Part shown: in pieces, positions 1-64,000 of the stretch
How the letters are laid out: each line of letters begins with the position of its first letter
How positions within the stretch are numbered: the stretch's first letter is position 1
IMG/VR virus record: IMGVR_UViG_3300033141_002294
Location: 1-64,000 of that record
DNA length: 64,000 bases
DNA from: a virus
Direction: 5' to 3' (one strand)
Position numbers and translations under genes: made by a program
Notes under the pieces: model-generated
Database searches by the model: none
Told to the model about the DNA's origin: nothing
What the model saw: the letters and a program-made list of their open reading frames with translations, nothing else

Positions 1-152
1 ACATACTCGTCGGGCGCTTCCTCGATCCACTCCAGATTCAGCAGTTGCTTGATGCGATTCGGGCTGGTGATGGCCGATGACTGTAGCCTGTCGCCCGGCT
101 CGTAGGTCGTACCGCCCGTGTAGAACCGCTTTCTTACAACGTAGGTCGTCAT
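1..152 (-). CDS. small phage protein, 3' end cut by window edge
   Basis: The ATG at 152 overlaps the stop of the upstream gene (ATGA) and the frame stays open to base 1, giving at least 50 residues. The visible part begins MTTYVVRKRFYTGG and goes on through a YEPGD turn and an IKQLL helix. This resembles the short basic proteins often found just after capsid genes in tailed phages, but no function is assigned. It is the last visible gene of the late operon; head-tail connector and tail-tube genes would be expected beyond the edge. Confidence 0.65.
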   Translation of the reverse strand, partial: MTTYVVRKRFYTGGTTYEPGDRLQSSAITSPNRIKQLLNLEWIEEAPDEY

Positions 153-1039
153 TTGCAGAACACCTCGTTGATGTAGTGTGTTCCCTCATACGCTCCCGCC
201 AATTGGTGATGGGCGACGTTGTGGGTTTCCGCTTGCTTGCGGGCCTCGGCTTCCTCCCTGGCTATTTGCGCCAGTAGCTGGTCGAATGCCGCCTTGCAGA
301 TCTTCGCCTTATCCGGCCCGAGGTTCTTCGTCAGCCAGCCGATTGCTCCGCGGGCACCGATACACTGATTTACATGGCCCTCGGCTTTGGCCTTCTCTCT
401 CGCGTGGGCATTCCGCTTCTCGGCGAGTTCGCCCAGGCGGTCGCGGAGTTTGGGTCCCATGATGTTTTCCTCGAACCCGTAACGATAGGCCGACTTCAGC
501 AGGTCGGACTCCGGCGGTATGTAGACCTCGATACCCTGACCCAACGCCCAGCCGATGAGGAGTTCACACGATGGCCGCTGGTGCGCGTACTCCGTCTGTT
601 GCGCCATATCGACGCCGTAGATGCGGATCTCCTTGAACCTCTGATGGATGGCCAGGGCGATCATGTAGCTCACGGAGTTCGTCCAGTAGTCGGGGAACAG
701 GTTGAAAACCGCCTGCGGAAACTCGATGCCGTTGGGAATATCCGGGTGCGGTTTGCACAGGTAAACCGGGATGCCCATCTTCGCCAGCCGTTCGGCGTGA
801 TCCTCGCACCGCTCCTTGCCGCGCTTGCGGGTAAATCTGTCATAGTGCAGTTCGAACCAGCGGCTCCATGGAGCATTCTGCGGAATGTCGGGGTCGAGGT
901 AGAGTTCGTTCAGGCCCCAGTACTCGTAGTCGTCGGTCTTGTCCCAGGGCACGAATTTCTTCGAGTTCGCGAACCCCACGATGCAAACCCTGTCCTTGCG
1001 CTGCGGCTTGTCCTCAATGGTCTTGGTCTTGTCAGTCAT
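149..1039 (-). CDS. uncharacterised protein, candidate sugar transferase (paralogue 1)
   Basis: This 296-residue protein starts at an ATG behind AGGGGGTAA. It is a paralogue of the next gene upstream (1036..1605). Both share an N-terminal VCIVGFA/VAIVGGA glycine strand, a YWGLNELY or YWGFNELY block, WxRWFELH, VYPA/EFPQ, AYMIALAI-like helices, an IYGVD/MYGIN strand and a final GIEV..P..DLLK block. The C-terminal 60 residues are a charged Ala/Lys/Glu helix absent from the paralogue. The nucleotide-binding-like first strand and the position directly after pseB and pseC make a glycosyl- or nonulosonate-transferase role possible. That role is inferred from context; I do not recognise a named family. 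Confidence 0.8.
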   Translation of the reverse strand: MTDKTKTIEDKPQRKDRVCIVGFANSKKFVPWDKTDDYEYWGLNELYLDPDIPQNAPWSRWFELHYDRFTRKRGKERCEDHAERLAKMGIPVYLCKPHPDIPNGIEFPQAVFNLFPDYWTNSVSYMIALAIHQRFKEIRIYGVDMAQQTEYAHQRPSCELLIGWALGQGIEVYIPPESDLLKSAYRYGFEENIMGPKLRDRLGELAEKRNAHAREKAKAEGHVNQCIGARGAIGWLTKNLGPDKAKICKAAFDQLLAQIAREEAEARKQAETHNVAHHQLAGAYEGTHYINEVFCK

Positions 1040-1605
1040 TTTGCATTACCCCCTATGGTTTGTGGTGGATCAGCGAGGCCGTAAAGCCACTGTGCCTTCA
1101 GTAGGTCGCAGGTCGGCGACAGGTGCACTTCTATGCCCTTTCCTCTTGCCCAGCCGATGTAGTACTCCAGGCAGGAGCGCTGGGCCCTGTACTCATCGGA
1201 CAGCGATGTGTTGATTCCATACATGTAGATGCTTGGCCGTTTCTCCCAGATGGCCAGGGCTATCAACCATGCCGCAGAACCCGTCGCATACCGCCCGAAC
1301 TGGCAGGTCACTCCATATGCCGGATAAACGACGCTGTTTGGTATGGCCGGATGTACCTGCCACATGTAGACGGGCACCTGAAGAGCCGCCAGTGCCTTGA
1401 TGTGCTCCTCGGCTGGCGTTGGATAGTCCCTGTCCCATCTGTTGGCGTGTAGCTCGAACCAGCGCGCCCACGGCATGCCCGGGTATTTGCAGTAAAGTTC
1501 GTTGAACCCCCAGTAGTCCACATCGGAACGACCCAAAACGAAGTCGCTCCAAGCCGGGTCCTCCGGCGCTCCTCCCACAATTGCTACCCCGCGCAGGTTA
1601 CTCAA
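1036..1605 (-). CDS. uncharacterised protein, candidate sugar transferase (paralogue 2)
   Basis: This 189-residue protein is a shorter paralogue of the 149..1039 product, sharing its whole core but not its charged C-terminal helix. The start is a TTG at 1605, lying inside the last codons of pseC and preceded by GGGGGGTAAGG; no ATG is available nearby. Conserved blocks are IVGGAP, DYWGFNELY, RWFELHANRW, SAAWLIALAIW, IYMYGINTS and the C-terminal IGWARGKGIEVHLSP. The function is unknown. Overlap with pseC and the following gene implies co-translation with the sugar pathway. Confidence 0.8.
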   Translation of the reverse strand: MSNLRGVAIVGGAPEDPAWSDFVLGRSDVDYWGFNELYCKYPGMPWARWFELHANRWDRDYPTPAEEHIKALAALQVPVYMWQVHPAIPNSVVYPAYGVTCQFGRYATGSAAWLIALAIWEKRPSIYMYGINTSLSDEYRAQRSCLEYYIGWARGKGIEVHLSPTCDLLKAQWLYGLADPPQTIGGNAK

Positions 1606-2776
1606 TCACCTTACCCCCCAGTACTGTTTTCACGGCCTCGATAACCGTTTTTACATCCTCATTCGTCATTGCCGGGTACAGTGGGATCGTCAGGGTGCGC
1701 TCGTAGTACTGCTCGGCGTTGGGGCACGTCACGTTGGCATAGCCGTTGCGCCGATACCATGGGTGGTGGTAAACCGGCATGTAGTGTATCTGTGTGCCAA
1801 TACCCCTGTCGGCCAATTCCTTGCGCACATCATCGCGGGTGGTGCTCAGAGCGGTCCAGTCGACCTGGAGACTGTAGAGATGCCAGGCGGATTCGTCGCC
1901 GGGCCAGGGTCTGGGCAGGGCTACATGCTCCAGGTCGCAAAACGCTTTGTGATAGGCAGAAACAATCTCTAACCTGCGGGCCAGGAACCTGCGAAGCCAC
2001 CGAAGCTGTGACCTGCCCAGTGCGGCCTGAATATCGGTCATTCGGTAATTGTAGCCGAGGTCGACCATCAGACCATCTGGGCGGGTGAATCCGTGGTCGC
2101 GGAAGCACCGCAGGGCTTCCGCATATGCCGGGTTGCCCGTTGTGACTGCTCCGCCCTCACCGGTTGTGATCGTTTTAACGGGGTGGAAGCTGAACACCGT
2201 CATTTCAGCATACTCATTGCCGCCGACTCGGCCCGCGGGCGGCGACACCGCACCGAGTGCGTGAGAGGCATCAACGATGCCTATGCATCTGCGCACGTTT
2301 TCGGTGATCCATTTGCCGTTGAACAGACGGGGTCGGGTGTGTACTATGCCGATTTCCCTCCATGGCCGCCTGTCCCGCCAGGGATGCCCACACATATCAA
2401 CGGTGACCCAGCAATCCGTGTGCTCTGTAAGGGCTGCGCCTAACCGCTCGAAACTCGTGTCCGGTACATGCGGAGAGAACGCATCCACAAACACCGGTCT
2501 GCCACCGCAGTACAGTACGGCGTTGGCCGTGGCCGCAAACGTAATCGCCGGGACCAGCACCTCCGTGCCCGGTTTAACCCCGGCCACATGGTAGGCCGCA
2601 TGCAGTGCCGCCGTTCCGCTAGAGAACGTAACCGCATAATCGGCCCCTACGTACTCAGCCAGCGCCTCCTCGAAACGCTCGACGACCGGCCCCTGAGTGA
2701 GCCGGTCTGAGCGCAGAACTTCGGCTACCGCCTGAATGTCGTCTTCATCTACCCACTGTCTGCCGTATCCAAGCAT
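1598..2776 (-). CDS. pseC: UDP-4-amino-4,6-dideoxy-L-AltNAc aminotransferase (PseC-type)
   Basis: This is a DegT/DnrJ/EryC1/StrS-family PLP aminotransferase of 392 residues, the usual family length. The N-terminal blocks around SDRLTQGP and FSSGTAALHAAY and the segment VPAITFAATANAVLY are typical of PseC. The PLP lysine is predicted at K201 in SFHPVKTITTGEGG, with D169 in VDASHALGA contacting the pyridine nitrogen. In the pathway it transaminates the 4-keto sugar made by PseB. The start is the ATG behind GAGGGGGTAC; it overlaps the end of pseB by 28 bp. The central region between residues 130 and 165 is divergent. A perosamine-type aminotransferase is the alternative, but the pseB, pseG, pseI and pseF neighbours favour PseC. 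Confidence 0.9.
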   Translation of the reverse strand: MLGYGRQWVDEDDIQAVAEVLRSDRLTQGPVVERFEEALAEYVGADYAVTFSSGTAALHAAYHVAGVKPGTEVLVPAITFAATANAVLYCGGRPVFVDAFSPHVPDTSFERLGAALTEHTDCWVTVDMCGHPWRDRRPWREIGIVHTRPRLFNGKWITENVRRCIGIVDASHALGAVSPPAGRVGGNEYAEMTVFSFHPVKTITTGEGGAVTTGNPAYAEALRCFRDHGFTRPDGLMVDLGYNYRMTDIQAALGRSQLRWLRRFLARRLEIVSAYHKAFCDLEHVALPRPWPGDESAWHLYSLQVDWTALSTTRDDVRKELADRGIGTQIHYMPVYHHPWYRRNGYANVTCPNAEQYYERTLTIPLYPAMTNEDVKTVIEAVKTVLGGKVIE

Positions 2777-3741
2777 GTGATGTACCCCCTCAGATCATCT
2801 ACCCCCAGCCACCAGTCGTTTGTGTCACTGCGGTAGGACCAGCCTGCGGGTACCGGATCGCCGCTCTTGCACTCCTGCCAGTAGGGACTCGCTGAGTAGA
2901 TGATGTAGGTGCTGCCGTCTTGGCGGGTGTGGCGACTCTCCTGTTCCGAAATCAACTCTTCGTGTACCTTCTCGCCGCCTCTGATGCCGATGATGCGTTG
3001 CTCATAACCCGGAGCGACGGCCTCCGCAAGGTCGGTCACGCGCATGCTCGGCAGACGAGGGACAAACACCTCGCCCCCCTGCATGCGATCGAGGCATTGC
3101 AGGATAAACGCGGCGGCCTGGGGCAGCGTGATCCAAAACCGCGTCATTTGCGTGTCGGTGATGGTGACATAGCCCGACTTCGCTTGCTCTTGGAACAACG
3201 GGACCACCGAACCCCGCGACCCTACCACATTGCCGTATCGGGCCACCGCCAGCTGCGTGTTGCGTCCACCTGCGTAGACCGTGCCCTGGACCGTTACCCT
3301 TTCGGCGCACAACTTGGTTGCCCCATAGAGGTTAATCGGGTTAACTGCTTTATCCGTGCTGATGAGCAACATTTGAGACACGCCGCAGGCGATGCAGGCC
3401 GAGACGACGTTTTGGGTGCCGATGACGTTGGTCTTGATAACCTCGTCCGGATTGTACTCGCCAGAAGGCACCTGTTTGAGTGCAGCGGTATGGATGATTA
3501 TGTCTACTCCGCTCAGGGCCTGCATCAGGCGTGGCCGATCCCTGACGTCGCCCAGCCAGTAGCGCATGGGTGAGCCCGACATCGGGCGTTTCTGCGCCAT
3601 TTCTGATTGCTTGAGTTCATCCCGGCTGAACACGATGATTCGTCTAGGGGGGGAGGGGTGGGCCAACAGTGTCTTGACCAACTGCTGGCCCAGTGAACCC
3701 GTGCCGCCCGTGATTAGGACGCTTTTACCTTCAAACCGCAC
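2749..3741 (-). CDS. pseB: UDP-GlcNAc 4,6-dehydratase, inverting (PseB-type)
   Basis: This is an extended short-chain dehydrogenase/reductase of the FlaA1/PseB type. It shows the NAD(P)-binding GGTGSLG near the N-terminus, the AALKQVP loop, a STDKA motif and the YGATK pair (Y and K four residues apart) that replaces a classical YxxxK. PseB converts UDP-GlcNAc to the 4-keto-6-deoxy sugar with C5 inversion, the first committed step to pseudaminic acid. I place the start at the GTG at 3741 because GGAGGGG lies five bases upstream; an earlier GTG at 3756 overlaps the stop of the preceding gene and would add five residues (GGVGV-like) with no good ribosome site. The C-terminal 50 residues are rich in aromatic residues. 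Confidence 0.9.
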   Translation of the reverse strand: MRFEGKSVLITGGTGSLGQQLVKTLLAHPSPPRRIIVFSRDELKQSEMAQKRPMSGSPMRYWLGDVRDRPRLMQALSGVDIIIHTAALKQVPSGEYNPDEVIKTNVIGTQNVVSACIACGVSQMLLISTDKAVNPINLYGATKLCAERVTVQGTVYAGGRNTQLAVARYGNVVGSRGSVVPLFQEQAKSGYVTITDTQMTRFWITLPQAAAFILQCLDRMQGGEVFVPRLPSMRVTDLAEAVAPGYEQRIIGIRGGEKVHEELISEQESRHTRQDGSTYIIYSASPYWQECKSGDPVPAGWSYRSDTNDWWLGVDDLRGYITCLDTADSG

Positions 3742-3755
3742 TCCTACCCCTCCCA

Positions 3756-5471
3756 CTAAGTGGTTGTGATACTGCTGACCTGGTCGGTGCTCGATACGAT
3801 GAGCCAGCGCTCGCAGGTCTGGGCAATTAGCTGAACTACCTGGCCTGCACTGCCAAACACCAACCTACGATTGCTGCCGTCAAACGTGATGCCGGTAGAG
3901 CCCGTAGCGCCGCTGATGATGACGCTTGCCCACTCCGACGTGTTACTGATGCTGGCTGCAAAGATGGTCTTGTGTAAGCCCACCACCGGGTTCGCAAGGG
4001 TATACGTCGTGCCCGACGACGCACTGGTGATGGTTGACACACCGTAGGCCAGCAGAGTGTCACCGGGGCCGGACGATGCCTCTACGTTGTCGACCAGTCC
4101 GCCACTCGCCTTGAGTCTGCCCGACGCCTCGATGTCGCTGGTGGCGTTTACGCCCAGACAGGAGACATCGGAGGTGGCGTTGATGCTCAGGGCTGATGCG
4201 CTGCTGCTGAACGTCGCGCCAAGGGCGCTGATGTCGGAGGTCACACCAACCGACAAGAACGAACCGCTGCTGCTGACGGTCACCCCAAGGCTCACCGACA
4301 GATCGGATGTCACACCGAGAGAAGCGAACGTACCACTGCTGCTTGCCGTGAATCCTCGCGCCGATACGTCTGACGTTGCAGTCAGTCCGACGCAACTGAC
4401 ATCGGAGGTAACGCTGAGAGACAGCAGAGTGCCCGAGCTCGATGCCGTCAGACCACGACACGACAGGTCGGAGGTCAGGGTCGCCCCGACCGCAGACAGG
4501 TCGCTGGTGATGCCCAGCGAGAGGACCGACCCGCTACTGGAGGCGGTGAGCCCCCGACAGGACAGGTCAGATGTAAGCGTAGCACCGACGGCCGACAGGT
4601 CGGAAGTCACGCCAATGCTCAAGAACGAACCCGAACTGCTGACCGTAACACCCCGACTCACTTTGATGTCGCTCGTGACCGATAGCGACAGGGCAGAACC
4701 ACTGCTGCTGAGGGTCAAGCCACGGGCGGAGATGTCCGAGGTTGCCGTCAGTCCGAGACAACTGACGTCAGACGTGACACCGACGCTGAGAAACGATCCC
4801 GAACTGCTGGCGGTGAATCCCTGGCAGGTGATATCGCTCGAACTGGCGAGACTGTCCACCGTAGCATCGCTGGACAGGGTCAGACTGCGCCCGGTAATGC
4901 CGCTTGTCACGCCCACCGACAGGAAACTCCCGCTACTCGACGCCGTAAATCCCTGGCAGGTAATGTCGCTGGAGGACGCCAGGGAATCTACGGTTGCATC
5001 GCTGGACAGCGTCAGGGAACGTCCACTGATGCCGCTTGTTACGCCGACACTCAAAAATGAGCCACTACTCGATGCAGTGAATCCCTGGCAGGTGATGTCG
5101 CTACTCGACGCCACGCTGCCGACTGTGGCCTCACTCGAAAGAGTCAGGTTAATGCCGCTGATGCCACTACTGGAGGCGATGGTCGCGCCGACTACCGCAC
5201 TACTGGCGGTCAGGGTTTCGGCGGAGAAATCGCTCGTCAGTGTGAGCCCTCTGCCGGTAAACTCGCCGTCGGAGTCAATAGATGCCACGAGGGTTGTCGA
5301 ACTGTCGTAGATGTTGACGCTCCGGGCACCGGCGGCGTCCCTCAGTTTGAGGTTGATGTCTCCGGTACTGCTGTCGGGGCGGATGGTCACACCGCCGTCT
5401 TTACTGATTACCGTCTCGCCGAGGTCCGCACCCGGTGCATGGACCTGCCGACGGAACTTTTCAATACCCAT
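3756..5471 (-). CDS. Ser/Thr-rich repetitive structural (fibre-like) protein
   Basis: The product is about 571 residues. After an N-terminal 60 residues without repeats it is dominated by imperfect 20-28-residue units of the form TSDxSxxGxTxSSSGSxLSxGV. Serine is by far the most common residue. The regular short beta-strand pattern suggests a beta-helical or beta-solenoid fibre. The last 110 residues are non-repetitive and could be a tip or chaperone-like domain. The start chosen is the ATG at 5471 with GAGGTG six bases upstream (a GTG at 5480 lacks spacing). It lies between the capsid gene and pseB. The hydroxyl-rich repeats make it the obvious candidate acceptor for the sugar pathway, which is inference. 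Confidence 0.85.
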   Translation of the reverse strand: MGIEKFRRQVHAPGADLGETVISKDGGVTIRPDSSTGDINLKLRDAAGARSVNIYDSSTTLVASIDSDGEFTGRGLTLTSDFSAETLTASSAVVGATIASSSGISGINLTLSSEATVGSVASSSDITCQGFTASSSGSFLSVGVTSGISGRSLTLSSDATVDSLASSSDITCQGFTASSSGSFLSVGVTSGITGRSLTLSSDATVDSLASSSDITCQGFTASSSGSFLSVGVTSDVSCLGLTATSDISARGLTLSSSGSALSLSVTSDIKVSRGVTVSSSGSFLSIGVTSDLSAVGATLTSDLSCRGLTASSSGSVLSLGITSDLSAVGATLTSDLSCRGLTASSSGTLLSLSVTSDVSCVGLTATSDVSARGFTASSSGTFASLGVTSDLSVSLGVTVSSSGSFLSVGVTSDISALGATFSSSASALSINATSDVSCLGVNATSDIEASGRLKASGGLVDNVEASSGPGDTLLAYGVSTITSASSGTTYTLANPVVGLHKTIFAASISNTSEWASVIISGATGSTGITFDGSNRRLVFGSAGQVVQLIAQTCERWLIVSSTDQVSSITTT

Positions 5472-5524
5472 ACGGGTCACCTCTGCGGGGTTGCTCGCTC
5501 CCCCAAGCGGCGGTTCCCCACAGG

Positions 5525-5554
5525 GTAGGGGCCTGCCTCCCGACAGGCCCCTAC
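5525..5554. terminator. perfect 11-bp hairpin after the capsid gene
   Basis: GTAGGGGCCTG at 5525-5535 is repeated inverted at 5544-5554 around an 8-base loop. It lies in the 100-bp gap between the capsid gene and the fibre gene. There is no T-run on either side, so it is more likely an attenuator or mRNA-stabilising stem that raises capsid over downstream expression than a full terminator. Confidence 0.55.
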
Positions 5555-5579
5555 GTGGACATTGTTATTCGCTCTTGGC

Positions 5580-6581
5580 TCACGCCACGATGCTGGTAAA
5601 GTACGCTCCGAGGTCCGCAGCCACGACCTTCATATCGTAGGCCATTCCGCCTTCAATACGGTCGGCCTCCAGCTTTTCCATGCGGAATTTCTTCATCTTC
5701 ACGCCCATGTTGTTCAGGCCGGTGTAGCCCGACCAAGTGAACGTATAGCCCGCACTCGGAGTGCGCAGGCCGGGGGCAGGGGCCGCATAGCACAGCAACG
5801 CGCTCTTGCCGTAGATGAACGACTTGGTATGGCTCGTCCGGCCTTCGGGTGTGGTGACCTTGATGCAACGAGGCACGAAGATGCGGTCGACCTCGAACAG
5901 TCCGGCCAGAATCTCCGTGGTAACCACGCCGCGTTGGGTGTACTTGATGCGGTCGAGAATGTCTGGATGATGCTTCAGGCGGTCGAACACCTTCGGGCCG
6001 AGGACCAGTGTATTCGGCCATTTGCCCGTCTTCTCCATGATGCTGGTCGCCTGTTCCGACACATCCTCAATCGGCGTGGAGTCGACGTCATTCCACTGTA
6101 CCACCTCGTCGGTGCTCGGGGCGGATGATACGCCGGTGATGTCGGTCGACCCAGTAGCGCCGGTCCAGACGCCGGTGGTCATGTTGTCGGTGGCCCAGTC
6201 GATTTCGCGGGTCAGCAACAGGTTGCCCATAACGAACTCGGTGCCCTCGCGGTCCAATTGAATTACCGAGTCGGCATTGGCCCGCTCCTGGTCGGCGACG
6301 TCCTTGTGAAACGCGTACACGTCGCAGCGGTAGCTGTCAGTATTGAGCTTATACCCGCCACCTGCGGATTCTGTAGCCGGAGCGCGCTTTTGCGCTTCGG
6401 CCCGGAACCAGTAGTCCATGTCGTAGGTGTAGTAGATGTCACTCTGTTTCTGGACCGGGACTCGCGGGAATACCCGGTCCGCGATATACTCACTGGCGTC
6501 CTGCATGAATGCGATGCTGAGGTTGGTCAGCACTGCATTTTGATGCACGTCAGTTGCCGTTGGGTTCGGCAATGCATTCAC
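5580..6581 (-). CDS. major capsid protein
   Basis: This 333-residue protein matches a well-known family of siphovirus major capsid proteins. The start has the LSIAFMQDASEYIADRVFP block. Next come PVQKQSDIYYTYD, the WFRAEAQKRAP.TESAGGGY block and a CDVYAFHKDVADQERAN helix. Later come the VVQWND and PNTLVLGPKVFDRLKHHPDI segments, and a C-terminal ADRIEGGMAYDMKVVAADLG. The gene follows protease, scaffold and decoration genes in the standard head order. The SD is AAGGGAGAGTGA. Confidence 0.93.
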   Translation of the reverse strand: MNALPNPTATDVHQNAVLTNLSIAFMQDASEYIADRVFPRVPVQKQSDIYYTYDMDYWFRAEAQKRAPATESAGGGYKLNTDSYRCDVYAFHKDVADQERANADSVIQLDREGTEFVMGNLLLTREIDWATDNMTTGVWTGATGSTDITGVSSAPSTDEVVQWNDVDSTPIEDVSEQATSIMEKTGKWPNTLVLGPKVFDRLKHHPDILDRIKYTQRGVVTTEILAGLFEVDRIFVPRCIKVTTPEGRTSHTKSFIYGKSALLCYAAPAPGLRTPSAGYTFTWSGYTGLNNMGVKMKKFRMEKLEADRIEGGMAYDMKVVAADLGAYFTSIVA

Positions 6582-6652
6582 TCTCCCTTGAGTGCTGCTC
6601 GCCTACCCCTGGCGGCATTCCCCATATAGAGCCTGCAGAGTCGGTATCGGTA

Positions 6653-7033
6653 CTAGGTCGTGGCCGGTGTCTGGAGCAGCATCGTCAGAATGTCGCCTGC
6701 CGAGCCGCTGGAGCCGGTGATGATCTGGCCCAACACGTAAGACCCGGCGGTCGAAGCCTGTCCACGCCCGACACTAGAGCAGGCCACTGATTCAGCCAGG
6801 CCGATACTCCCGTCGGTGTTGATCTTCGTGATGCTGCCCGGCAGGGCCACAGCGGCGTCATACCCGCTAGACGGGTTGTTCTGGAGTACACCAAGCACGC
6901 GGCCTCCAATGCCGGTTGACAGGTACACATAGCCGTCACTCGTCGCCGCAGAGACGAACCGATACTGGCCGGTGCTGCTAAGGTCCTCACCGGCGGTGAA
7001 GGGCCAAGTGCGGAGCAGTCCCTCTTGAGCCAT
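6653..7033 (-). CDS. head decoration / capsid cement protein (DUF2190-like)
   Basis: This 126-residue protein has the hallmarks of DUF2190-type capsid decoration proteins: Gly/Ser/Ala-rich beta segments, a LSSTGQYRFV opening, a GVLQNNPSSGYDAAVAL central block and a GQASTAGSYVLGQII C-terminal block. It lies directly upstream of the capsid gene, where such trimeric cement proteins are normally encoded. Its ATG overlaps the stop codon of the scaffold gene. Confidence 0.82.
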   Translation of the reverse strand: MAQEGLLRTWPFTAGEDLSSTGQYRFVSAATSDGYVYLSTGIGGRVLGVLQNNPSSGYDAAVALPGSITKINTDGSIGLAESVACSSVGRGQASTAGSYVLGQIITGSSGSAGDILTMLLQTPATT

Positions 7034-7914
7034 TAACCAGCAGCCTCCCTTTCATATGCTTTGGCAACCTCCGGGTCGGTGGTCGCCATGCGAATTGCGT
7101 CACTGCGCTTCAAGTTCGAATCGGCCTTCATGAACTCATCGGCCTTCTTCTTGATGAGGTCCGAGACCGACGGAACCTCGTCGCTCGACTTGCCGATTTC
7201 CTGGAACAGCCCTGCGTCTACGGCCCGCGCCTGCTCGCCTGCCCACATCTCCCGCAGACTCTTGGCGAGTTCCGGATCGGCGTTTTCGGCCTTCTCCAGC
7301 ATGGTAGCAAGCTCGTTCGTCGACTTGCCGAGCCGGTCGAACTTGACTACCTCCTGGCGCAAGTTGGCCCGCCGACGCTCCAACCTCTCGGCGTCCAGGT
7401 CCTCGCGGAGCTTCTTAATTAGCTCATCGCGCTTGGCAAGCTCGACTGTCAACTGGTCCTTGTCGTCCTTCTCTTCCTTGGCCTTCTCGACGTCGTCCTT
7501 GGGCTTGTCCTCGGCTGCCTTCTTCGCCTCAGCGATCTGCGCTTCAACGAGCTTGCGTTGCTCCTCGGGCAGGGTCTTCAGCACATCCTCGTAGCTCTTG
7601 ACCTCCGTAGTCTCCTTGCCCTTCGGGTCCTCCGGCATGGGGTCTCCACGTCCTTTCTCGGTTGTCTGTTGCTGGTCGTCGGCCCCCACTTCCTTCATCA
7701 GATCGTCCAGACCCTTGCGTGTGGCCGTAATCCAACCGACCAGCCTGTCCTTCAAACTCACCGGTCCGCCTCCCTTCTCCACAGGTTCCGGCTCCTCTCC
7801 TGCCTGCCGCCGCATCAGCATCACCTGTGCGCCGGGGCTGGAGCCTGCATCCACGCCGCTCACGAACTCCAAGCGCAAGTTTTTTAGCCTGTGCGGTTTC
7901 TTCGGCTCAGGCAT
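7033..7914 (-). CDS. putative capsid scaffolding protein
   Basis: This 293-residue protein starts with LRLEFVSGVDAGSSPGAQVMLM, a segment also seen at the start of phage protease/scaffold-associated proteins. It is then almost wholly charged helix with long Lys/Glu/Asp coiled-coil stretches from about residue 85 to 235. Composition, coiled coil and place between the protease and the decoration/capsid genes fit an internal scaffold that the protease would remove. No catalytic motif was seen. It overlaps the protease gene by 8 bp. Confidence 0.75.
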   Translation of the reverse strand: MPEPKKPHRLKNLRLEFVSGVDAGSSPGAQVMLMRRQAGEEPEPVEKGGGPVSLKDRLVGWITATRKGLDDLMKEVGADDQQQTTEKGRGDPMPEDPKGKETTEVKSYEDVLKTLPEEQRKLVEAQIAEAKKAAEDKPKDDVEKAKEEKDDKDQLTVELAKRDELIKKLREDLDAERLERRRANLRQEVVKFDRLGKSTNELATMLEKAENADPELAKSLREMWAGEQARAVDAGLFQEIGKSSDEVPSVSDLIKKKADEFMKADSNLKRSDAIRMATTDPEVAKAYEREAAG

Positions 7915-8596
7915 CGTCTATCACCTCAATCTCCGCCGTCCCTCCAATCGAGAACATTGCGTACTCGCCGTCTTTGAACTTCTGCAACACCTCGTCACTG
8001 TGGGGTCTGAATCCCACCCACATACCGCGCCAGCCGTACGGTTTCGGCTGGCCGGGGAACATGGCCTCCAGCTTGCGGTCGTCAATGAAGGCACACTCAA
8101 CAAGGTCCCCGGCTCGTTCCCAGTCGTGTTGCTGGTCCATGCCTCGGGCCTCGGCAACGAAATCATAGCAGGCACGTTCCAAGTCGATGTCCTCAATGAT
8201 CGCGTTGTGACTGTCGAAGACCGGCTGGCGCCCGTCCTTGGTCACCTGCGCGTTGGTGTAGCCCCAGCCGAAGACGACGCCGAGTTCCTCATCGACATCC
8301 TCAACCTTGTAAATCTTCGCGTCGGCCTGCGTCACCGTCTCCTGCCATCTGCGCTTGACGGCGTCGGGATGTTCTGAGACCCATTTACGGGCCTGCTGCG
8401 CCGTAAACTTGTCCTTTGGAAAGATGAGCGACTGCAGTGTCATCGTGGTCTGGCCTTCCAGCCTGCCTACGACGCCTTTCACGCCGCTGTCGCCCATACT
8501 GATGGTGCGGAACGACCCTTCCTGGAACTTCCCGGGATCTCTCACTCTGTAGCGATAGCTGCTGCTGGTTTCGTCCCAGCCGCCATCTTGGGGCAT
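7907..8596 (-). CDS. prohead serine protease, XkdF-like
   Basis: This 229-residue protein resembles XkdF-family phage proteases. The N-terminal part includes FRTISMGD.GVKGVVGRL and a KFTAQQARKWVSEHPD helix. The catalytic-type part contains VFDSHNAIIEDIDLERACYDF followed by the QHDWE and DLVECAFIDD segments, in the order expected for the H/S-type active site. It should cleave scaffold during capsid maturation. The start has an excellent AGGAGGTGATCC ribosome site. It follows pseG by only six bases. Confidence 0.85.
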   Translation of the reverse strand: MPQDGGWDETSSSYRYRVRDPGKFQEGSFRTISMGDSGVKGVVGRLEGQTTMTLQSLIFPKDKFTAQQARKWVSEHPDAVKRRWQETVTQADAKIYKVEDVDEELGVVFGWGYTNAQVTKDGRQPVFDSHNAIIEDIDLERACYDFVAEARGMDQQHDWERAGDLVECAFIDDRKLEAMFPGQPKPYGWRGMWVGFRPHSDEVLQKFKDGEYAMFSIGGTAEIEVIDDA

Positions 8597-8602
8597 TGGG
8601 GA

Positions 8603-9589
8603 TCACCTCCTGCGTTTCCTAAGTGCCTGCTTCACCTCACGGACAATCCGCTCCGTCCCACGCCCGTCGACCAGTTTCCGCAGGCCGCGGTGCATCCGCA
8701 GGCGGGTCCTGTAGGTCAATTGCTTTAGGGCACCGCGGAGCTTGTCCGGGTAGAACTCTCGCACCATACCGAGGTCGATAGCCAGTTCACGGCGCGCCAA
8801 ATATTCGCTATTGGCCGCCTGATCATCGTTCGTGCGGACGATGATGGCTGGAACGCCCATCCGGGCAACCTCAAACAACATCTGGCCGCCGCCAGTGATG
8901 GCAATATCGGCCAGCTTAAGGTGCGGGGCTAGCGTCGACACGCCCTGCAACACTGAGTAGTTACAGCCCAATAGCCGCAGTCTGTGTGGTTCACTATTGG
9001 CCCATTGCTTTATACATTTATCAATTGCCTCTCTTGACGACGAAGGCCCCACAACTACGGTAAGCCACAACCATGCTTGATACCCCGGCAAAGCTTCGAG
9101 AACACGCTTTGTAATCTCGGTGGTGTCCCCGCCGCCCATTACTACCAATAGGTGGAGGGGGCCTCTCTTTGGGATTCTGCGCTTTTCAGTTATGTATTCT
9201 GGCCTGTACTCCTCGCCGAGTATGGCGTATTTGCACCCTTCAAGCTTTCGGGTAATGCCATCCCATGTGCCAGACCATGGCCCTATGCGCCGTGCGTCGA
9301 ACCTGGAATCGACAACAATGTCTGGAGGAACCGGGGCGGCGTAGTCTTCGGTCAGCACGATTACCAGATTGCCCGACTCTCTGTGCTGTTGGACCAGTCG
9401 TTCGGCCTCTTCGGTGCGCTTCCATACGGTGGCGCATCCTGCGATTCTTGCGTTGAAGCACGGTGCGTCTAGAATGGCTATCCTTTCATTGCCCAACCCC
9501 GCGTTCTCCAGGGCTCCCTTCAGCCGCTCAACCCGCTTCACATGCCCCATGCCGATATTCGGGCCTGATTCGGTGTAGGTGGTGATCAT
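8603..9589 (-). CDS. pseG: UDP-sugar hydrolase (PseG-type)
   Basis: This is a GT28/MurG-fold nucleotide-sugar hydrolase. PseG removes UDP from the acylated 2,4-diamino-2,4,6-trideoxy-L-altrose intermediate. The N-terminal GMGHVKR motif holds the conserved His (H16); a VVDSRFDARR aspartate strand and a C-terminal ITGGGQMLFEVARMGVP block follow, then NDDQAANSEYLARR. The start is the ATG at 9589, overlapping the stop of the upstream membrane-protein gene (ATGA). A longer frame to 9814 only shadows that gene. At 328 residues it is a little longer than bacterial PseG, with a basic tail. Confidence 0.88.
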   Translation of the reverse strand: MITTYTESGPNIGMGHVKRVERLKGALENAGLGNERIAILDAPCFNARIAGCATVWKRTEEAERLVQQHRESGNLVIVLTEDYAAPVPPDIVVDSRFDARRIGPWSGTWDGITRKLEGCKYAILGEEYRPEYITEKRRIPKRGPLHLLVVMGGGDTTEITKRVLEALPGYQAWLWLTVVVGPSSSREAIDKCIKQWANSEPHRLRLLGCNYSVLQGVSTLAPHLKLADIAITGGGQMLFEVARMGVPAIIVRTNDDQAANSEYLARRELAIDLGMVREFYPDKLRGALKQLTYRTRLRMHRGLRKLVDGRGTERIVREVKQALRKRRR

Positions 9590-9837
9590 AGCAGGTCCTC
9601 GTAAACTATGGTGCAGAACATGAAAAGCCCGACGACAAAAGCGAAAAGCGCACCAGCCCCAGTCAGTATGTATTGGCTGTAGGGATAGGTATTTGCTATT
9701 ACGTCGGCAGCCATCCACATCGCGAGTGCCCCGCCGCTTGCCAGTGCAGCCGCGCCGATAAATACCAGCAAGGCACGACCGACAACCCTCACTCCTTCTC
9801 CTAATCCCCACCAAGCCCGGCTCAAGATGTCCTTCAT
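9586..9837 (-). CDS. small membrane protein
   Basis: This 83-residue protein has two clear hydrophobic segments (about 21-47 and 58-79) and a basic N-terminus. The start is supported by GAGGGGGTAC. It is one of a series of tiny membrane proteins inserted between the sugar-pathway genes. Function is unknown; roles in membrane docking of the pathway or surface exclusion are only possibilities. Confidence 0.7.
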   Translation of the reverse strand: MKDILSRAWWGLGEGVRVVGRALLVFIGAAALASGGALAMWMAADVIANTYPYSQYILTGAGALFAFVVGLFMFCTIVYEDLL

Positions 9838-9858
9838 CTTCGTACCCCCTCGATGATG

Positions 9859-10044
9859 TTACCCCGATTGACTATCGGTTGCTTTGAGCACTGCGCATGC
9901 AGCTAGGTATCCTCCCACGCATCCCAACGCCCAGCCCGGGTAGCCAAGTCCCAACCCTATACTCAACAACGCCCCGCCGGAACCCATAAGCCCCACGAAT
10001 AGCAGTACATCAAACAACGTCTCAGCCCACTCGGGAACTTCCAC
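9859..10044 (-). CDS. small membrane protein
   Basis: This 61-residue product has a GTG start behind GAGGGGGTAG. Two glycine-rich hydrophobic segments cover most of residues 11-52. The last residues are polar (KATDSQSG). There is no recognised family. It lies between pseI and another small membrane-protein gene. Confidence 0.65.
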   Translation of the reverse strand: MEVPEWAETLFDVLLFVGLMGSGGALLSIGLGLGYPGWALGCVGGYLAACAVLKATDSQSG

Positions 10045-10077
10045 GAAACTACCCCCTCACGAACAGAGCAGTGCAGC

Positions 10078-11127
10078 CTAATCCCTTGGATTGATGCTAA
10101 CGTCATCCAACATGACCGGCTCACCTTTCTGGCCCGGGAATATGACCTCGACTCTGTCGTGGTAGCGTAGGGCCTCGGCAGGGAGATGGAATCCGCTTGT
10201 AGCCGACGGAGTCGGGGCTGGCCGTACCGTTGTAATCAGGTCCTGCCATCGACCCACTTCGCGTTTTCTGACGTCTCTCGCCCAGTAACATGCCCTACGA
10301 ATTTGGGGCTGCGCCTTGGTCACTGCCACCACTGCCTCTCGTGGCGGCCCGAAAGGTGCGGTTCCATCCTCAACGTCACGAATCGCTTGCACCAGTGCCG
10401 CAAACTCATGCGGCTCCAGAGCATGGCCGTGGTCCGGGCCGTCCTGTTCGCGGCTCATGGTGATATGCTTTTCCACCATCCGCCCACCAAACGCCACCGA
10501 AGCCGCCGGCAAGCCTATGCTCGTCGTATGGTCGGAAATGCCAACATCGATACGCAGACCGGTGCGCCGAAACGCCTCCTGCTGGCGTTGCAGCATCGGC
10601 AGATGGTACATCACGGGCGTTGCCGGGTACACCGGCACACAGTGCAGAATGGTAATTTGCGGGTTGCTGCTGACAGACGAAATCCAGTAAGCGGCTCGGG
10701 TTACGTCACGCCAGCTTGACGCTCCCTGTGACAACACAACGGGCCGTGATGGCCGCATTTCGGCCATGCGCTCAATCAACGCCCTGTACGTCAGGTCTCC
10801 CGAGGCGACCTTCCAGAACGGCACCCACAGCTCGTCCAGCAGTTCAACCGCCTCAAAGTCAAACGGCGTTGAGTTGAACGCTATGCCGCATTCTGCCGCG
10901 TAGTCGGCCAGTTCCTCGTGCCATTTCCTGGGCAACTGACACCGACGAATCAGGTCGTAGGCCCAATGCGTGGGGTGACACAGCCCATCCTCCGTGTACG
11001 TCTGGAACTTGATACAGTCTACTCCGGCCTCGGCCGCCGCCTTGATGAGTTTCTTTGCCTCGTCCTTGTCGCCGTTGAAATTCGCCCCTGCGTCGGCCAC
11101 TGTCACGGTACGGGTCCAGTCGATCAT
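10078..11127 (-). CDS. pseI: pseudaminic acid synthase (PseI/NeuB family)
   Basis: This is a NeuB-type (beta/alpha)8 synthase that condenses phosphoenolpyruvate with the six-carbon amino sugar to give a nine-carbon nonulosonic acid. Family features include the N-terminal ADAGANFNGDKDEAKKLI, KFQTYT, a TPFD.EAVELLDEL helix, KVASGDL, the HCVPVYP strand, GISDHT and EKHITMSREQDGPDH (metal and PEP site). An antifreeze-like SAF segment follows residue 270 (RRACYWARDVRKREVG). The start is the ATG at 11127, seven bases after AAGGGGT; an upstream ATG at 11145 would put the ribosome site inside the gene. PseI rather than NeuB or LegI is chosen from the neighbours. Confidence 0.9.
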   Translation of the reverse strand: MIDWTRTVTVADAGANFNGDKDEAKKLIKAAAEAGVDCIKFQTYTEDGLCHPTHWAYDLIRRCQLPRKWHEELADYAAECGIAFNSTPFDFEAVELLDELWVPFWKVASGDLTYRALIERMAEMRPSRPVVLSQGASSWRDVTRAAYWISSVSSNPQITILHCVPVYPATPVMYHLPMLQRQQEAFRRTGLRIDVGISDHTTSIGLPAASVAFGGRMVEKHITMSREQDGPDHGHALEPHEFAALVQAIRDVEDGTAPFGPPREAVVAVTKAQPQIRRACYWARDVRKREVGRWQDLITTVRPAPTPSATSGFHLPAEALRYHDRVEVIFPGQKGEPVMLDDVSINPRD

Positions 11128-11131
11128 GTTC

Positions 11132-11536
11132 TTACCCCTTTGCACTTGTTATGCCTATGGCCACCAAAATCACGGGCAGTAAGAGCGCCAGAATCGCCGA
11201 CCCTATAGGCATCAACTTGCGCTCCAGTCGCCATAGGGCCGGTATAGAATCCGGCCCATGTTTCCACTCTCTGATCGCGCATTTTTCCACCCACGCGCAA
11301 CACCAGCCGCCGACAATTGGGATGCACGTCCCGACAATAAGGATGGTCAGAAACAAGACAAAGGCGATCAGCTGCCATCCCATGCATAGCACATCCGGAT
11401 GGGTTGCTACGCACAGCAGGCTGGCCACTCCTATAACGATCAGCACCAACCCGACGGCTTGGCGGCAGACAATCCACCATGTTTTGTCCATCAAGTCCCT
11501 CATCGCCCAATGCCATTCAGGTGTAGATGCGTACAT
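11132..11536 (-). CDS. membrane protein, three predicted segments
   Basis: This 134-residue protein has hydrophobic stretches near 24-43, 52-76 and 111-131 and several cysteines (WCCAWVEKC). It starts at an ATG behind AAGGGGGTAACAC. No family is recognised. It is four bases upstream of the pseI start. Confidence 0.7.
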   Translation of the reverse strand: MYASTPEWHWAMRDLMDKTWWIVCRQAVGLVLIVIGVASLLCVATHPDVLCMGWQLIAFVLFLTILIVGTCIPIVGGWCCAWVEKCAIREWKHGPDSIPALWRLERKLMPIGSAILALLLPVILVAIGITSAKG

Positions 11537-11584
11537 GTGTTACCCCCTTGTCGCATGTCGGCCCCAGGCCAGGAATCGGCTCAA

Positions 11585-11701
11585 TCACAGGAGCCACACC
11601 GCCCATACTGGCACATGCCATGCCGCAACCGCATACCACTTCAATACCAACACTGCGCCCCATGCGATGCCAATTATAAGCAGCGCTTTTCCGGCTTCCA
11701 T
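11585..11701 (-). CDS. tiny membrane protein, 38 residues
   Basis: An ATG at 11701 follows AAGGGGGTAAAAAC, the same ribosome site used by its neighbours. The product begins MEAGKALLIIGIAWG, contains one long hydrophobic segment with four Trp residues, and ends WAVWLL. Confidence 0.6.
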   Translation of the reverse strand: MEAGKALLIIGIAWGAVLVLKWYAVAAWHVPVWAVWLL

Positions 11702-11739
11702 GTTTTTACCCCCTTTGGTGTGGTTACCCCGCATCATGA

Positions 11740-12009
11740 TTACAGCCTCTCTCCTCGGCTATATCGCGTCCGCCGCTCCCGCATCGACAAAGGTTCTGTG
11801 GAATGATAGAGATACTCCAGATTTAGGGAGCGCTCTGGGTATCGTGCTCGGACAGCCGCACCAATCGGCAGGTCAAGGACGTCAAAGTGCCTGCCAAACC
11901 ACATGCGCCAAATGCACAAATACAAAGTGCCGTCGGCGTCAATGTACCAAGACCAGTAGGCAAGAGGGAGCAACTGTTTGATGTACCAGAGCAGGCTAGT
12001 CAGTTTCAT
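11740..12009 (-). CDS. small aromatic-rich protein, possibly membrane-associated
   Basis: This 89-residue protein has an N-terminal aromatic/hydrophobic stretch (LLWYIKQLLPLAYWSWYI) and a strongly basic C-terminus. The SD is GGGGAGGGG. There is no known family. It sits between the formyltransferase and the small membrane-protein genes. Confidence 0.65.
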   Translation of the reverse strand: MKLTSLLWYIKQLLPLAYWSWYIDADGTLYLCIWRMWFGRHFDVLDLPIGAAVRARYPERSLNLEYLYHSTEPLSMRERRTRYSRGERL

Positions 12010-12030
12010 GGCTACCCCTCCCCAAGTGTG

Positions 12031-12855
12031 TTACCCCAGTCTAGTGTCCTCCGTCTTAAGCCGAAACAGCATAGAACCGGTGCGTTGCTTCTGTCTGTCT
12101 TCCGCCGTCTCCATCTCCAGCCTCAGATATATTCGCCCGACGCCGGGCACCGTGAAGTATGCCCCTTGGTGTGGTAGAAATGTTCTGGCCCGCAGTGTGT
12201 TCAGCAGATCGCGGGCTGTGTATTTCACGCCCAGGTCGATTTCATCAATTGCATCGAGATCAGACAGTCTGCGATGCGTTCCGGCTTCGGGGTCCTGCGG
12301 CGTCCGGGGAGCCGTGCCGTCCTTGATACTGGGCCACGTGCCTTGGAAGAGTTTTGCCCCTGCATCCAGCAGTTTGCTGTGCAGTGTCTCGCCTGTATCC
12401 CAGGGCTGCACGTCGACGCGCTCCTGCGCAATGATGTCCCCAGTATCAATGCCCTCATCCATCCAGTGCAACGTGACCCCCGCCGGTGTGCCGTCGATGA
12501 TGGGCCAGACGTTGGGGCAGGCACCTCGATTGTAGGGGAGATAGCCGGTGTGGAGGTTGACGATGGGCAAACGGTCCAACAAATCCTTTGGCACTTTGTA
12601 CCCAAAGCCAGCACTGATACCGATGTCGGGCTTGAGACCTAGGGCCTGTTTCCACCACGGCATGTCGCCCGGCTGTTCGCCAAACGGATCGCCACAGAAG
12701 ACAGAGGCGTCCCAGTGGCAGCATCGAATATCCTTCTTGAGCCGCGCCGTCTCATCCGGGTGGACCACAAGGCCGACGACGTTCTCTCGCAGGTGCTGGA
12801 GGCTATAGGCTACGTCGGCTCCGAGTTGGCTATTCGCCAGCAGGAGGATGCGCAC
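12031..12855 (-). CDS. sugar N-formyltransferase (formyl-THF dependent, Fmt/ArnA fold)
   Basis: This 274-residue protein has the formyltransferase catalytic triad: N100 and H102 in NLHTGYLP, and an aspartate in DTGD (137-140). An Fmt-like C-terminal segment follows. Related enzymes formylate 4-amino sugars on nucleotide carriers. In this cluster it occupies the place of the N-acetyltransferase PseH, so it probably formylates the amine made by PseC, giving an N-formyl pseudaminic-type sugar. The start is a GTG behind CGGGGGTGAATCC. It overlaps the upstream Cys-rich gene by 46 bp. Confidence 0.82.
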   Translation of the reverse strand: MRILLLANSQLGADVAYSLQHLRENVVGLVVHPDETARLKKDIRCCHWDASVFCGDPFGEQPGDMPWWKQALGLKPDIGISAGFGYKVPKDLLDRLPIVNLHTGYLPYNRGACPNVWPIIDGTPAGVTLHWMDEGIDTGDIIAQERVDVQPWDTGETLHSKLLDAGAKLFQGTWPSIKDGTAPRTPQDPEAGTHRRLSDLDAIDEIDLGVKYTARDLLNTLRARTFLPHQGAYFTVPGVGRIYLRLEMETAEDRQKQRTGSMLFRLKTEDTRLG

Positions 12856-13163
12856 GGATTCACCCCCGACATTTCACGTAGTTCCTGCGCACTCCGCCCC
12901 ACGGTGTTTCTACAGGCCGCCGTGCACGTGCTGACTCCAGTTATCTCAAGCACGTCCTGCCACCGGCAATTGCAGATGGCGGTTTTCGGAATGTCGCCTA
13001 CACGGTTGGGGCATTTCGGGATATCCGGCACCGAGCACCGATGCCCAGGCCGCACACATCGGCAGGTGACTGTCTCGGGGTCCCACATTCTACAAGTGGC
13101 CGTTTCCAGGGTGCCGTCGGGCCGCTTGTGGGCCGTCTTGGGACAGTTCTTCAGTTGCGACAT
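12810..13163 (-). CDS. cysteine-rich protein of unknown function
   Basis: This 117-residue protein begins MSQLKNCPKTAHKRP and contains about eleven cysteines in irregular CxC, CxxxC and CxNC-like arrangements, suggesting metal binding or disulfides. The start is the ATG at 13163 behind GGAGTAGC, inside the last codons of pseF. It overlaps the formyltransferase gene in another frame. No signal peptide was seen. Confidence 0.6.
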   Translation of the reverse strand: MSQLKNCPKTAHKRPDGTLETATCRMWDPETVTCRCVRPGHRCSVPDIPKCPNRVGDIPKTAICNCRWQDVLEITGVSTCTAACRNTVGRSAQELREMSGVNPCASSCWRIANSEPT

Positions 13164-13894
13164 TTTGCTACTCCTGTCTGATTTGTGAGGCTCTCTTTTG
13201 CCCACCTGAGTACTGCCCCCGTATCCGGCTTAGGCCCGAGCTCGTCGAACACCTGCGTGAGCCAGTCGTAGTCGTTTTGGTCGTCGATGGATAGTTTGCA
13301 GGCGCGGCCGCTTCCGATGTAGGGTAGAATAGCTTCTGCTGAGACTCGCAGACTACGCACCTCGGACCACGGCACTGCCCGGTACCATCCCCACCGGGCC
13401 GGCAACCGGGATGTCACGTGCTCACGCTCGTCAGGGTACAGTCGGCCTGGGTTGATGCGCAGGAACTCCCACGCGTCCACTAGCTCGGCCCCGGCACCGT
13501 CTGTCATACAGCGCTTGGTCGCGTCGATGTAGGCAAACAGGCTGTCCTCCTCGGCTACGGTGACCATGCCTGCCAAAAGCTGCGGATCAACCAGCGGACA
13601 GTCTCCGGTAACCCTCAGGAACACGTCCGGTTGCTCCTGCTCCACCACAGCCCGAAACCGCCCGAAGACGTCATTCTCGTCGCCCTGCCACTTGTGCACT
13701 TTGCAACCCAGGGACTCAGCTAGCTCAATGATGGGCTTGTCCTCAGCAGGCGTGGTCACAACCACGTCAAGGACCGCCTGCTGTGTCCTCCTGATGACGT
13801 GCTCCAAAACAGGACGCCCGGCTAGGGGTAAGAGCACCTTGCCGGGCAGTCGAGAGGAGTCGAGGCGGGCCTGGATTATAGCGATGGTTTTCAT
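13151..13894 (-). CDS. pseF: CMP-nonulosonic acid cytidylyltransferase (PseF/SpsF-like)
   Basis: This 247-residue GT-A-fold nucleotidyltransferase starts MKTIAIIQARLDSSRLPGK, the signature P-loop of the SpsF/acylneuraminate cytidylyltransferase group. It then shows LAGRPVLEHVI, a VVTTPAEDKPI strand, RVTGDCPLVDP (metal-binding Asp) and a LSIDDQNDYDWL C-terminal block. The reaction activates the sugar acid with CTP. Other CMP-sugar or polyol substrates cannot be excluded from sequence, but pseI downstream supports the call. It is the first sugar-pathway gene after the portal and minor-head genes. Confidence 0.85.
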   Translation of the reverse strand: MKTIAIIQARLDSSRLPGKVLLPLAGRPVLEHVIRRTQQAVLDVVVTTPAEDKPIIELAESLGCKVHKWQGDENDVFGRFRAVVEQEQPDVFLRVTGDCPLVDPQLLAGMVTVAEEDSLFAYIDATKRCMTDGAGAELVDAWEFLRINPGRLYPDEREHVTSRLPARWGWYRAVPWSEVRSLRVSAEAILPYIGSGRACKLSIDDQNDYDWLTQVFDELGPKPDTGAVLRWAKESLTNQTGVAKCRN

Positions 13895-14196
13895 GGGCTA
13901 TTGTCCACTCTAGCGTCATTGCCTTCGGGTAGCCTGATGTCGTTTGGGCGCGGACGGAGAGGGCGGTCTGTATCAAGCGGAGACGGCCAGTTGGTCCCAT
14001 GGCGCAGAGTTGGTAGTACGTATATGTGGTATCTGTCTACGCAGTTCCAACTGCAGCAGTGGACAATCAGGTCGTTCTCAAACTCTCCTTCCGGTGTGAC
14101 GCAGACACGCACCAGCCCTATCCAGGACCCTGGTTCGGGTACGTCCAGACGGCGCGTTTTGCCGCAGATGTCGCAACGTAGTTGTGTTGTCAGCAT
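13891..14196 (-). CDS. zinc-ribbon-like protein
   Basis: This 101-residue protein carries an N-terminal CxxC (CDICG) paired with HCCSWNC about 40 residues later, a plausible single zinc site. The C-terminal third is Pro/Arg/Asp-rich. The ATG at 14196 follows ATGGGGGTAG; an upstream in-frame start at 14283 lacks a ribosome site. Function unknown. Confidence 0.65.
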   Translation of the reverse strand: MLTTQLRCDICGKTRRLDVPEPGSWIGLVRVCVTPEGEFENDLIVHCCSWNCVDRYHIYVLPTLRHGTNWPSPLDTDRPLRPRPNDIRLPEGNDARVDNSP

Positions 14197-14215
14197 GTCT
14201 CTACCCCCATTGTGG

Positions 14216-14362
14216 TTACTGACACCGTAGCGCTTCCTCGTCTTCCTCAGACACAAACTGCTGGCAGTAGCTCTTGAACGCAATCATGAACGCCTGCCAA
14301 GTCTCCTCGGCACTGAGTTGGTAATACTGCGTCCCTTCAGGCCGTTGGTGCAGGGTTGCTAT
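14216..14362 (-). CDS. small acidic protein, apparent ATA start
   Basis: The frame encodes a 48-residue polar protein ending EEDEEALRCQ. No ATG lies at the expected place: AAAGGGGGTACAAACC is followed exactly by ATA at 14362, matching the spacing of the phage's other starts. Alternatives are a GTG at 14413 inside the minor-head gene with no ribosome site, or an internal ATG at codon 23. It is real by codon pattern but the start is uncertain. Confidence 0.5.
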   Translation of the reverse strand: MATLHQRPEGTQYYQLSAEETWQAFMIAFKSYCQQFVSEEDEEALRCQ

Positions 14363-14376
14363 GGTTTGTACCCCCT

Positions 14377-15246
14377 TTACTCCGGCACTACCAAACCCAC
14401 TGAGCACCTGCACATCGGATGAGCCGTCGGCCCCGGCAATTGTATCCCTCTGACGTTATCCTGAAACATCCCACCTACGGGCTGTATCTGCCCGTCAAGC
14501 GCACGACAGATAGGGCAGACCCGGTCGTCCCTGGCGGCTATCCACTGCTGCATCGCATAGTTGGGAACCACGCCCTGCTCCTGTGCCTGCCTCCATGACT
14601 CCTGCGTTCCTTTCGCCTGGGCGTTGATGGTCTCTGTCCGTGCTATGCGCATCGCCCGTCGCCGGAGCATCTTGCGGCTGTAGGTGTCCGTCATGCGGTC
14701 GACCAGTTTGGCGGACCGATTGCCCTCAAGGGTAAGGCGTGTCCAGTAGTTGTGGACCGCTTTTGCCTCGCGCTCCGTCAGGCCGATGATTTCCCTGATG
14801 CGCTGGCCCATGCGGTAGGGAGGGTCACCACGGCGGAAGGCATCCTCGATGATACGCCTGATGCCCGCACGGGTGTTGTCGTACACCTCGGCGACCAGTT
14901 CCGCCCCGTGCTGCCGTATCCACTCCTCGGCGTAGGGGTTGCGCAGACCGAAGTTCAGGGTTATTCGCAGCTGCTCGGCCTCTTTGTAGGCAGAACGGAA
15001 GAATATCTCCCGCAAGATGCGGCCCCAACCGCGTTCTGCGGCCTCCCTGGACCGTTCCCACGCCATGGATTCAAGCACGAAGTGGGGGGCCCCGACCTGC
15101 ACGGCCATAACGGCGGCCTCTTCGGAGACGGACTCCTTGAGCTTCGCCGTGCTGTCGTTGAACATCTGAACCCACCTGCCCAAATCTTTGTTGCTTGGGC
15201 GGGTGGGTTGCTTGCGACTCGGGGCCTTGATTACCAGTCGCTTCAT
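14377..15246 (-). CDS. minor head protein (SPP1 gp7 / Mu gpF family)
   Basis: This 289-residue protein has the family's C-terminal signature: RIARTETINAQAKG, then WIAARDDRVCPICRALDGQ and TAHPMCRCSV, including the three conserved Cys that probably bind metal. The N-terminal part is helical. These proteins sit at the portal vertex and are encoded directly after the portal gene, as here. The ATG overlaps the portal stop. Confidence 0.9.
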   Translation of the reverse strand: MKRLVIKAPSRKQPTRPSNKDLGRWVQMFNDSTAKLKESVSEEAAVMAVQVGAPHFVLESMAWERSREAAERGWGRILREIFFRSAYKEAEQLRITLNFGLRNPYAEEWIRQHGAELVAEVYDNTRAGIRRIIEDAFRRGDPPYRMGQRIREIIGLTEREAKAVHNYWTRLTLEGNRSAKLVDRMTDTYSRKMLRRRAMRIARTETINAQAKGTQESWRQAQEQGVVPNYAMQQWIAARDDRVCPICRALDGQIQPVGGMFQDNVRGIQLPGPTAHPMCRCSVGLVVPE

Positions 15247-16541
15247 AGCTCGTCCGCCTGCTCCTTGATTTGAGGCAGGCCCATGCGCTGGAGGACTGCA
15301 TTCGTGATTTCCTCGTTCGGGAACAGCACCGCCCCGGCACCGCTCAGGGCAGTAATCATCTTGGCGATCTCCTCAAGCGGCATCTGCTCCAGGTCACCGT
15401 GTGTAATCTCCGGCATGGTCTCGGGTTGCATGCCGTTATAGGCCAGGAGCTTGGGCACGGCGTGGCGGTTTATCTGTGCCGCGATGTGGTCGAGGTAGGC
15501 GTTTGTGGCGGTGGCGAACAGGTTGGTCTTTGAGGATGCCAGAGCAAACGAGCCGACCTTCTCCATGCCCAAGAATAGGAACTCGGCCAGGGCGGTCATG
15601 GCGGTCCGCTGCTCATACCGAGTGATGATGGCGTTGGTGTCGAACTGTCTGGTGCCTCCGGTGGAGAGGAGGCGGAGCTTGAACCCGGTTTTGATGACGT
15701 TGCCGGCGGAATCGGAGATTTCCTCACATGGGACGACCAGACCCTCACGCTCATCGCGCTTGATTTCGGCCATCGCTGTCTTGAACGCCTCATACTGGGC
15801 TTTCTCATCGGTGTTGGCCGAAGGCAGTGTAATATGGGGCGGCACCTCCAGCACGGGCAACCCAGCCAGATCACGCTCTACGCCGATAGCCTCAATCTCC
15901 TGGATCCGCTTCGTGAAATACCACGGCCTGAATGCATTGCGCAGAATAGACCGACCCTCAGGATTGCCCAGCATCTCCTTGGTGCGGAAAAGCAACAGCT
16001 TTTCTATTGGAATGAGCACTTCCGGCCCACCCGTCGGGTCCTGCTGGTACATGCCCTTCAGTTCGTTGTTGTCGTCAAACTCCCAGCCGGTGACCGTCTC
16101 GGGCGACCGTATCTCTAGCTTGCGCCAGCCGATACGCCCGTCAGTGTACCGGGAGTTTCGGGTCGGGTCCTTGGACTCACCGGCCCGCTGCTTGTAGCAC
16201 AGTTCAAACGGCGCGAACCCAAACGGCAGCATCGACCCGAATATCTCTCCGATGAACGACGGCCAGGTATGGGACATATCGTCCATACACGAGGCGACGA
16301 ACTCAGCCGCCTCCACACTGCCCTGGTCCGCATCCTCACCTGCGGAAACCTCCCACTCGACGCCTCGGCAGAGCATCTCCGTAACGAGGATGATAGCGCC
16401 AATGATGGGATCGTTGTCCCGCATCTCCTTGTAAACCCGGATGCCATTCGTACCCTTCAGTGTGTTGTGCATCTCCTGGTCTATGATTCTGCCATAGCGG
16501 GGCAGGCCGGTTCTGCCATATACTCTATACTGCTGGGCCAT
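15243..16541 (-). CDS. portal protein
   Basis: This 432-residue protein has portal-like features: an N-terminal MRDNDPIIGAIILVTEMLCRG helix block, SFIGEIFGSMLPFGFAPFEL, LEIRSPETVTGWEFDDNNEL, IEKLLLFRTKEMLGNPEGRSILRNAFRPW (the stem/wing block) and a long C-terminal helix region. The order terminase, portal, minor head is standard. A dodecameric DNA channel at the capsid vertex is the known family role. Confidence 0.9.
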   Translation of the reverse strand: MAQQYRVYGRTGLPRYGRIIDQEMHNTLKGTNGIRVYKEMRDNDPIIGAIILVTEMLCRGVEWEVSAGEDADQGSVEAAEFVASCMDDMSHTWPSFIGEIFGSMLPFGFAPFELCYKQRAGESKDPTRNSRYTDGRIGWRKLEIRSPETVTGWEFDDNNELKGMYQQDPTGGPEVLIPIEKLLLFRTKEMLGNPEGRSILRNAFRPWYFTKRIQEIEAIGVERDLAGLPVLEVPPHITLPSANTDEKAQYEAFKTAMAEIKRDEREGLVVPCEEISDSAGNVIKTGFKLRLLSTGGTRQFDTNAIITRYEQRTAMTALAEFLFLGMEKVGSFALASSKTNLFATATNAYLDHIAAQINRHAVPKLLAYNGMQPETMPEITHGDLEQMPLEEIAKMITALSGAGAVLFPNEEITNAVLQRMGLPQIKEQADEL

Positions 16542-16545
16542 CTAA

Positions 16546-17991
16546 TCACACCTTCCAGGGAGAGCGGCGCTTGCCCCATTCATCCGGTCGCCATTCAGTC
16601 TTGCGGGCTTTACTCTGCTCCAGCCTGAGCAGTGCCTGACTCATGGCATCGACCTGGTCGTCCGTTGCGGCGTTGGGAAAAGCGGTGGCCTCACTCAAAA
16701 AATCATTAATCCAGGCAGCCCGTCTGGGCAGATACACATTGCCCGACTGTACATAGGGAGCTACTGCAGCAGCCCGCGCCTCTTTTCCGCCCTGTGGCTG
16801 AACCGGGACTAGTCCGGCTATCTGTCGCCGCAGAGTAGCGATGACCGCCGGACCGTTTGCCTGGTCCTCAACGAGTTTGAGGCGGGCCTTCGGCCAGCGG
16901 TTGCTCATCGCAACTACCGACAGGATGGTGGCGGGAAAATTCATGCGCTGGCGCACCTGATCCAGTAGGTAGAAGTCGGCGTCCCTGCGGCCCCAGGCCT
17001 GACCTACCACGTAGGAGCCCTCCTGCGTGTTCTTGAATGCCATGTCCCAGGATTGAACGACCTCATCCAGGTCAACCGGGGCATCGTCGTACCATTGCCA
17101 CCAGTCGCGGTGGAAGATATTGCCCTCGGGTGGGGCGGGACGTTGCTGGTACAGTGCAGACCATACATAGGGTCCAACCGCTTGCTTGATGCGCTCCAGT
17201 TGGTCTGTATCGAATCGCTCAGGCCACAAAGGCTCTCCGGGCTCGCGACCCAATTGGTCGTTATCCTCCGCCAGAGCAGGGAGGGTGATTCGCGTCCACC
17301 TGTCGCCGCCCGCCTTCTCTTCCTCGATGAGCCGTCCTGCGAGGTCGTCCTCATGCCAGCGGGTCATGATGAGGATAATGGCCCCGCCGGGCTCCAGGCG
17401 CGTGTATAGTGTGGACTGGTACCAGTCCCATTGTTTGTCCCGGATAACCTGTGATTGGGCCTCTTCTTGGTTCTTCAGCGGGTCGTCTATAATGGCGATG
17501 TCTGCTCCGCGGCCCGTGATGGGACCGCCTACGCCGACGGCTACCATGCCGCCGTCATGTCCCTTTAGGTCCCACCTGTCTGCCGCTGAGGAGTCATCCG
17601 CTACATCAACACCGAAGAGGAGGGGACCAGTTTGCTCCAGCAGGTCGCGGGCCTTGCGTCCAAAGCCTCGGGCGAGATCGGAGCCATAGGACGCCAGGAT
17701 AATCCGGTTGTCGGGAAAGTTCCCCAACGCCCAGGCGGGGAAGTATTTACTTGTAAACTCGCTCTTGCCGTGCCGGGGAGGCATCTGGATCATCAATCGC
17801 AGGATGCGTTTGGCGGCTACGTCGGCGAGGGCGTCACTCAGGCGTAGCAGGTGTCTCGCAGGTATCCATCTGCGGTTGCTCGCCAGCCATGCGTACCCCG
17901 CCGGTAGCCCCAGCAAGGCGCTCGAATAGCTGATTGGCAGTAGCTCGGGCGTCTGGGTTGTTGATGATTTCCTGCCGGATGTCATACTCAT
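16546..17991 (-). CDS. terL: terminase large subunit
   Basis: This 481-residue packaging ATPase/nuclease has the Walker A variant PPRHGKSE at 71-78, Walker B with catalytic residue in IAIIDDP (about 165-171), and a coupling motif in ILIMTRWHEDDLAG. The RNase-H-like nuclease is shown by SWDMAFK, LVEDQANG and a C-terminal ATDDQVDAMSQAL. It overlaps the small-subunit gene by 158 bp, an unusually long overlap. Confidence 0.94.
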   Translation of the reverse strand: MSMTSGRKSSTTQTPELLPISYSSALLGLPAGYAWLASNRRWIPARHLLRLSDALADVAAKRILRLMIQMPPRHGKSEFTSKYFPAWALGNFPDNRIILASYGSDLARGFGRKARDLLEQTGPLLFGVDVADDSSAADRWDLKGHDGGMVAVGVGGPITGRGADIAIIDDPLKNQEEAQSQVIRDKQWDWYQSTLYTRLEPGGAIILIMTRWHEDDLAGRLIEEEKAGGDRWTRITLPALAEDNDQLGREPGEPLWPERFDTDQLERIKQAVGPYVWSALYQQRPAPPEGNIFHRDWWQWYDDAPVDLDEVVQSWDMAFKNTQEGSYVVGQAWGRRDADFYLLDQVRQRMNFPATILSVVAMSNRWPKARLKLVEDQANGPAVIATLRRQIAGLVPVQPQGGKEARAAAVAPYVQSGNVYLPRRAAWINDFLSEATAFPNAATDDQVDAMSQALLRLEQSKARKTEWRPDEWGKRRSPWKV

Positions 17992-18457
17992 GCCGGGTTG
18001 TCACCTCGCCGGATTGCTGTTGATGCGCCGTGGGTTTGCCTGTGAGCAGTTGATGTTTCTCGACCGATTGAGCAAGGACGCCGACCACAGACCGAAGGAA
18101 CAGGCCGCGAGGCTCCTTTTCCTTCGGCCCTTCCTCCATCAGTTGAGCGGCCACTTCGATAGCCTGAGAGCTAAGAGCAAGGAGGCGGGATGCAACGGCC
18201 TTGGCCTCGTCTGCCAGAGCGTTACTTGCTTTTTCAACGGCGCGGGTCACTACCTGTTCACTGACGGCCTTTAGTTTTTTAGAAGGCCGTTTGTTTGCTG
18301 TTTGTTTGTTTGTTTGTTCGCTCTGCTTGGCACACCAGCTGGCCACGGTGCCGAAGGGTATTCCCAACGCGTTTGCAGCTTCTCTAACGGACATTGTCTG
18401 ACGCAGGGCAAGCGCTTTGACGCGGTCCTCTTCTGTGTACCGACGCCGCCCACCCAT
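17834..18457 (-). CDS. terS: terminase small subunit
   Basis: This 207-residue protein starts at the ATG at 18457 behind GGAGTGAT (MGGRRRYTEEDRVK). Residues 8-45 form a helix-turn-helix with SVREAANALGIPFGTVASWC, the DNA-recognition domain expected for TerS. A helical oligomerisation region follows. A longer frame to 18583 runs into the tRNA-like sequence and is rejected. The C-terminal 50 residues overlap terL in another frame. Confidence 0.82.
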   Translation of the reverse strand: MGGRRRYTEEDRVKALALRQTMSVREAANALGIPFGTVASWCAKQSEQTNKQTANKRPSKKLKAVSEQVVTRAVEKASNALADEAKAVASRLLALSSQAIEVAAQLMEEGPKEKEPRGLFLRSVVGVLAQSVEKHQLLTGKPTAHQQQSGEVTTRHEYDIRQEIINNPDARATANQLFERLAGATGGVRMAGEQPQMDTCETPATPE

Positions 18458-18516
18458 GTCTATCACTCCAAATGAAAAGACCACACCTCTCGATGTGGCC
18501 TGGCTTTGAAATTTGA

Positions 18517-18602
18517 TGGGCCGGGCGGGGTTTGCACCCGCATCTCCGGGCTCCTCGCCCGGTGCTCTCAGAGTCGCCTCCACTAAGTTGAGCTACCGGC
18601 CC
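18517..18602 (-). tRNA. degenerate tRNA-like sequence
   Basis: On the minus strand a perfect 7-bp acceptor (GGGCCGG with CCGGCCC), an unpaired TA, GCTC/GAGC D-stem halves, a 5-bp stem CCGGG/CCCGG and a T-arm GCGGG-TGCAAAC-CCCGC can be drawn. The D-loop would be about 22 bases, far too long, and the anticodon loop CGAGGAG lacks the universal U33. No CCA is encoded. It is probably a decayed tRNA or a tRNA-mimic stem structure just upstream of terS. Confidence 0.4.
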
Positions 18603-18772
18603 TTGTTACCACTGATAGCAGTCACGGCCCCAAACCGACCCTTCGCGCCTGACCCCAACCGCTTGCGGGTTACCCCCGGCCGCCCACGCCCCTAGCCGGT
18701 CTCCCGGTCCCTCCCGGAAGTAGATTCCGGGGCTTCGGCGGCGTGGACGGCGTCATTCTCAACGCTGGGCCA

Positions 18773-18895
18773 TCAGTAGCCGTACCACCAATCAACGAGT
18801 CGTTCACCAACCCAGCAGCCGGCGATGGCTACCAGGGGTAACACGACTATATAAAAGACAATGTTGATTATAGCCTTGAAGACAATCTCGGCCAA
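18773..18895 (-). CDS. tiny membrane protein, 40 residues, TTG start
   Basis: A TTG at 18895 follows GGAGGGGGTAGCACAG. The product runs LAEIVFKAIINIVFYIVVLP and on to ERLVDWWYGY, with one membrane segment. It lies between the two tRNA features. The TGA stop is at 18773. Confidence 0.55.
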   Translation of the reverse strand: MAEIVFKAIINIVFYIVVLPLVAIAGCWVGERLVDWWYGY

Positions 18896-18911
18896 CTGTG
18901 CTACCCCCTCC

Positions 18912-18985
18912 TGGCTGGGGCGGCAGGACTCGAACCTACGCTAGCGGGTTCAAAACCCGCTGTCTTACCACTTGACTACGCCCCA
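18912..18985 (-). tRNA. tRNA-Gln (anticodon TTG), CCA encoded
   Basis: A full cloverleaf is visible on the minus strand: acceptor TGGGGCG with CGCCCCA, D-arm GTC..AAGTGGTAA..GAC, anticodon stem GCGGG/CCCGC with loop TTTTGAA (anticodon TTG), T-arm GTAGG-TTCGAGT-CCTGC, discriminator G and encoded CCA. It resembles bacterial tRNA-Gln. Its 5' end overlaps the last codons and stop of the gene at 18976..19104. Confidence 0.93.
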
Positions 18986-19104
18986 AACAGCACCTGAAGA
19001 ACAAATAGTGCGATGAATCCACATATGGCTACTATGATTATGCCAAAGCCAAAACCCAACCCCGCCATATCCATAGCCTCATCGTACTCATCCCATTCCG
19101 ACAT
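18976..19104 (-). CDS. tiny membrane protein, 42 residues
   Basis: An ATG at 19104 follows GAGAGGTGCATC. The product starts MSEWDEYDEAMDMAG, then has one glycine-rich membrane segment, and ends VLQVLFGA. The last three codons and TAG stop coincide with the first ten bases of tRNA-Gln, so tRNA 5' processing would cut this mRNA inside the gene's end. Confidence 0.6.
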   Translation of the reverse strand: MSEWDEYDEAMDMAGLGFGFGIIIVAICGFIALFVLQVLFGA

Positions 19105-19143
19105 GATGCACCTCTCATTCGCAGAGACTACTCTCCCCTTACT

Positions 19144-19152
19144 ATCATAGCA
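19144..19152 (-). promoter_or_regulatory. candidate extended -10 promoter for the late region
   Basis: On the minus strand TGCTATGAT (TATGAT with the TGn extension) lies 40 bases before the 42-residue gene and tRNA-Gln, in a 90-bp gap. No convincing -35 hexamer was found, as expected for an activator-dependent promoter. The ArpU-like regulator is encoded just upstream. Confidence 0.35.
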
Positions 19153-19194
19153 TAAATGCCGTGAAACAGTTGTTCCATCTTATATAGTCTGCGC

Positions 19195-19662
19195 TTAATA
19201 CCCGGCTGGCGTCAGCCCCAGTTCGGCAATGAATCGGCACAGAGCCCCCACTTCCTTGCGCCACAATGTGCTCTTTCCCGCCATGAGGGGTTTGACCTGT
19301 TCACCATTTATCTCCACCGCAAACATGTCTGCTGTTTCCACTATCGTATCCAGACTCAAACCTTCCGGCCCGTATCTCAACCGGAGCAGCAGTTCCTGGT
19401 CCGGTTCCAGCCGTTTGACCGCTCTCTCCACATCAGCTACCCGCACCTGTAACGACACGTTGCGGCAGACCCTATTCGCCATCGCCGACCCCCCGGCATT
19501 GTTTCCGAGGGGTAGCTGCATAATGTCCCCGCAGGCCGGGTAGCCATCCCATTCAGTCAACTGCATGACGGTGTAGTAGAGGCGCAACTTGCTACGGGCC
19601 TCGGCGTAGGTCATTTTACCCCAGTGGCGAGATATCGTACTACTAGCCACGCTGGTACCCAT
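19195..19662 (-). CDS. ArpU/sigma-like phage late transcription regulator
   Basis: This 155-residue protein has an AAGGAGG ribosome site. The central part (VADVERAVKRLEPDQELLLRLRYGPEGLS) and a C-terminal STLWRKEVGALCRFIAELGL helix look like region-4-type sigma or ArpU/RinA-family late activators. Its place just before the terminase genes matches such regulators. The assignment rests on helix pattern and position, not on a definite motif. Confidence 0.65.
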   Translation of the reverse strand: MGTSVASSTISRHWGKMTYAEARSKLRLYYTVMQLTEWDGYPACGDIMQLPLGNNAGGSAMANRVCRNVSLQVRVADVERAVKRLEPDQELLLRLRYGPEGLSLDTIVETADMFAVEINGEQVKPLMAGKSTLWRKEVGALCRFIAELGLTPAGY

Positions 19663-19683
19663 GGTGTGCCTCCTTCTAGCCAG

Positions 19684-20139
19684 TCAGCAGACTGGTGGCA
19701 ATTGTTCGGCCAATGCCTTTTCTGCTGTGCGCCTGCTCTTAGATGTGTACGCATATAATCCATTGACTAGACATTCACACTCCTGGGCGGTCAGGTGTGC
19801 TACTGGTATGCCCCTTCCGTTTGATGCACCTCGGCGTGCCCATTTATACAACCGCTCTAAGCTCTTAACTTGCAACACTATCCGACCGTGTTTCACGATG
19901 CGCCCGGCTTGCCTGTAGCCAATGGTAGGCCCCGGTATACAGCTGCAGTAGTCAAATCCCTCGTATCTCTTGCTATAAAAGGTCGCTTTGGTGCCCTCGC
20001 CCAATACGATTGTGCAGTTCAGTATTGGCATTTCGGCAGAGAATGTCCCTTCTCGGCCTAGGATTGTGATAAGTACAGCACCCACAACACCAAATCCTAT
20101 AAGCATCGCAACTGGCGGCCACCAGCAGCTTCCTATCAT
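19684..20139 (-). CDS. membrane-anchored protein of unknown function
   Basis: This 151-residue protein has one N-terminal membrane segment (residues 10-28) followed by a soluble part of mixed strands and helices with scattered Cys. The ATG follows AAGGGGTGTACACGT. It is the first gene after the terminator that closes the CRISPR/CysH run. No family recognised. Confidence 0.65.
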   Translation of the reverse strand: MIGSCWWPPVAMLIGFGVVGAVLITILGREGTFSAEMPILNCTIVLGEGTKATFYSKRYEGFDYCSCIPGPTIGYRQAGRIVKHGRIVLQVKSLERLYKWARRGASNGRGIPVAHLTAQECECLVNGLYAYTSKSRRTAEKALAEQLPPVC

Positions 20140-20167
20140 ACGTGTACACCCCTTTTCCTCCGCAAAA

Positions 20168-20223
20168 CTACAAAAAAACTACAAACTGACCCAGGCCCCG
20201 GTGTCCCGATCCGGGGTGGGTCA
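20168..20223 (-). terminator. rho-independent terminator closing the 20.3-27.6 kb run
   Basis: TGACCCA at 20187-20193 and CCCCGG at 20196-20201 pair with CCGGGG and TGGGTCA at 20211-20223, a long stem with a 9-base loop. Read on the minus strand it is followed by GTTTGTAGTTTTTTTG. It lies about 70 bases beyond the stop of the PAPS-reductase-family gene. Confidence 0.75.
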
Positions 20224-20294
20224 GCCAGATGGTGTTTCGCTCGCCTTGCTCGGGTGAGTCCTATTTCGACGTTTCCACTCGCCATTCCTGCCTG

Positions 20295-21383
20295 CTACAG
20301 GATTTTCGACCATTTCTCCACCATCTCGGGGCTCAACCCCCGGCTGACTACCGGCACGTTGTTCTCCCAGTCATTTAACAGTATCTGCCTGCACTGGTGC
20401 CGATGCACCGCTTCATTCTCCGCCTGCCCTGCAAAGCGCTTCCTAAATCGCTCCACCTTGTCCGTCGGCGTAGTGTCTAGCAGATAGTCGCGGTATTCCC
20501 TCCAGGTGCCGAAATGGGGGGGGAGCTCGTCGGCCGAGTACACCTGCCTGTCGTCTGCGTATAGCGCCGCACAGTGGATGCCCTGCAGCCTCCGTAGCAA
20601 CCGCTCGTAGGTCTCCGGCTCGAACTCCTGGAGGTTGGCGAGGCAGTAGAATGCCTTCTCATGAATGAGGTTCGACACCCGCATATCACTGATGTTGTGG
20701 CCTATTTTGGCGAACATCTGGTCGTAGACGGGGTTGTACTCTAGGTTGTGGTCGGCGATATACTTCCAGATGTCGGGGAAGCACCAGTCGTAAATAGGGT
20801 AGAACCTCCAAGCCTGGGGGTTCTTAGTCTTCGTGCTCCACCATATGCCCTTGTAGCCCGGGTTCCTGGTAATTGCGCGAAACCGGTTGAGGCTCTCTTT
20901 CGACCTGATACCCACTAGCATAGCGGTAGGCTCCTCAAACTGCGTCTCCAGCCAGTCGAAGAATTTGTAGAATCGCCTCGGGTAGTCCACATCGAGGGAG
21001 TGGATCGCGATGTCGCTCTTCTCCCGCATCCATTCCTCTCCCTCTCCCCAGGCGTAGAGGAAATACTCGCGGTGTGACGTCGCGTTAGTCATGTAGATCG
21101 GCACCTGATACCACATGGGAATGACCCGGGGATGGCGCATCATGCCGTCTATCAGGCGCACGGTTGCAGCATATTCGGCCTCCTGGTCGAGGAAAAACAC
21201 TTTCACCTTTCTGTCACGCCGCTCTGCCTCCTCAATGGCCAGGTGAAACAAGACCGTGCTGTCTTTACCCGACGACACACTGACGACGATGTTGTCAAAC
21301 TCGTCGAAGACCCTGGCAACCCGCTGCCTCGCGGCCTCCAGGACGTCTATGTCTTTGTACTCTACCAGTGCTGCCTTAGCCAT
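20295..21383 (-). CDS. PAPS reductase-family protein with DUF3440 (IbrA-like)
   Basis: This 362-residue protein has the ATP-pyrophosphatase P-loop SGKDS at 38-42, then a FFLDQEAEY strand. The C-terminal two thirds match DUF3440-type proteins: SLNRFRAI, KGIWWSTKTKNPQAWRFYPIYDW, DIWKYIADHNLEYNPVYDQM and GHNISDMRVSNLIHEKA. IbrA, a prophage protein, has this layout and works with a ParB-like IbrB; a ParB-like gene lies in the same run here. These proteins activate a substrate with ATP and are linked to sulfur chemistry. The start chosen is the ATG at 21383 behind GGAGGGG. Confidence 0.85.
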   Translation of the reverse strand: MAKAALVEYKDIDVLEAARQRVARVFDEFDNIVVSVSSGKDSTVLFHLAIEEAERRDRKVKVFFLDQEAEYAATVRLIDGMMRHPRVIPMWYQVPIYMTNATSHREYFLYAWGEGEEWMREKSDIAIHSLDVDYPRRFYKFFDWLETQFEEPTAMLVGIRSKESLNRFRAITRNPGYKGIWWSTKTKNPQAWRFYPIYDWCFPDIWKYIADHNLEYNPVYDQMFAKIGHNISDMRVSNLIHEKAFYCLANLQEFEPETYERLLRRLQGIHCAALYADDRQVYSADELPPHFGTWREYRDYLLDTTPTDKVERFRKRFAGQAENEAVHRHQCRQILLNDWENNVPVVSRGLSPEMVEKWSKIL

Positions 21384-22155
21384 AGCGCAACCCCTCCGCA
21401 ATGGCATTCGTCAGGTCCATCAGGCCCACCAGTTCGCTCACCAGATGCTCGTCGACCTTCAGGTCCGTGCGTACTACCTCATGCTGCTCCCGGTCGAACA
21501 GTCTTGCTGGCGTGGGGACCCTGCGCTCAGGGCAGACATCTCTGGCATACCTCGCCAGCTTGGTGATTACCCCCCTGATGGTTGTCTCCGTCTCAAACAG
21601 GTATGTCTTCAGGTCCTCATACTCCAGCTTCTGCGCGGCCGTCGTCGGCACAACCCGGATCGTGGGTCTGCCGAAGTACTCTGCGTAGTCGCAAGTCACT
21701 GTGCCCTTCGCCCATCTCAGTATCTCCTCAGCCGAGAACGGGTTGAAGTCCGAAACATCCTCTTTCCACTGTTTCCAGCGGGTCTCTGCTATGTAGCTGT
21801 AGCTGTAGTCCAGGTACTGTGCGCCGACGAACCCGAAGTGGAACCACGTCCGCCAGGGTTCGCTGACGAACAGCGTCCGGTCTATCGACATCTTGCGGAT
21901 GTCGCGCATACGATTGTAGACTATCTCCCATACGTGCTTCGTGCGGCTGGAGGGGGTTATGAGCCTGTTCAGCCCGACCATCACGAGGTTGTCGAACCCC
22001 TTGATGCATCCCTGCGGGTCGTCCTCAAACCTCTCCCACTCGATTACCCGACTGCCCGGTATGTTTGGCGTAGGGTATGCCTTGTGCACCACGCAGACCG
22101 TTTTGCCGTCGAGTGGGGGGGAGAGGAACCCAATATCCTTACTCAGATAGATCAT
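21376..22155 (-). CDS. uncharacterised partner of the PAPS-reductase-family protein
   Basis: This 259-residue protein starts MIYLSKDIGFLSPPLDG; its ATG overlaps the upstream stop. The N-terminal half has Rossmann-like strands (VCVVHKAYPTP, DNLVMVGLNRLI) and aromatic-rich DYSYSYIAETRWKQW. The C-terminal third is helical. No family is recognised. Overlap with both neighbours points to one complex or pathway. Confidence 0.72.
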   Translation of the reverse strand: MIYLSKDIGFLSPPLDGKTVCVVHKAYPTPNIPGSRVIEWERFEDDPQGCIKGFDNLVMVGLNRLITPSSRTKHVWEIVYNRMRDIRKMSIDRTLFVSEPWRTWFHFGFVGAQYLDYSYSYIAETRWKQWKEDVSDFNPFSAEEILRWAKGTVTCDYAEYFGRPTIRVVPTTAAQKLEYEDLKTYLFETETTIRGVITKLARYARDVCPERRVPTPARLFDREQHEVVRTDLKVDEHLVSELVGLMDLTNAIAEGLRYG

Positions 22156-22760
22156 GGCGCGGCTCCCATGTACCGCGTGGCTACGTAGTAGACGCACTTG
22201 CGGTTGATGTCGGAGCAGATGAAACGCTTGCCGTGCTCCAATGCAGCGGCCGCGAGGTTGCCATAGCCGCAGTTAAAATCCAGGATCATGTCATGCCGCT
22301 GGCACACGTAGTGGACCACTATAGCCGGGGTCACCGCACCGAGAAGAGGGTGGAGGTTTGCGGCCAACGCATCTATCTCGGGCACATTGATAGCGGTGTT
22401 CCATACGCCCAATACGGCCGGATACCCACGGAGCTCGATGGGCCACGTTTCGGCAGGCTTCAGCGCTCTGACCATGTGCTTGCCTATCACCATGTACGTT
22501 GGGACCGCCAGGCGGACAATGACCCGCCGCATGGCCGCCAGGTAAGCCTTGTAGTCCCCGTCTTCAATACCTGCCCGGCTCCTGAACTTCCCGTACCCAT
22601 CCCGCCAGGACGGTTCGGAGTAGATGGCATCCGCGTTCTCGAAATGGATATGGCCACCCCGGACAATATCATGCGCGAAAACTACGCTGCCGCCAGCCTC
22701 GTAGCCCACCATCTCCGGCAACTCAAGCTCCGGCTTCAACGCCGAGTGGTAATCAGTCAT
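22152..22760 (-). CDS. DNA methyltransferase-like protein, altered motif IV
   Basis: This 202-residue protein starts at the ATG at 22760 behind a G-rich ribosome site. The C-terminal DFNCGYGNLAAAALEHGKRFICSDI corresponds to SAM-binding motif I with its following acidic strand. The N-terminal YSEPSW sits where permuted (beta-class) amino-methyltransferases have DPPY/W. The Asp-to-Glu and Pro-to-Ser changes leave activity or target in doubt. It resembles its neighbour at 22753..23394 in layout. Confidence 0.75.
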   Translation of the reverse strand: MTDYHSALKPELELPEMVGYEAGGSVVFAHDIVRGGHIHFENADAIYSEPSWRDGYGKFRSRAGIEDGDYKAYLAAMRRVIVRLAVPTYMVIGKHMVRALKPAETWPIELRGYPAVLGVWNTAINVPEIDALAANLHPLLGAVTPAIVVHYVCQRHDMILDFNCGYGNLAAAALEHGKRFICSDINRKCVYYVATRYMGAAP

Positions 22761-23394
22761 GGTTCCACGCCCCCCCCTGTTTGGCGACCCTGTCAATTGT
22801 TACCGCCAGCCGCCGTTTGTTCAGTTCCGTGCCGACAAACCGCTTCCCCATCGCAAACGCCGAACATGCCGTCAGCCCCCGCCCCATGCATGGATCGGCA
22901 ACACAGGTCCAGTCCTCGACCTGCATAGCCAGCCCCGGTGTTGCCCCGTCGTCGTCGCCGGTGAAATCGTAGCTCTGCGGCTCGTCGCCGCCTCTCAATA
23001 GCACCATCGGATGTTTGCGGTAGTAGGTGATGGGCCACTCCTGGACTACAGGATACAGTTGCTGTAGGAGGTTGTGGTACAGGTGGACGTTCTGCCTGCC
23101 AATCTCCAAGTAGCATACTCGCGGGTTTGTATATGACAGATAGCTCAGCAGGACCTGGACCATCTCCTCGAATGTGTGGCGTTCTTCCAACCCTGCCTTG
23201 GTGTAGAATGAGTTGATGTTCCCCGTATTCCAGGGCGTATCAGTGTAGACCATGTCCGCTTCATGCATGTAGCCGGGCATGGAGTGGAAGATGTCCACTA
23301 CTGCCAGCGTACTCCCGGTCTTCTGCTCCGTCCACACCTGCCCCGGCTCTATCGGGTAGCGTTCCCAACTGTCGCCATACGCCCAGCGGGTCAT
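22753..23394 (-). CDS. DNA methyltransferase-like protein (TDTPW)
   Basis: This 213-residue protein has motif IV as TDTPWN (about residues 51-56) and motif I near the C-terminus as ADPCMGRGLTACSAFAMGKRFVGTELN. This permuted order is typical of beta-class N6-adenine or N4-cytosine methyltransferases. The middle Pro of DPPW is replaced by Thr. It shares layout with the next gene, suggesting duplication and possibly a heterodimer. Confidence 0.78.
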   Translation of the reverse strand: MTRWAYGDSWERYPIEPGQVWTEQKTGSTLAVVDIFHSMPGYMHEADMVYTDTPWNTGNINSFYTKAGLEERHTFEEMVQVLLSYLSYTNPRVCYLEIGRQNVHLYHNLLQQLYPVVQEWPITYYRKHPMVLLRGGDEPQSYDFTGDDDGATPGLAMQVEDWTCVADPCMGRGLTACSAFAMGKRFVGTELNKRRLAVTIDRVAKQGGAWNHD

Positions 23395-23894
23395 TCGATT
23401 TCACCCCACGCCGCACTGTATTCTGAACCGGCCAGGAGCTTCGCCGCCCCGCTCATCTGCTTCAGTCGTAGGAGCTCTTCCACGCTCATGCCCAAGTGTT
23501 CGGCGATCCGCTCGTCCTCCCAACCCTTTTCGTAGAGCGACCGGACCAACTCCGACATCAGGTCCACCTGGTGTTTGCCCCGTGCCCGGTTGTGTCTGAT
23601 GGTCGCGGCCATTCTCTGTTTGATGTCCTTGGCAATGACAACCACCGGGATTTCAGAACACTTGAAGTGGTTGACCAGCAGGGCGTAGCGATGGAACCCG
23701 TCAACCACAATGTACCTGCCCAGGTCCGGGTCATGGCAGACTACAATGGGTTGCGTGAGCCCGTCCTCTTCGATGCTCAGACGAAGCAGTTCCATCTCCG
23801 GTGTCGCAACCTTGTTCGGGTTGTAGTCGTTCGCCTGGACCTTCTCGGCGGGAACCATCTGCACTTCGAGGCATGGGAATGTGATGTCAGGCAA
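23391..23894 (-). CDS. ParB/sulfiredoxin-domain protein (IbrB-like)
   Basis: This 167-residue protein has a ParB-type N-terminal domain: VPAEKVQANDYNPN, LRLSIEEDGLTQPIVV, YIVVDGFHRYALL (the GxHR nucleotide motif as DGFHR) and HNRARGKH. A short helix-turn-helix-like tail follows (ERIAEHLGMSVEELLRLKQ). The start is a TTG with GGAGGTGAAG upstream. ParB folds can be CTPases or nucleases; IbrB is a ParB-like partner of PAPS-reductase-like IbrA. Confidence 0.85.
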   Translation of the reverse strand: MPDITFPCLEVQMVPAEKVQANDYNPNKVATPEMELLRLSIEEDGLTQPIVVCHDPDLGRYIVVDGFHRYALLVNHFKCSEIPVVVIAKDIKQRMAATIRHNRARGKHQVDLMSELVRSLYEKGWEDERIAEHLGMSVEELLRLKQMSGAAKLLAGSEYSAAWGEIE

Positions 23895-24609
23895 AGTTCT
23901 TCACCTCCGGCACCCTGTTTGCCAACTGGCCATAGAGTTCCGGGTAGTACCGCTTCAGCCAGACGTACCTGCCGTACTCCCGGTTGGTCTCCCCGGCCCA
24001 GTAGCTCACTCGTAGTTCCTCCCGTGGGGCGATTGCCGTCTTATCATAGGCGGGGTGGTAGGGAATTCGGTGATGGTCGATGTATACCCATACGTCCGCC
24101 TGCCTCCACCAGAGCATCGGCCACCCCTCCCACATCCCGTATTGCCTGGCCCAAAACAGGCTACCGTAGTGTGCCCCGCCCAGCCGCCTCCCCCGACTCT
24201 CTTCCGCCCGAATGCCGATTAGTCCTCCGTCATAGCCCTCGGCCACCAGTTGCCTCACCGGGTCATAGACTGTCGCCCTCATCGTGCGCTCTTCAATGCG
24301 AGGGTCATCCAGGCCGTACTCGGCCAGCACGTCAAGAATGGGCCTGGTCCTGACCACTCGGAAGTTGATGTCCCACTCGGCCACCAGCCGCTGCATGTAC
24401 TCCCATCCGTCCGGCAGGCAACTGTCGGCGTCGAGGTAGATGACCTCGATATCCGGCCTGATCTGGCGTGCAAACCACAACATCAATGTGCTGTCCTTCC
24501 CGCCCGACCATGCGAGGTATGGTCTCCGACACCGCGCCAGAAAGTCGCGGATCACCTGTTTTGTGGGTTCTCCCCGGACGCGCTCAATCCTCCTGGCTAG
24601 TGCGTCCAT
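23887..24609 (-). CDS. cysH: CysH-like PAPS reductase-family protein of a type IV-B CRISPR-like locus
   Basis: This 240-residue protein has the P-loop SGGKDS at 35-40, a VIYLDADSCLPDGWEY strand-loop, VRTRPIL, GLIGIRAEESRGR and a YWAGETNREYGR C-terminal block. CysH-like genes lie beside csf genes in type IV-B CRISPR-Cas loci, and this one directly follows csf3. The catalytic Cys of true PAPS reductases (ECGxH) is not seen, so reduction of PAPS itself is unlikely. The start is the ATG at 24609 behind GGAGG. Confidence 0.85.
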   Translation of the reverse strand: MDALARRIERVRGEPTKQVIRDFLARCRRPYLAWSGGKDSTLMLWFARQIRPDIEVIYLDADSCLPDGWEYMQRLVAEWDINFRVVRTRPILDVLAEYGLDDPRIEERTMRATVYDPVRQLVAEGYDGGLIGIRAEESRGRRLGGAHYGSLFWARQYGMWEGWPMLWWRQADVWVYIDHHRIPYHPAYDKTAIAPREELRVSYWAGETNREYGRYVWLKRYYPELYGQLANRVPEVKNFA

Positions 24610-25276
24610 GGAGTGCCTCCGCAGTCGGCAGGATGCATCGCGCCGCGTTCTCGGGATGCCAGTAGGGCGGCCTGATGCCCGCGATGTGTGGGCCGTCCGT
24701 CTGTGGGATGGCGCGCATCGGTTTGCCGGCGGAATCATGGCAAGACAGGTCCTCCGGCCAGGGTTCTACGCGCCATTCGGCAACCATCCCGTAGCCCATG
24801 CCGGTTTTCTTGCCTACCCCGATGATGGTATCCAGCAGGCTCCTGAGTTTGTCACCATTGCCCACGGCATACCATGTGAGTTCAGGCGTCACTAGGTACA
24901 CTATCGGCATCCGGTACTCTTTGTAATACCCGCTGGAGGTTGGTACTCTGCCCCGGCGGCCGTCGAAGTCGACCCTCCTGGTAGCCTCGTCGACGTTGAA
25001 TCGCTTATGCCAGTACGCTATGTGCTCTCCGTGCAACTCATACTGGGCGAATGAGCAGGCCCAGTACCATTCGCCGTCGGTCTCCCGGCGCTCCAGGGGC
25101 AGGGTGGGATGGAACAGGATGGCTCCCCCACACCGCCCCGCGGGGTTGTTGTAATACAGGTCCGGCCTGTGCCTGCGCATCCAGGCCGCGGCAATGATGC
25201 TGTCCAGGGGCAGGCGGCCATCGGTTGTGGCCACCTGCCCGGTCTCCAGGACTGCGGTAATCCTAAGCGGCTGCAA
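24584..25276 (-). CDS. csf3: type IV CRISPR-associated Csf3-like (Cas5-type) protein
   Basis: This 230-residue RAMP-type protein begins LQPLRITAVLETGQVATTDG. It ends the RAMP core with VGKKTGMGYGMVAEWRVEPW, the glycine-rich loop of Cas5/Cas6-fold proteins, and a C-terminal PPYWHPENAARCI follows. Csf3 is the Cas5-like subunit that caps the crRNA 5' end. The best start is the TTG at 25276 with GAGGTA upstream, overlapping csf2; in-frame ATGs further up would extend deep into csf2. Confidence 0.78.
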   Translation of the reverse strand: MQPLRITAVLETGQVATTDGRLPLDSIIAAAWMRRHRPDLYYNNPAGRCGGAILFHPTLPLERRETDGEWYWACSFAQYELHGEHIAYWHKRFNVDEATRRVDFDGRRGRVPTSSGYYKEYRMPIVYLVTPELTWYAVGNGDKLRSLLDTIIGVGKKTGMGYGMVAEWRVEPWPEDLSCHDSAGKPMRAIPQTDGPHIAGIRPPYWHPENAARCILPTAEALHGRTSQED

Positions 25277-26186
25277 TGCCCAGTACCTCGCGGATGGCGT
25301 CGGCATTCTTGTAGATGTATGCATCGTAGTTGGTCAGAGCCGTTATCTTCGGCGGTTCCAGCGTAACCCAGCCCTCTCTTAAGGTGACCGATGCCTCCCT
25401 GCCTTCTCCGGTGCCCTCCGCCCAGTCCGCCTCCACAAGGCCGAATCCCAGACGGCTCATGCCCCCTATGTACGGTTGCCTGTTAAACTCGCGCAGACAG
25501 GACACAAACGCCCCGAGTTCCAACTGGGTCACGTCCACAAGGTCGATCCGCTGGTACAGCCTCGCGCCCGCACTCAGCACCTCAACGGTGTACCGCATCT
25601 GCTGGGGCCGGTCATCCTGCTGCGAGGGTTGTTCGCTCTGCACCTCGGCCAGATGCTCTCGCAGCAGTTCGCTCTTGGCGTCGTCGGTGCGCGTGAACGA
25701 CCGTTCCTCCGTCCACTGGCCCCACGACGGGGCATTTGCATCCCTGTATCGTTCGGGCAATACTCTCTGCGCCTCGCGCACCAGCGGCCACATGGCTCCA
25801 ACCTTCATCTTGCCGCTCATAATCTGATTGCCGACACCACCGCCGAACAAGCTGAGCAGAGGCAGGGTCTCTCTGTACCGCCGGGCTTGGTCAACGTCGA
25901 CTACATGTTTGCCGCCGATGGACCCGCCGGAAAACAGCAGGTAGAACATGTCTAAGGGCAGGCGGGGATTGCCCAGTCGCTCTAGGAGATACTTGGCTCC
26001 CAGGTCCCTCAACTGGCCACGGAATGCGTTACCCGAATAGCTGAAGCACTTCGCTGGACGGCCGTCTAGTCCGATAATCTCCGACTCCGACAGGTACGCC
26101 TCCGGGCCGGCAATCTCCCCGATATGGCTTAACGGTGACAACAGGGTAATGATTCCCTCCAGGCGGTAGTTCTGTGTCTTATTCAT
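25263..26186 (-). CDS. csf2: type IV CRISPR-associated Csf2-like (Cas7-type) backbone protein
   Basis: This 307-residue RAMP-type protein begins with YRLEGIITLLSPLSHIGE. It has the Cas7-like SGNAFRGQLRDLGAKYLL, FGGGVGNQIMSGKMKVG and the C-terminal IGGMSRLGFGLVEADW. These match the Csf2/Cas7 subunit that forms the helical backbone along the guide RNA. The start at ATG 26186 has GGGGGAGG nine bases upstream. Gene order csf1, candidate small subunit, csf2, csf3, cysH is that of type IV-B. Confidence 0.82.
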   Translation of the reverse strand: MNKTQNYRLEGIITLLSPLSHIGEIAGPEAYLSESEIIGLDGRPAKCFSYSGNAFRGQLRDLGAKYLLERLGNPRLPLDMFYLLFSGGSIGGKHVVDVDQARRYRETLPLLSLFGGGVGNQIMSGKMKVGAMWPLVREAQRVLPERYRDANAPSWGQWTEERSFTRTDDAKSELLREHLAEVQSEQPSQQDDRPQQMRYTVEVLSAGARLYQRIDLVDVTQLELGAFVSCLREFNRQPYIGGMSRLGFGLVEADWAEGTGEGREASVTLREGWVTLEPPKITALTNYDAYIYKNADAIREVLGIAAA

Positions 26187-26655
26187 CCGATGCATCCTCC
26201 CCCTCTTTGTTGGCCAGTGGTTCTAGCGGTTTTTCGCGCTCCAGCCTGTCTCTCACCAGAGCAATCACGTAGCTGGTTTTGCCATACAGCGCTTTGGTGA
26301 CGGCCTCGGCGTCTGCACGGTCGATGATGTTGACCCAGAACTCCCTGCGGTTCTCCTGCCCAGGGCCTACCAGTTCACCAGTTTCCGGGTTCTTGGCCAG
26401 CGTCACCGTCTCCAGTTCACCGGTGGTCATGAATCGCGGTTTGATATTCGAGCACTGGACCTTGGGCTTCAGCCGTTCAATGAACTCCGGCAGATCGGCA
26501 CTCCTCTTCGCGGCTGATTTGACCGCCCGCTCGATCCGGCCCCACATTTCGGGGTTAACCTTGAACCGCCTGGTATCCCTCGACCGATACACTCCGTACA
26601 CCAGCAACGCACCAACCGCCGCCGCACCATCATTGGTCGCGAATCCATAAATCAT
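26179..26655 (-). CDS. unknown protein in csf operon, candidate Cas11-type small subunit
   Basis: This 158-residue protein lies exactly where type IV-B loci encode the small subunit (between csf1 and csf2). It has a helical region (WGRIERAVKSAAKRSADLPEFIERLK) and a C-terminal charged tail, with a strand-containing middle (EFWVNIIDRADAEAVTKAL). The strand content does not fit Cas11 neatly, so this is a positional suggestion. The ATG overlaps the upstream stop. Confidence 0.7.
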   Translation of the reverse strand: MIYGFATNDGAAAVGALLVYGVYRSRDTRRFKVNPEMWGRIERAVKSAAKRSADLPEFIERLKPKVQCSNIKPRFMTTGELETVTLAKNPETGELVGPGQENRREFWVNIIDRADAEAVTKALYGKTSYVIALVRDRLEREKPLEPLANKEGEDASDE

Positions 26656-26948
26656 CTGGCATACCCCCTCTTACACCGCTTGCCGTGCAACGCCGACTCT
26701 TCACCGAACACCGTTGGAATGCTGGGCCAGGCACCTTCACCCTCAACTACCGGGATGTAGACCGATCGACTTTCATACCACCCCGCATATACCGGTCGCC
26801 CTTTGGTATCGACATCTACCGGAGTGCCCTGATCCTGCATCATGGCCTGTAGGGCTCTGATTGCCTCCGCCGCCGATACCTGAGCCACCCTCTCTTGAAA
26901 CCTCTTGACAGCATGAGGCGTGACGAAATACGGCTGATCAAACTGCAT
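26652..26948 (-). CDS. small protein of unknown function in csf operon
   Basis: This 98-residue protein starts MQFDQPYFVTPHAVKRFQERV, with GGAGG upstream; a longer frame to 27020 only overlaps csf1. The opening HAVKRFQERV and the later GRPVYAGWYESRSVYIPVVEG look like small toxin/phage proteins that bind RNA or nucleotides, but I cannot name a family. It sits between csf1 and the candidate small subunit. Confidence 0.68.
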   Translation of the reverse strand: MQFDQPYFVTPHAVKRFQERVAQVSAAEAIRALQAMMQDQGTPVDVDTKGRPVYAGWYESRSVYIPVVEGEGAWPSIPTVFGEESALHGKRCKRGYAR

Positions 26949-27603
26949 TTGCCCGCGCCTCCAGTTTCCGGGCCAGCAGGAGCGCAAGGTCAAACCGACG
27001 CCGGGAGAGACGCAGTTCATCCAGCCGGGACGACAGAGCCTCGAATCGGTCTAGGCCCATACGCCTGATGCGCGCCGACTGATACCGGCCCGTCCGAACC
27101 TCCATCTTGGAGAAGGTCGCCAGCGCCTGTTCAATCTGTTCCACGTCGACCCGTAACTGTTCCGGCCGAAACTGCGTCAGCGTCTCCTCGACAGCGATCC
27201 ACGGCGCTTCGTTGCTGACGTTTACACGTGTTTTGAATACCAGATGTTTGTGCCCGCTTACGGCGATTGTCCCGACCCACGGTGGCTCGGGAGGGGACAC
27301 CAGAATGTCGCGCCACTCTGTGCGCAATGGATGGCGCAACTCCGTCCGAGTGGCCAGCACAGAGCGGGTTCGAAATGGTTTATGTTTGAGGCAGAACACG
27401 CAAGCCGCGCAGATAGACTGCCCTCCGCCACGGGCGAAATCCGGGTCGTTGAACGTATGGCTCACAACGTCTTTGACCAAACGGCCCCAGCCGTGTGTCG
27501 GCCCCGCGCACAGCCAGCAATGGGCATCCGGCACCTCGGCGACGGAAATGTCATCATACCCGCTCACCATCGCCGCCTGATAGACCAGTGCTGTGGGCAT
27601 CAT
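26938..27603 (-). CDS. csf1: type IV CRISPR-associated Csf1-like protein
   Basis: This 221-residue protein has a zinc-finger pattern expected of Csf1: C29xxC32 in HCWLCAG and C65xxC68 (plus C71) in SICAACVFC. It continues with SGHKHLVFKTRVNVS and an Arg-rich helical C-terminus (ELRLSRRRFDLALLLARKL). Csf1 is the large-subunit equivalent of type IV effector complexes. The call depends on the Cys pattern and on csf2/csf3 downstream. The ATG overlaps the upstream stop. Confidence 0.72.
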   Translation of the reverse strand: MMPTALVYQAAMVSGYDDISVAEVPDAHCWLCAGPTHGWGRLVKDVVSHTFNDPDFARGGGQSICAACVFCLKHKPFRTRSVLATRTELRHPLRTEWRDILVSPPEPPWVGTIAVSGHKHLVFKTRVNVSNEAPWIAVEETLTQFRPEQLRVDVEQIEQALATFSKMEVRTGRYQSARIRRMGLDRFEALSSRLDELRLSRRRFDLALLLARKLEARANAV

Positions 27604-27818
27604 GGTGTTAGCCTCTTACTCCGTCCGTGTTCCCATATAGCGGTGATGCCTGTTACCAGCCAGCCAAGTCCTCCAGCTATGCCCAGCACATAATAACCTA
27701 GCGGGATTGAAACCCAAAGGTTTTCAGACAACGCTCCCAGTGACGCCCCAGTAATTAGGGACCCAGAAACAATGAGTATTACTATGGGCCATGCCCGGCG
27801 ATACTCATCAACAGTCAC
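27600..27818 (-). CDS. small membrane protein
   Basis: This 72-residue protein has two hydrophobic segments (about 10-29 and 35-60) and a basic C-terminus. GTG start behind GGAGGGAG, overlapping the upstream stop (GTGA). It directly precedes csf1. No family recognised. Confidence 0.65.
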   Translation of the reverse strand: MTVDEYRRAWPIVILIVSGSLITGASLGALSENLWVSIPLGYYVLGIAGGLGWLVTGITAIWEHGRSKRLTP

Positions 27819-28201
27819 GCCGCTCCCTCCTTGCTCTTTGCCTCGTCGCCAACTATCTCCAATCTTGCCCTGCCAACCACGTAGACCGCATCCGCAGACA
27901 GGTCCAGAACTCCGTATACCTGCCGCATTATCTGCTGGCTCTTGTCGTCATCCTGGAGCAGCAACACCTCGAACAGCTGGCGTCTCTGCGTCCAGGGCAG
28001 CACCCTTACCCACTGCTGTTTGCCTTCTGCGTCCGCCAGGATGTACAGTACGATGCCCCTAAGCCGGGCGTTCGGTACGTCCGGTATCTCCCATTTGACG
28101 ATATCCAGCAGATTAATCGGCTCAGGCCGGGACATCGCCGGGTCCCATGCTTCGCCGAGGATGCGATAGGCGACGCTAGGACTGAACTTTCGGCGGCCCA
28201 T
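27815..28201 (-). CDS. uncharacterised phage protein
   Basis: This 128-residue protein begins MGRRKFSPSVAYRILGEAWD and has alternating helices and strands, including GIVLYILADAEGKQQWVRVL and DAVYVVGRARLEIVGDEAK. The start overlaps the rusA stop. An upstream frame to 28351 lies within rusA and is rejected. No known domain. Confidence 0.68.
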   Translation of the reverse strand: MGRRKFSPSVAYRILGEAWDPAMSRPEPINLLDIVKWEIPDVPNARLRGIVLYILADAEGKQQWVRVLPWTQRRQLFEVLLLQDDDKSQQIMRQVYGVLDLSADAVYVVGRARLEIVGDEAKSKEGAA

Positions 28202-28602
28202 CAGCCCGCCCACTCCAGCGGTGTAGGTTCGAGTTCGATTTCCATGCGCTCCTGTTTCCGGTCTGCGCAGGCGTAGATTCTCGTACCCGGCCCCAACCCA
28301 ATTATCTGGCGGTCGTTCTTCAGTAGTCCGGCGGTTTGGCAGGCATCGCACGCCGCCTTCAGGTAGTTATCCAGGTCGCCATGCTGCCCGGCGAATCCGG
28401 TTTCGGTCCGTGCATGGAGGTAGATTCGCACCGTGATTGTAGCGTAGCCCTCTATGGGTTCAAGTGCCTGCTTCAGCCGCCACGCCATTTCTTCCCTGTA
28501 CGCAAGGTACCGCTGTGCCTGCCTCCGTACAAACTTGCCCCGCTGAGTCATTCGTACTGCCGGTACGGGTCTACCGGGGATTACTATCGTTGTTTTCGCC
28601 AT
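28201..28602 (-). CDS. rusA: RusA-like Holliday junction resolvase
   Basis: This 133-residue protein has the RusA core: IPGRPVPAVRMTQRGKF at the start, then GDLDNYLKAACDACQTAGLLKNDRQI with the metal-binding aspartates. RusA dimers cut four-way junctions arising in recombination or packaging. The ATG at 28602 has GGGGGAGG six bases before it, better than the ATG two codons earlier. Confidence 0.88.
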   Translation of the reverse strand: MAKTTIVIPGRPVPAVRMTQRGKFVRRQAQRYLAYREEMAWRLKQALEPIEGYATITVRIYLHARTETGFAGQHGDLDNYLKAACDACQTAGLLKNDRQIIGLGPGTRIYACADRKQERMEIELEPTPLEWAG

Positions 28603-28768
28603 CGGCATCCTCCCCCTTCATCCTCCTGATTGTAACCTCCACCTGCGGGGCCTCGTCCGGCCCGGCGTACTGCTTCCACACAACCAGCGAGACGTCGTTG
28701 ACCCAGTACAGGCCCTCCTGGATCCTCACGTCAATGTTCGTGCGCTCTCTCAAGTCCTTGTCCATCAT
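28571..28768 (-). CDS. small protein of unknown function
   Basis: This 65-residue charged protein (MMDKDLRERTNID...) has a GLYWVNDVSLVVWKQY strand pair and a highly acidic C-terminus. Its start overlaps the methyltransferase stop and its end overlaps rusA by 32 bp. No family recognised. Confidence 0.62.
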   Translation of the reverse strand: MMDKDLRERTNIDVRIQEGLYWVNDVSLVVWKQYAGPDEAPQVEVTIRRMKGEDADGENNDSNPR

Positions 28769-29826
28769 GTCACCCCCGCGAATATCCGTTGTTGTTGCGT
28801 CTCCCGCTCTATCCGTCGCCGGGCCATCTGCACATACTCTGGATTAATCTCAATGCCAATACTATCGCGCCCGTACTGCTCGGCTACCAGCAAGGTTGTC
28901 CCCGCCCCACAGAAGGGGTCCAGGACAACGCACCTTCCCGAACCGTCGTTGTCGGGACAGATGCAGGTCGGTGCCCACTGGTTGGTCGGAGCGGTGGTCG
29001 GCCGCCAGTCGGTGCTGTCTGTCTTGGTCTTGGTATTGTGCGGCACATGGGCCGGTTCGCGCCCATTGCGGTGCCCAGTGCGCTCGACGACCCGTGCCCA
29101 CGGCGCGCCGCAGATGGGACACGCACGGGGCGACGTCCCGGCGAGGATGCAACGGCGGGGCAGCTCGCGGGGAAATGTGGCGAAATGGGCCTCGGGGAAT
29201 GGTTCGGTAGGGATAATCCAGACCGAACGGGCGTTGCGGCCAGCCGGGTGTAGGTGGTTGCTGCCCTCGTGGAGATTGCCTGAACCAACCCTGGGGACAC
29301 CTACCGGGAGTCCCCGATACTTGGTCCGCCCTGTCTGGTGACCGCCCTGTGGCCAACGCACAGACGACTCCGGTTGGTGGGGTTCGCGAATAGCATCCGG
29401 GTCGTAGTAGTATTGCGGTTGCTGGCTGAGCAAGAAGATATACTCATGCGCTCCGCTGGGCCTGTCTTTTGTGCTCTCGGGTAAGGCGTTGTTTTTGTAC
29501 CAGACGATGTCCCTGCGCCAATACCAGCCATCGTCCTGCAGGGCCAGGGCCACACGCGACGGGATGCCTACCAACCGTTTCCGCCGGTAGGTATCCCCGA
29601 GGTTGACCCACGCCGTACCATCCGGCCGCAGCACCCGCCGCACCTCCCGGAACACTTCAACCATGCGGGATACGTACTCCTGTGGCGTTTCCTCCAGCCC
29701 AATCTGTCCCGCCACTCCGTAGTCCCGTAGCCACCAGTAGGGCGGGGAGGTAACCACGCAATGGACCGATGCATCCTCCAGTTGGGCCAGTCCGTCCATG
29801 ACGTCGGCGGTGATTATGCGGTACAT
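28765..29826 (-). CDS. site-specific DNA methyltransferase (TSPPYW class)
   Basis: This 353-residue beta-class amino-methyltransferase has motif IV TSPPYW at 26-31 and motif I DPFCGAGTTLLVAEQYGRDSIGIEI near the C-terminus. A central insertion contains CPICGAPW and a CxC-like pair that may form a zinc knuckle. TSPPY is usual for N4-cytosine and some N6-adenine enzymes. No cognate endonuclease is adjacent, so it is probably an orphan protecting phage DNA. SD GGGAGGTGG. Confidence 0.9.
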   Translation of the reverse strand: MYRIITADVMDGLAQLEDASVHCVVTSPPYWWLRDYGVAGQIGLEETPQEYVSRMVEVFREVRRVLRPDGTAWVNLGDTYRRKRLVGIPSRVALALQDDGWYWRRDIVWYKNNALPESTKDRPSGAHEYIFLLSQQPQYYYDPDAIREPHQPESSVRWPQGGHQTGRTKYRGLPVGVPRVGSGNLHEGSNHLHPAGRNARSVWIIPTEPFPEAHFATFPRELPRRCILAGTSPRACPICGAPWARVVERTGHRNGREPAHVPHNTKTKTDSTDWRPTTAPTNQWAPTCICPDNDGSGRCVVLDPFCGAGTTLLVAEQYGRDSIGIEINPEYVQMARRRIERETQQQRIFAGVT

Positions 29827-29845
29827 GTGGCCACCTCCCTGCTAT

Positions 29846-30511
29846 TTACTCGCCGCCCTGCGTGGCTGGGGTGAATCCACGGCAGCAGTTGGGCTCGGGT
29901 CTTTGCGTGCCGTCGCAATCGGGGCACAGTGGACCTCCGTTGGGCGCTATTAATGGATGACCGCACCAATCGGGATATAACGCCTCGCCCGCAGGACCAT
30001 ACTGACAATCAACGCAGGGGCAATCACGCTGCGTCCGTTTATATGCCTCCCAGGCTCCCAACAGTTCGCGCAGGGCCTCCTCTTTGGTGCCGCCGTCGGC
30101 CATCAACCCCGGATAGTCAGGCACCTCGGCTAGCCAGCCGCCACCCTCGTCGGCGGTAAGTTCGCGGGTATCGACGCGGGCGAAATCCACCACATAGACC
30201 TCCGCGTCAGGGTCCCAACTGCCGTTAATGTCAATCCATGTACAGGCAAATTCGTGCATGCTGCCGACACCCTCGCGCCAGACATCCTCCTCTCCGATGT
30301 CCCCCAACCTCTCCCTGCGTACATCGGTAATCAGAATGTGGCAAACGGGCGGGGAGAAGAAACTCGTCCGTACCTGATGCACCGTGTTTGCTTTGACTCT
30401 CTGGTAAGGCATACCCTTTTTCGGCCCGGTCCTCCGCCGCCAGTCCCGGCGGGTTTGTGTTTTCACGCCAGCGAGTATCTGTTGCGCTAGGTATTCTTTA
30501 AACAGTATCAT
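29846..30511 (-). CDS. ASCH-like / HicB-like / Cys-rich fusion protein
   Basis: The 221-residue protein seems to join three modules. Residues 1-100 look like an ASCH domain (LAQQILAGVKTQTRRDW, then ILITDVRRERLGDIGEEDV). Residues 115-165 resemble HicB (AEVPDYPGLMADGGTKEEALRELLGAWEAY). Residues 168-215 hold several Cys (CPCVDC, WCGHP, LCPDCDG, NCC) suggesting zinc ribbons. ASCH domains are RNA-linked and HicB is an antitoxin fold, but no HicA is nearby. Function is open. Confidence 0.75.
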   Translation of the reverse strand: MILFKEYLAQQILAGVKTQTRRDWRRRTGPKKGMPYQRVKANTVHQVRTSFFSPPVCHILITDVRRERLGDIGEEDVWREGVGSMHEFACTWIDINGSWDPDAEVYVVDFARVDTRELTADEGGGWLAEVPDYPGLMADGGTKEEALRELLGAWEAYKRTQRDCPCVDCQYGPAGEALYPDWCGHPLIAPNGGPLCPDCDGTQRPEPNCCRGFTPATQGGE

Positions 30512-30915
30512 GTGGCGTCACCCTGTTTCGCAGCCTCTGCCCGGATCGCCTGGACGCACCCATCCAGGTAGCCGGCGAGGCGGATGAGATTGGGCCAGTG
30601 AGGACGTATGGCGAAATCGATACAGGTGGTTGGTTCCCAGGCGTCACCAAGCACGCGGCTGAGACACGAACGCATGCGCTTGTGCATATACTCGACAAAC
30701 ACCAGGGCCTCACTGGGAGTGATGCGTTCCGCGCGCCGAATTCTGGGTTCGGGAATGGAAACATGTCCTGTTCGTTCTTGCCACTCCTCGTAGCAGCTAT
30801 CCGAACAGAAGTCGCGCGCCATCCCATGGATGTAGTCACCGCGCCAGCCACGGGGCCGGATCCCCTGTGCCGTCTTTCCGCACATGTCGCATGTGATGAT
30901 TGTTTGTGTAGCCAT
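30508..30915 (-). CDS. zinc-finger-containing protein
   Basis: This 135-residue protein has an N-terminal treble-clef-like finger: CDMCG at 9-13 and CSDSC at 36-40. The remainder is helical (SEALVFVEYMHKRM and NLIRLAGYLDGCVQAI). The ATG overlaps the ssb stop. No known family. Confidence 0.68.
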   Translation of the reverse strand: MATQTIITCDMCGKTAQGIRPRGWRGDYIHGMARDFCSDSCYEEWQERTGHVSIPEPRIRRAERITPSEALVFVEYMHKRMRSCLSRVLGDAWEPTTCIDFAIRPHWPNLIRLAGYLDGCVQAIRAEAAKQGDAT

Positions 30916-31301
30916 CAGAACGGCAGCTCCTCATCGTTTTCCGCATCCACAAACTCCGGGTCCGGCCCCGAATCCTCGGTTTGTTTCTGTTGCCGCTCAC
31001 TACTGCCGAGGAATTGCACCCGATGGGCGATAACCTCGGTCGTCGTCCGCCTGTTGCCGTCGTCGGTCTCCCACGGTCGTACCTGGATTCGCCCTTCGAT
31101 GGCAACCATGCGGCCCTTGCTCATATGATTGGCAACGGCCTCTGCCGTCGCGCGCCAGCAGACACAGCGGATGAAGTCCGCCTCGTTCTTCGCAATCCGG
31201 TCTACCGCCAGCGTAAACGTCGTTACCGAGATGTTGTTGGTTGTCTTTCTCAGTTCCGGGTCCGCCGTCAGCCTGCCGATGAGTACCACGCTGTTAAGCA
31301 T
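30915..31301 (-). CDS. ssb: single-stranded DNA-binding protein
   Basis: This 128-residue SSB has an OB fold opening with LNSVVLIGRLTADPELRKT, an internal FTLAVDR strand, FIRCVCW, KGRMVAIEGRIQVRPW and the acidic tail ending DEELPF, the partner-binding tip. It belongs to the phage replication module with rusA, the DnaC-like loader and the initiator. Confidence 0.94.
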   Translation of the reverse strand: MLNSVVLIGRLTADPELRKTTNNISVTTFTLAVDRIAKNEADFIRCVCWRATAEAVANHMSKGRMVAIEGRIQVRPWETDDGNRRTTTEVIAHRVQFLGSSERQQKQTEDSGPDPEFVDAENDEELPF

Positions 31302-31638
31302 GTTTGACCCTCCCGAATTCGGCGTTGTGTTTCGCCTGCCTCACTGCCGCCGGTGCGCCCTCGGGGTCCTGGAGAGAATGGAGAAGGGCTAGTGTGTTGA
31401 ACAGCCCCTCCATGCTGCCAAACAGCCGCACCTCTCCAGCCGCCGGGCTGTATATCACGCCATACATCGCGTTCGCCAGGTCCAACGCCTGAAGGATGCG
31501 GCTGTAGCCCTCGGCCTGTGCGTCGACGTCCAGGTTCCACTGACCGGCTGCGGGAGCCGTCTCGTTGATCATCAAACAGGCGAGGTGTTGCAGGGCATCT
31601 CCTGTGCTGCTACCGGTATAGTGACGGTGTATGGTCAT
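31294..31638 (-). CDS. small protein of unknown function
   Basis: This 114-residue protein begins MTIHRHYTGSSTGDALQHLA; the ATG at 31638 has GGAGGTG upstream, while the longer frame to 31704 is within the next gene. Mixed helix and strand; no motif identified. It overlaps ssb by 8 bp. Confidence 0.66.
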   Translation of the reverse strand: MTIHRHYTGSSTGDALQHLACLMINETAPAAGQWNLDVDAQAEGYSRILQALDLANAMYGVIYSPAAGEVRLFGSMEGLFNTLALLHSLQDPEGAPAAVRQAKHNAEFGRVKHA

Positions 31639-32054
31639 TTCGCCAGCACCTCCGGTGCTCTGTTTTTCAGGTACTCTGTCAGCCACTGCCGCGCCACCGA
31701 CCATATCTGGTCGGACGGTGCTGGCTCTATGGGTACCCTAATCGCATACGCCGACGGGGCCAGCCACAGGCCCACCCCCGCATCTATAAATGCCTCGCGC
31801 ATCCTGGCGCTGACCAACCGCTCCGGCATGCACACAACAGAGTAGTCAACAGCCAGCAGATGGTCGGTAGCCTGCGCCAATCCCCGTTTCCATGCATGCA
31901 TTTTGAATTCTACTGCAACGTACCAGGGACCGCAGACCAATAGCATATCGATGCACCGAGACAGGCAGGGAACCTCCAGCACACAGCGTACCCCCGCCGT
32001 GCGTAGGCGGCCGTAGATGGCGTTGGCGAAACAATGTTCGGGCCAGTGGATCAT
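31635..32054 (-). CDS. PD-(D/E)XK-like nuclease or VRR-like protein
   Basis: This 139-residue protein shows a restriction-nuclease-like core: CIDMLLVCGPWYVAVEFK (Asp, then ExK-type VEFK on the next strand), followed by the basic helix KRGLAQATDHLLAVDYSVVCMP. Such phage proteins process recombination or replication structures, often beside ssb. The key residues fit but the fold cannot be confirmed by eye. Confidence 0.66.
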   Translation of the reverse strand: MIHWPEHCFANAIYGRLRTAGVRCVLEVPCLSRCIDMLLVCGPWYVAVEFKMHAWKRGLAQATDHLLAVDYSVVCMPERLVSARMREAFIDAGVGLWLAPSAYAIRVPIEPAPSDQIWSVARQWLTEYLKNRAPEVLAK

Positions 32055-32293
32055 CGTCTAGTCCCCCTCAGGAACCCTTCGAACCATTCCTCGCGCCGCT
32101 GTATCGTCTCACCATTGGTGATGTCCACGGCGAGGATGTCCCTCGCCGGGTCGCTCCTCGGCGGCCGGGAGCCGAACGCCCAGCCGCCCAGCGCCAATTG
32201 AGTGTTCTGCCCCGGTGTGTACCGGCGGCGCTCTTGCGCATCGCCCTCCTCGGCCTTCTCCGCCCACATCCTCAGCCTGATTTGCTGCGACAC
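32051..32293 (-). CDS. small basic protein
   Basis: This 80-residue polar, Arg-rich protein has no recognised motif. The GTG at 32293 follows GAGGAGTG; it overlaps the loader gene end by 22 bp. An ATG at codon 9 is another possible start. Confidence 0.58.
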   Translation of the reverse strand: MSQQIRLRMWAEKAEEGDAQERRRYTPGQNTQLALGGWAFGSRPPRSDPARDILAVDITNGETIQRREEWFEGFLRGTRR

Positions 32294-33126
32294 CAGCGCT
32301 CACTCCTCTTCGCGGCCGTCTCCTCACGGTAGCTGGATGCCGAGTTTCGTACCGTCAGACACTCGCCCATGAGCCTGTCGACGGTGCGCTTGCTGATGCG
32401 CCACTCTAGCTCGTCCATGTCGGTGACATTTGAGGTGGCAATGATCGGGCGATTGCGGAGCAGCCGGGCGTTGACAATCGTGTATAGCCGTTCGCGCCGT
32501 TTGTCGGTAGGTTTGTCCGCCCCTAGGTCGTCCAGGATGAGCAGGTCGCAGTCGATCAGTGCAGCGTAGATGTCCGCCTCATGCTCCCGCGAACCCAGCC
32601 GGTACGTTGCGTCCATACGGGTCCACAGGTCGGGGACCACCACCAGAACGGGCACGAAACCCCGCGCCCTAAGCGCGTGGTAAGCAGCGGCGACGAGGTG
32701 CGATTTCCCGTTGCCGGGCGGGCCAATCAACATCAGCCCCTCGCCCGTACTCATCTGCCTCGGCCAGCACGTTATGTACTCCCGCACTGCCCGTAATGCG
32801 TTCTCGGTGCCGGTTCGGGCCTCGAATGCATCCACGGTCATGTGCGTGTAGCGAGCCGGGAATTTCACCAACCCGAATTTCGCCTCAATCCTGCGCCGCC
32901 GCTCCTCCTCCGCCTGTCTCTGCCGCTCTTGTTCCTGCCTCTCAAACACACACGTACAGGTGCCCCGATAGGTGCGGGGCTCGCCGAATATCTCAGTCTC
33001 TATCGGGTTGACGGTCTGCCCGCAGTGTTCGCAAGTGTACGGTCTAGCCGATGATGAGGCGGTTGTACCGATTACCGCCGCCGTCTCGCTCCTCAGAATG
33101 TCGCCTACTCTCATCGGTTTTGACAC
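32272..33126 (-). CDS. DnaC/IstB-like AAA+ helicase loader
   Basis: This 284-residue ATPase has Walker A GPPGNGKSH at 135-143, Walker B LLILDD at 185-190 and a sensor-like IIATSN. The N-terminus holds a Cys4 zinc ribbon (CEHC and CTC). Helicase loaders of this type hand the host replicative helicase to a phage origin. The upstream gene (33044..33985) encodes the initiator. GTG start behind GGAGGTGAGG. Confidence 0.9.
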   Translation of the reverse strand: MSKPMRVGDILRSETAAVIGTTASSSARPYTCEHCGQTVNPIETEIFGEPRTYRGTCTCVFERQEQERQRQAEEERRRRIEAKFGLVKFPARYTHMTVDAFEARTGTENALRAVREYITCWPRQMSTGEGLMLIGPPGNGKSHLVAAAYHALRARGFVPVLVVVPDLWTRMDATYRLGSREHEADIYAALIDCDLLILDDLGADKPTDKRRERLYTIVNARLLRNRPIIATSNVTDMDELEWRISKRTVDRLMGECLTVRNSASSYREETAAKRSERWCRSKSG

Positions 33127-33985
33127 GGTTCCTCACCTCCTGTTCGCTTACATGGTTTCTGATGATGCCCCGTGTGTATCGTTCAGGTTTCTCCCTGTAT
33201 GCCCGTAAGTGCCGGTTCACGCCGTACATCGCGGCATCCGATGGGAAACCCGACCAGTAGTCCATTTCGGTTGCGATGATGCGTGAGGAAATGGTCCCGG
33301 ATCGTCGTCGTAATCGCTGGGCGTCCCAGTAGTCGGCTATTTGTTCTCGCTCCTGCTCCGAGTAGCGACTCCATGAGGTGTGACTCGCAGCAACCTGTGC
33401 AACGGCATCCCGGCTGCGGCAGGGGGGGGTAGTCTGGTCATCAGGTGGGTTAGGTGAGTCGTCGGACTCGGTTTGTAGCGAGTCCGACATTATATTAATA
33501 TAGTCTCGTGTACGTGTACGTGTCTCGTGTACGGGTACGGGTACGGCAACATCTGCTGTCATTTGACAACATGTGCTGTCATCTGCCGACGAATGACAAC
33601 ATGTACCGTCATTTGACGGCGAAGGATTTCCGTCATCGCTGTAAAGCACACCAGACGCGGGTTCCGGCCATTTCGATGTTGATGATCTGCGGCGCTGATG
33701 CTTCTCCCAGCTGGTAATGTATAAATAAGGTTTCGAATCCACGATATACCTTGTAATGAGACCAGCCTTTTCCAGTTCACTCAACCAAGTCTCAATATCG
33801 GGCAGTGAGACTTTATCGACCATAGCAGTCATGCACTTGCCTCGCAGCGTTTTCATCCTGGCGTCGTATCGCCCGAAGTCGTCAGCCTGGACGACCAGTC
33901 GCCAAAACAGCCGCTCTGCCTCGGGCGAGATCGAGGCCAGTGTCTCAGACGTACAGATGCTCTCCTTTATACCCCTGTTCGGCAT
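33044..33985 (-). CDS. phage replication initiator (replisome organiser type)
   Basis: This 313-residue protein begins with a winged-helix-like domain: SPEAERLFWRLVVQADDFGR, MKTLRGKCM and ELEKAGLITRYIV, typical of DnaD/replisome-organiser N-termini. A low-complexity Ser/Asp/Thr/Cys linker (about 115-190) is encoded by DNA carrying tandem iterons. The C-terminal domain is helical. The pairing with a DnaC-like loader is the classic phage initiator/loader pair. Confidence 0.8.
   Translation of the reverse strand: MPNRGIKESICTSETLASISPEAERLFWRLVVQADDFGRYDARMKTLRGKCMTAMVDKVSLPDIETWLSELEKAGLITRYIVDSKPYLYITSWEKHQRRRSSTSKWPEPASGVLYSDDGNPSPSNDGTCCHSSADDSTCCQMTADVAVPVPVHETRTRTRDYINIMSDSLQTESDDSPNPPDDQTTPPCRSRDAVAQVAASHTSWSRYSEQEREQIADYWDAQRLRRRSGTISSRIIATEMDYWSGFPSDAAMYGVNRHLRAYREKPERYTRGIIRNHVSEQEVRNRVKTDESRRHSEERDGGGNRYNRLIIG
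33487..33615. other. candidate replication origin (iterons and AT-rich stretch)
   Basis: Three near-identical 19-bp units CAACATnTnCyGTCATyTG lie at 33547-33565, 33567-33585 and 33597-33615. They are next to TACGTG/TACGGG short repeats (33507-33546) and an AT-only stretch at 33489-33502 in otherwise GC-rich DNA. All lie inside the initiator gene, as in lambda O and many phages. Initiator binding and melting here is inferred. Confidence 0.6.
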
Positions 33986-34006
33986 TTACAACCCTCCCGA
34001 GCAAGG

Positions 34007-34041
34007 CGGGCCGGGGCCGGGACACGGGATGCACCCCGGCC
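34007..34041. terminator. intergenic 9-bp hairpin
   Basis: GGGCCGGGG at 34007-34015 pairs with CCCCGGCCC at 34033-34041 in the 70-bp gap between the initiator gene and the next. No T-run follows, so it may be an attenuator or processing site. Confidence 0.45.
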
Positions 34042-34054
34042 CACCTGGCCTAAC

Positions 34055-34240
34055 TCATGCGCTCAATGCCTCCTGTTTAGCCTGCCGGTACAAGCCGTCC
34101 AATCTGCGTCGCGCCGCTTCGAAGCACAGCAAGGCAGCATCCAGCGCCCCGGGATCGTTCGGATCGGCGAGGTCTACGGCAGACTGTGCATCGTGCATAG
34201 CCTGGATAGCAGCACGCCATTCTTGCATCCCGCCAATCAT
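34055..34240 (-). CDS. small helical protein
   Basis: This 61-residue protein starts MIGGMQEWRAAIQAMHDAQS and is entirely helix-forming, ending RQAKQEALSA. The ATG at 34240 overlaps the thyX stop and follows GAGGAGGGG. No family recognised. Confidence 0.62.
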   Translation of the reverse strand: MIGGMQEWRAAIQAMHDAQSAVDLADPNDPGALDAALLCFEAARRRLDGLYRQAKQEALSA

Positions 34241-34929
34241 ACGCTCAGCCCCTCCTCTAACCACCACTTAGGCCGCCCGCACGTCATGTCGCCTTCAGAA
34301 CAGCTACCCCGCGCACAGGCGGGACCTGCGCTTTCGAACAACACCGGGGCCACCGATCGGGCCTTTTTCAACATGGACCAGGCCAGGTCGCGGATCTCCC
34401 ATTGGGCGCGGCGGCAACAACGCACGGAAAAGAAATGCAGCAACTGGCGGGCATTCATCGTGAATACAATTGGGCTGAGCGCCGCACCCGGCAAGAGGTA
34501 GCGAGCATCCTCCCGTTCGATGCCCATGGCGATCAATTCGGTGTACACCCGGCGGGCCTGCTCCAGGAGCTCCCGACACTTGTCCCTGGCCCCAGGGTCG
34601 GCGACTATGCTCGGGGGGAGCCGCCATTCGGCCCTATCCATGCTCACATAGCGTTGGCTCTGGTGACTGTATGACGCTATGCGGTGGCGCACCAGTTGAT
34701 GGGAGCAAACACGACTGACAGCCGCAGAGAAGGTGAATCCGACATGCTCCAGCGGCGACAGGTGGCGTTTGCGAATAAGTTTGCGAATGAGATCATGAGC
34801 TTCCTCCACCTGCAGCCCGGCCATCAACTCACTGACGCCCCGGCGAGAATAACAAACGCGAGCACTGGCCGCCACCGTTAGTTCAGGATCTGGTGAAAAA
34901 GCAACCAGGTTAGCCTCTATCGGTGACAT
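34237..34929 (-). CDS. thyX: flavin-dependent thymidylate synthase
   Basis: This 230-residue ThyX has the signature RHRxxSxxxxSxR as RHRIASYSHQSQR at 81-93. LSPLEHVGFTF, ALSPIVFTMNARQLLHFFSVR and QWEIRDLAW follow as in the family. It makes dTMP from dUMP using FAD, NADPH and methylene-THF, supporting phage DNA synthesis. The start is the ATG at 34929 behind GGGGGGTG. A C-terminal Cys-containing tail (CARGSCSEGDMTCG) is usual for some ThyX. Confidence 0.94.
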   Translation of the reverse strand: MSPIEANLVAFSPDPELTVAASARVCYSRRGVSELMAGLQVEEAHDLIRKLIRKRHLSPLEHVGFTFSAAVSRVCSHQLVRHRIASYSHQSQRYVSMDRAEWRLPPSIVADPGARDKCRELLEQARRVYTELIAMGIEREDARYLLPGAALSPIVFTMNARQLLHFFSVRCCRRAQWEIRDLAWSMLKKARSVAPVLFESAGPACARGSCSEGDMTCGRPKWWLEEGLSV

Positions 34930-34958
34930 GTTTTTCACACCCCCCGTATTTGGGTCAT

Positions 34959-35240
34959 TCATGGACCGCCGGTCGCCGGACGAACCAGGCACACTCGCCA
35001 GCCGCTGCCCGTGCGCCATACTTCTAGATAGTCGAGATGCCCGATAACTGCCACTAGGCGGTCGTTACACATGTGTTCCCGAGTGTGCTTGTTGGCAATC
35101 GGCCTGAACAGGGACAATGGCATCTGAGCACAACCACGCCGGATAAACTCGGCGATGATCTGGTCCCGCAGGCGATCCAAAACCACTACTGGCTGCCGGG
35201 TTAGTATGTCGATGATATGGGAGTAGTCGTTGTCCATCAT
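34959..35240 (-). CDS. small protein of unknown function
   Basis: This 93-residue protein starts MMDNDYSHIIDILTRQPVVV, with GGAGGTGATGAG upstream and overlap with the methyltransferase stop. A helix DRLRDQIIAEFIRRG and a C-terminal strand pair LEVWRTGSGWRVCLV are visible. No family named. Confidence 0.64.
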   Translation of the reverse strand: MMDNDYSHIIDILTRQPVVVLDRLRDQIIAEFIRRGCAQMPLSLFRPIANKHTREHMCNDRLVAVIGHLDYLEVWRTGSGWRVCLVRPATGGP

Positions 35241-35791
35241 CTCATCACCTCCCCGCACTCGTTCCCCCACGCCGACCAACCGGATACCCGGCGGCGGGCA
35301 AACAACTCCAGCCTCGGACCGGGGCTGACCTCCTCCGCAATGGAGTAAATGGCATCCGGCTTGCGGCTATGCTCTAGCCGGGGCGCCCAGATGATGGTTG
35401 TACCCTGCGCCCGCGTACCATCCTGCCGCATCCGGTAGGGCGGTGTAGTATGGCGCGTCACGGCAAACAAACAATGCTCTGACTTACCACGGAAATACTG
35501 GCCGAGTCCGGGGCCACCGGATTTGACCCAGGTGATAACTGTTACGTACCGGCACCCCCAGGCCCTGACGACCTCAAACGCCTGCTCTAGGTGGTTGTTC
35601 GTGGTCCACAAGTACAGGTGCCCTCCCCGCGGCGACCACAGGTCTTGCACGGGCAGCGCGGCGATTTCCTCAACGGGCATCAGCGGGTAGTGCTTGTCCG
35701 CTCCCCGCTTGCACTTGCCGCCTCCACGCTCGGGCCAGGGAGGGTCGGCCATGATGGTCCCCCACCTGTCGGTCGCGGGCCAGCCCATCAT
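35237..35791 (-). CDS. MT-A70-family adenine methyltransferase
   Basis: This 184-residue protein has DPPW at 16-19 in IMADPPWPE. The family pattern follows: MPVEEIAALPV, GGHLYLWTTNNHLEQAFEVVRAWGCRYVTVITWVK, EHCLFAVT, SRKPDAIYSIAEEVSPGPRLELFARR and GWSAWGNE. Phage MT-A70 proteins make N6-methyladenine in DNA. The start is the ATG at 35791 behind GGGGGTGG. Confidence 0.92.
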   Translation of the reverse strand: MMGWPATDRWGTIMADPPWPERGGGKCKRGADKHYPLMPVEEIAALPVQDLWSPRGGHLYLWTTNNHLEQAFEVVRAWGCRYVTVITWVKSGGPGLGQYFRGKSEHCLFAVTRHTTPPYRMRQDGTRAQGTTIIWAPRLEHSRKPDAIYSIAEEVSPGPRLELFARRRVSGWSAWGNECGEVMR

Positions 35792-35979
35792 CCCACCACC
35801 CCCGGCGTCTCGAAAACCTCGAACTCCCAAATGCTATCCCTGCAAAATGCTTCAGCAGCAGCCTCGGCCTCCTGCCGTGTTGCAAAGGTCTCCTCGGACT
35901 CTTCCTCCCCGCCCCCGAAGCATCCCTCGGGATCAAGGCCGCAACAATCAGGGCACCAGACGCGGTATTTATAGGGCAT
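35788..35979 (-). CDS. small acidic Cys-containing protein
   Basis: This 63-residue protein begins MPYKYRVWCPDCCGLDPEGC, a possible zinc knuckle, then a Glu/Ala-rich helix. Its ATG lies within the last codons of the upstream DUF5131 gene. Function unknown. Confidence 0.64.
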   Translation of the reverse strand: MPYKYRVWCPDCCGLDPEGCFGGGEEESEETFATRQEAEAAAEAFCRDSIWEFEVFETPGVVG

Positions 35980-37135
35980 TCCCTGCGGCCTCCTCTTGTC
36001 CGTGAGCCTCCGGCATCTGGTCCCACACCCGGCCGTCGAGTTCGCGGCCGTTGTGCTTCTTGCCCTGCTGGTACATGGTGCAGAAGGGCTGACCGAGAAC
36101 TACTCTGCTACAGGGGGCCGCGAAGTCGCGCACCGGCCCCCACTCTCCCCACTGCTTGAAAAAGAACGGCACCCCTGCAGACTGGCACTGCGCCCTGAGC
36201 GACCGCGCCCATTCGGGATGCATCGGTCGTGCGCCCGGGCCGGACTCGCCCCCGCAGACGACCCAGTTGAGGGCAGAAGTGCCCGGGGGCATCACAGTGG
36301 CAGACGGGGCCTGATACGACAGGCCAACCTCTGTGCAGTCGGGATCATGTTCCACCGGCCTCTCAGGAATTGCCCGATAGGTATGTCCGAAAGGGTATAC
36401 GAAAGCGAACGTCGCAGCCGCTTCCTTGTCCGTTGTCAGGTAAACCTTGTCCGCCTTTTGCGGGCCGTTCGGGCAGAGTTTTTCGGCGTATTGCAGTAGG
36501 GTCGACTGACCGGTGACGCTGGGCGGCAGTAGTCTATCGCCACGCTCAAGTCCAGGAACGCCCCCATGGTAGTAACGGTGCAGGTAAGGGGTCAAGTCCA
36601 CCGGCCCAAGCATCGGCTCCACGCTGACCCAATGCACCGCTGCCGGGATGTCCAACAGGATGGGGATACGCTTGTCCGCCTGCTCCTGGTTCTCGGCAGT
36701 CACACCTAGCCAGACGTTGGGGAGGTGGCCGTGTTTGCTGAGGAACCCGCAGCCCGGCGGGTCTGTGTGCCAATCGTAGAGTAGGTGACGGATGTTCTCC
36801 GGTCTCTTGGTGAGCAGGATGAAGGTATGCTGGTTGCAGCGTTGCATAACGTGGTAGATGCGGTCGACCCACTCCGCCTGGATGTCATCATGGAACAGGT
36901 CGCCCATCGAACACACGAACACCCGCCTCGATTTCCGCCACTTCATCGGCTCCTCCAGCCTGTCCGGGTGGAACGTAACCCGGAAGGGGTCATCCGTCGG
37001 GTAGCCGTACCGACCACGCAACCGCTTGGCCGTCCTCGCGGCGTAGCAGTTCTGGCAACCCTCCGAAATCGGGGAACACCCGGTCACAGGATTCCACGAT
37101 GCATCCGTCCACTCAATCTTGCTGTTGGCGCTCAT
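35969..37135 (-). CDS. DUF5131 (Gp37/Gp68-type) phage protein, radical-SAM-like
   Basis: This 388-residue protein starts MSANSKIEWTDASWNPVTGC. Its Cys cluster C20, C27 and C30 resembles the iron-sulfur site of radical-SAM or spore-photoproduct-lyase-like proteins. Family blocks are FVCSMGDLFHDDI, FILLTKRPENI, VWLGVTAENQEQADKRIPILL, WVSVEPMLGPVDL and VVCGGESGPGARPM. An insertion of about 90 residues (about 195-285) separates the last two blocks. The reaction is unknown. Confidence 0.88.
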   Translation of the reverse strand: MSANSKIEWTDASWNPVTGCSPISEGCQNCYAARTAKRLRGRYGYPTDDPFRVTFHPDRLEEPMKWRKSRRVFVCSMGDLFHDDIQAEWVDRIYHVMQRCNQHTFILLTKRPENIRHLLYDWHTDPPGCGFLSKHGHLPNVWLGVTAENQEQADKRIPILLDIPAAVHWVSVEPMLGPVDLTPYLHRYYHGGVPGLERGDRLLPPSVTGQSTLLQYAEKLCPNGPQKADKVYLTTDKEAAATFAFVYPFGHTYRAIPERPVEHDPDCTEVGLSYQAPSATVMPPGTSALNWVVCGGESGPGARPMHPEWARSLRAQCQSAGVPFFFKQWGEWGPVRDFAAPCSRVVLGQPFCTMYQQGKKHNGRELDGRVWDQMPEAHGQEEAAGNAL

Positions 37136-37425
37136 CAGATATCTCCTTTATTTTGGCCAGCCGCCCTAGCCATGCTGACCATGTCCTGCCCCACTCGTAT
37201 GAGTGATTGTCCGATTCGGCCCTCATCGCCCCCACCGAAGAGGCAGTGTAGGCTGTAGGTAGCTGCGCACTTGGTACAGGCCAGACGCACTGCGCCATTA
37301 ATAACCCTCACCCCGAGTAGCCCATTACAGACCGAGGGGGGTATCTCCCAGATCTCAGGGTGTTGTGCGCCCTCCCCATACTCCCACTCGGCATGGACTG
37401 CGCTACACCGCAGGTGATCAGTCAC
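37135..37425 (-). CDS. Cys-containing small protein, tandem paralogue A
   Basis: This 96-residue protein starts MTDHLRCSAVHAEWEYG. With the upstream gene it shares CTKCAATYSLHCLF and GRIGQSLIRVGQDMV; the CTKC and an upstream Cys may bind zinc. The ATG overlaps the upstream stop. Function unknown. Confidence 0.68.
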   Translation of the reverse strand: MTDHLRCSAVHAEWEYGEGAQHPEIWEIPPSVCNGLLGVRVINGAVRLACTKCAATYSLHCLFGGGDEGRIGQSLIRVGQDMVSMARAAGQNKGDI

Positions 37426-37700
37426 TCCGCATCACCCTCCTCGTCATCCGCCATGATAGCCTCGGCGGTGGCGTACCCATCGCCATATGCAGCCTCCCGC
37501 ACCATCTCCACGCCCAGGTTGACGAGGGCTTGCCCAATGCGGCCACAGTGCGACAGGTCGCACAGGCCCATTAACTCGTACTCCACGCCGCACTTGGTGC
37601 ACCGGAGCGACAAGCTGCCGTCCTCGATATAGAGGGCAAGACGGCCGCCGCACTCGTGGTCCATGTACGGCTCGTGGTCACATCGCAGGCAGTCAGTCAT
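37422..37700 (-). CDS. Cys-containing small protein, tandem paralogue B
   Basis: This 92-residue protein starts MTDCLRCDHEPYMDHECGG. It has CTKCGVEYELMGL, GRIGQALVNLGVEMV and an acidic tail. It is clearly a duplicate of the next gene. CxxC pairs suggest a zinc ribbon. The 79 bases upstream hold no supported gene. Confidence 0.68.
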   Translation of the reverse strand: MTDCLRCDHEPYMDHECGGRLALYIEDGSLSLRCTKCGVEYELMGLCDLSHCGRIGQALVNLGVEMVREAAYGDGYATAEAIMADDEEGDAE

Positions 37701-37779
37701 CTCTTATCACCTTCCCCGGCCATCCGAGGTAGACCCGCTTGTGGCCGGTGTTGATGTGGATAATCCGCCTCCGGGGTAC

Positions 37780-38001
37780 TCACTCCGACCCCTCCCCCTC
37801 CAGCGCCGCAACGAACCGCTCAATGGCCTCCAGGACCTCGGCGCGCTGCCAGTCCTCAATCTCGTAGCACGAGACGTTTACAGTGCCAACGTCATCTGTG
37901 CCACCGAAGGACAACACGCATGCATCGTCCAGATCGTCGAGCAGGTAGTCAACGGCCTCGGCCAGTTGCTCGTTACTCAACCGCCCCAGCCTCTCACTCA
38001 T
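37780..38001 (-). CDS. small acidic protein
   Basis: This 73-residue protein starts MSERLGRLSNEQLAEAVDYL and is largely helical with a CVLSFGGTDDVGTVNVSCYE strand section. The ATG at 38001 overlaps the upstream stop. No family recognised. Confidence 0.62.
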   Translation of the reverse strand: MSERLGRLSNEQLAEAVDYLLDDLDDACVLSFGGTDDVGTVNVSCYEIEDWQRAEVLEAIERFVAALEGEGSE

Positions 38002-38188
38002 CCCCGCCACTCTCCTCAACCCACACTATCAGCATGTTTCTGGCCTCTGGCGTAGGGGCTGCATAACTGTGGCCACACTCGCAGTAGGCGGCGATTGCGC
38101 CGCCCTTGAGTTGCCACAGCAGCACCTTACCACAGACGAGGCATCTATCATTGCGCAGGACCTGCTTGGTGTACAGCCCCTTACTCAT
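37994..38188 (-). CDS. small zinc-ribbon protein
   Basis: This 64-residue protein begins MSKGLYTKQVLRNDRCLVCG and continues to YCECGHSY, giving a CxxC...CxC ribbon. The ATG at 38188 follows GGAGGGG. The longer frame to 38347 lies in the Mom-like gene. Confidence 0.64.
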   Translation of the reverse strand: MSKGLYTKQVLRNDRCLVCGKVLLWQLKGGAIAAYCECGHSYAAPTPEARNMLIVWVEESGGDE

Positions 38189-38657
38189 CCCCACCACTCC
38201 CCTCCGGCGTGTATACCCATACGGACTTGGGATTGTATTCCTTGCCTCTCTGCCACCCGCCACCGGCCTTGCCGCCGCGCACCGTGGCTGCCCTCTTCCA
38301 TCCGTCAAACCTGTAGATGTCTCCGCTGTGGCGCGTACTGTCCGCATACGCCACCAGCGCCCTCACGGGCCAGTAGCGGGCCGACCATACACCGGGAGCA
38401 GTCACCCGCCACAGGCGCAGGGCGACACGGGTCAGGTCCCGGTGGTCCGGGTGGGCACACAGCCGGGCCAACTCAACGACCTCTTGCCGGTCGTACCCGG
38501 CACAGCGGGGGTTGGGGGTGCTGGCCGACACGGCGACAGCGACCGGATCGTCGCCGAGGTGGAGGCCGAATCCCTGCCGCCCGAAGGGCCGGTTGCAGCC
38601 CCCCAACCAGTGGCCCCACTGCTCCAGGCACTGGTCGGCCAGGGCGGGTTCAACCAT
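38181..38657 (-). CDS. Mom/XF1762-like GNAT acyltransferase
   Basis: This 158-residue protein has a GNAT-like pattern: DPVAVAVSASTPNP, YDRQEVVELARLCAHPDHRD, then WPVRALVAYADSTRHSGDIYRFDGWKRA and a GGGWQRGKEYN tail. The order matches Mom-type and XF1762-type phage acyltransferases that alter DNA bases or nucleosides. It lies among small genes in a region with two methyltransferases. Modification of DNA is likely but not shown. Confidence 0.68.
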   Translation of the reverse strand: MVEPALADQCLEQWGHWLGGCNRPFGRQGFGLHLGDDPVAVAVSASTPNPRCAGYDRQEVVELARLCAHPDHRDLTRVALRLWRVTAPGVWSARYWPVRALVAYADSTRHSGDIYRFDGWKRAATVRGGKAGGGWQRGKEYNPKSVWVYTPEGSGGDE

Positions 38658-38931
38658 CCCTCACCGGACTAGGGCCTGATGATTCCACGCCTGTTGCACC
38701 AGCATCCCCGGCACTCCCCTCCAACGCCCGCCTACCGGCGGGGGTGATGCGATAGCCGCGCGCAAATGACAACGGTTCCACCAACCTCCTCCTGCGGAGT
38801 TGCCGCAGGGCGCACAGCATCGGGCCGCGTCCCGGCAATAGCCGGATGGAGCAGAGGGCAATCTTCGACGCGGCGCCGCCCTCACCGCCCAGAAACTCCA
38901 ACACCTGCCGCTGGTTCGGCGTGAGGGTCAT
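38650..38931 (-). CDS. small winged-helix-like protein
   Basis: This 93-residue protein begins MTLTPNQRQVLEFLGGEGGA, with ALRQLRRRRLVEPLSFARGYRITPAGRRAL, a typical winged-helix shape. It may bind DNA. The ATG at 38931 follows GGAGGCGGG. Confidence 0.62.
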   Translation of the reverse strand: MTLTPNQRQVLEFLGGEGGAASKIALCSIRLLPGRGPMLCALRQLRRRRLVEPLSFARGYRITPAGRRALEGSAGDAGATGVESSGPSPVRDG

Positions 38932-39299
38932 TGTCCCGCCTCCTCCGCGACGGCTTCCCCCAGCGCCGCCTCGCCTGCTGCGGAGAGGTAGTAACGGATT
39001 CCGTCGCTGCGACTGACGGACGACAGGTAGCCCTTTACCTCCAGGATGCGGAGGAGCCAAGCCTCGGTCCACGACAACGACGCCCTGTATCCGCCAGACT
39101 TGTCAATGGCGGCCATGAGCCCCAATTCGGGCGCACGTGCGCGCCGCTCGCGGATGGCCGCCTCCCGCTCAGCGGCCTCGGCCAGCCGCTCCTGGGCGCC
39201 GATGAGGGCGCATCCGTCCTGAAATGCCATACAGGAGGGCAGACAACTCTGGCCAGACCACGGACACCGTTGCGTATGGAGCGCAATCCCTTCACTCAC
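38928..39299 (-). CDS. winged-helix-like protein with Cys-rich N-terminus
   Basis: This 123-residue protein starts at a GTG (VSEGIALHTQRCPWSGQSC). A glutamate/arginine coiled coil is followed by LSWTEAWLLRILEVKGYLSSV and GIRYYLSAAGEAAL, again winged-helix-like and similar in shape to the next gene. GGAGGCGGAGACC precedes the start. Confidence 0.6.
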   Translation of the reverse strand: MSEGIALHTQRCPWSGQSCLPSCMAFQDGCALIGAQERLAEAAEREAAIRERRARAPELGLMAAIDKSGGYRASLSWTEAWLLRILEVKGYLSSVSRSDGIRYYLSAAGEAALGEAVAEEAGQ

Positions 39300-39540
39300 C
39301 GGTCTCCGCCTCCTCTCCCTGCCAGACACATTCCTCGCAGTTCCAATCCAGACACAGAGGGCATATCGCGGCATATGGAAGCTTGTACGTCTCTCCGCTG
39401 AGGGAGTTGTACTCCCACTGGTCTTGGGGCAATTCGCGCTGCGTACCCGGCACCTCGACCCCAAGGCAGTCGACAGCCTCGCGTGCGCCATTGTATTCTG
39501 ACAGGACATCCCACTCTCGGAACGCGCTGTGAGGTATCAT
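39292..39540 (-). CDS. small Cys-containing protein
   Basis: This 82-residue protein has CPLCLDWNCEECVWQGEE at the C-terminus, a possible zinc site. Its ATG follows the stop of the 17-residue mini-gene after one base (TGAATG). No function assigned. Confidence 0.6.
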   Translation of the reverse strand: MIPHSAFREWDVLSEYNGAREAVDCLGVEVPGTQRELPQDQWEYNSLSGETYKLPYAAICPLCLDWNCEECVWQGEEAETGE

Positions 39541-39594
39541 TCATACCCGCGCGGGATGCTCCCCGCAGTTCCCGCAATACCAACGGCCACTCAT
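39541..39594 (-). CDS. 17-residue CxxC mini-protein
   Basis: ATG at 39594 lies seven bases after GAGGAGG and encodes MSGRWYCGNCGEHPARV before TGA. The start overlaps the upstream stop and the next gene starts right after it, so it is coupled on both sides. It could be a zinc-binding peptide or only a coupling device. Confidence 0.4.
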   Translation of the reverse strand: MSGRWYCGNCGEHPARV

Positions 39595-39869
39595 CCTCCA
39601 ACCTCCTCTCCCCACTGGAGGACCCGGCCATCCTCCAGCATATCTGCCGTGCCGTCCAGGTCGCCGAGGCAGAAGTCTTCGCCCTGCTCCTGCATGGACC
39701 ACAGCAGGCCCGGAGTCCGTCCCTTACCCGGCTCCCGGTGGAGGGCATAACACAGGTCCCCGTCGCCCGAGACCACGCAATGGGCGGGTATCGGATCGCA
39801 GATGTCGTCGGGGCCTGCCACCTCTTCGCACCCCGGGCCACCGGGCACAACCCACACGCGTTCAGGCAT
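39591..39869 (-). CDS. small protein of unknown function
   Basis: This 92-residue acidic protein begins [20 protein letters not shown] and contains AHCVVSGDGDLCYAL. The start overlaps the upstream stop with GAGGAGG nine bases before it. No motif found. Confidence 0.6.
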   Translation of the reverse strand: MPERVWVVPGGPGCEEVAGPDDICDPIPAHCVVSGDGDLCYALHREPGKGRTPGLLWSMQEQGEDFCLGDLDGTADMLEDGRVLQWGEEVGG

Positions 39870-40260
39870 CGCTCTTGGCCTCCTCCCTCTTAATCAGTAG
39901 CAACAACCGACACAGGGCGACGGCGAGGGTGGGGCCGGTGGCCTCCCTGCTTGTCCCGCGCAAGCCTGCGCGCCATCCAACGACCGCGCCTCCACGTATG
40001 GCCTGCGACATAAACACTGGCCACTTAGTAGCCCACTCCACCTCGGACAGGATGGCGTCGACGGACTGGTGATAGTACGGGACCTCTTTGGCCCCGTCAG
40101 CCTCCGAGTAGTAGTAGGCATCGCCCGCATACAGGTAGTCGCGCAGGGACATGATGTAGGCCGGTGCGGTCTCTGCGGTTACCCACTCCACCGCGTATCC
40201 CAGCGCCTCCTGCACCGCAACGTCCAGTTCCCGGCCCTCCAGGGTCTGGGGGTCAGTCAT
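39862..40260 (-). CDS. uncharacterised protein
   Basis: This 132-residue protein starts at the ATG at 40260 ([20 protein letters not shown]) with GGAGGAGG upstream. The [11 protein letters not shown] opening and a Tyr-rich middle resemble small phage proteins that carry a DUF2591-like shape, including [15 protein letters not shown] and a late [11 protein letters not shown] helix. The family is only suggested. Confidence 0.64.
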
Positions 40261-41077
40261 TGTCGGCAACCTCCTCCGCCTGCTGGCGCAAGCGCATGTA
40301 GTCGGCCTCCTCGCGGGGCTCAAACACCGCAAACCTGCCGTCCACTGGCCCGACGGGCCAGTACCCCATCTGCCACACTTCCATGAGGGGCTCCCAGGGA
40401 TTAGGGTGCGGAAGCCGGTCGGCCACGACGAGCCAGGCGGCACCCAGGGCGGCAGCCCGGGCGGCACCCCAGGCGGCAGCCCGGGCGGCCACGACGGGCC
40501 AGGCGACATCCCCGGCGACATCCCGGGCGGCATCCCAGGCGGCAGCCCGGGCGGCATCCCCGGCGGCATCCCAGGCGGCATCCCCGGCGACAGCCCGGGA
40601 TGAGACCCACTGTACAGGCACCGGCTGTGCGCCGTACGGCTCCAGCCGTCGCAGGTGCTCTGCGACCAGGGCCTCCACCCGCGCACGGTCGTGCGCCGGA
40701 GGCGCGAGCCAGGGATGCCCGGGCAGGGCCGCGATAAACTCCACCACCTGTTCCCCCTGCGGGCCGAACGCCTGGGCCAGCGGCAATTCCTCCTCGGCGC
40801 GGAGGCGGCGGACGCGCCATTTGTCGTCGCCCTCGATGATTATGTCCTCCAGGGCCGCCGACACCCGGAGCAACCGCAGCGGCCAGTGGTGGCCCCGGGA
40901 CGCCAGGCCCGCCTGCTCCATGCGGGCGATGTGGAGGCCCGCCTTGCACAGTCCGGCCTCAGCGGGCGCGGGATTGGGGCAGGCCGCCTCCCGGCCTACC
41001 TCGTACTGCACCGTGCCGCTCCGGCAGTCGGTGTAGTCGTCCCGGACGATTTTGTACCCGGTGATGCGGTCGGTCAT
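40253..41077 (-). CDS. DUF7666-like protein with Ala/Trp-rich repeats
   Basis: This 274-residue protein begins with a [22 protein letters not shown] block followed by [10 protein letters not shown], like DUF7666-type phage proteins (Gx..C..GxHxxR layout). Residues about 165-225 are imperfect AAxDAAxxAAxAA repeats with regular Trp, encoded by GC-rich DNA repeats. The C-terminus has [19 protein letters not shown]. Function unknown. Confidence 0.68.
40437..40610. repeat. GC-rich coding tandem repeat
   Basis: Short units built on GGCGGCATCCC and GGCGGCAGCCCGG recur about every 15-18 bases and encode the Ala/Trp/Asp repeats of the DUF7666-like protein on the minus strand. The region gives open frames in several phases, so the surrounding antisense reading frames are artefacts. 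Confidence 0.7.
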
Positions 41078-41295
41078 CACTCCCCACCCCCATGCCGCCG
41101 CAGGAACTCAAGCATCTCATAGCCCCGCTCTGACGGGATGCAGCCCCTGCCCTCGCACCGCCAACACTGTGCTGCCACCGGCTCTGGGTTGCCGTCGCAG
41201 TCCGTGCCGGTCTCTGTTATGGTGCCTGTGCCTTCGCAGACGGGGCATGGAGCCTCCAGGCCGAGTTCCTGTTCGTATTCCATGGTGCTGCCCAT
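41077..41295 (-). CDS. small DnaJ-type zinc-finger protein
   Basis: This 72-residue protein has CPVCEGTGTI and CWRCEGRGCI, two CxxCxGxG motifs as in DnaJ zinc fingers. A C-terminal helix follows. The ATG at 41295 directly follows the overlapping upstream stop. Confidence 0.66.
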   Translation of the reverse strand: MGSTMEYEQELGLEAPCPVCEGTGTITETGTDCDGNPEPVAAQCWRCEGRGCIPSERGYEMLEFLRRHGGGE

Positions 41296-41666
41296 CACTG
41301 TCCGCCCCCAAGCCCCGCCACTGAGGCCAAAATGTCCTTGACGGCGTAGTACTCGGGATTGACCAGCCGAGGCACGCCCCCGGCTGCGATTAGCAGCAGG
41401 CAGACAACGACGAGTGCGAGGAACAACCAGACGCCGAAGGTCTGATTTTCGATGTCCTCAAAGGCAGGCTTGGTGATACCCACCAGCACCGCAATGACGA
41501 CCAGAGCGGCAACGCCTGCCAGTGCTGTTTGCAGTAGGCCGACGATCCAATGGTGCCGGACCATGACCCCAAACAGATGGGTTGCCGTCGTGCCGAACTG
41601 AGCCGCCAGCACGTCCAGGACCTGACGCACCTGTTCGGCGAAATCGGAACTCAGATGTATGTCCAT
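41295..41666 (-). CDS. small membrane protein
   Basis: This 123-residue protein has an amphipathic N-terminal part (EQVRQVLDVLAAQFG), then membrane segments at about 40-65 and 77-98, and a short tail NPEYYAVKDILASV. The ATG at 41666 overlaps the upstream stop. No known family. Confidence 0.66.
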   Translation of the reverse strand: MDIHLSSDFAEQVRQVLDVLAAQFGTTATHLFGVMVRHHWIVGLLQTALAGVAALVVIAVLVGITKPAFEDIENQTFGVWLFLALVVVCLLLIAAGGVPRLVNPEYYAVKDILASVAGLGGGQ

Positions 41667-41854
41667 CACTCATCCTCCTCCGCATCCAACGGCCTCTCGT
41701 GCCACTGGTAGCCACATCGAATACAGGTTCGCAACAGCGATTCGGGAAACAGGGGCTTGCCATGCGGCCACAGTGCGACACTTGAGTGTCGCGTTCGTGC
41801 CACGCCCCCGCATTTCGGACAGGGACGGTTCTCGTCAAAGCGTTGCATACTCAT
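41666..41854 (-). CDS. small zinc-ribbon protein
   Basis: This 62-residue protein has CPKCGG at 12-17 and CIRCGY at 44-49, a plain zinc ribbon. It ends with an acidic tail. SD GGGAGAG. Confidence 0.64.
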   Translation of the reverse strand: MSMQRFDENRPCPKCGGVARTRHSSVALWPHGKPLFPESLLRTCIRCGYQWHERPLDAEEDE

Positions 41855-41863
41855 CTCTCTCCC

Positions 41864-42151
41864 TTATTCAATCCGCTGATACAGCAGACTGGCCAGCATC
41901 CCGAGGCGAACAACCTGGCGGGCCTGCAGCTTGTAGTTGTGGTCGCTGTCAAGCTCTTTGCGCAGAACTTGACTGGTCGCCTCAACCTCATCAAGCAGGT
42001 CGCAGGCCGTCTTTTCGCTCCGGCCCGGCCCTCCCGTGTTGACCCTGCGCAGCACCTTGCGGTGGAGTTCTTCCGCTTTTTGCTTCAGGTGGTCGGGACA
42101 AATGGCGCACTCGCCCCCAAACGGGCAGGTGTCGTAGCAGTCAATCCCCAT
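41864..42151 (-). CDS. Cys-cluster helical protein
   Basis: This 95-residue protein starts MGIDCYDTCPFGGECAICPD, a four-Cys cluster, then long helices (LKQKAEELHRKVLRRV). The ATG at 42151 follows GGAGGGAG; the upstream extension to 42346 crosses another gene. Function unknown. Confidence 0.62.
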   Translation of the reverse strand: MGIDCYDTCPFGGECAICPDHLKQKAEELHRKVLRRVNTGGPGRSEKTACDLLDEVEATSQVLRKELDSDHNYKLQARQVVRLGMLASLLYQRIE

Positions 42152-42287
42152 TGGCCTCTCCCTCCCTCGGCTGGTGTTCCTCACACCCGGCATTGTAGCT
42201 GTCCAGCACCCAGTAATTATCCCAGTAGCATAACGGATAACCGCCCCAAACGCCGTAGTACTCACAGGTCTCGCAGGTGCGGTCCAT
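42141..42287 (-). CDS. 48-residue Cys/Trp-rich protein
   Basis: ATG at 42287 follows GAGGAGG. The product begins MDRTCETCEYYGVWGG and has C5, C8, C20 and C35, a probable zinc site, plus many Tyr and Trp. It overlaps the next gene's start by 11 bp. Confidence 0.6.
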   Translation of the reverse strand: MDRTCETCEYYGVWGGYPLCYWDNYWVLDSYNAGCEEHQPREGEANGD

Positions 42288-42308
42288 TCCGCGAACCTCC
42301 TCTCATTA

Positions 42309-42359
42309 AGCGTGGCGGCGGGCCAGGGGCTGTCGGGGTGATGCACCCGCCGCCACGCT
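42309..42359. terminator. 14-bp perfect hairpin between small genes
   Basis: AGCGTGGCGGCGGG at 42309-42322 pairs with CCCGCCGCCACGCT at 42346-42359 across a 23-base loop. It has no T-run. The loop GATGCACCC sequence is shared with the hairpin at 34007, so both may be related control elements. Confidence 0.5.
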
Positions 42360-42370
42360 GCGTCAGGAAC

Positions 42371-42550
42371 CTACGCTGCCCGAATGTGCGCCATCACACA
42401 CTCGGCGCAGTTACGACTGCACTCGTCGCTGCATGCGCCCATGTCGATTTCCGCACAGGGAGGTTCATGCGCCTCATAGAGCATAATTTCCATGAGGCGG
42501 GCCAGCCGTTCATAGCTGACCTCGATTGTCCCTCTATCCTGCTGCTGCAT
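42371..42550 (-). CDS. 59-residue Cys-containing protein
   Basis: ATG at 42550 follows GAGGAGG. The product starts MQQQDRGTIEVSYERLARLM and its C-terminal half holds CAEIDMGACSDECSRNCAEC, a Cys cluster suggesting zinc or iron-sulfur binding. It ends VMAHIRAA. It overlaps the HNH gene end by 17 bp. Confidence 0.6.
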   Translation of the reverse strand: MQQQDRGTIEVSYERLARLMEIMLYEAHEPPCAEIDMGACSDECSRNCAECVMAHIRAA

Positions 42551-42956
42551 TGTTGTTGTCCTCCTCTCCGAAATCTCCGAACATATCCCTGCCCCAAGGG
42601 GCGGGTTGTACCGACTGCCAGTCGTCCGAGGTATCCAGCCGGGCGACCATCGCTAGATAGCGGCGGCTGTCATGAGCCCTGGCATGACAGCGGTTGCCGC
42701 AGAAATTGCCGCACATGGCAATCAGGTTAGCGGCCGTATCCTTACCGCCCTCGGACCGTAACCTGATGTGATGGGCATCGAGACTGGTGATGGTGCCGTA
42801 GGCCCCGCACCAGCGGCAGCGGTAGCCGTCCCTTGCCAGTACCTGCATTCTGATTGCTTTCGGGACGCCGTTATGTTTGCGCCGGAGCCCCGTGCGTGAT
42901 TGCAGGTGGGTGTAGCTCTTCAGTGATGTCCGTCTCCGTAGACTCGACCACGCCAC
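42534..42956 (-). CDS. HNH endonuclease
   Basis: This 140-residue protein has the HNH layout: RDGYRCRWCG, DAHHIRLRSEGGKDTAANLIAMCG and CHARAH, with paired CxxC zinc ligands around the H-N-H core. The GTG start follows GGAGGTGG. It could be a recombination or packaging-associated nickase or a free-standing homing-type enzyme. Confidence 0.88.
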   Translation of the reverse strand: MAWSSLRRRTSLKSYTHLQSRTGLRRKHNGVPKAIRMQVLARDGYRCRWCGAYGTITSLDAHHIRLRSEGGKDTAANLIAMCGNFCGNRCHARAHDSRRYLAMVARLDTSDDWQSVQPAPWGRDMFGDFGEEDNNNAAAG

Positions 42957-45185
42957 CTAGACCACCTCCACGCGGGAGCCTTCGCTCGTTTTGCTCACTA
43001 TCAACTGACGCGGGAACTGGTCCTGCAACTCGCTCAGGTGTGTAATGCAGAGGACCAGCCCGAAGTCGGAAGCGATGGAAAACAGTGCCTCCATCAGTCG
43101 CTGCCTGCCTACCGGATCGAGTGCGCCGAACCCCTCGTCGATGACCAGGAGACGCAGTTCGGCGCCGGCGCGGTGGGTCAGGAACTTGCTGAGAGCAACA
43201 CGGAGGGCAAGATCACACATGAGGCGTTCGGCACCGGAGTAGGTCTGGTAGGGTCTCTCGTGCCCCTCGTCGGCAATGTAGATGCGCAAAGCCTCGGAGA
43301 CCGTACCCGATTTGGTCTCTACCTGCGTCTCCAACCGGAGTGACAGACGCCCGGCAGTCATACGGTCGAGGAGTTCGTTCGCCAGGGCCTCCACCTGTGG
43401 AACGGCGCACTCTATGATGAGCGCAGGCACCCCGCCGCGCTGGCCGAACGCCTCCACCAGCAGGCGGTAGGTCTGTAGCTGGTCCTCCAACCCGGCGATG
43501 GTCAGCCGTAGGATCTTGGCCTGCGCCTCCGCCTCAGCGCACTCTTCCAGTTGGCGGGACAGACGCCCGATGTCCTCTGCCTTCTGCTGTGCCTGGGTTA
43601 CCCACAACCGCAGCGCTATCCGTGCCCGTTCAAACTTCTCGGCGATTGGAGACATCGCGGCCAACTTCACTCTTGCGTCGTCGATCCGGGTCCGGATGTC
43701 GGTGGCCTGTTGAGATACGGCGCGATGTCTATCGGCCAGCTTCTCGCGCTCACCCACCAACCGCGAATGTTCGCTCCGTGCTACCTCCAGGCGTGGGGCA
43801 AGGAATGCGAGTTCTTTCACGCTAGCTAGCTTGTCCCTGACGGCCTTGTGGACCGCCGGACCGTAGCTAGCTCGGTCGCGCTCCTCTTGGAGGCCCTTGA
43901 GCCGCCCATATGCCTCTGTGTCCAGTTCCGCCGCCCCACTCGCCGCAAGCGCTGCCTGTTCTTGCTGCAACCGCTCTAGCTCCGGCTCATCGCCCAGCAG
44001 TTGGCTCTCTGCGCTGTGGGCCTGCGCCAGCAGCGGGCACTTCTCGCGGTGGATGGGTTCGCAGGGCACCTCAGACAGTACCGCAAGCACCCTCTTCTCG
44101 TGGTCGATCCGGCTTTCCAGACCAGCTATGGCGGCGGCCAATCGCTGCTCCTCCCGTGCCCTGGTCTCTCGCGCAAGCTGCTCACGAACGGCAATCTGCC
44201 GAGTCAGGCGGGCAATCTCCCAGTCTATCTCCGACAGCCGCGCGGCCTCGACGTCCATCTCCTCAAGCTCCTGGATCAGCCGCTCCGACTCGGAGACGGC
44301 GCGTTCGATGTCCTGCTGGCGATTGAGCAGGTCCGTGTATCTGTCGAGGTCAGCGCGAACGCGCTTCCCCTCTGCGGCAATCTGCTCAAGCTCATCGTTC
44401 TTCGCCTTCAGGTCGGTGCGCAGTTGGGTCAGCGCCTGTTCCAGATCGGGCTTCGCCCTGAGCTTGGCATCGAGGGCGTTGATCCGTCCCTGGAGGTTAT
44501 CGATTTCCTCATCCGCCTCGTCCTTGGCCTGCCGTACCTCCGCCAGCCTGACTCGCAGTTCGTCGGCACGCCCAGCCATAACCAGCAGCGGCTCCAGTTT
44601 GTTCTCCGCGACGTCCCTTTCTTTGGCCAACCGCCCGGCCTCAGACTTCGCCTCAGCCTGCAGCCGCCCATAGATGTCGAGCCCCAGGATACGGCCGAAC
44701 ACCGCTTTCCGTTCGGCGTTGGTCATGTCGGCGGTCAGGTTGTCGCTCTTGCCCTGGAGCACCAGGGCTGAGGCGGTAAATGTGCGGTAGTCCATGCGGA
44801 GGATGCGCTCTATCTCCGCCTGCGTCTCGCGGATGGCTTTGCCGCCGAGTGGCACCCAGCCCTGTGGGCCGGAAACGTAGAATTCAAGCTGAGTTTTACC
44901 TGCCCCCTTGAGGGAGCGGGTCCGCACGACGCGGTAGGTATCTCTCCCGAGGACGAACTCCACATCCGCCCGGCACTCCTCCGCTCCTTGACGAACGTAG
45001 TTGTCGAGTTCCTTCTGCCCGCCCTTGGAGCCCTCACCGAACAGGGCGTAGGTGAGGATGTCCAGTAGAGTGCTCTTGCCGGAACCGTTCGGCCCCACCA
45101 AAGCCACCATTTGCAGGTCGCGCAGATCGACATCGCCGATCTGATAGCTGCCGAAATCGCGCACCGACAGTTTAGTCGGCTGCAT
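42957..45185 (-). CDS. SbcC/Rad50-like (gp46-type) ATPase
   Basis: This 742-residue SMC-like ATPase has Walker A GPNGSGKST at 31-39, long coiled coils from about 180 to 570, and a C-terminal signature YSGAERLMCDLALRVALS followed by Walker B LLVIDEGFGALDP. The hook region has CEPIHREKCPLL, a variant CxxxxxxC rather than CxxC zinc hook. It pairs with the SbcD-like nuclease upstream for end resection in phage recombination. Confidence 0.92.
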   Translation of the reverse strand: MQPTKLSVRDFGSYQIGDVDLRDLQMVALVGPNGSGKSTLLDILTYALFGEGSKGGQKELDNYVRQGAEECRADVEFVLGRDTYRVVRTRSLKGAGKTQLEFYVSGPQGWVPLGGKAIRETQAEIERILRMDYRTFTASALVLQGKSDNLTADMTNAERKAVFGRILGLDIYGRLQAEAKSEAGRLAKERDVAENKLEPLLVMAGRADELRVRLAEVRQAKDEADEEIDNLQGRINALDAKLRAKPDLEQALTQLRTDLKAKNDELEQIAAEGKRVRADLDRYTDLLNRQQDIERAVSESERLIQELEEMDVEAARLSEIDWEIARLTRQIAVREQLARETRAREEQRLAAAIAGLESRIDHEKRVLAVLSEVPCEPIHREKCPLLAQAHSAESQLLGDEPELERLQQEQAALAASGAAELDTEAYGRLKGLQEERDRASYGPAVHKAVRDKLASVKELAFLAPRLEVARSEHSRLVGEREKLADRHRAVSQQATDIRTRIDDARVKLAAMSPIAEKFERARIALRLWVTQAQQKAEDIGRLSRQLEECAEAEAQAKILRLTIAGLEDQLQTYRLLVEAFGQRGGVPALIIECAVPQVEALANELLDRMTAGRLSLRLETQVETKSGTVSEALRIYIADEGHERPYQTYSGAERLMCDLALRVALSKFLTHRAGAELRLLVIDEGFGALDPVGRQRLMEALFSIASDFGLVLCITHLSELQDQFPRQLIVSKTSEGSRVEVV

Positions 45186-46290
45186 CGATACCCACCCCCT
45201 CCAGCAATGTGTGGGCCGCTGCTGTCACGGCTTTCCGCCGCGCATCCGGTAGGTCGCGCAGGCTGAGCCACTGCTCCAGGGCCTCCATCGGCCCGGTGGA
45301 CTCAGTGACCTCCGCCCGCGCCCGAACCTCGCGCACAATCTCGGGCTGAATGGTGGCGACATGGTCTGCGCCGAACTGTTGCAATGCCGCCACAATCTCG
45401 GCCTCGTCGATGGGCTGCTCCGGGTTCAGCTTGTATCGGACCCGGACAATGGCGTCGCGGACCAACGGCATATCCGCAGGTCCATTCCAGTCGATCGTGA
45501 CCAGCCGCTTAGCGGGCAGGTCGCACCACTCCACCGTCTTGGCGTCCAAGTCGACGATGTAGCATCCCCGCTCGTCGTGCTCCTCGCTCCAGTCGATGCG
45601 CTGCATGGCACCGCTGTAGAGGACGGGGGGCCAGTCGCTGAGCTTCTGGGGCTTGTGGATGTGCCCGAACAGCACCGCATCCCAGCCCATGGCGACGAGT
45701 TCGCCGACGGGAAGGGTCGGCTCGGATCCCATGCCGAGGACCTGTCCGCTGGAGCATTGAGCGCCGGAGATGGTCCAGTGGCCGATGAGGATAGACGGTA
45801 TGTCCGGCTTGCGCTGTGCCGCCAGACCACGGGCGATGGCCAACAGGGCCGACGGGACATCAGGCACCTCATCAGAGATGAGGGTCTGAGGCTTCACCGC
45901 CGGAAGGACGGCGACCTGACACTCGGCAATCGTCGTCAGGCCCGGCCGGGAGTGACCCCATTCAGGGTTAATCTCGGCGAGAACCGCTGTGGGTCCTGGT
46001 CTGCCCGGCCCGGCGAGGTCGTGGTTTCCCGCACATCCCACGCACGGGATGCCCTCCGCCTCGAAACGCTTGAGAAGACGCACGACCGACTGCAATTGCA
46101 GGGAGCCCGGACGTGCGTCGATGAAGAAATCACCGGGGAACATGGCGAGGTCAACGCGGTGTTCCCGCGCCTTTTGGAGGAGAGCGGATGCAAGAGTCTC
46201 CCATTCCTCGTATCGGCTCGACACACCCTCGCGCACCCGCTCATAGGTGCTGTAGTAACAATGCAGGTCGGGAGCCAGGAGGATGCGCAT
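45172..46290 (-). CDS. SbcD/Mre11-like (gp47-type) nuclease
   Basis: This 372-residue metallophosphatase has the motif series APDLHC, FPGDFF, GCAGNHD, IGHW and FGHIHKPQ expected for Mre11-type nucleases. The first aspartate box is PDLHC instead of the usual DxH. The C-terminal domain has many acidic helices. Its ATG lies in the stop of the annealing-protein gene. It acts with the SbcC-like ATPase. Confidence 0.92.
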   Translation of the reverse strand: MRILLAPDLHCYYSTYERVREGVSSRYEEWETLASALLQKAREHRVDLAMFPGDFFIDARPGSLQLQSVVRLLKRFEAEGIPCVGCAGNHDLAGPGRPGPTAVLAEINPEWGHSRPGLTTIAECQVAVLPAVKPQTLISDEVPDVPSALLAIARGLAAQRKPDIPSILIGHWTISGAQCSSGQVLGMGSEPTLPVGELVAMGWDAVLFGHIHKPQKLSDWPPVLYSGAMQRIDWSEEHDERGCYIVDLDAKTVEWCDLPAKRLVTIDWNGPADMPLVRDAIVRVRYKLNPEQPIDEAEIVAALQQFGADHVATIQPEIVREVRARAEVTESTGPMEALEQWLSLRDLPDARRKAVTAAAHTLLEGVGIDAAD

Positions 46291-47153
46291 CACTGCTCAC
46301 CCCCCGACTCCAGCTCGGCCTCGGCTTTCTTCGCGCATTCGAGACACAGACAGCGCCCGTACTTATTATGTGTGCGGTCGCAGACCTGCTCTAGGGTGTA
46401 GGCACCGACAGGCTTAATCTCAGCGCCGCAGTCGAAGCACTCAGGCGGGCCGGTGAAATCGGGGTCGCCACTGTCGGTTACCGGCGATCGTTCCTCCTGC
46501 CCGACCGCCGACTCGACATCGATGACCTGCACCTCCTGTTCAGGCGGGGAGTACAGGCGGTTGACTGCGCCAAGAGCAGCCGCAATTACCATCTGTTTGA
46601 CCTGCGGGTCGGTCAGGTCTGGCGCAAACGAAATGCGCCGGATACGGAACGGTCGCCGGAGTTCTTGCGGCGTGTACGCCGCCTTCATGCCCAACAGCGA
46701 GCGGATGACACGGTTCTGAGCGCACGACTCGGCGATTGTGTCCATGTGCGCCCGCCTCTGGCGGACCGCGCGCTCAATGCTTTTTTCGGTGTGCTTGGGC
46801 TTGCCATCCTTGTCGACCTGCGCCTTCAGTCGCTCGGCGTAGGCATTTAGATCAACGGTGTAGCTGGCGCTGAACCCGCGCCACTGACCGTCGCCACCCT
46901 GAATGTAACCGACCGCCGAGGCGGTTACCCTGTCGTTGTTCGGCCGCTCAAACCGAGTCGGCGAGAATTGTATCCCCGCCGCCATCGCCAGCTTGGCATT
47001 GGCAACGCGGCTCAGGCAGAGTTTCCCGCCCTCGGTCTTGTATACCTCGTCTGCATTGTTCGGATTAATGCGTACTTCCGTCGCCGTCTCCTGATGCAGT
47101 GCGCTGATGTTCTGAACCAGCGCCGTAGGCATCAGGTCTATGCACTCAGTCAT
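46290..47153 (-). CDS. putative phage single-strand annealing/recombination protein
   Basis: This 287-residue protein starts MTECIDLMPTALVQNISALH. The blocks GYIQGGDGQWRGFSASYTVDL, then RRAHMDTIAESCAQNRVIRSLLGMKAAY and ELRRPFRIRRISFAPD are shared with phage recombination proteins encoded beside SbcCD-like genes. A C-terminal CxxC..CxxC finger (CFDCG, CLCLEC) ends it. The recombinase class cannot be set by eye. The ATG follows AAGGGAGTGAGATTC. Confidence 0.65.
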   Translation of the reverse strand: MTECIDLMPTALVQNISALHQETATEVRINPNNADEVYKTEGGKLCLSRVANAKLAMAAGIQFSPTRFERPNNDRVTASAVGYIQGGDGQWRGFSASYTVDLNAYAERLKAQVDKDGKPKHTEKSIERAVRQRRAHMDTIAESCAQNRVIRSLLGMKAAYTPQELRRPFRIRRISFAPDLTDPQVKQMVIAAALGAVNRLYSPPEQEVQVIDVESAVGQEERSPVTDSGDPDFTGPPECFDCGAEIKPVGAYTLEQVCDRTHNKYGRCLCLECAKKAEAELESGGEQ

Positions 47154-47166
47154 GAATCTCACTCCC

Positions 47167-47196
47167 TTGACGTGTGCCGTCTCGATGGAGTATAAT
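47167..47196 (+). promoter_or_regulatory. sigma-A/70-type promoter on the plus strand
   Basis: TTGACG at 47167-47172 and TATAAT at 47191-47196 are separated by 18 bases. It faces the minus-strand genes, so a transcript would run into the 47226 hairpin and antisense to 47282..47515. Confidence 0.5.
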
Positions 47197-47219
47197 GAGA
47201 CGACAACAACATATTTCAA
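47189..47219 (-). promoter_or_regulatory. promoter of the recombination operon
   Basis: On the minus strand TTGAAA (47214-47219) and TATACT (47189-47194) are 19 bases apart, just upstream of the annealing-protein gene. It overlaps the plus-strand promoter. Confidence 0.45.
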
Positions 47220-47225
47220 GCCCCC

Positions 47226-47262
47226 GGCCCCCGGCGACGCCTGTTATTGGCTACCGGGGGCC
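47226..47262. terminator. 9-bp GC-rich hairpin
   Basis: GGCCCCCGG at 47226-47234 pairs with CCGGGGGCC at 47254-47262. It separates the regulator genes from the recombination operon promoter. There is no T-run on the minus strand; on the plus side it is followed by CCCTTTGCGAAGGG, a second small stem. Confidence 0.45.
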
Positions 47263-47281
47263 GCCCCTTTGCGAAGGGTCC

Positions 47282-47515
47282 TCAGCCGCTCTTCTCACCC
47301 CCTACGCACAGGCGAACCTTGATGTGTCCATCCGGCTCGACTCGTGCCGGACCCGCGAGCGCTCCCCGATGTAACTGCCCCTCGGAATCCAGCAGATACG
47401 TACCCCGGTTGCTGGTGATTACCCCTGCCACCAGCACTTCATCACGCTCGGCCAGGGCCTCACGCAATGACTCTAGGCGGGACCGAAAGACGCTCTTGAG
47501 TCCGGCTATCCGCAC
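47282..47515 (-). CDS. small protein of unknown function
   Basis: This 77-residue protein starts MRIAGLKSVFRSRLESLREAL at a GTG with GGGAGGTGG upstream. It continues with strands VLVAGVITSNRGTYLLDSEG. It overlaps the upstream gene by 56 bp. No family recognised. Confidence 0.62.
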   Translation of the reverse strand: MRIAGLKSVFRSRLESLREALAERDEVLVAGVITSNRGTYLLDSEGQLHRGALAGPARVEPDGHIKVRLCVGGEKSG

Positions 47516-47705
47516 CCGTTTCCACCTCCCTGAGAGCGATAGTCGCTGTATGTGCCAGGGCGGCTAGCTGGTTCCTGGTTAGTTCGATTTCCAACTCTGT
47601 ATCAACATGACAGTAGGTGCATTCCTCAACGGCGAGAATGCACTTACCGCCCTGCCAATAGATCATTACCCGCGCCTGGGGCGTGACCGATAGTCTCGCT
47701 TTCAT
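47460..47705 (-). CDS. small protein of unknown function
   Basis: This 81-residue protein starts MKARLSVTPQARVMIYWQGG; the ATG at 47705 follows AGGAGGGG by six bases. It has CILAVEECTYCHVDTELEIEL and a LAALAHTATIALRE helix. It is encoded early in the operon after the HTH regulator. Confidence 0.62.
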   Translation of the reverse strand: MKARLSVTPQARVMIYWQGGKCILAVEECTYCHVDTELEIELTRNQLAALAHTATIALREVETGADSRTQERLSVPPRVIA

Positions 47706-47717
47706 CCCCATCCCCTC

Positions 47718-48143
47718 CTAATACAACCCCCTCAGCGCCTCGGCCAGTCGCCGTCCCTTGTCACCGTCGCCGATGACTACGACAACTGGACCTGTGCGCT
47801 GGGGTTGATTGGATTGTTCGTCCTCCATCCGGGCCAAACGGATCAGTTCCACGCTCGCCTGTGCCCGCGCCATATCGGGGTTGCGAGACACACGATACGC
47901 TTCGTCGTACAGCCTCCGGTAGACCGGAGCACCTCCGACGATTTGGTATGCCTCCAGCACTCGGGGTGAAAACAGCCGCCGATCCGGCGTCGGGGCCAAA
48001 AAGGGCAACTGCCCTGCCTGACAGCGTTTGTGGACTGAGGATGCCGTAATGCCGAACATCCGCCCCACCTCAGCGGCTGTCAGCAAACCTTGTCCGGGTC
48101 GTGCATCCCCTGGTCGATCATCTTGTCGAAGTGCCTCTCCCAT
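47718..48143 (-). CDS. MerR/excisionase-like helix-turn-helix protein
   Basis: This 141-residue protein has LLTAAEVGRMFGITASSVHKRCQAG and then LPFLAPTPDRRLFSPRVLEAY, the helix-turn-helix and wing of MerR/Xis-like DNA binders. A C-terminal VVVVIGDGDKGRRLAEAL strand-helix follows. It may be the excision or early regulator. It overlaps the Cro-like gene by 64 bp, so the true start may be downstream. Confidence 0.72.
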   Translation of the reverse strand: MGEALRQDDRPGDARPGQGLLTAAEVGRMFGITASSVHKRCQAGQLPFLAPTPDRRLFSPRVLEAYQIVGGAPVYRRLYDEAYRVSRNPDMARAQASVELIRLARMEDEQSNQPQRTGPVVVVIGDGDKGRRLAEALRGLY

Positions 48144-48649
48144 CCGAGTTTGACCCCCTCTTCGAGTCCGTACTCACGGGCCATATGCACGAGGCAGTTG
48201 ATGGCGGTGTAGACATCCCACACCTGTTCCATCAACTGTGAAACCTCCTCCATATCCAGCTCGCCCTTGTATATCTCATGGCAGAGTTTTGTGAGGACCG
48301 CCTGCACCTGCTCTGCCGATTCCTCCGCCTCCTCCACATAGCACGACCCGACCATCGCTGGGTGTCCATCGATCTGATTAGGCACCCAGCCGGTCGGGTA
48401 CGGAGGGGGAGAGTCTTGGGGCGAGAGAACAAAATCGTGCTCGCTGCCGTCTTGCCCACTCATCCGAATGATAAGGGGCGATTGCAAGGCACAGGCTATA
48501 TCCATGAGTACGTTGAGTGACGGCGGTTTATGCCCGTTGGCTACTGCCCATATATGCTGTGACGACACTCCCGCCTTCCGGGCCAGCGCCCGCTGGGTAA
48601 GTTTGAGACGGGCCAGTGCGTCGGGGATGCCGACAATTTGTATATCCAT
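48080..48649 (-). CDS. Cro-like XRE-family regulator
   Basis: This 189-residue protein has an N-terminal XRE helix-turn-helix: RLKLTQRALARKAGVSSQHIWAVANGHKPPSLNVLMDIACAL. The remaining 120 residues are helical and acidic, without a peptidase motif. It is divergent from the CI-like gene, the usual Cro or early-repressor place. Likely under the -35 TTGCAC / -10 TATGAT promoter. Confidence 0.82.
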   Translation of the reverse strand: MDIQIVGIPDALARLKLTQRALARKAGVSSQHIWAVANGHKPPSLNVLMDIACALQSPLIIRMSGQDGSEHDFVLSPQDSPPPYPTGWVPNQIDGHPAMVGSCYVEEAEESAEQVQAVLTKLCHEIYKGELDMEEVSQLMEQVWDVYTAINCLVHMAREYGLEEGVKLGWERHFDKMIDQGMHDPDKVC

Positions 48650-48669
48650 TTTTCCCCCTCCCTGTGTAC

Positions 48670-48699
48670 ATCATACAACATGGTGTTATATAAGTGCAA
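48670..48699 (-). promoter_or_regulatory. early leftward promoter
   Basis: TTGCAC (48694-48699) and TATGAT (48670-48675) on the minus strand are 18 bases apart, upstream of the Cro-like gene. The spacer holds AACA-CCA-TGTT, a possible half of an operator. Confidence 0.55.
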
Positions 48700-48804
48700 G
48701 GCAAGGCGGGGGTATTATGAGTCCATACGGGAGAGATGCGCCGACTTGTTATGCTATAATGCAACCAAACGGTGTATTAGCCCGATATTTAACGCCATAC
48801 CGTC

Positions 48805-48836
48805 GTATTGACCAATACAACAAGCCGGTGTATGGT
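48805..48836 (+). promoter_or_regulatory. repressor promoter with overlapping operator
   Basis: TTGACC at 48808-48813 and TATGGT at 48831-48836 have a 17-base spacer. The perfect palindrome GTATTG-AC-CAATAC at 48805-48818 covers the -35 box, so a dimeric regulator could block it. It drives the plus-strand lysogeny genes. Confidence 0.5.
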
Positions 48837-48895
48837 TGGCGTAGGGGATTATGTGTAGAGGCTGCTGCTGCCTAGACACATAGGGGGTGTAGGCA

Positions 48896-49315
48896 ACGAG
48901 TACCGAGTTGCGCGAGATAGGACGACGGCTGGAGCAGATGCGCAAAGACAAGGGCCTCAGCCGACGTGAGGTCGCAGAGCATTTGGGCACTACGATTCAG
49001 AGCATTTACAACTGGGAGCGCCATCGCGGCGGGAGAATGCCGCCCTATGAGGCTCTATTCGCGATGGTAGAACTGTACCAACGGCACATCGGCGAGGTCT
49101 TTGGGATACCCGATCCCAAGCGGGTGTATCTGCGGGATATCACTCATCAGTTGCCCGATGACTTGGCTGAGTGGGTCTGTCAGGAGGGCAGTGAAGAGTT
49201 CCTGCTAATGGCCCGAGAGATAGATGAAAACAACATCGATCCCGACTTCATTCGCGGCATAATCAATATCATGCGGGCACAGAAACGTCATCAAAACGAG
49301 GAAGGGGACACATGA
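48896..49315 (+). CDS. CI-like XRE-family repressor, apparent ACG start
   Basis: This protein of about 139 residues has RRLEQMRKDKGLSRREVAEHLGTTIQSIYNWERHRGG, a clear XRE helix-turn-helix, then helical acidic sequence. AGGGGGTG is followed six bases later by ACG at 48896, which would give a natural STELREIGRRLE N-terminus. The first conventional start is a TTG at 48908 with no suitable ribosome site. An ACG start would lower repressor levels. No cleavage domain seen, so induction may need another protein. Confidence 0.75.
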   Translation, partial: TSTELREIGRRLEQMRKDKGLSRREVAEHLGTTIQSIYNWERHRGGRMPPYEALFAMVELYQRHIGEVFGIPDPKRVYLRDITHQLPDDLAEWVCQEGSEEFLLMAREIDENNIDPDFIRGIINIMRAQKRHQNEEGDT

Positions 49316-49696
49316 ATGCCCATCGACAGAATACATCAGCCGCACATTCAGACACGTGCCGAACATGCATTTGAAGAAGTGGCGCTCCATAGCGGCACAA
49401 CGACAGATTTAGGCACGGGATCGGCCGTCAATCTGTCCGGCTACGTATGTGCCTGGCTGGTCGTCGGTGTCTCTGATATTGCCTCCAACTCACGATTGAC
49501 GCTTGAAATGCAATACCTCGCTGGCAGTAAGTGGGTTCGTATGCCCGATACTAAGGTTGAATACTCCGCAGCCACGACATCTCCACAGGCTATAGCAATA
49601 GACCTCCCACCGTCGGCGCAGGCCCGCATAGCATGGACGCTATCAGGTGACGCGCCCTCCGCGACGTGGTCAGCATCACTGCATCTGTCATCATAG
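49316..49696 (+). CDS. tail-type protein paralogue in lysogeny region
   Basis: This 126-residue protein shares its fold pattern with the 56971..57366 product: GYVCAWLVVGVSDIASNSRLTLEMQYLAGSKWV aligns with GYLHGWLVVDVTDMSGAAPTMDLELQGYNG..KWF, and both end in a strand WTLSGDAPSATWSASL/WTIGGDQPSVTFSANL. It is co-directional with the repressor and integrase and so might be expressed in the lysogen. Function unknown; the ATG follows the repressor stop. Confidence 0.72.
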   Translation: MPIDRIHQPHIQTRAEHAFEEVALHSGTTTDLGTGSAVNLSGYVCAWLVVGVSDIASNSRLTLEMQYLAGSKWVRMPDTKVEYSAATTSPQAIAIDLPPSAQARIAWTLSGDAPSATWSASLHLSS

Positions 49697-49718
49697 GGCT
49701 GCAAACGAGGTGGGAATT

Positions 49719-49841
49719 ATGGCAGCCCAGACAGCAATCCAAGAGCCTCCTGTCGTTTTAAAGATTGTACCGACAACCCACGTTATCGTCTATTGTGCGA
49801 TATCCAGCAACATCGCGCTCATCGGTCGGCCGTCAGAGTGA
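49719..49841 (+). CDS. 40-residue protein of unknown function
   Basis: ATG at 49719 follows GAGGTGGG. The product is MAAQTAIQEPPVVLKIVPTT and continues through a hydrophobic VIVYCAISSNIALIG. It could be a small membrane-associated protein. It lies between the tail-type protein and the lipoprotein. Confidence 0.5.
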   Translation: MAAQTAIQEPPVVLKIVPTTHVIVYCAISSNIALIGRPSE

Positions 49842-49934
49842 CCGAGGAGTGATCAACCGTTTGCGTAGTCGGGTCGATCCGGGACCGGCTGCAACTGTCT
49901 CTGGGCGCTATGACAATAATGGGGGGTTGGTATA

Positions 49935-50363
49935 ATGTGGCGGTTAGGCATCATCGGACTCGTTGCCGTCCTGCTGGCCGGTTGCAGTGCAGCGACGCCG
50001 GAGGGCATAATCGGCAGGTCGACAAACGGTGGGTCCGGTGCAACCAGCATCACGATGTCTGAGGGCACGTTGACGATCCACTATAATTTCATGCCGGTTC
50101 GGGCGACAACCGACTCCGAACTCCGCAAGGAGATAGGCCGGAAGTGGGCCGATAAGATCAAGCGGCTGTTTGACACCAGTCCCAGTCTGCGTACGGTGGT
50201 AGTCTGGGTGACGCTACCCTACGACGATGTATATGGAAAGCGTACCTGGAAACAGTACCTCAGATGGTCCATCAGTCGCAGCAAATATGAGCATATACAA
50301 TGGGACCATTTCACCGACGACGACCTGCTGAGGATCGTAGACACCATCAAACCGCTGCAGTAA
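49935..50363 (+). CDS. lipoprotein, possible superinfection-exclusion factor
   Basis: This 142-residue protein has a lipoprotein signal: MWRLGIIGLVAVLLAGC with the lipidation Cys at 17. The mature part has strands LTIHYNFMPVR and VVVWVTLPYDDVYG and a helix pair (RKEIGRKWADKIKRLF). Prophage lipoproteins of this size beside repressor and integrase often block DNA injection by related phages; that role is inference. Confidence 0.72.
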   Translation: MWRLGIIGLVAVLLAGCSAATPEGIIGRSTNGGSGATSITMSEGTLTIHYNFMPVRATTDSELRKEIGRKWADKIKRLFDTSPSLRTVVVWVTLPYDDVYGKRTWKQYLRWSISRSKYEHIQWDHFTDDDLLRIVDTIKPLQ

Positions 50364-50375
50364 GGGGGTATGGGG

Positions 50376-50465
50376 ATGAGGGGTTTGCAGGCCGCAGGCT
50401 GGATGCTCGCGGGGATTTTGCTGGCGCTGGTGCTGATAGCAGTCTACCGTCTGGCGGCGGGCTAG
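50376..50465 (+). CDS. 29-residue membrane peptide
   Basis: ATG at 50376 follows AAGGGGGT. The product MRGLQAAGWMLAGILLALVL and VYRLAAG is one membrane segment. It ends three bases before the integrase start, so it may be coupled to it. Confidence 0.5.
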   Translation: MRGLQAAGWMLAGILLALVLIAVYRLAAG

Positions 50466-50468
50466 ACA

Positions 50469-51611
50469 ATGGGGTCTATCCGCAAGCGGGGTAAGGGCAC
50501 CTGGACAATCATCTACAGCCTCGGTCGGGACCCGCAGACGGGCAAATACCGGCAGAAATGGGAGACAATCAGGGGCACGAAGGCACAAGCAAAGGCCGTC
50601 CTGGCAGAGCGTGAGGCTGCTGTTGCCAGGGGTCAGATGCAAGACACATCGCGGATGACCGTCGGGCAGTTTCTGACGCGATGGTATGACTCGCATGTAA
50701 CCCGAATCCGGCCCGCAACCGCCACAAGCTATGAGATACAAATTCGTTGCCACATCACTCCCGCTATCGGCAGCATTCTCCTGTCCAAGCTCACACCCTT
50801 GGACCTCCAGGAGCTCTACGCCGCCAAACTACAGGGTGGCCGCAGCGACGGCAAGCCGGGCGGCCTATCTCCGCAGTCGGTGAGATATATCCACGCCGTG
50901 ATTCGCGAGGCGTTGTCCGATGCCGTGCGGTGGGGGATGGTCAGCCGCAATGTGGCCGACCTGATCGACCCACCTCGGCCCGATAAACAACGTCCGACTG
51001 CCTGGACAGTCGAGCAGGCAACCGTGTTCCTCCAGGCAACCCGCAACGATGCAGTTTACCCACTCTACCTGCTGGCCCTGATGACCGGGATGCGGCGCGG
51101 CGAACTGCTGGCTCTAGAGTGGCAGGATATCGATTGGGAGCGGAGGACCGTGAGCGTCCAGCGTAGCGTGCAAAGGGTCGGCCGTCGGTTGATTGTCGGT
51201 GTGCCGAAAACCGAGCATAGCGTAAGGCAGGTCGCCCTACCCGACTCCTGTATCCAGGCCCTGCGGCATCATCGTACCCATCAGTTGCAGATACGGCTAA
51301 TAATGGGCGGGCGCTACCTCGACTGCCATCTGGTGTTCCCCGGTCCGGGGGGTGAGCATATGGAGCCCAGGGCGCTGACACGACGCTATGAACGTGCAAT
51401 CAAGCGCCTGCCGGTCCCGTACATCCCCTTTCATGGACTCCGCCACACCCACGCTACAACCCTGCTCAAACAGGGCATTCACCCCAAGGTGGTAGCGGAG
51501 AGACTGGGGCATTCGCAGATTCGGACCACGATGGACACTTACAGCCATGTACTGCCCGGTATGCAGGAGGAGGCAGCCCGCGCAGTGGAGAGGGTGTTGG
51601 GCGAGTTTTAG
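50469..51611 (+). CDS. int: tyrosine-type integrase
   Basis: This 380-residue recombinase has an N-terminal arm-binding-like domain (GKGTWTIIYSLGRDPQTGKY), a SAM-like core-binding domain (about 60-165) and a catalytic domain with R209 (TGMRRGE), K247, H322 and R325 (FHGLRH), H348 (LGHS) and Y358 (TYSH). It should recombine the adjacent attP with a host tRNA-Pro gene. The stop overlaps the first arm-type repeat. Confidence 0.94.
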   Translation: MGSIRKRGKGTWTIIYSLGRDPQTGKYRQKWETIRGTKAQAKAVLAEREAAVARGQMQDTSRMTVGQFLTRWYDSHVTRIRPATATSYEIQIRCHITPAIGSILLSKLTPLDLQELYAAKLQGGRSDGKPGGLSPQSVRYIHAVIREALSDAVRWGMVSRNVADLIDPPRPDKQRPTAWTVEQATVFLQATRNDAVYPLYLLALMTGMRRGELLALEWQDIDWERRTVSVQRSVQRVGRRLIVGVPKTEHSVRQVALPDSCIQALRHHRTHQLQIRLIMGGRYLDCHLVFPGPGGEHMEPRALTRRYERAIKRLPVPYIPFHGLRHTHATTLLKQGIHPKVVAERLGHSQIRTTMDTYSHVLPGMQEEAARAVERVLGEF

Positions 51612-51625
51612 CAAATTCTTAGCAG
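51603..51625 (+). repeat. integrase arm-type site, left copy
   Basis: GAGTTTTAGCAAATTCTTAG is followed by CAG. Direct repeat of 51881-51903 with one mismatch. It starts in the last codons of int. Confidence 0.6.
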
Positions 51626-51680
51626 GTTGCCTCGGCCCGTCCCCAGTCCGATGGAATTCGTCCCGAGCCATCGGACGCCG

Positions 51681-51703
51681 AAACCCCCGCAGTGCGGGGG
51701 TTT
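51681..51703. terminator. bidirectional terminator after integrase
   Basis: AAACCCCCGC at 51681-51690, loop AGT, then GCGGGGGTTT at 51694-51703 gives a perfect 10-bp stem flanked by A and T tracts. It ends the int transcript and may also block transcription from the attP side. Confidence 0.7.
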
Positions 51704-51719
51704 CCGGTTTTAACCTCCG

Positions 51720-51764
51720 TGGTCGGGCCGGCCGGACTCGAACCGGCGGCCTCTTGAACCCCAT
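51720..51764 (-). other. attP core: 3' part of tRNA-Pro (GGG)
   Basis: On the minus strand TGGGG (anticodon loop with GGG), TCAAG, a T-arm GCCGG-TTCGAGT-CCGGC, acceptor CGGCCCG, discriminator A and CCA match the 3' half of a bacterial tRNA-Pro. The 5' half is absent. Such partial tRNA identity is the usual attachment core of tyrosine integrases, so the host site is probably a tRNA-Pro(GGG) gene. Confidence 0.75.
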
Positions 51765-51880
51765 TTATGCGTCATGTCGCGCGCCCTGTGGCGGCCCGGC
51801 GCACGAATGCAGTTCCCACGGGGGTTTCGAGCGTCCTTCCCGGTTTGATTCGGGTCCACAGACGCCCATCGGCGCGGCAG

Positions 51881-51903
51881 GAGTTTTAGCAAATTATTAG
51901 CAG
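51881..51903 (+). repeat. integrase arm-type site, right copy
   Basis: GAGTTTTAGCAAATTATTAG is followed by CAG. It is the second copy of the 23-bp direct repeat, on the other side of the attP core. Confidence 0.6.
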
Positions 51904-51960
51904 TCTGTCACGCTGTCCAGACGTAGCCCGTCTCGATATCTAAGTTCGCGGTCTAGGCAT

Positions 51961-52224
51961 CTACTCCATCGTGCCGTGCAATGTCAGCGCCCAACCTGTA
52001 CCCCTGCATTCGGGGCAATCCTCTGTTACATGCCCGTTGCAGGTAGCGCAGTCAACGAGTAGGGGGTCAGGTTGGTGATTACCGCTGTATGCAACAACGG
52101 CATGAATGATTTGGTTCCTGCACATACGCATGACCGTCGGCCCGTCCGCTGACATGTGAGGAGCATCCTGGCCCCATTGGCGGATAAGTGTCCTGAGCCG
52201 TGATTCGAGGGTTGTCTTATTCAT
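51961..52224 (-). CDS. small DnaJ-type zinc-finger protein
   Basis: This 87-residue protein starts MNKTTLESRLRTLIRQWGQD. It ends with CATCNGHVTEDCPECRGTGW, two CxxC knuckles in DnaJ-like spacing. The ATG at 52224 follows GGAGGAGGG and overlaps the ribbon-helix-helix gene. It is the last gene of the early leftward run before attP. Confidence 0.64.
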   Translation of the reverse strand: MNKTTLESRLRTLIRQWGQDAPHMSADGPTVMRMCRNQIIHAVVAYSGNHQPDPLLVDCATCNGHVTEDCPECRGTGWALTLHGTME

Positions 52225-52387
52225 CCCCCTCGCCCTCCTCCAGATACTTCGCAACCGGCGGATACGCCCGGATCGCCTCCACCGCCAGGGCCGACATGCT
52301 CGACCCCGGTCCAGCCTCGAACGCAGCGCGACGCAGGGCCTCGCGCATGGCAGGGGATACGTAGACGTTGAGTTGGATGGTTTTCAT
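52217..52387 (-). CDS. ribbon-helix-helix (CopG-like) regulator, 56 residues
   Basis: ATG at 52387 follows GGAGAGGGG. The product starts MKTIQLNVYVSPAMREALRR, the strand and first helix of CopG-type DNA binders; a second helix (MSALAVEAIRAY) follows. It may regulate the early operon or act as an antitoxin-like factor; no toxin neighbour is evident. Confidence 0.7.
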   Translation of the reverse strand: MKTIQLNVYVSPAMREALRRAAFEAGPGSSMSALAVEAIRAYPPVAKYLEEGEGDE

Positions 52388-52400
52388 GTTGCCCCTCTCC

Positions 52401-52640
52401 TTATTTGATATGGCCGCCGGGATTGCGGATCAACCACAGCATATCGGTTGCGGACCACTTGCGGCGGGCCTCCGCCACCGACTCGGCCTCGATGCTGTAG
52501 ATGCGGCGGGCCGAGTAGCCGCCCTGTGCGCGGCAACCCCGGTTGTGGTCGGCACAACACCGTTCGGCCGCCTCATGAGACTCATGCATCACGTCGCAGC
52601 CCTGGGGCGACTGCTCCCAACAGGTGTAATAACGCGCCAT
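52401..52640 (-). CDS. small Cys-containing protein
   Basis: This 79-residue protein starts MARYYTCWEQSPQGCDVMHE, with HEAAERCCADHNRGC. The SD is GAGGAGGGG. It has the look of small host-takeover proteins but no family is known. Confidence 0.6.
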   Translation of the reverse strand: MARYYTCWEQSPQGCDVMHESHEAAERCCADHNRGCRAQGGYSARRIYSIEAESVAEARRKWSATDMLWLIRNPGGHIK

Positions 52641-52718
52641 CAGTATTCCCCTCCTCATCTGTATTTGCGGTCCCCCGCGACCGGGGCCAGGCCCCGGTTT
52701 CGGCCCCTCCTGGCCTCG

Positions 52719-53633
52719 TCAGGCGGGGTTGGCGGCCTCTACCCCCATCAGTCGCCGGAATTCTTCCAGCGGCCTGAAGCCGCCTCCCGGCAGCCAGACC
52801 TGCGTATCAGGCCCATAGGCCGCCAGCCGCCGCCGTGCCTGGCGCACATACGCCAGGTCATCGTAGCGGGCTTGGCCCCGGCGGGCAATGGCTGCGGTCC
52901 ACGCCGCCAGGGCCTCATCCCAGGCCCTGATTTTGGCGGCCCGCTCCTGCTGGGCCGCAGCATCCGTTCTGCTGGCGGCCTCCAGGCAGGTAGCACACAG
53001 ATACCACTGCCCAACCTGGGGGCCGGAGTCGGCTCCTGTGACTTCATACTCGCCGCAGCAGGCACACCAGTTGTACCGGGACCTGCGCCGCAGGACGTCG
53101 TGCTCGTAGGCTACCGCCCGCACGGCGTCCAACTTGCTATCGTCCACCGGCAGGCGGGGCCCGCCGTCACACCCCCTAATCACAATGACCCCATCCACCA
53201 CCCACCCCACAGGCAGGCGAGTGATGGTGACCGGGCCGAGCTCGCTCACGGTCCGTAGCACTTCCCCATCGAGGTTTTGGGCCTCGGCCGGGACCGTGCA
53301 GCTAAGTGTGCCCCCAACCGGCAACGCCCGCAGGCGCTGCTCCCAGGCGGCTACCGCCGTCTTGAGCGGATGCGGAGGAGCCTCCTCCACGACGGCGTCG
53401 GCCAACCAGTCCCGCAGTTCTGCGGCGGCGGTGCAGGCCGCCCTTTCGTCGGCCTCTATGCCGCCGATCATCCCACAGGAGATCGGCAACTCATCCCACT
53501 CCCGGAGGGCATCCCAGAGTTCGGCGCCCTCCTGCCAGGTGAGGTACCCCCGGCGGTACTGTTTCCGGGCCCACTGCAGGGCCCGCTGCAGGTCGCGGTC
53601 GATGATGCGGATTCGGGCTGCTCCGGTTATCAT
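52719..53633 (-). CDS. early protein with zinc ribbon and shared C-terminal module
   Basis: This 304-residue protein has helices up to residue 100, a strand region, a treble-clef-like CACCGEYEVTG...CATC (about 193-222) and a C-terminal module QQERAAKIRAWDEALAAWTAAI...YVRQARRRL...GPDTQVWLPGG. The same last 95 residues end the 54214..54693 product. Function unknown. Confidence 0.7.
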   Translation of the reverse strand: MITGAARIRIIDRDLQRALQWARKQYRRGYLTWQEGAELWDALREWDELPISCGMIGGIEADERAACTAAAELRDWLADAVVEEAPPHPLKTAVAAWEQRLRALPVGGTLSCTVPAEAQNLDGEVLRTVSELGPVTITRLPVGWVVDGVIVIRGCDGGPRLPVDDSKLDAVRAVAYEHDVLRRRSRYNWCACCGEYEVTGADSGPQVGQWYLCATCLEAASRTDAAAQQERAAKIRAWDEALAAWTAAIARRGQARYDDLAYVRQARRRLAAYGPDTQVWLPGGGFRPLEEFRRLMGVEAANPA

Positions 53634-54163
53634 TTCGGTCCCTCCTCGTCCGCTTTCCGCAGATTATGCCGCTCGATATACTCTTCCAGTTTCTCCCGGG
53701 ACATGTACACATCGTACTGGTAACCGTCGCCATAGCCCTCCTGGAGGGTGTACAGCGTATCGGTTGTACCGTCGTTGCGCTCCACTACAACCCGCCTGAT
53801 GAGCGGCAGGGTGGCGTAGCGGAGCCCCAGTTCATCACAGATCTCACGTTGCTTCACAATTTTTTTGATGGTAGTGAGCGTCTGGAGTCCGCCCTCGACC
53901 CAGCTGCCATCAGCACCCCAGACAGAAGATATGAGCCGGACCGCATCGGGCGACAAGCTGCCGCCCTTCGGCAATTCTTGGCTGAGGTGGACGCCTGTCG
54001 TAAAACGCCCGTCGGACCAGTAGGCCCAACTCCCCGTCACATGGACCGGCTCCACGCCGTCGGTGTAATCGACTTTCTCAGGCGGCGTGTGGTCTATGCC
54101 ACACAACCGCTCGACCTCATCCTCGCAGGCGGTGACGTACCGGTTCGTTATCCAGCGTTTCAT
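53630..54163 (-). CDS. uncharacterised early protein
   Basis: This 177-residue protein starts MKRWITNRYVTACEDEVERL. It has no motif I recognise, with strands LRYATLPLIRRVVVE and a C-terminal YDVYMSREKLEEYIERHNLR helix. It lies between the two genes that share a C-terminal module. SD GGAGGAGGG. Confidence 0.66.
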   Translation of the reverse strand: MKRWITNRYVTACEDEVERLCGIDHTPPEKVDYTDGVEPVHVTGSWAYWSDGRFTTGVHLSQELPKGGSLSPDAVRLISSVWGADGSWVEGGLQTLTTIKKIVKQREICDELGLRYATLPLIRRVVVERNDGTTDTLYTLQEGYGDGYQYDVYMSREKLEEYIERHNLRKADEEGPK

Positions 54164-54213
54164 TCATATTCCCTCCTCCTGTTTTGTGGTAGTAGCGCAT
54201 GATGTTGCCTCCC

Positions 54214-54693
54214 CTACCCAATCTCCAGCAGCCGCCGTATCTCCTCCAATCCAACCATCTGCCCCGCAGGGAGCTGGACCTGGGTGTCGGGTCCCTCCTC
54301 CTCCAGCCGCCGCCGCGCCTGGCGCACATACGCCAGGGAGGTGGTCCGCTGGCTGGGGGTAAGCTCCTGGCCCTCAATGGCCGCCGTCCATGCCGCCAGG
54401 GTCTCATCCCAAGCCGCGATCTTCTCGGCTCGCTCCTGCTGTGCCGGGGAATCCTCGCCCAGCCCCAGGGCCGCGACCAGACTCTCGATGCCGCCGAGGG
54501 TCCGCAGGGCGTGGCACCATTGGTCGGCGGTGCCCTTCGTCCGCACCTCTTGCCAGGTGCCGTCCGCCTGGCGGTCCAGGTAGCCGAGGCCCCGCCAGGG
54601 CTGCCGCCGCGTGCCGTGTTCGATCTCGATATAAATGCGACACCTGCCGTGTTTCTGCCAGGGGTTCGCCCGGTAGCCATTCCTCTGAGCCAT
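54214..54693 (-). CDS. early protein with shared C-terminal module
   Basis: This 159-residue protein starts MAQRNGYRANPWQKHGRCRI. The first 60 residues look like a DNA- or RNA-binding strand domain. From residue 85 it matches the end of the 52719..53633 product (QQERAEKIAAWDETLAAWTAAI, YVRQARRRLEEEGPDTQVQLP). It is the first gene after the strong leftward promoter. SD GAGGAGGGG. Confidence 0.72.
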   Translation of the reverse strand: MAQRNGYRANPWQKHGRCRIYIEIEHGTRRQPWRGLGYLDRQADGTWQEVRTKGTADQWCHALRTLGGIESLVAALGLGEDSPAQQERAEKIAAWDETLAAWTAAIEGQELTPSQRTTSLAYVRQARRRLEEEGPDTQVQLPAGQMVGLEEIRRLLEIG

Positions 54694-54713
54694 TCCATCC
54701 CCTCCTCATCTAC

Positions 54714-54742
54714 ATAATAGCATAGTGGCATACGCCTGTCAA
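54714..54742 (-). promoter_or_regulatory. near-consensus leftward promoter
   Basis: On the minus strand TTGACA (54737-54742), a 17-base spacer and TATTAT (54714-54719). Transcription would begin about 15 bases before the first early gene. Strongest promoter found in the window. Confidence 0.75.
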
Positions 54743-54759
54743 GGGGTTTCCGCGAAAAA

Positions 54760-54800
54760 GATGAAAAAAAATTTGGCCCCACCCCGAAAGGGGCAGGGCC
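54760..54800 (-). terminator. rho-independent terminator of the late/lysis operon
   Basis: GGCCC and CCCC (54775-54785) pair with GGGG and GGGCC (54790-54800) around a GAAA loop. On the minus strand the stem is followed by AAATTTTTTTT. It closes the tail/lysis transcript just before the early promoter. Confidence 0.85.
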
Positions 54801-54815
54801 GGAGGGGGCGAATGC

Positions 54816-55064
54816 TCAGCCACTAATGGTGTGTTTCCCGGCGCTCCAGAGTCCCGCCGCGCTCAGGCCGACGGCCAGGCCGACAATCAGCGCCCTGAAC
54901 CACTCAGCATCGGCCAGGTAGGCGTGACTCAGAGACAGCACCACACCAAACCCGACGGCCAGCAACCCGGCGAACCGGGAGGGAAACCCGAAACCCTTGA
55001 CCATCTGCACGATTGCAACGATGATGGCGACGGCACCGACTCCGCTGATGAGCTCAAAGTCCAT
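54816..55064 (-). CDS. holin
   Basis: This 82-residue protein has three hydrophobic segments (about 6-23, 31-48 and 58-76) with few charged residues and follows the endolysin gene directly, the classic holin setting. The ATG at 55064 has AGGAG six bases upstream. It would permeabilise the membrane for endolysin release. Confidence 0.75.
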   Translation of the reverse strand: MDFELISGVGAVAIIVAIVQMVKGFGFPSRFAGLLAVGFGVVLSLSHAYLADAEWFRALIVGLAVGLSAAGLWSAGKHTISG

Positions 55065-55794
55065 CAACCGCTCCTCCCTTCATACCCGACAACAGCGCTA
55101 GGCAGTTGTGGGCGGACTCTTGGATATCTCTCAACTCACTCTTAACCGCTCCGATGTCCGGTCCCGGCTCCGTGCAGTCGAGCAACCGATACTGGCGCAT
55201 GATCGCCAGGACCTTGTCCACATAGGTAATATCCGTTGCGTACCTGCCGCGCCAGACCCAGTAGACATAGGCCACAGGACAGGTGGGCCACTCGCGGGCG
55301 GTCGTGTATCTGCTAGCATCGACAATCAGGGCGGCATAATCGCGTAGGCTGTCGGCAGTAGACTCGTAGGCGCGAAACTTGGCCTGCACCCGGACCCTCT
55401 TGCCATCTCTATACTCCCACGTCTGGCGCTCCACGTATTCGCCATCGCCTGTCCACTTGATGCCGAACAGGTTGTTGCCCGGTGCAGACTCGCCGAAATT
55501 ACTCTCTAGACACGCCTGGGCCAGGACGGCAGCGGCAGGCAGGCCATGTGCCCGCTCGATATGCTCCACATGAGGGCGTAGAGCCGCAATGAACAAAATC
55601 CGCTTGAGCGTGCCCAATGTCTCCGGTCCGGCAATACCGTCAATCTGCAGGGCATAGTACCGCTGAAACGCCGTGACGGCCTGCGCCGTCATCTGGTCGT
55701 AGTTGCCATCGGGCGTCCCGTCCAACCAGCCCAGATATGTGAGTTCTCGTTGCAGTCGGTCGACCTCCAGGCCCGAATCACCTAGCCGCAGCAT
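55054..55794 (-). CDS. endolysin: peptidoglycan-binding domain plus glucosaminidase
   Basis: This 246-residue protein begins with a PG_binding_1 domain (LRLGDSGLEVDRLQRELTYLG...DGIAGPETLGTL, 1-62). It is followed by a FlgJ/LytG-type glucosaminidase-like domain: AVLAQACLESNFGESAPGNNLFGIKW with the catalytic Glu, then FRAYESTADSLRDYA and Y.TDITYVDKVLAIM. No signal peptide is seen, so it needs the holin. It overlaps the upstream coiled-coil gene. Confidence 0.87.
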   Translation of the reverse strand: MLRLGDSGLEVDRLQRELTYLGWLDGTPDGNYDQMTAQAVTAFQRYYALQIDGIAGPETLGTLKRILFIAALRPHVEHIERAHGLPAAAVLAQACLESNFGESAPGNNLFGIKWTGDGEYVERQTWEYRDGKRVRVQAKFRAYESTADSLRDYAALIVDASRYTTAREWPTCPVAYVYWVWRGRYATDITYVDKVLAIMRQYRLLDCTEPGPDIGAVKSELRDIQESAHNCLALLSGMKGGAVDGL

Positions 55795-56092
55795 CGCGGT
55801 AGTCTCCTCTCAGATGCCGTGTATGTTCAAGGATTTCACGGGTCATGGCGTTCTGGTCAGACAGGGCGGCGTTCATGCTGTTCAGGGTCTCCCGGAGTTC
55901 GCGCCTATCCTCGGATTCCTGTTGCTTGCAGGTGCGGAGATACGTAACCAACTCGGTCATCGTTTCGCCAAGCCCCTTCATCGTACTCATCACCTGCAGG
56001 GTCGAGGGCAGAAATGCCTTGAGCACGTACACTAGTACTCCTAGAGCGGCTATGCCCAAACCTGCGTCCGCCAACTGCATGAACCAATCCAC
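55778..56092 (-). CDS. single-TM coiled-coil protein (XhlA-like)
   Basis: This 104-residue protein has an N-terminal membrane segment (about 10-31) and then a long coiled coil (TMTELVTYLRTCKQQESEDRR...). The topology and lysis-cassette position resemble XhlA-type hemolysin/holin partners. GTG start behind GGGAGGTGG. A tail-anchor role is the alternative. Confidence 0.68.
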   Translation of the reverse strand: MDWFMQLADAGLGIAALGVLVYVLKAFLPSTLQVMSTMKGLGETMTELVTYLRTCKQQESEDRRELRETLNSMNAALSDQNAMTREILEHTRHLRGDYRDAAAR

Positions 56093-56110
56093 GTCCCGGC
56101 CACCTCCCAG

Positions 56111-56974
56111 TCAGTCAATCACAATCGCGGTGGGCACAGGGCGTTCCCGGCCGTCGCTGGGATGATTGATTACGTGCCCTTGCCAGACCAGCGTTGACGA
56201 TCCACCCCCGTCGAGAGACATTGCATTGTTGCACCAGCCTGCTTGTCCGTGCAGGTCTGGTGTATTGAGCGCCATTCCCGTCACGTCACGCAACTGCGTC
56301 AGAGTTAGTCCCGCACTACCGTGCCGCCGACCGTCGGCGACGACGAACCACAGCATGGCGTCCGACCACCCGATGGCCGACCGAGGCTGACGCCTCCGCA
56401 AATTCCAGCAGGTGCGCCCGATGTCCGCTTTCCCGTCGACAATCAACCGCGTATAGCTGGCGACGCAGTTCTCCACGCCGGATTTCGCCAACAGACTGGC
56501 CCGTCCAGGGTGGCGCAGTATCCGTAGGTTGTCCACGTCGAGGATCGCCCACTCTCCGGCCCGGTTGTCTGCCAAATCATTGACGACAGTTCCTTCATAT
56601 ATAGTAGCGCCTATGGGAAGGCCGGAGCGCAGGTCGAAGAACCCGCCGTTGATGGCCGCTATGTGGCCCCGTGCGTGTCTGCTGACTGGCTGAGGACGAC
56701 CTAGCACCATCCGCTGAGTGTAGCGCTTGCGGTCAAATCCAAGAGCATACACAGTGTTGTTGCAGATGCGCCACTCTCTTGCTACCACGCCTGTTGCCTC
56801 ATACAGAGACGCACAGGTTTTCGGCCCCACAATCCCATCTACCGATAACCCCGCCTGCTGCTGGAACGCTACCACCGCCCGCCCCGTTTTTGGCCCATAG
56901 ATGCCGTCAATCGGACCGGGGTCGTGCCCTGCGGCCCGGAGCCACAGTTGCAGCAGCTTGTCCCCGGCGCTCAT
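56111..56974 (-). CDS. peptidoglycan-binding phosphodiester glycosidase-like protein
   Basis: This 287-residue protein has a PG_binding_1 domain (residues 5-60, DGIYGPKTGRAVVAFQQQ). It continues with a NAGPA-type phosphodiester glycosidase domain: AAINGGFFDLRSGLPIG, SAIGWSDAMLWFVVADGRR, TLTQLRDVTGMAL and NNAMSLDGGGSSTLVWQG. NAGPA-like enzymes cut sugar-phosphodiester bonds, so teichoic-acid-type polymers are possible targets. The ATG at 56974 overlaps the upstream stop. Confidence 0.83.
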   Translation of the reverse strand: MSAGDKLLQLWLRAAGHDPGPIDGIYGPKTGRAVVAFQQQAGLSVDGIVGPKTCASLYEATGVVAREWRICNNTVYALGFDRKRYTQRMVLGRPQPVSRHARGHIAAINGGFFDLRSGLPIGATIYEGTVVNDLADNRAGEWAILDVDNLRILRHPGRASLLAKSGVENCVASYTRLIVDGKADIGRTCWNLRRRQPRSAIGWSDAMLWFVVADGRRHGSAGLTLTQLRDVTGMALNTPDLHGQAGWCNNAMSLDGGGSSTLVWQGHVINHPSDGRERPVPTAIVID

Positions 56975-57366
56975 GATTTTACTTGCAGGTTCGCGCTGAA
57001 CGTAACCGACGGCTGATCGCCGCCTATAGTCCAGACAAGACGGACCTTCTGGCAAATCAACTCCGGCGTCACGTAAACCGTCTGGCCGATTTCGGTAATC
57101 TGCGCGATGGTGAGTCCGGGCACGGCGAACCACTTGCCCGACAGTCCGTTGTAACCCTGCAGTTCCAGGTCCATCGTCGGGGCCGCGCCGGACATGTCGG
57201 TCACATCGACCACCAGCCAGCCGTGCAGATAGCCGCCGATGTCGAAGGCGGAAGTTTCTCCATCCTGTGTGACAGTCCCGGAATCGTGGAGTACATTGTC
57301 ATTCGGAGACCTGGCAAGGAGCACCTGACAGTCACTGATAGTCTTCAAGTTCGTGGTCAACTCCAA
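56971..57366 (-). CDS. small tail-type protein
   Basis: This 131-residue beta-rich protein is preceded by GAGGGAGTGA and begins with TTG (ELTTNLKTISDCQVLLAR). It shares its core with the lysogeny-region gene at 49316..49696. Placed after tail-tip genes, it is likely a small virion or tail-fibre-associated protein. No family recognised. Confidence 0.7.
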   Translation of the reverse strand: MELTTNLKTISDCQVLLARSPNDNVLHDSGTVTQDGETSAFDIGGYLHGWLVVDVTDMSGAAPTMDLELQGYNGLSGKWFAVPGLTIAQITEIGQTVYVTPELICQKVRLVWTIGGDQPSVTFSANLQVKS

Positions 57367-57374
57367 TCACTCCC

Positions 57375-57617
57375 TCACGTAGTCAGCTTGGTCGTCACAA
57401 TCGCACTATTGAGATCGAGCCCGCTGATAGCAACGGTGTCGCCTACGTTGAGGGTGAGGTCTACGTTGTATGGCAGCCAGCGGGTTACGGTGCTTGTAGC
57501 GGTACGCTTGATTTTGCACTCATGGTCCGTGCTGTTCACCTGACTCACAATCCAGTAGCGGGGCAGGGGCCGGGTCCCTGCGAGGACGATGTCGTCTATT
57601 TCCCGCGCAATACTCAT
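57375..57617 (-). CDS. small tail-region protein
   Basis: This 80-residue protein starts MSIAREIDDIVLAGTRPLPR and has an OB/SH3-like strand pattern (YWIVSQVNSTDHECKIKR, VGDTVAISGLDLNSAIV). Its ATG overlaps the stop of the large tail gene. Function unknown. Confidence 0.68.
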   Translation of the reverse strand: MSIAREIDDIVLAGTRPLPRYWIVSQVNSTDHECKIKRTATSTVTRWLPYNVDLTLNVGDTVAISGLDLNSAIVTTKLTT

Positions 57618-59977
57618 AGCTCACTCAACTCCGCCGTCACATCATATTTACTGCTCTCGGCATCATCGACCAGCGTCAGCCGTTCAACTGCGTATACGAT
57701 CCCAGTGTCATCGTCCGGGTCCAGGCGCACCAAAATGCAGTCACCGGGTTCAACGTTCGATGCTGGAGACGGGCCGTCGGCAATATGCGTCAGTCTCGCC
57801 CGCGCCGTTTGTCTGCTGGCGCGTCGCAGCTGTTCCAACGCGAACAGGTCCAGCTTGTTCTGCGTGTTCGCCAGTGCGGCGTAGAGGATGGGGCTGGCAC
57901 GGTCGCCGAGGTTCACCGTCGAGGTTTTTGACCATGCACTGTCGTTGGTCTTCGTCGTCTGCAGTGGATTAGTGGGACTGCCGTTGTCCGCCAGGATGAT
58001 GTTGTGGATGTCCGCGTCGCTGTAAATCTGATGGGCCTCGAACGCCGAATCGAACTCCGGCATATCGTCCACCCAGGGTTCGGTGTCCGCGAAGCGGGCG
58101 GTCAAAAACCCAAAGCGGTCGTAGAACAACTCCCAGCCGAGGTCTCTACACAACTGGTACAGGCTTTCCCACTTAGTTGTGCCCCTACTCCAGGTGACTG
58201 CGGGGACCAACTGCTGAGTTGGCTGTATTGCCATGCGGGTTTCTCCGGCGTTGTTCGCGATTGTCTGTAGCAGGTCGAACAGCCGCCCCGTGGCGGTGCC
58301 TACCGTGGGATACTTGACTTCGACGAAGCGGACGGCGGGAGGCGGGCCGTACCAGCCCAAGAAGGTGATGCGGACATAGCGCTGGGTCGTGTATGAACTC
58401 GGAACCGCCAGCAACGCTTCTAATCGCGTCCCACAATCGAACCGGCCCACGTGAAACCACATGCTATGATCGGCTCTGTAGTAGCTCACTTCAACCTTAT
58501 ACCGCGTCAACGGATCACCGTCGGCCAGGCCAAGTCGGCACGACACCTGGCTCATGTTGACCGATGAGCCGCAGTCCAGTTCCAGGTACGGTGTAAGCTC
58601 GTCCGGGTCGGGCCTCCAGGGGGTTTCGTTATCCACCAGGGCGTCACTTGCGCTGTAGGTCGTGTCGGTCACAATGGCGATGCTGGCCGTAATCGGGCCG
58701 CTGCTTTTGGTGATTTCTACCTTGATGTAGCGGGCGTTGCCCGTCGTTCCCGCTGTGTACGTGCTGCCGTCGGTCGAGAGGTAGATGGTCTCCGTCCCGT
58801 TGGTCGTGACCGCGATGGACTGTAAGTCCTCGGTAGCCTGGAGGTCAATGATTGTCGTGGACGTCAACAGTGTCAGGCCGCCCGCCGAGTAGTCTACAGA
58901 ATAGTCGCCATCTAGGATGTCCCCAGATTCACTGTCGGGTTCCACCTCGGACTGAATTCCTCCGACTGTAGCCTCCAGCGCGGTCGAGCCGACACGTGCC
59001 TGTGATGTGATGTCGTCCCCAGCGGCCATGATCGTGGAGCCGGTAGCCGACGATGCTAACTGGCTGCCCTCGCTGGCGGATGTGTCCTCATAGGTGGTTT
59101 CATCCTGCCACCGGGCCAACACAAGCCCTTTGCTGCGGTCGCGGCAATAGACAACACACTCCTCCAGGCCCGGCGGACCGGAGAGTTCGATTTCATCAAT
59201 GTAGCCCTCGAACACCTGACCGATCTTGGCTTCTTTGTCCAGGCGGACGTAGTCGACGTCGGCGACGCCGTCGCCGTATGCATAGTTTACCGCGACCAGG
59301 GGCCGGATGTAGTATGTGCCGGGATAGGCAAAAGCGGGGTCATAAATATTCATATGTCGCAGTCCGGCCGGTGTACCAGTTCCGCGCAGGTATCCGGTGT
59401 AAGTCGTCCACGAACCATCCGCGGTCTGCGTCTGCCCGGAGGCTGCGATATAGTGCTGGCTACCCAGATCTCGAAATATCCGCAGGTTAATGCCTCCGGC
59501 CGTGTAGCAATTCACGCCGCAGTATATGCCCTTGCCGCCGCTGGCGGGGTCCGACACCTGTGCAACCCGTGTTGTGAGACGGTAAAGCGCCGTGGGGTCA
59601 AATGTGATGTCAGTCGGGTATGTAAACCATTTATACCCGGTGAACCTTGCCTTCTTCCAGTAACTGCAGTCCGTGTCGTCCTCGTAGGTGACCGTTCCCG
59701 AGCCACCGGACACCGTCCACGAATCCAGATCATCATTGTTCATCTCCGCCGCGACTACCGACTCCCATCCCTGGTATCCGTCTCCCTGCCCACTGTCGTA
59801 GATGCGCACCAGGCGACCCAGGGTTTTGAGGTCCTGGAGATAGGTTTTGGGACACCGAAATGTGGCGGTACGCCGCACAGACCGATTCCTGTCGGCGTCA
59901 ATCTCGATACGATGGCAGTCAATAGTCTTGATGAGGGTCGTACCCGCTGAGTCGTAGAGCTTACAGACGAGACTCAT
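57614..59977 (-). CDS. large tail-tip / baseplate protein
   Basis: This 787-residue protein starts like Gp37-type siphovirus tail proteins (MSLVCKLYDSAGTTLIKTID). A carbohydrate-binding-like beta-sandwich (DDLDSWTVSGGSGTVTYEDD) follows, then a region RSKGLVLARWQDETTY. The C-terminal part has TRMAIQPTQQLVPAVTWSRGTTKWESLYQLCRDLGWELFYDRFG, the typical tail-protein block. It probably forms the distal tail complex. Confidence 0.82.
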   Translation of the reverse strand: MSLVCKLYDSAGTTLIKTIDCHRIEIDADRNRSVRRTATFRCPKTYLQDLKTLGRLVRIYDSGQGDGYQGWESVVAAEMNNDDLDSWTVSGGSGTVTYEDDTDCSYWKKARFTGYKWFTYPTDITFDPTALYRLTTRVAQVSDPASGGKGIYCGVNCYTAGGINLRIFRDLGSQHYIAASGQTQTADGSWTTYTGYLRGTGTPAGLRHMNIYDPAFAYPGTYYIRPLVAVNYAYGDGVADVDYVRLDKEAKIGQVFEGYIDEIELSGPPGLEECVVYCRDRSKGLVLARWQDETTYEDTSASEGSQLASSATGSTIMAAGDDITSQARVGSTALEATVGGIQSEVEPDSESGDILDGDYSVDYSAGGLTLLTSTTIIDLQATEDLQSIAVTTNGTETIYLSTDGSTYTAGTTGNARYIKVEITKSSGPITASIAIVTDTTYSASDALVDNETPWRPDPDELTPYLELDCGSSVNMSQVSCRLGLADGDPLTRYKVEVSYYRADHSMWFHVGRFDCGTRLEALLAVPSSYTTQRYVRITFLGWYGPPPAVRFVEVKYPTVGTATGRLFDLLQTIANNAGETRMAIQPTQQLVPAVTWSRGTTKWESLYQLCRDLGWELFYDRFGFLTARFADTEPWVDDMPEFDSAFEAHQIYSDADIHNIILADNGSPTNPLQTTKTNDSAWSKTSTVNLGDRASPILYAALANTQNKLDLFALEQLRRASRQTARARLTHIADGPSPASNVEPGDCILVRLDPDDDTGIVYAVERLTLVDDAESSKYDVTAELSEL

Positions 59978-62094
59978 TCGGTAGACACCTCCGTTAAGGA
60001 CAGCATCACACCGCCGTGTAGGCCGGAGCCGGTCATGTAGATTTCTTCCTCGGCGATGGAGGTCACCTTACCTCGGAGAACATTGCCCCGGTCGTCCCGG
60101 TAGGTGGCCGCCGCCGAGGTTGAGAACAGGTCGTAGACGTCGTCGCGTCCGGTGCTGTTGCTGAACCTGATGTCCAAGTCAACCTCCTGCGGTGCCCATC
60201 CCCTGTCCTGCACCTGATAGTGTCCGTCGAGGTCCAACCGCTTGCTCGACCGACGGCCCCGCGTGAATCGGGGAGGACGACGCAGGTAGATTTGACTGTC
60301 GCCGATCCAGGAGCCCATGAACGTCACGGAGCCGGAAACGCCTGTCGACAGCGAGGACTCGGTCTCGTCGCTGGCGATAGCCGAAACGGCGTAAGTGTAG
60401 GTTGTGCCACTTGCCGCCGTCTCGTCGTCGTGGGAAGTGGTATCGAGGATGGACAGGTTGATCGCCTCATAGGCACTGGTGCCCGCCGAGGCCAGTCTGC
60501 GGTAGAGGTTGTAGCCAGACAGTATCTCCGCACTGCTGCTGGTCCAAGACAGTTGCACCTCAGCGGCAGACGATGCGCCGGTAGCCGCCAGTCCGCTAGG
60601 AGCAGTAATGCCAAATTGCATCCAAGTGGGGGTGGCATACTCGGACCATGTCAGGCCGGACTCGTAGCACCTGACGCGGGCACGATAGAGGGTGTCGTAG
60701 CCGAGTCCGTCCCCGGTGACCATGGCATCATTTGCGCCGGTGGACGTCACCTCGCCCGAGTCGTAGATGACAGTGCCCTCTTCGTCCAGGACCTGCGTCT
60801 GATACTTGGATTGTGTGCCACCGTAGGTCCAGGTGAGGGTGGGCGTGACGTCGTTGTTGGCCGTGCTCGGGGCAACCTGGGAGCCGGAAGGGTAGGTCAT
60901 GACGGGGGTAGGGAGGGTGTAGGTGAACTCCAGCTTGGGACGCTGGGAGGTCGTGCCGTAGTCGCCGGAGCGGAAATCTACAACTGCGTTGGTTCCTGTG
61001 CTATTGGGATAGAGATAGAAACCATAGTGTGTGTAGGTGGCGTCGGCCCAGTGTTGCAGAAGAGAGGTTACATCCCAAGCGTGGAAGCCAAGATCGCTAT
61101 CCGTTGTAAATGTAATCGTATCATAGACCGTGGAGCCCTTGTTGTTGGCCATGGTATTCCACGTCGCGGAGGACGACGCCCACGAAGTTGAGCAGCGATA
61201 GAGTTGTGCTGGCAACGCAATAGTCGACGTGTTGGCGATGTTGTATGCATTAAGCGACAATGTTCCGGTTGTAACGGTAATTGGTTTTCCCACATACGTG
61301 TCAAAGCCCGTGGTCTCCACTAGTACGTGTTTTTCAAATTTATCGCGACACCTCAGCTGAAGGTAGGTTTCTGTGCCGTAATTATCCGCAGGGTCATCTT
61401 TGTGGATAAACGTATCCTTCCCCGGCCCCGGTTGGAGCGTTACGCTCGGGTCGACGGTCGCGGGCCATGCCCGATCCGGTGCGCTCAGCCAGTCGACATT
61501 GACGGTGAGAGTAATCGTATGCCCGCGCAGGGACACACTTACACTGCCTTCATTGCCCTCAGCATCGACAACGGTAGGGGCGGGAATGCGGGCGATTACG
61601 GCATCATCGGCGGTAAGGAGAATGACCTGTCCCTCCTGGCGGGCCTTAACGCCCACGGAGTGCATGGCGAAGGCATATTCTGTTGGGGCGTCGGCTCCAT
61701 GCAGGACAATGTCTTCTTTGACACCCTCGGGACGAACGGACAGCCGCAGGTCGGCAGACTGCCACAGACCGGGGTAGGTTATACTACCGCCATCAAGCTT
61801 TGGCTTGCACTGCTGGACTGCCTGTGGGGTAAACGATACGTGGCGGCCCGGACCAACACCAATACGCCAGTTGCCGCGACGGCCGAACCGCGACCAGTGT
61901 TGGCCCTTGCAGCGATATTCATACCCGGTCTGGGCCGCCCGGTCGTCCTTGCCAATGATGCCCCTGTACTGCTCCAGTTGGCCCGTGTCGCGGTCGTGGT
62001 AGTGCATCCCCTGTTGGACGACTACGCGACGCCTACCATCACCGATGTCATACGTCTTGCTATGCAGGGTGCGGAGTTCGGGCAACTCACGCAT
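59974..62094 (-). CDS. tail protein with DNRLRE and fibronectin III-like domains
   Basis: This protein of about 706 residues has a DNRLRE-like domain (GKDTFIHKDDPADNYGTETYLQL...) near residues 225-390. Two fibronectin-III-like repeats follow (TPVMTYPSG..., APSGLAATGASSAAEVQLSW). The C-terminus has PPRFTRGRRSSKRLDLDGHY. Such proteins form tail-tip or fibre shafts. The start is the ATG at 62094 after AGGTGA; a GTG at 62103 is the alternative. Confidence 0.82.
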   Translation of the reverse strand: MRELPELRTLHSKTYDIGDGRRRVVVQQGMHYHDRDTGQLEQYRGIIGKDDRAAQTGYEYRCKGQHWSRFGRRGNWRIGVGPGRHVSFTPQAVQQCKPKLDGGSITYPGLWQSADLRLSVRPEGVKEDIVLHGADAPTEYAFAMHSVGVKARQEGQVILLTADDAVIARIPAPTVVDAEGNEGSVSVSLRGHTITLTVNVDWLSAPDRAWPATVDPSVTLQPGPGKDTFIHKDDPADNYGTETYLQLRCRDKFEKHVLVETTGFDTYVGKPITVTTGTLSLNAYNIANTSTIALPAQLYRCSTSWASSSATWNTMANNKGSTVYDTITFTTDSDLGFHAWDVTSLLQHWADATYTHYGFYLYPNSTGTNAVVDFRSGDYGTTSQRPKLEFTYTLPTPVMTYPSGSQVAPSTANNDVTPTLTWTYGGTQSKYQTQVLDEEGTVIYDSGEVTSTGANDAMVTGDGLGYDTLYRARVRCYESGLTWSEYATPTWMQFGITAPSGLAATGASSAAEVQLSWTSSSAEILSGYNLYRRLASAGTSAYEAINLSILDTTSHDDETAASGTTYTYAVSAIASDETESSLSTGVSGSVTFMGSWIGDSQIYLRRPPRFTRGRRSSKRLDLDGHYQVQDRGWAPQEVDLDIRFSNSTGRDDVYDLFSTSAAATYRDDRGNVLRGKVTSIAEEEIYMTGSGLHGGVMLSLTEVSTE

Positions 62095-62103
62095 CGTTGT
62101 CAC

Positions 62104-64000
62104 CTACCTTGTGATGTCATACCGCCGGGACCGGCGCAGGGCGGTCATGATCCGGTCCTCGACCGCTCTTCCTATGCGCTCCAGGTCCATGTCATTGCTG
62201 ACCTGCGGATTGTTGATGTTGACCGTCACGTTGGTCGTGCCGCCCATGTCCCCGAGTTTGGCAAGAGGGACTACGAGTTCCGGTCCGGCTTCTCCGACCA
62301 TCGCGGGGGTAGGGGAGGTAACCAGCCCGCCGTTGGCCAGACCGGGAGGGGCCACGCCGTAGCGGCGCTCGAACCACGCCCGTTGCCACTCGGGGGTTGC
62401 GGCGTGGTAGTCTCTTTGTACTTGTTGCCACGCGGCGGTCAATTGTTCGCGGCTGAGCATTGATCCGGCCCATTCGCGGGCCATGCCCATCCCGATGGGC
62501 AACCCACCCTGCATGGCGGCCAGCGCCCGCTGTAGGGCTCCGACGTAGCGGCTTTCAGCCGTCTCGGCGGTCTTCTCCATCTGTTCCTGCTGGGCCAGCA
62601 GGGCCTCGGTCGTCGCCCGGATTTCGGCCCCCAATTCGGCCTCCTGCAACTGAGTGTTCAGGAGTTCGAGATTCAGTTCTTGGGCTTCCATGCTGGTTGC
62701 CCCGGTCATGGCTATCTGCTGATCAAGGGCCGATTGCAGGACGGCGATTTTATCCCGCACTCCCTCAGCGACGGTGCCCAGGAGCTCGTTCCTGCGGGTT
62801 AGAATGTCGGTCTCATCGGCTACGCCGCGCATGGTGGCAAGCTCCGTCTGCATCGTCAGCGTCAGTGCCTGGAGACGGCTATCGGCCAGCATGACTGCCT
62901 GCTCCATTGCGGTCAGGCCGTCGGTCGCTCCTCCAGTACCGCCTGCCGCATCGGCCACCGCCTGAATCTGCCGTGCCTGGGCCTTTGTTGTTTCCACAAA
63001 CCGTCTCATGGCCCGGTCTTCCTCAAACATCCCAGCCGCAGATTCCGTAACTGGCAGAGCCGCTTCGCGGGCCGCCCTTTGCTGAATCGCCGCCAGGTCA
63101 GGGATGCCTCCAGGTGCAAACATGCTAGGGGCGATTGTCTCCACCGCGCCGGTCTCCTGCATCCTCTTGGCGAGGGATACGCCAGCACCGATTGATGCAC
63201 CAGCTAGGCCGATGGGGCCGAGCATGCCCATTTTGGCGTACATGCCCGCGAGTGCCCTGGCTACAATCGGTGCGTTCGTGATGATATTGCCCATCAGGAT
63301 AAGGACCGGGCCTATTGCGGCCGCCAATAGACCGAAACCGATTATCGCCTTCTGGATGTCTGGGTCCAACTCTGCAAATGCCTTGGCATTGTCACGGATA
63401 CCCTCTGCGAGGTCGACGACATAGGGCAGAAGAGTCTCACCGATTTCGATTGACGTCGCCGCTAGCTGCGCTTTCAATTCGGCGAACGTTTGGGCAGCCG
63501 TGCTCTGGACGGCCTCGAATCCCTCATCGGTCATGCCCAGACTGTTGTTGATGGACTCCGAAATCTGTACAAACGTCTCGCCCTGACTGGCTGCCGTACC
63601 TAGCACACCGGCGAGGGCACGGACATTAGGAATTACCTGCGCCAACATCTCCTCATTACCGGCAAATGCTCCGACCAGGTCGACCAGGGCTTGAGCTAGA
63701 CCGCGCTCCTGGATGGACGCCCGCAGGTCATCTATGGTCATGCCGACCGTGGCCAATGCCTCACGTGACATTTTCGTGGGTTTGAGGACTAGACTCAATG
63801 TGCCGCGCAGAGCAGTAACGGCCTCCTCCGCCGAGACGCCGATGCGGGTGAATGTAGCAACAAACGCGCCCAACTGCTCAAATGAGACGCCCGCCTGTGC
63901 CGCTATGCCCATCACACGACCGAGGCTGCCTGCAAGATCGGCGGCTTCCAGGTTACCCTCTCGAACCGTTGCGACCAGAATGTCCGTTGCTCTAGCGGCA
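62104..64000 (-). CDS. tail tape measure protein (TP901 family), 5' end cut by window edge
   Basis: The frame stays open to the right edge, so the protein is at least 632 residues. It contains the TP901 core LAGSLGRVMGIAAQAGVSFEQLG, VSAEEAVTALRGTLSLVLKP, AFAGNEEMLAQVIPNVRALAGVL, then hydrophobic KAIIGFGLLAAAIGPVLIL segments. Coiled coils and a C-terminal PTPAMVGEAGPELVVPLAKL follow. It sets tail length, showing a siphovirus or myovirus; no sheath was seen. Confidence 0.92.
   Translation of the reverse strand, partial: AARATDILVATVREGNLEAADLAGSLGRVMGIAAQAGVSFEQLGAFVATFTRIGVSAEEAVTALRGTLSLVLKPTKMSREALATVGMTIDDLRASIQERGLAQALVDLVGAFAGNEEMLAQVIPNVRALAGVLGTAASQGETFVQISESINNSLGMTDEGFEAVQSTAAQTFAELKAQLAATSIEIGETLLPYVVDLAEGIRDNAKAFAELDPDIQKAIIGFGLLAAAIGPVLILMGNIITNAPIVARALAGMYAKMGMLGPIGLAGASIGAGVSLAKRMQETGAVETIAPSMFAPGGIPDLAAIQQRAAREAALPVTESAAGMFEEDRAMRRFVETTKAQARQIQAVADAAGGTGGATDGLTAMEQAVMLADSRLQALTLTMQTELATMRGVADETDILTRRNELLGTVAEGVRDKIAVLQSALDQQIAMTGATSMEAQELNLELLNTQLQEAELGAEIRATTEALLAQQEQMEKTAETAESRYVGALQRALAAMQGGLPIGMGMAREWAGSMLSREQLTAAWQQVQRDYHAATPEWQRAWFERRYGVAPPGLANGGLVTSPTPAMVGEAGPELVVPLAKLGDMGGTTNVTVNINNPQVSNDMDLERIGRAVEDRIMTALRRSRRYDITR

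Follow-up and report, generated by a model that had tools for sequence, protein, structure and literature searches.

A phage-encoded CMP-nonulosonate transferase acting on a head fibre, its candidate acceptor, was the best explanation of the gene at 3756–5471 and its surroundings, and it is considered reasonably likely on the basis of gene order and structure prediction. The DNA analysed (hereafter the window) is taken from a single IMG/VR virus record of 68,481 bases, of which it covers 64,000. In the proposed mechanism, a CMP-activated nonulosonic acid would be made late in infection by the phage's own enzymes, and the donor sugar would be pseudaminic-acid-like and probably N-formylated. Two CstII-like proteins would then transfer it, in the cytoplasm and before or during virion assembly, to a fibre in which the N-terminus would be on the capsid side and 33 eleven-residue units would form a beta-structured shaft leading to the C-terminal tip. 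The initial annotation had proposed this fibre as the best candidate acceptor. The proposal was upheld at the gene level by the pairing of tip and transferase genes, the CstII-like predicted fold and the co-occurrence of NeuB, but not for the repeats as the sites of attachment. The features of the window are listed in Table 1.

Table 1 Features of the predicted fibre and nonulosonate region of the window
Feature	Position	Strand	Basis or remark
GT42/CstII-like predicted transferase A, 296 aa, helical C-terminus	149..1039	-	AF2 pLDDT 80.5; Foldseek
GT42/CstII-like predicted transferase B, 189 aa	1036..1605	-	paralogue of A, 42% identical
pseC-like aminotransferase	1598..2776	-	TIGR03588 373.9 bits, below cut-off 423.5
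pseB, UDP-GlcNAc 4,6-dehydratase (inverting)	2749..3756	-	TIGR03589 416.6 bits, cut-off 407.75
Predicted head-fibre gene	3756..5471	-	571 aa, single ORF, ATG at 5471, SD AGAGGTG
Ser/Thr C-terminal tail (...QVSSITTT)	3759..3782	-	Ser/Thr enrichment of last eight residues over 46 distinct proteins
C-terminal tip domain	3777..4070	-	residues ~468-565; common to many transferase-linked phage proteins
Shaft, 33 tandem 11-residue units	4131..5225	-	residues 83-447, about 365 residues
Major capsid protein	5580..6581	-	phrog_1005, E 4e-89
pseG-like hydrolase, true start probably downstream	8603..9814	-	TIGR03590 E 1e-18, below cut-off
NeuB/PseI nonulosonate synthase	10078..11145	-	PF03102 E 4e-61
Sugar N-formyltransferase, possibly in place of PseH	12031..12855	-	PF00551 and PF18216
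CMP-sugar cytidylyltransferase (PseF/NeuA-like)	13151..13894	-	PF02348 E 2e-22

The Ser/Thr-rich repeat protein reported previously is real, and so is its location: the major capsid gene immediately precedes the fibre gene and pseB follows it, as shown by the phrog_1005 and TIGR03589 matches, and an in-frame GTG at 5480 is an alternative start. Ser and Thr together make up 35.6% of the protein and 41% of its shaft. The autocorrelation of the protein exceeded that of shuffled sequences with z = 9.6, 11.4, 14.5 and 12.9 at lags of 11, 22, 33 and 44, and the repeat is thus far above chance. The description given in the initial annotation was right in substance, but the unit length had been misjudged, since the true unit is 11 residues and the units of 20–28 residues are pairs or triplets of it; the repeats extend over the shaft only and not over about 450 residues; and a separate conserved tip domain of ~100 residues (~468–571), which caps the shaft, had been missed. 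Residues 1–80 form a non-repetitive N-terminus. Within the unit, positions 8 and 9 are Ser or Thr in 100% of the copies and position 1 is so in 91%; hydrophobic residues occupy positions 2, 5 and 7. The fixed-position Ser/Thr are as expected of turns in what would be a beta-structured shaft. In the near-identical phage L032 the shaft is longer by exactly 22 residues, namely two whole units, and the tip is unchanged. The fibre protein had no match in Pfam, PHROG or NCBIfam, and tblastn searches of 50,697 phage records, with either the entire fibre or its tip as the query, gave none. A 417-aa open reading frame on the opposite strand (4057–5310, +) was rejected as an effect of codon usage, its length being reached in 43 of 300 synonymous shuffles.

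The fibre gene sits in the head module, adjoining the capsid gene, and its product would be a head fibre or head spike carried on the virion. Phages whose capsid proteins are related to that of the window (about 50% identity; e.g. L010, L011, L016) carry, in the corresponding position, a short gene resembling that of a fibre or decoration protein, and the L016 tip is 33% identical to the window tip over residues 492–558. In a Foldseek search, the model of the window tip, which is of modest confidence (pLDDT 62), resembled the phage tailspike TSP4 of CBA120, T4 gp9 and the Pa223 capsid spike, the last as a weak fold match (E 0.019).

The two proteins encoded at 149–1605 have the predicted fold of CstII (GT42) sialyltransferases, and they would act as nonulosonate transferases. 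When the model of transferase A was compared with the PDB by Foldseek, the top 13 matches were all CstI/CstII of Campylobacter jejuni with probability 1.00 (best E 3e-5; TM-scores modest, 0.31–0.39 by query), and nothing significant followed them. A profile of the transferase family searched against PDB chains placed a CMP-Neu5Ac transferase (GT42) first, at a non-significant E of 0.057. GT42 enzymes use CMP-sialic acid; to our knowledge, those of known function act on sugars and not on Ser/Thr. The AF2 model of transferase A has helices at residues 194–295. No match to the transferases was found in Pfam, PHROGs or NCBIfam, and PF01973 was not among the families listed for 20 relatives. The CstII-like gene of L016 (12229–13836) is interrupted, within the motif that is conserved best (YGVDMAQD / C...HN / SEY), by an intein-like insertion, and a whole-contig search of L120 (contig of L086) found a single in-frame TAG codon within the transferase match.

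A search of IMG/VR with both proteins yielded 35 loci, and then 80 more, of the 138 found. In at least 40 unrelated phage loci, a tip domain is followed downstream by a homologue of the 149–1605 proteins, inside head modules and usually at a distance of 11–210 bp (at most about 0.7 kb). The tip protein is encoded directly upstream of the transferase in L016, L037–L040, L042, L056, L119–L122 and many more loci, and no other recognisable neighbour of the transferase is nearly as common. The collection searches, which used tip DNA patterns and a narrower transferase alignment, brought together 46 distinct tip proteins. Two scans of IMG/VR relied on a DNA pattern taken from the tip only, without the transferase as a query. 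Of the 11 distinct tip genes recovered, 10 had a transferase directly downstream, at 12–208 bp, a linkage measured only within the tip family because pattern and profile were built from transferase-linked tips; the exception was the tip phage L224/L227, which has no transferase. Since the capsid proteins of the tip-transferase phages are of several unrelated kinds, the tip protein appears to be the shared partner. The window has the same order, with the fibre upstream of the transferases, except that pseB and pseC lie in between. Adjacency to pseB, on which the candidacy of the fibre had been partly based, is the weaker reason for it: judging from gene order elsewhere, where the transferase directly follows the fibre, the pseB neighbour is a local insertion and incidental, and the pairing with the transferase is a much stronger signal.

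The window also encodes a predicted nonulosonate pathway. PseC, PseG, PseI and PseF were assigned to the right families, all below the equivalog cut-offs, and the synthase scores slightly better as NeuB. Because no PseH-like N-acetyltransferase was found among the open reading frames tested between 9586 and 14283 (-) and an N-formyltransferase is present, an N-formyl nonulosonate is suggested. NeuB (PF03102) was detected in 13 of 20 contigs which hold the tip-transferase pair, are at least 13.7 kb long and were not found through pse genes, and in 0 of 15 controls, which were capsid-protein relatives without the transferase and chance matches of the pattern scan (Fisher p 6e-5); the contigs are fragments, and NeuB was absent from the other seven. 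Transferases without a tip partner are often within 200 bp of a NeuB or CMP-sugar synthetase gene. In L040, NeuB occurs together with a NeuC-like gene (read by eye from the sequence), so the donor sugar may differ between phages. The head genes of the window and its near twin L002 are 90–100% identical, whereas pseG, pseF and the formyltransferase are only 53%, 66% and 68% identical, a divergence which suggests that the sugar cassette (8603–13894) has been exchanged. Elsewhere in the window there are two PAPS-reductase-like genes (phrog_2302; 20295–21407 and 23887–24738, -) and a gene for a DUF7666-like protein (below cut-off) with AWDAA-type repeats (40253–41080, -), which is overlapped by a probably spurious collagen-like PPGMPPG frame.

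The sugar may be attached in the tip and its Ser/Thr tail, in the shaft, or in both. Over the 46 distinct tip proteins, the Ser/Thr fraction of the last eight residues was 0.467 compared with 0.274 in the tip domain, and it was higher in 40 of them; the last residue was Ser or Thr in 65%, compared with 20% of other locus genes and 33% of Ser/Thr-rich ones. No correction for relatedness enters these statistics, and members linked to a transferase served to train the tip profile. The tail was considered as a marker of the acceptor, which is statistically striking, but the transferase-negative phage L224/L227 has the tip together with a ...STAAGYTT tail, so the Ser/Thr tail may have a structural cause, and the marker was kept as a possibility only. 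The shaft is almost absent or short in 17 of the 46 proteins and averages 22% Ser+Thr in the remainder, and hence attachment of the sugar to the Ser/Thr repeats was not specifically borne out. By this comparison, the window's shaft with 41% Ser/Thr is an outlier, and a long Ser/Thr-rich shaft is peculiar to this phage. Because the tail is rich in Ser/Thr and shafts elsewhere are often short, absent or poorer in these residues, the comparison favours the tip or tail as the site in common, with the shaft as an optional addition. That most of the sugar is carried by Ser/Thr of the shaft repeats, as in flagellin, is a non-exclusive sub-case of the preferred reading and appears doubtful. The excess of Ser/Thr over other transferase-linked shafts speaks for it, as does the presence of two transferase paralogues in the window, the second of which may have opened up a further class of sites; however, partners nearly without a shaft, the Glu-rich shaft of L119 and the fit of the shaft Ser/Thr positions to turns all speak against it.

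Another head protein, such as the major capsid protein or a small decoration protein, might instead be modified, with the fibre a mere neighbour and its Ser/Thr structural. In L193 and L210 a tip gene is missing and the transferase comes immediately after the capsid gene, which means that the acceptor may be another head protein; in other tip-less loci (L057, L045, L044, L046) the transferase follows further post-capsid genes. The alternation of shaft Ser/Thr at fixed unit positions with hydrophobic residues is likewise typical of fibre shafts, and glycosylated capsids are reported for mycobacteriophages (PMC11256854). This alternative is nevertheless judged unlikely, given how much commoner the tip is than any other recognisable partner and how varied the capsid proteins are. 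The tip-less post-capsid proteins encoded upstream of the transferase in L044 (3144–3686) and L046 (2–361) have Ser/Thr tails of their own (...TETTSTST and ...SSTSTSTSTST). A role of the pathway and its transferases in altering the surface of the host, which might prevent superinfection or keep phages from adsorbing to debris, is quite improbable: characterised GT42 enzymes do sialylate lipooligosaccharide and phages often encode receptor-modifying enzymes, but the genes lie within a late head operon and adjoin a virion gene in unrelated phages, no match to membrane or export families was seen, and only two homologues were found in 84,980 bacterial and archaeal species genomes, unlike lysogenic conversion genes.

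Modification of the fibre by the two predicted transferases thus remains the preferred reading. In its broader form, virus-specific CstII-like CMP-nonulosonate transferases and a head-fibre tip protein would constitute a mobile two-gene unit which sialylates the virions of many uncultured tailed phages, with the nonulosonate pathway often supplied by the phage; to this an even chance is given. Bacteriophage virions are usually considered unglycosylated. If the broader form is true, many environmental phages carry a dedicated system placing sialic-acid-like sugars on head fibres, and such sugars could alter how the particles adsorb to mucus and cells, how they are cleared and how the phage is recognised. 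The remark that a phage carries pse genes becomes a testable two-gene hypothesis. In the literature searched, no description of a phage tip-fibre/CstII-like transferase system was found, and a search on phage nonulosonates returned nothing relevant.

Several known systems resemble parts of this arrangement. With CstI/CstII of C. jejuni, the window proteins have in common the predicted fold and the core motif TS/TN..YM.A.AI..G..EI...G.D. However, there is no significant sequence match to CstII, the invariant WFE.H and E..E motifs are not known from it, and the window family is phage-specific, whereas the known GT42 acceptors are lipooligosaccharide sugars. Head spikes of phages and gene transfer agents, such as Rcc01080 of RcGTA, have a role in surface attachment (PMC7296036). 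The genes for Rcc01080 and the Pa223 capsid spike are near the capsid gene, as in the window, although no sequence similarity to the window fibre was shown and those systems have no glycosylation genes. In the flagellin transferase Maf (motility accessory factor, PF01973), a CstII-like central domain is joined to a C-terminus made of helices, and nonulosonic acids are added to exposed Ser/Thr (PMC11339370). Flagellin is O-glycosylated by Maf with pseudaminic or legionaminic acid. The likeness to the window lies in CMP-nonulosonate genes near a cytoplasmic transferase with CstII-like fold and helical C-terminus, and in a Ser/Thr-rich surface filament as the presumed acceptor; transferase A differs in having no PF01973 match and no N-terminal Maf domain, and its neighbour is a phage head-fibre gene with no flagellin nearby. 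For the mycobacteriophages Che8 and Rita, virion glycosylation with capsid (and tail) proteins as acceptors is described (PMC11256854). Although the transferases described there are different and no nonulosonate pathway appears to be reported for them, these phages resemble the window in encoding glycosyltransferases which are thought to act on virion surface proteins.
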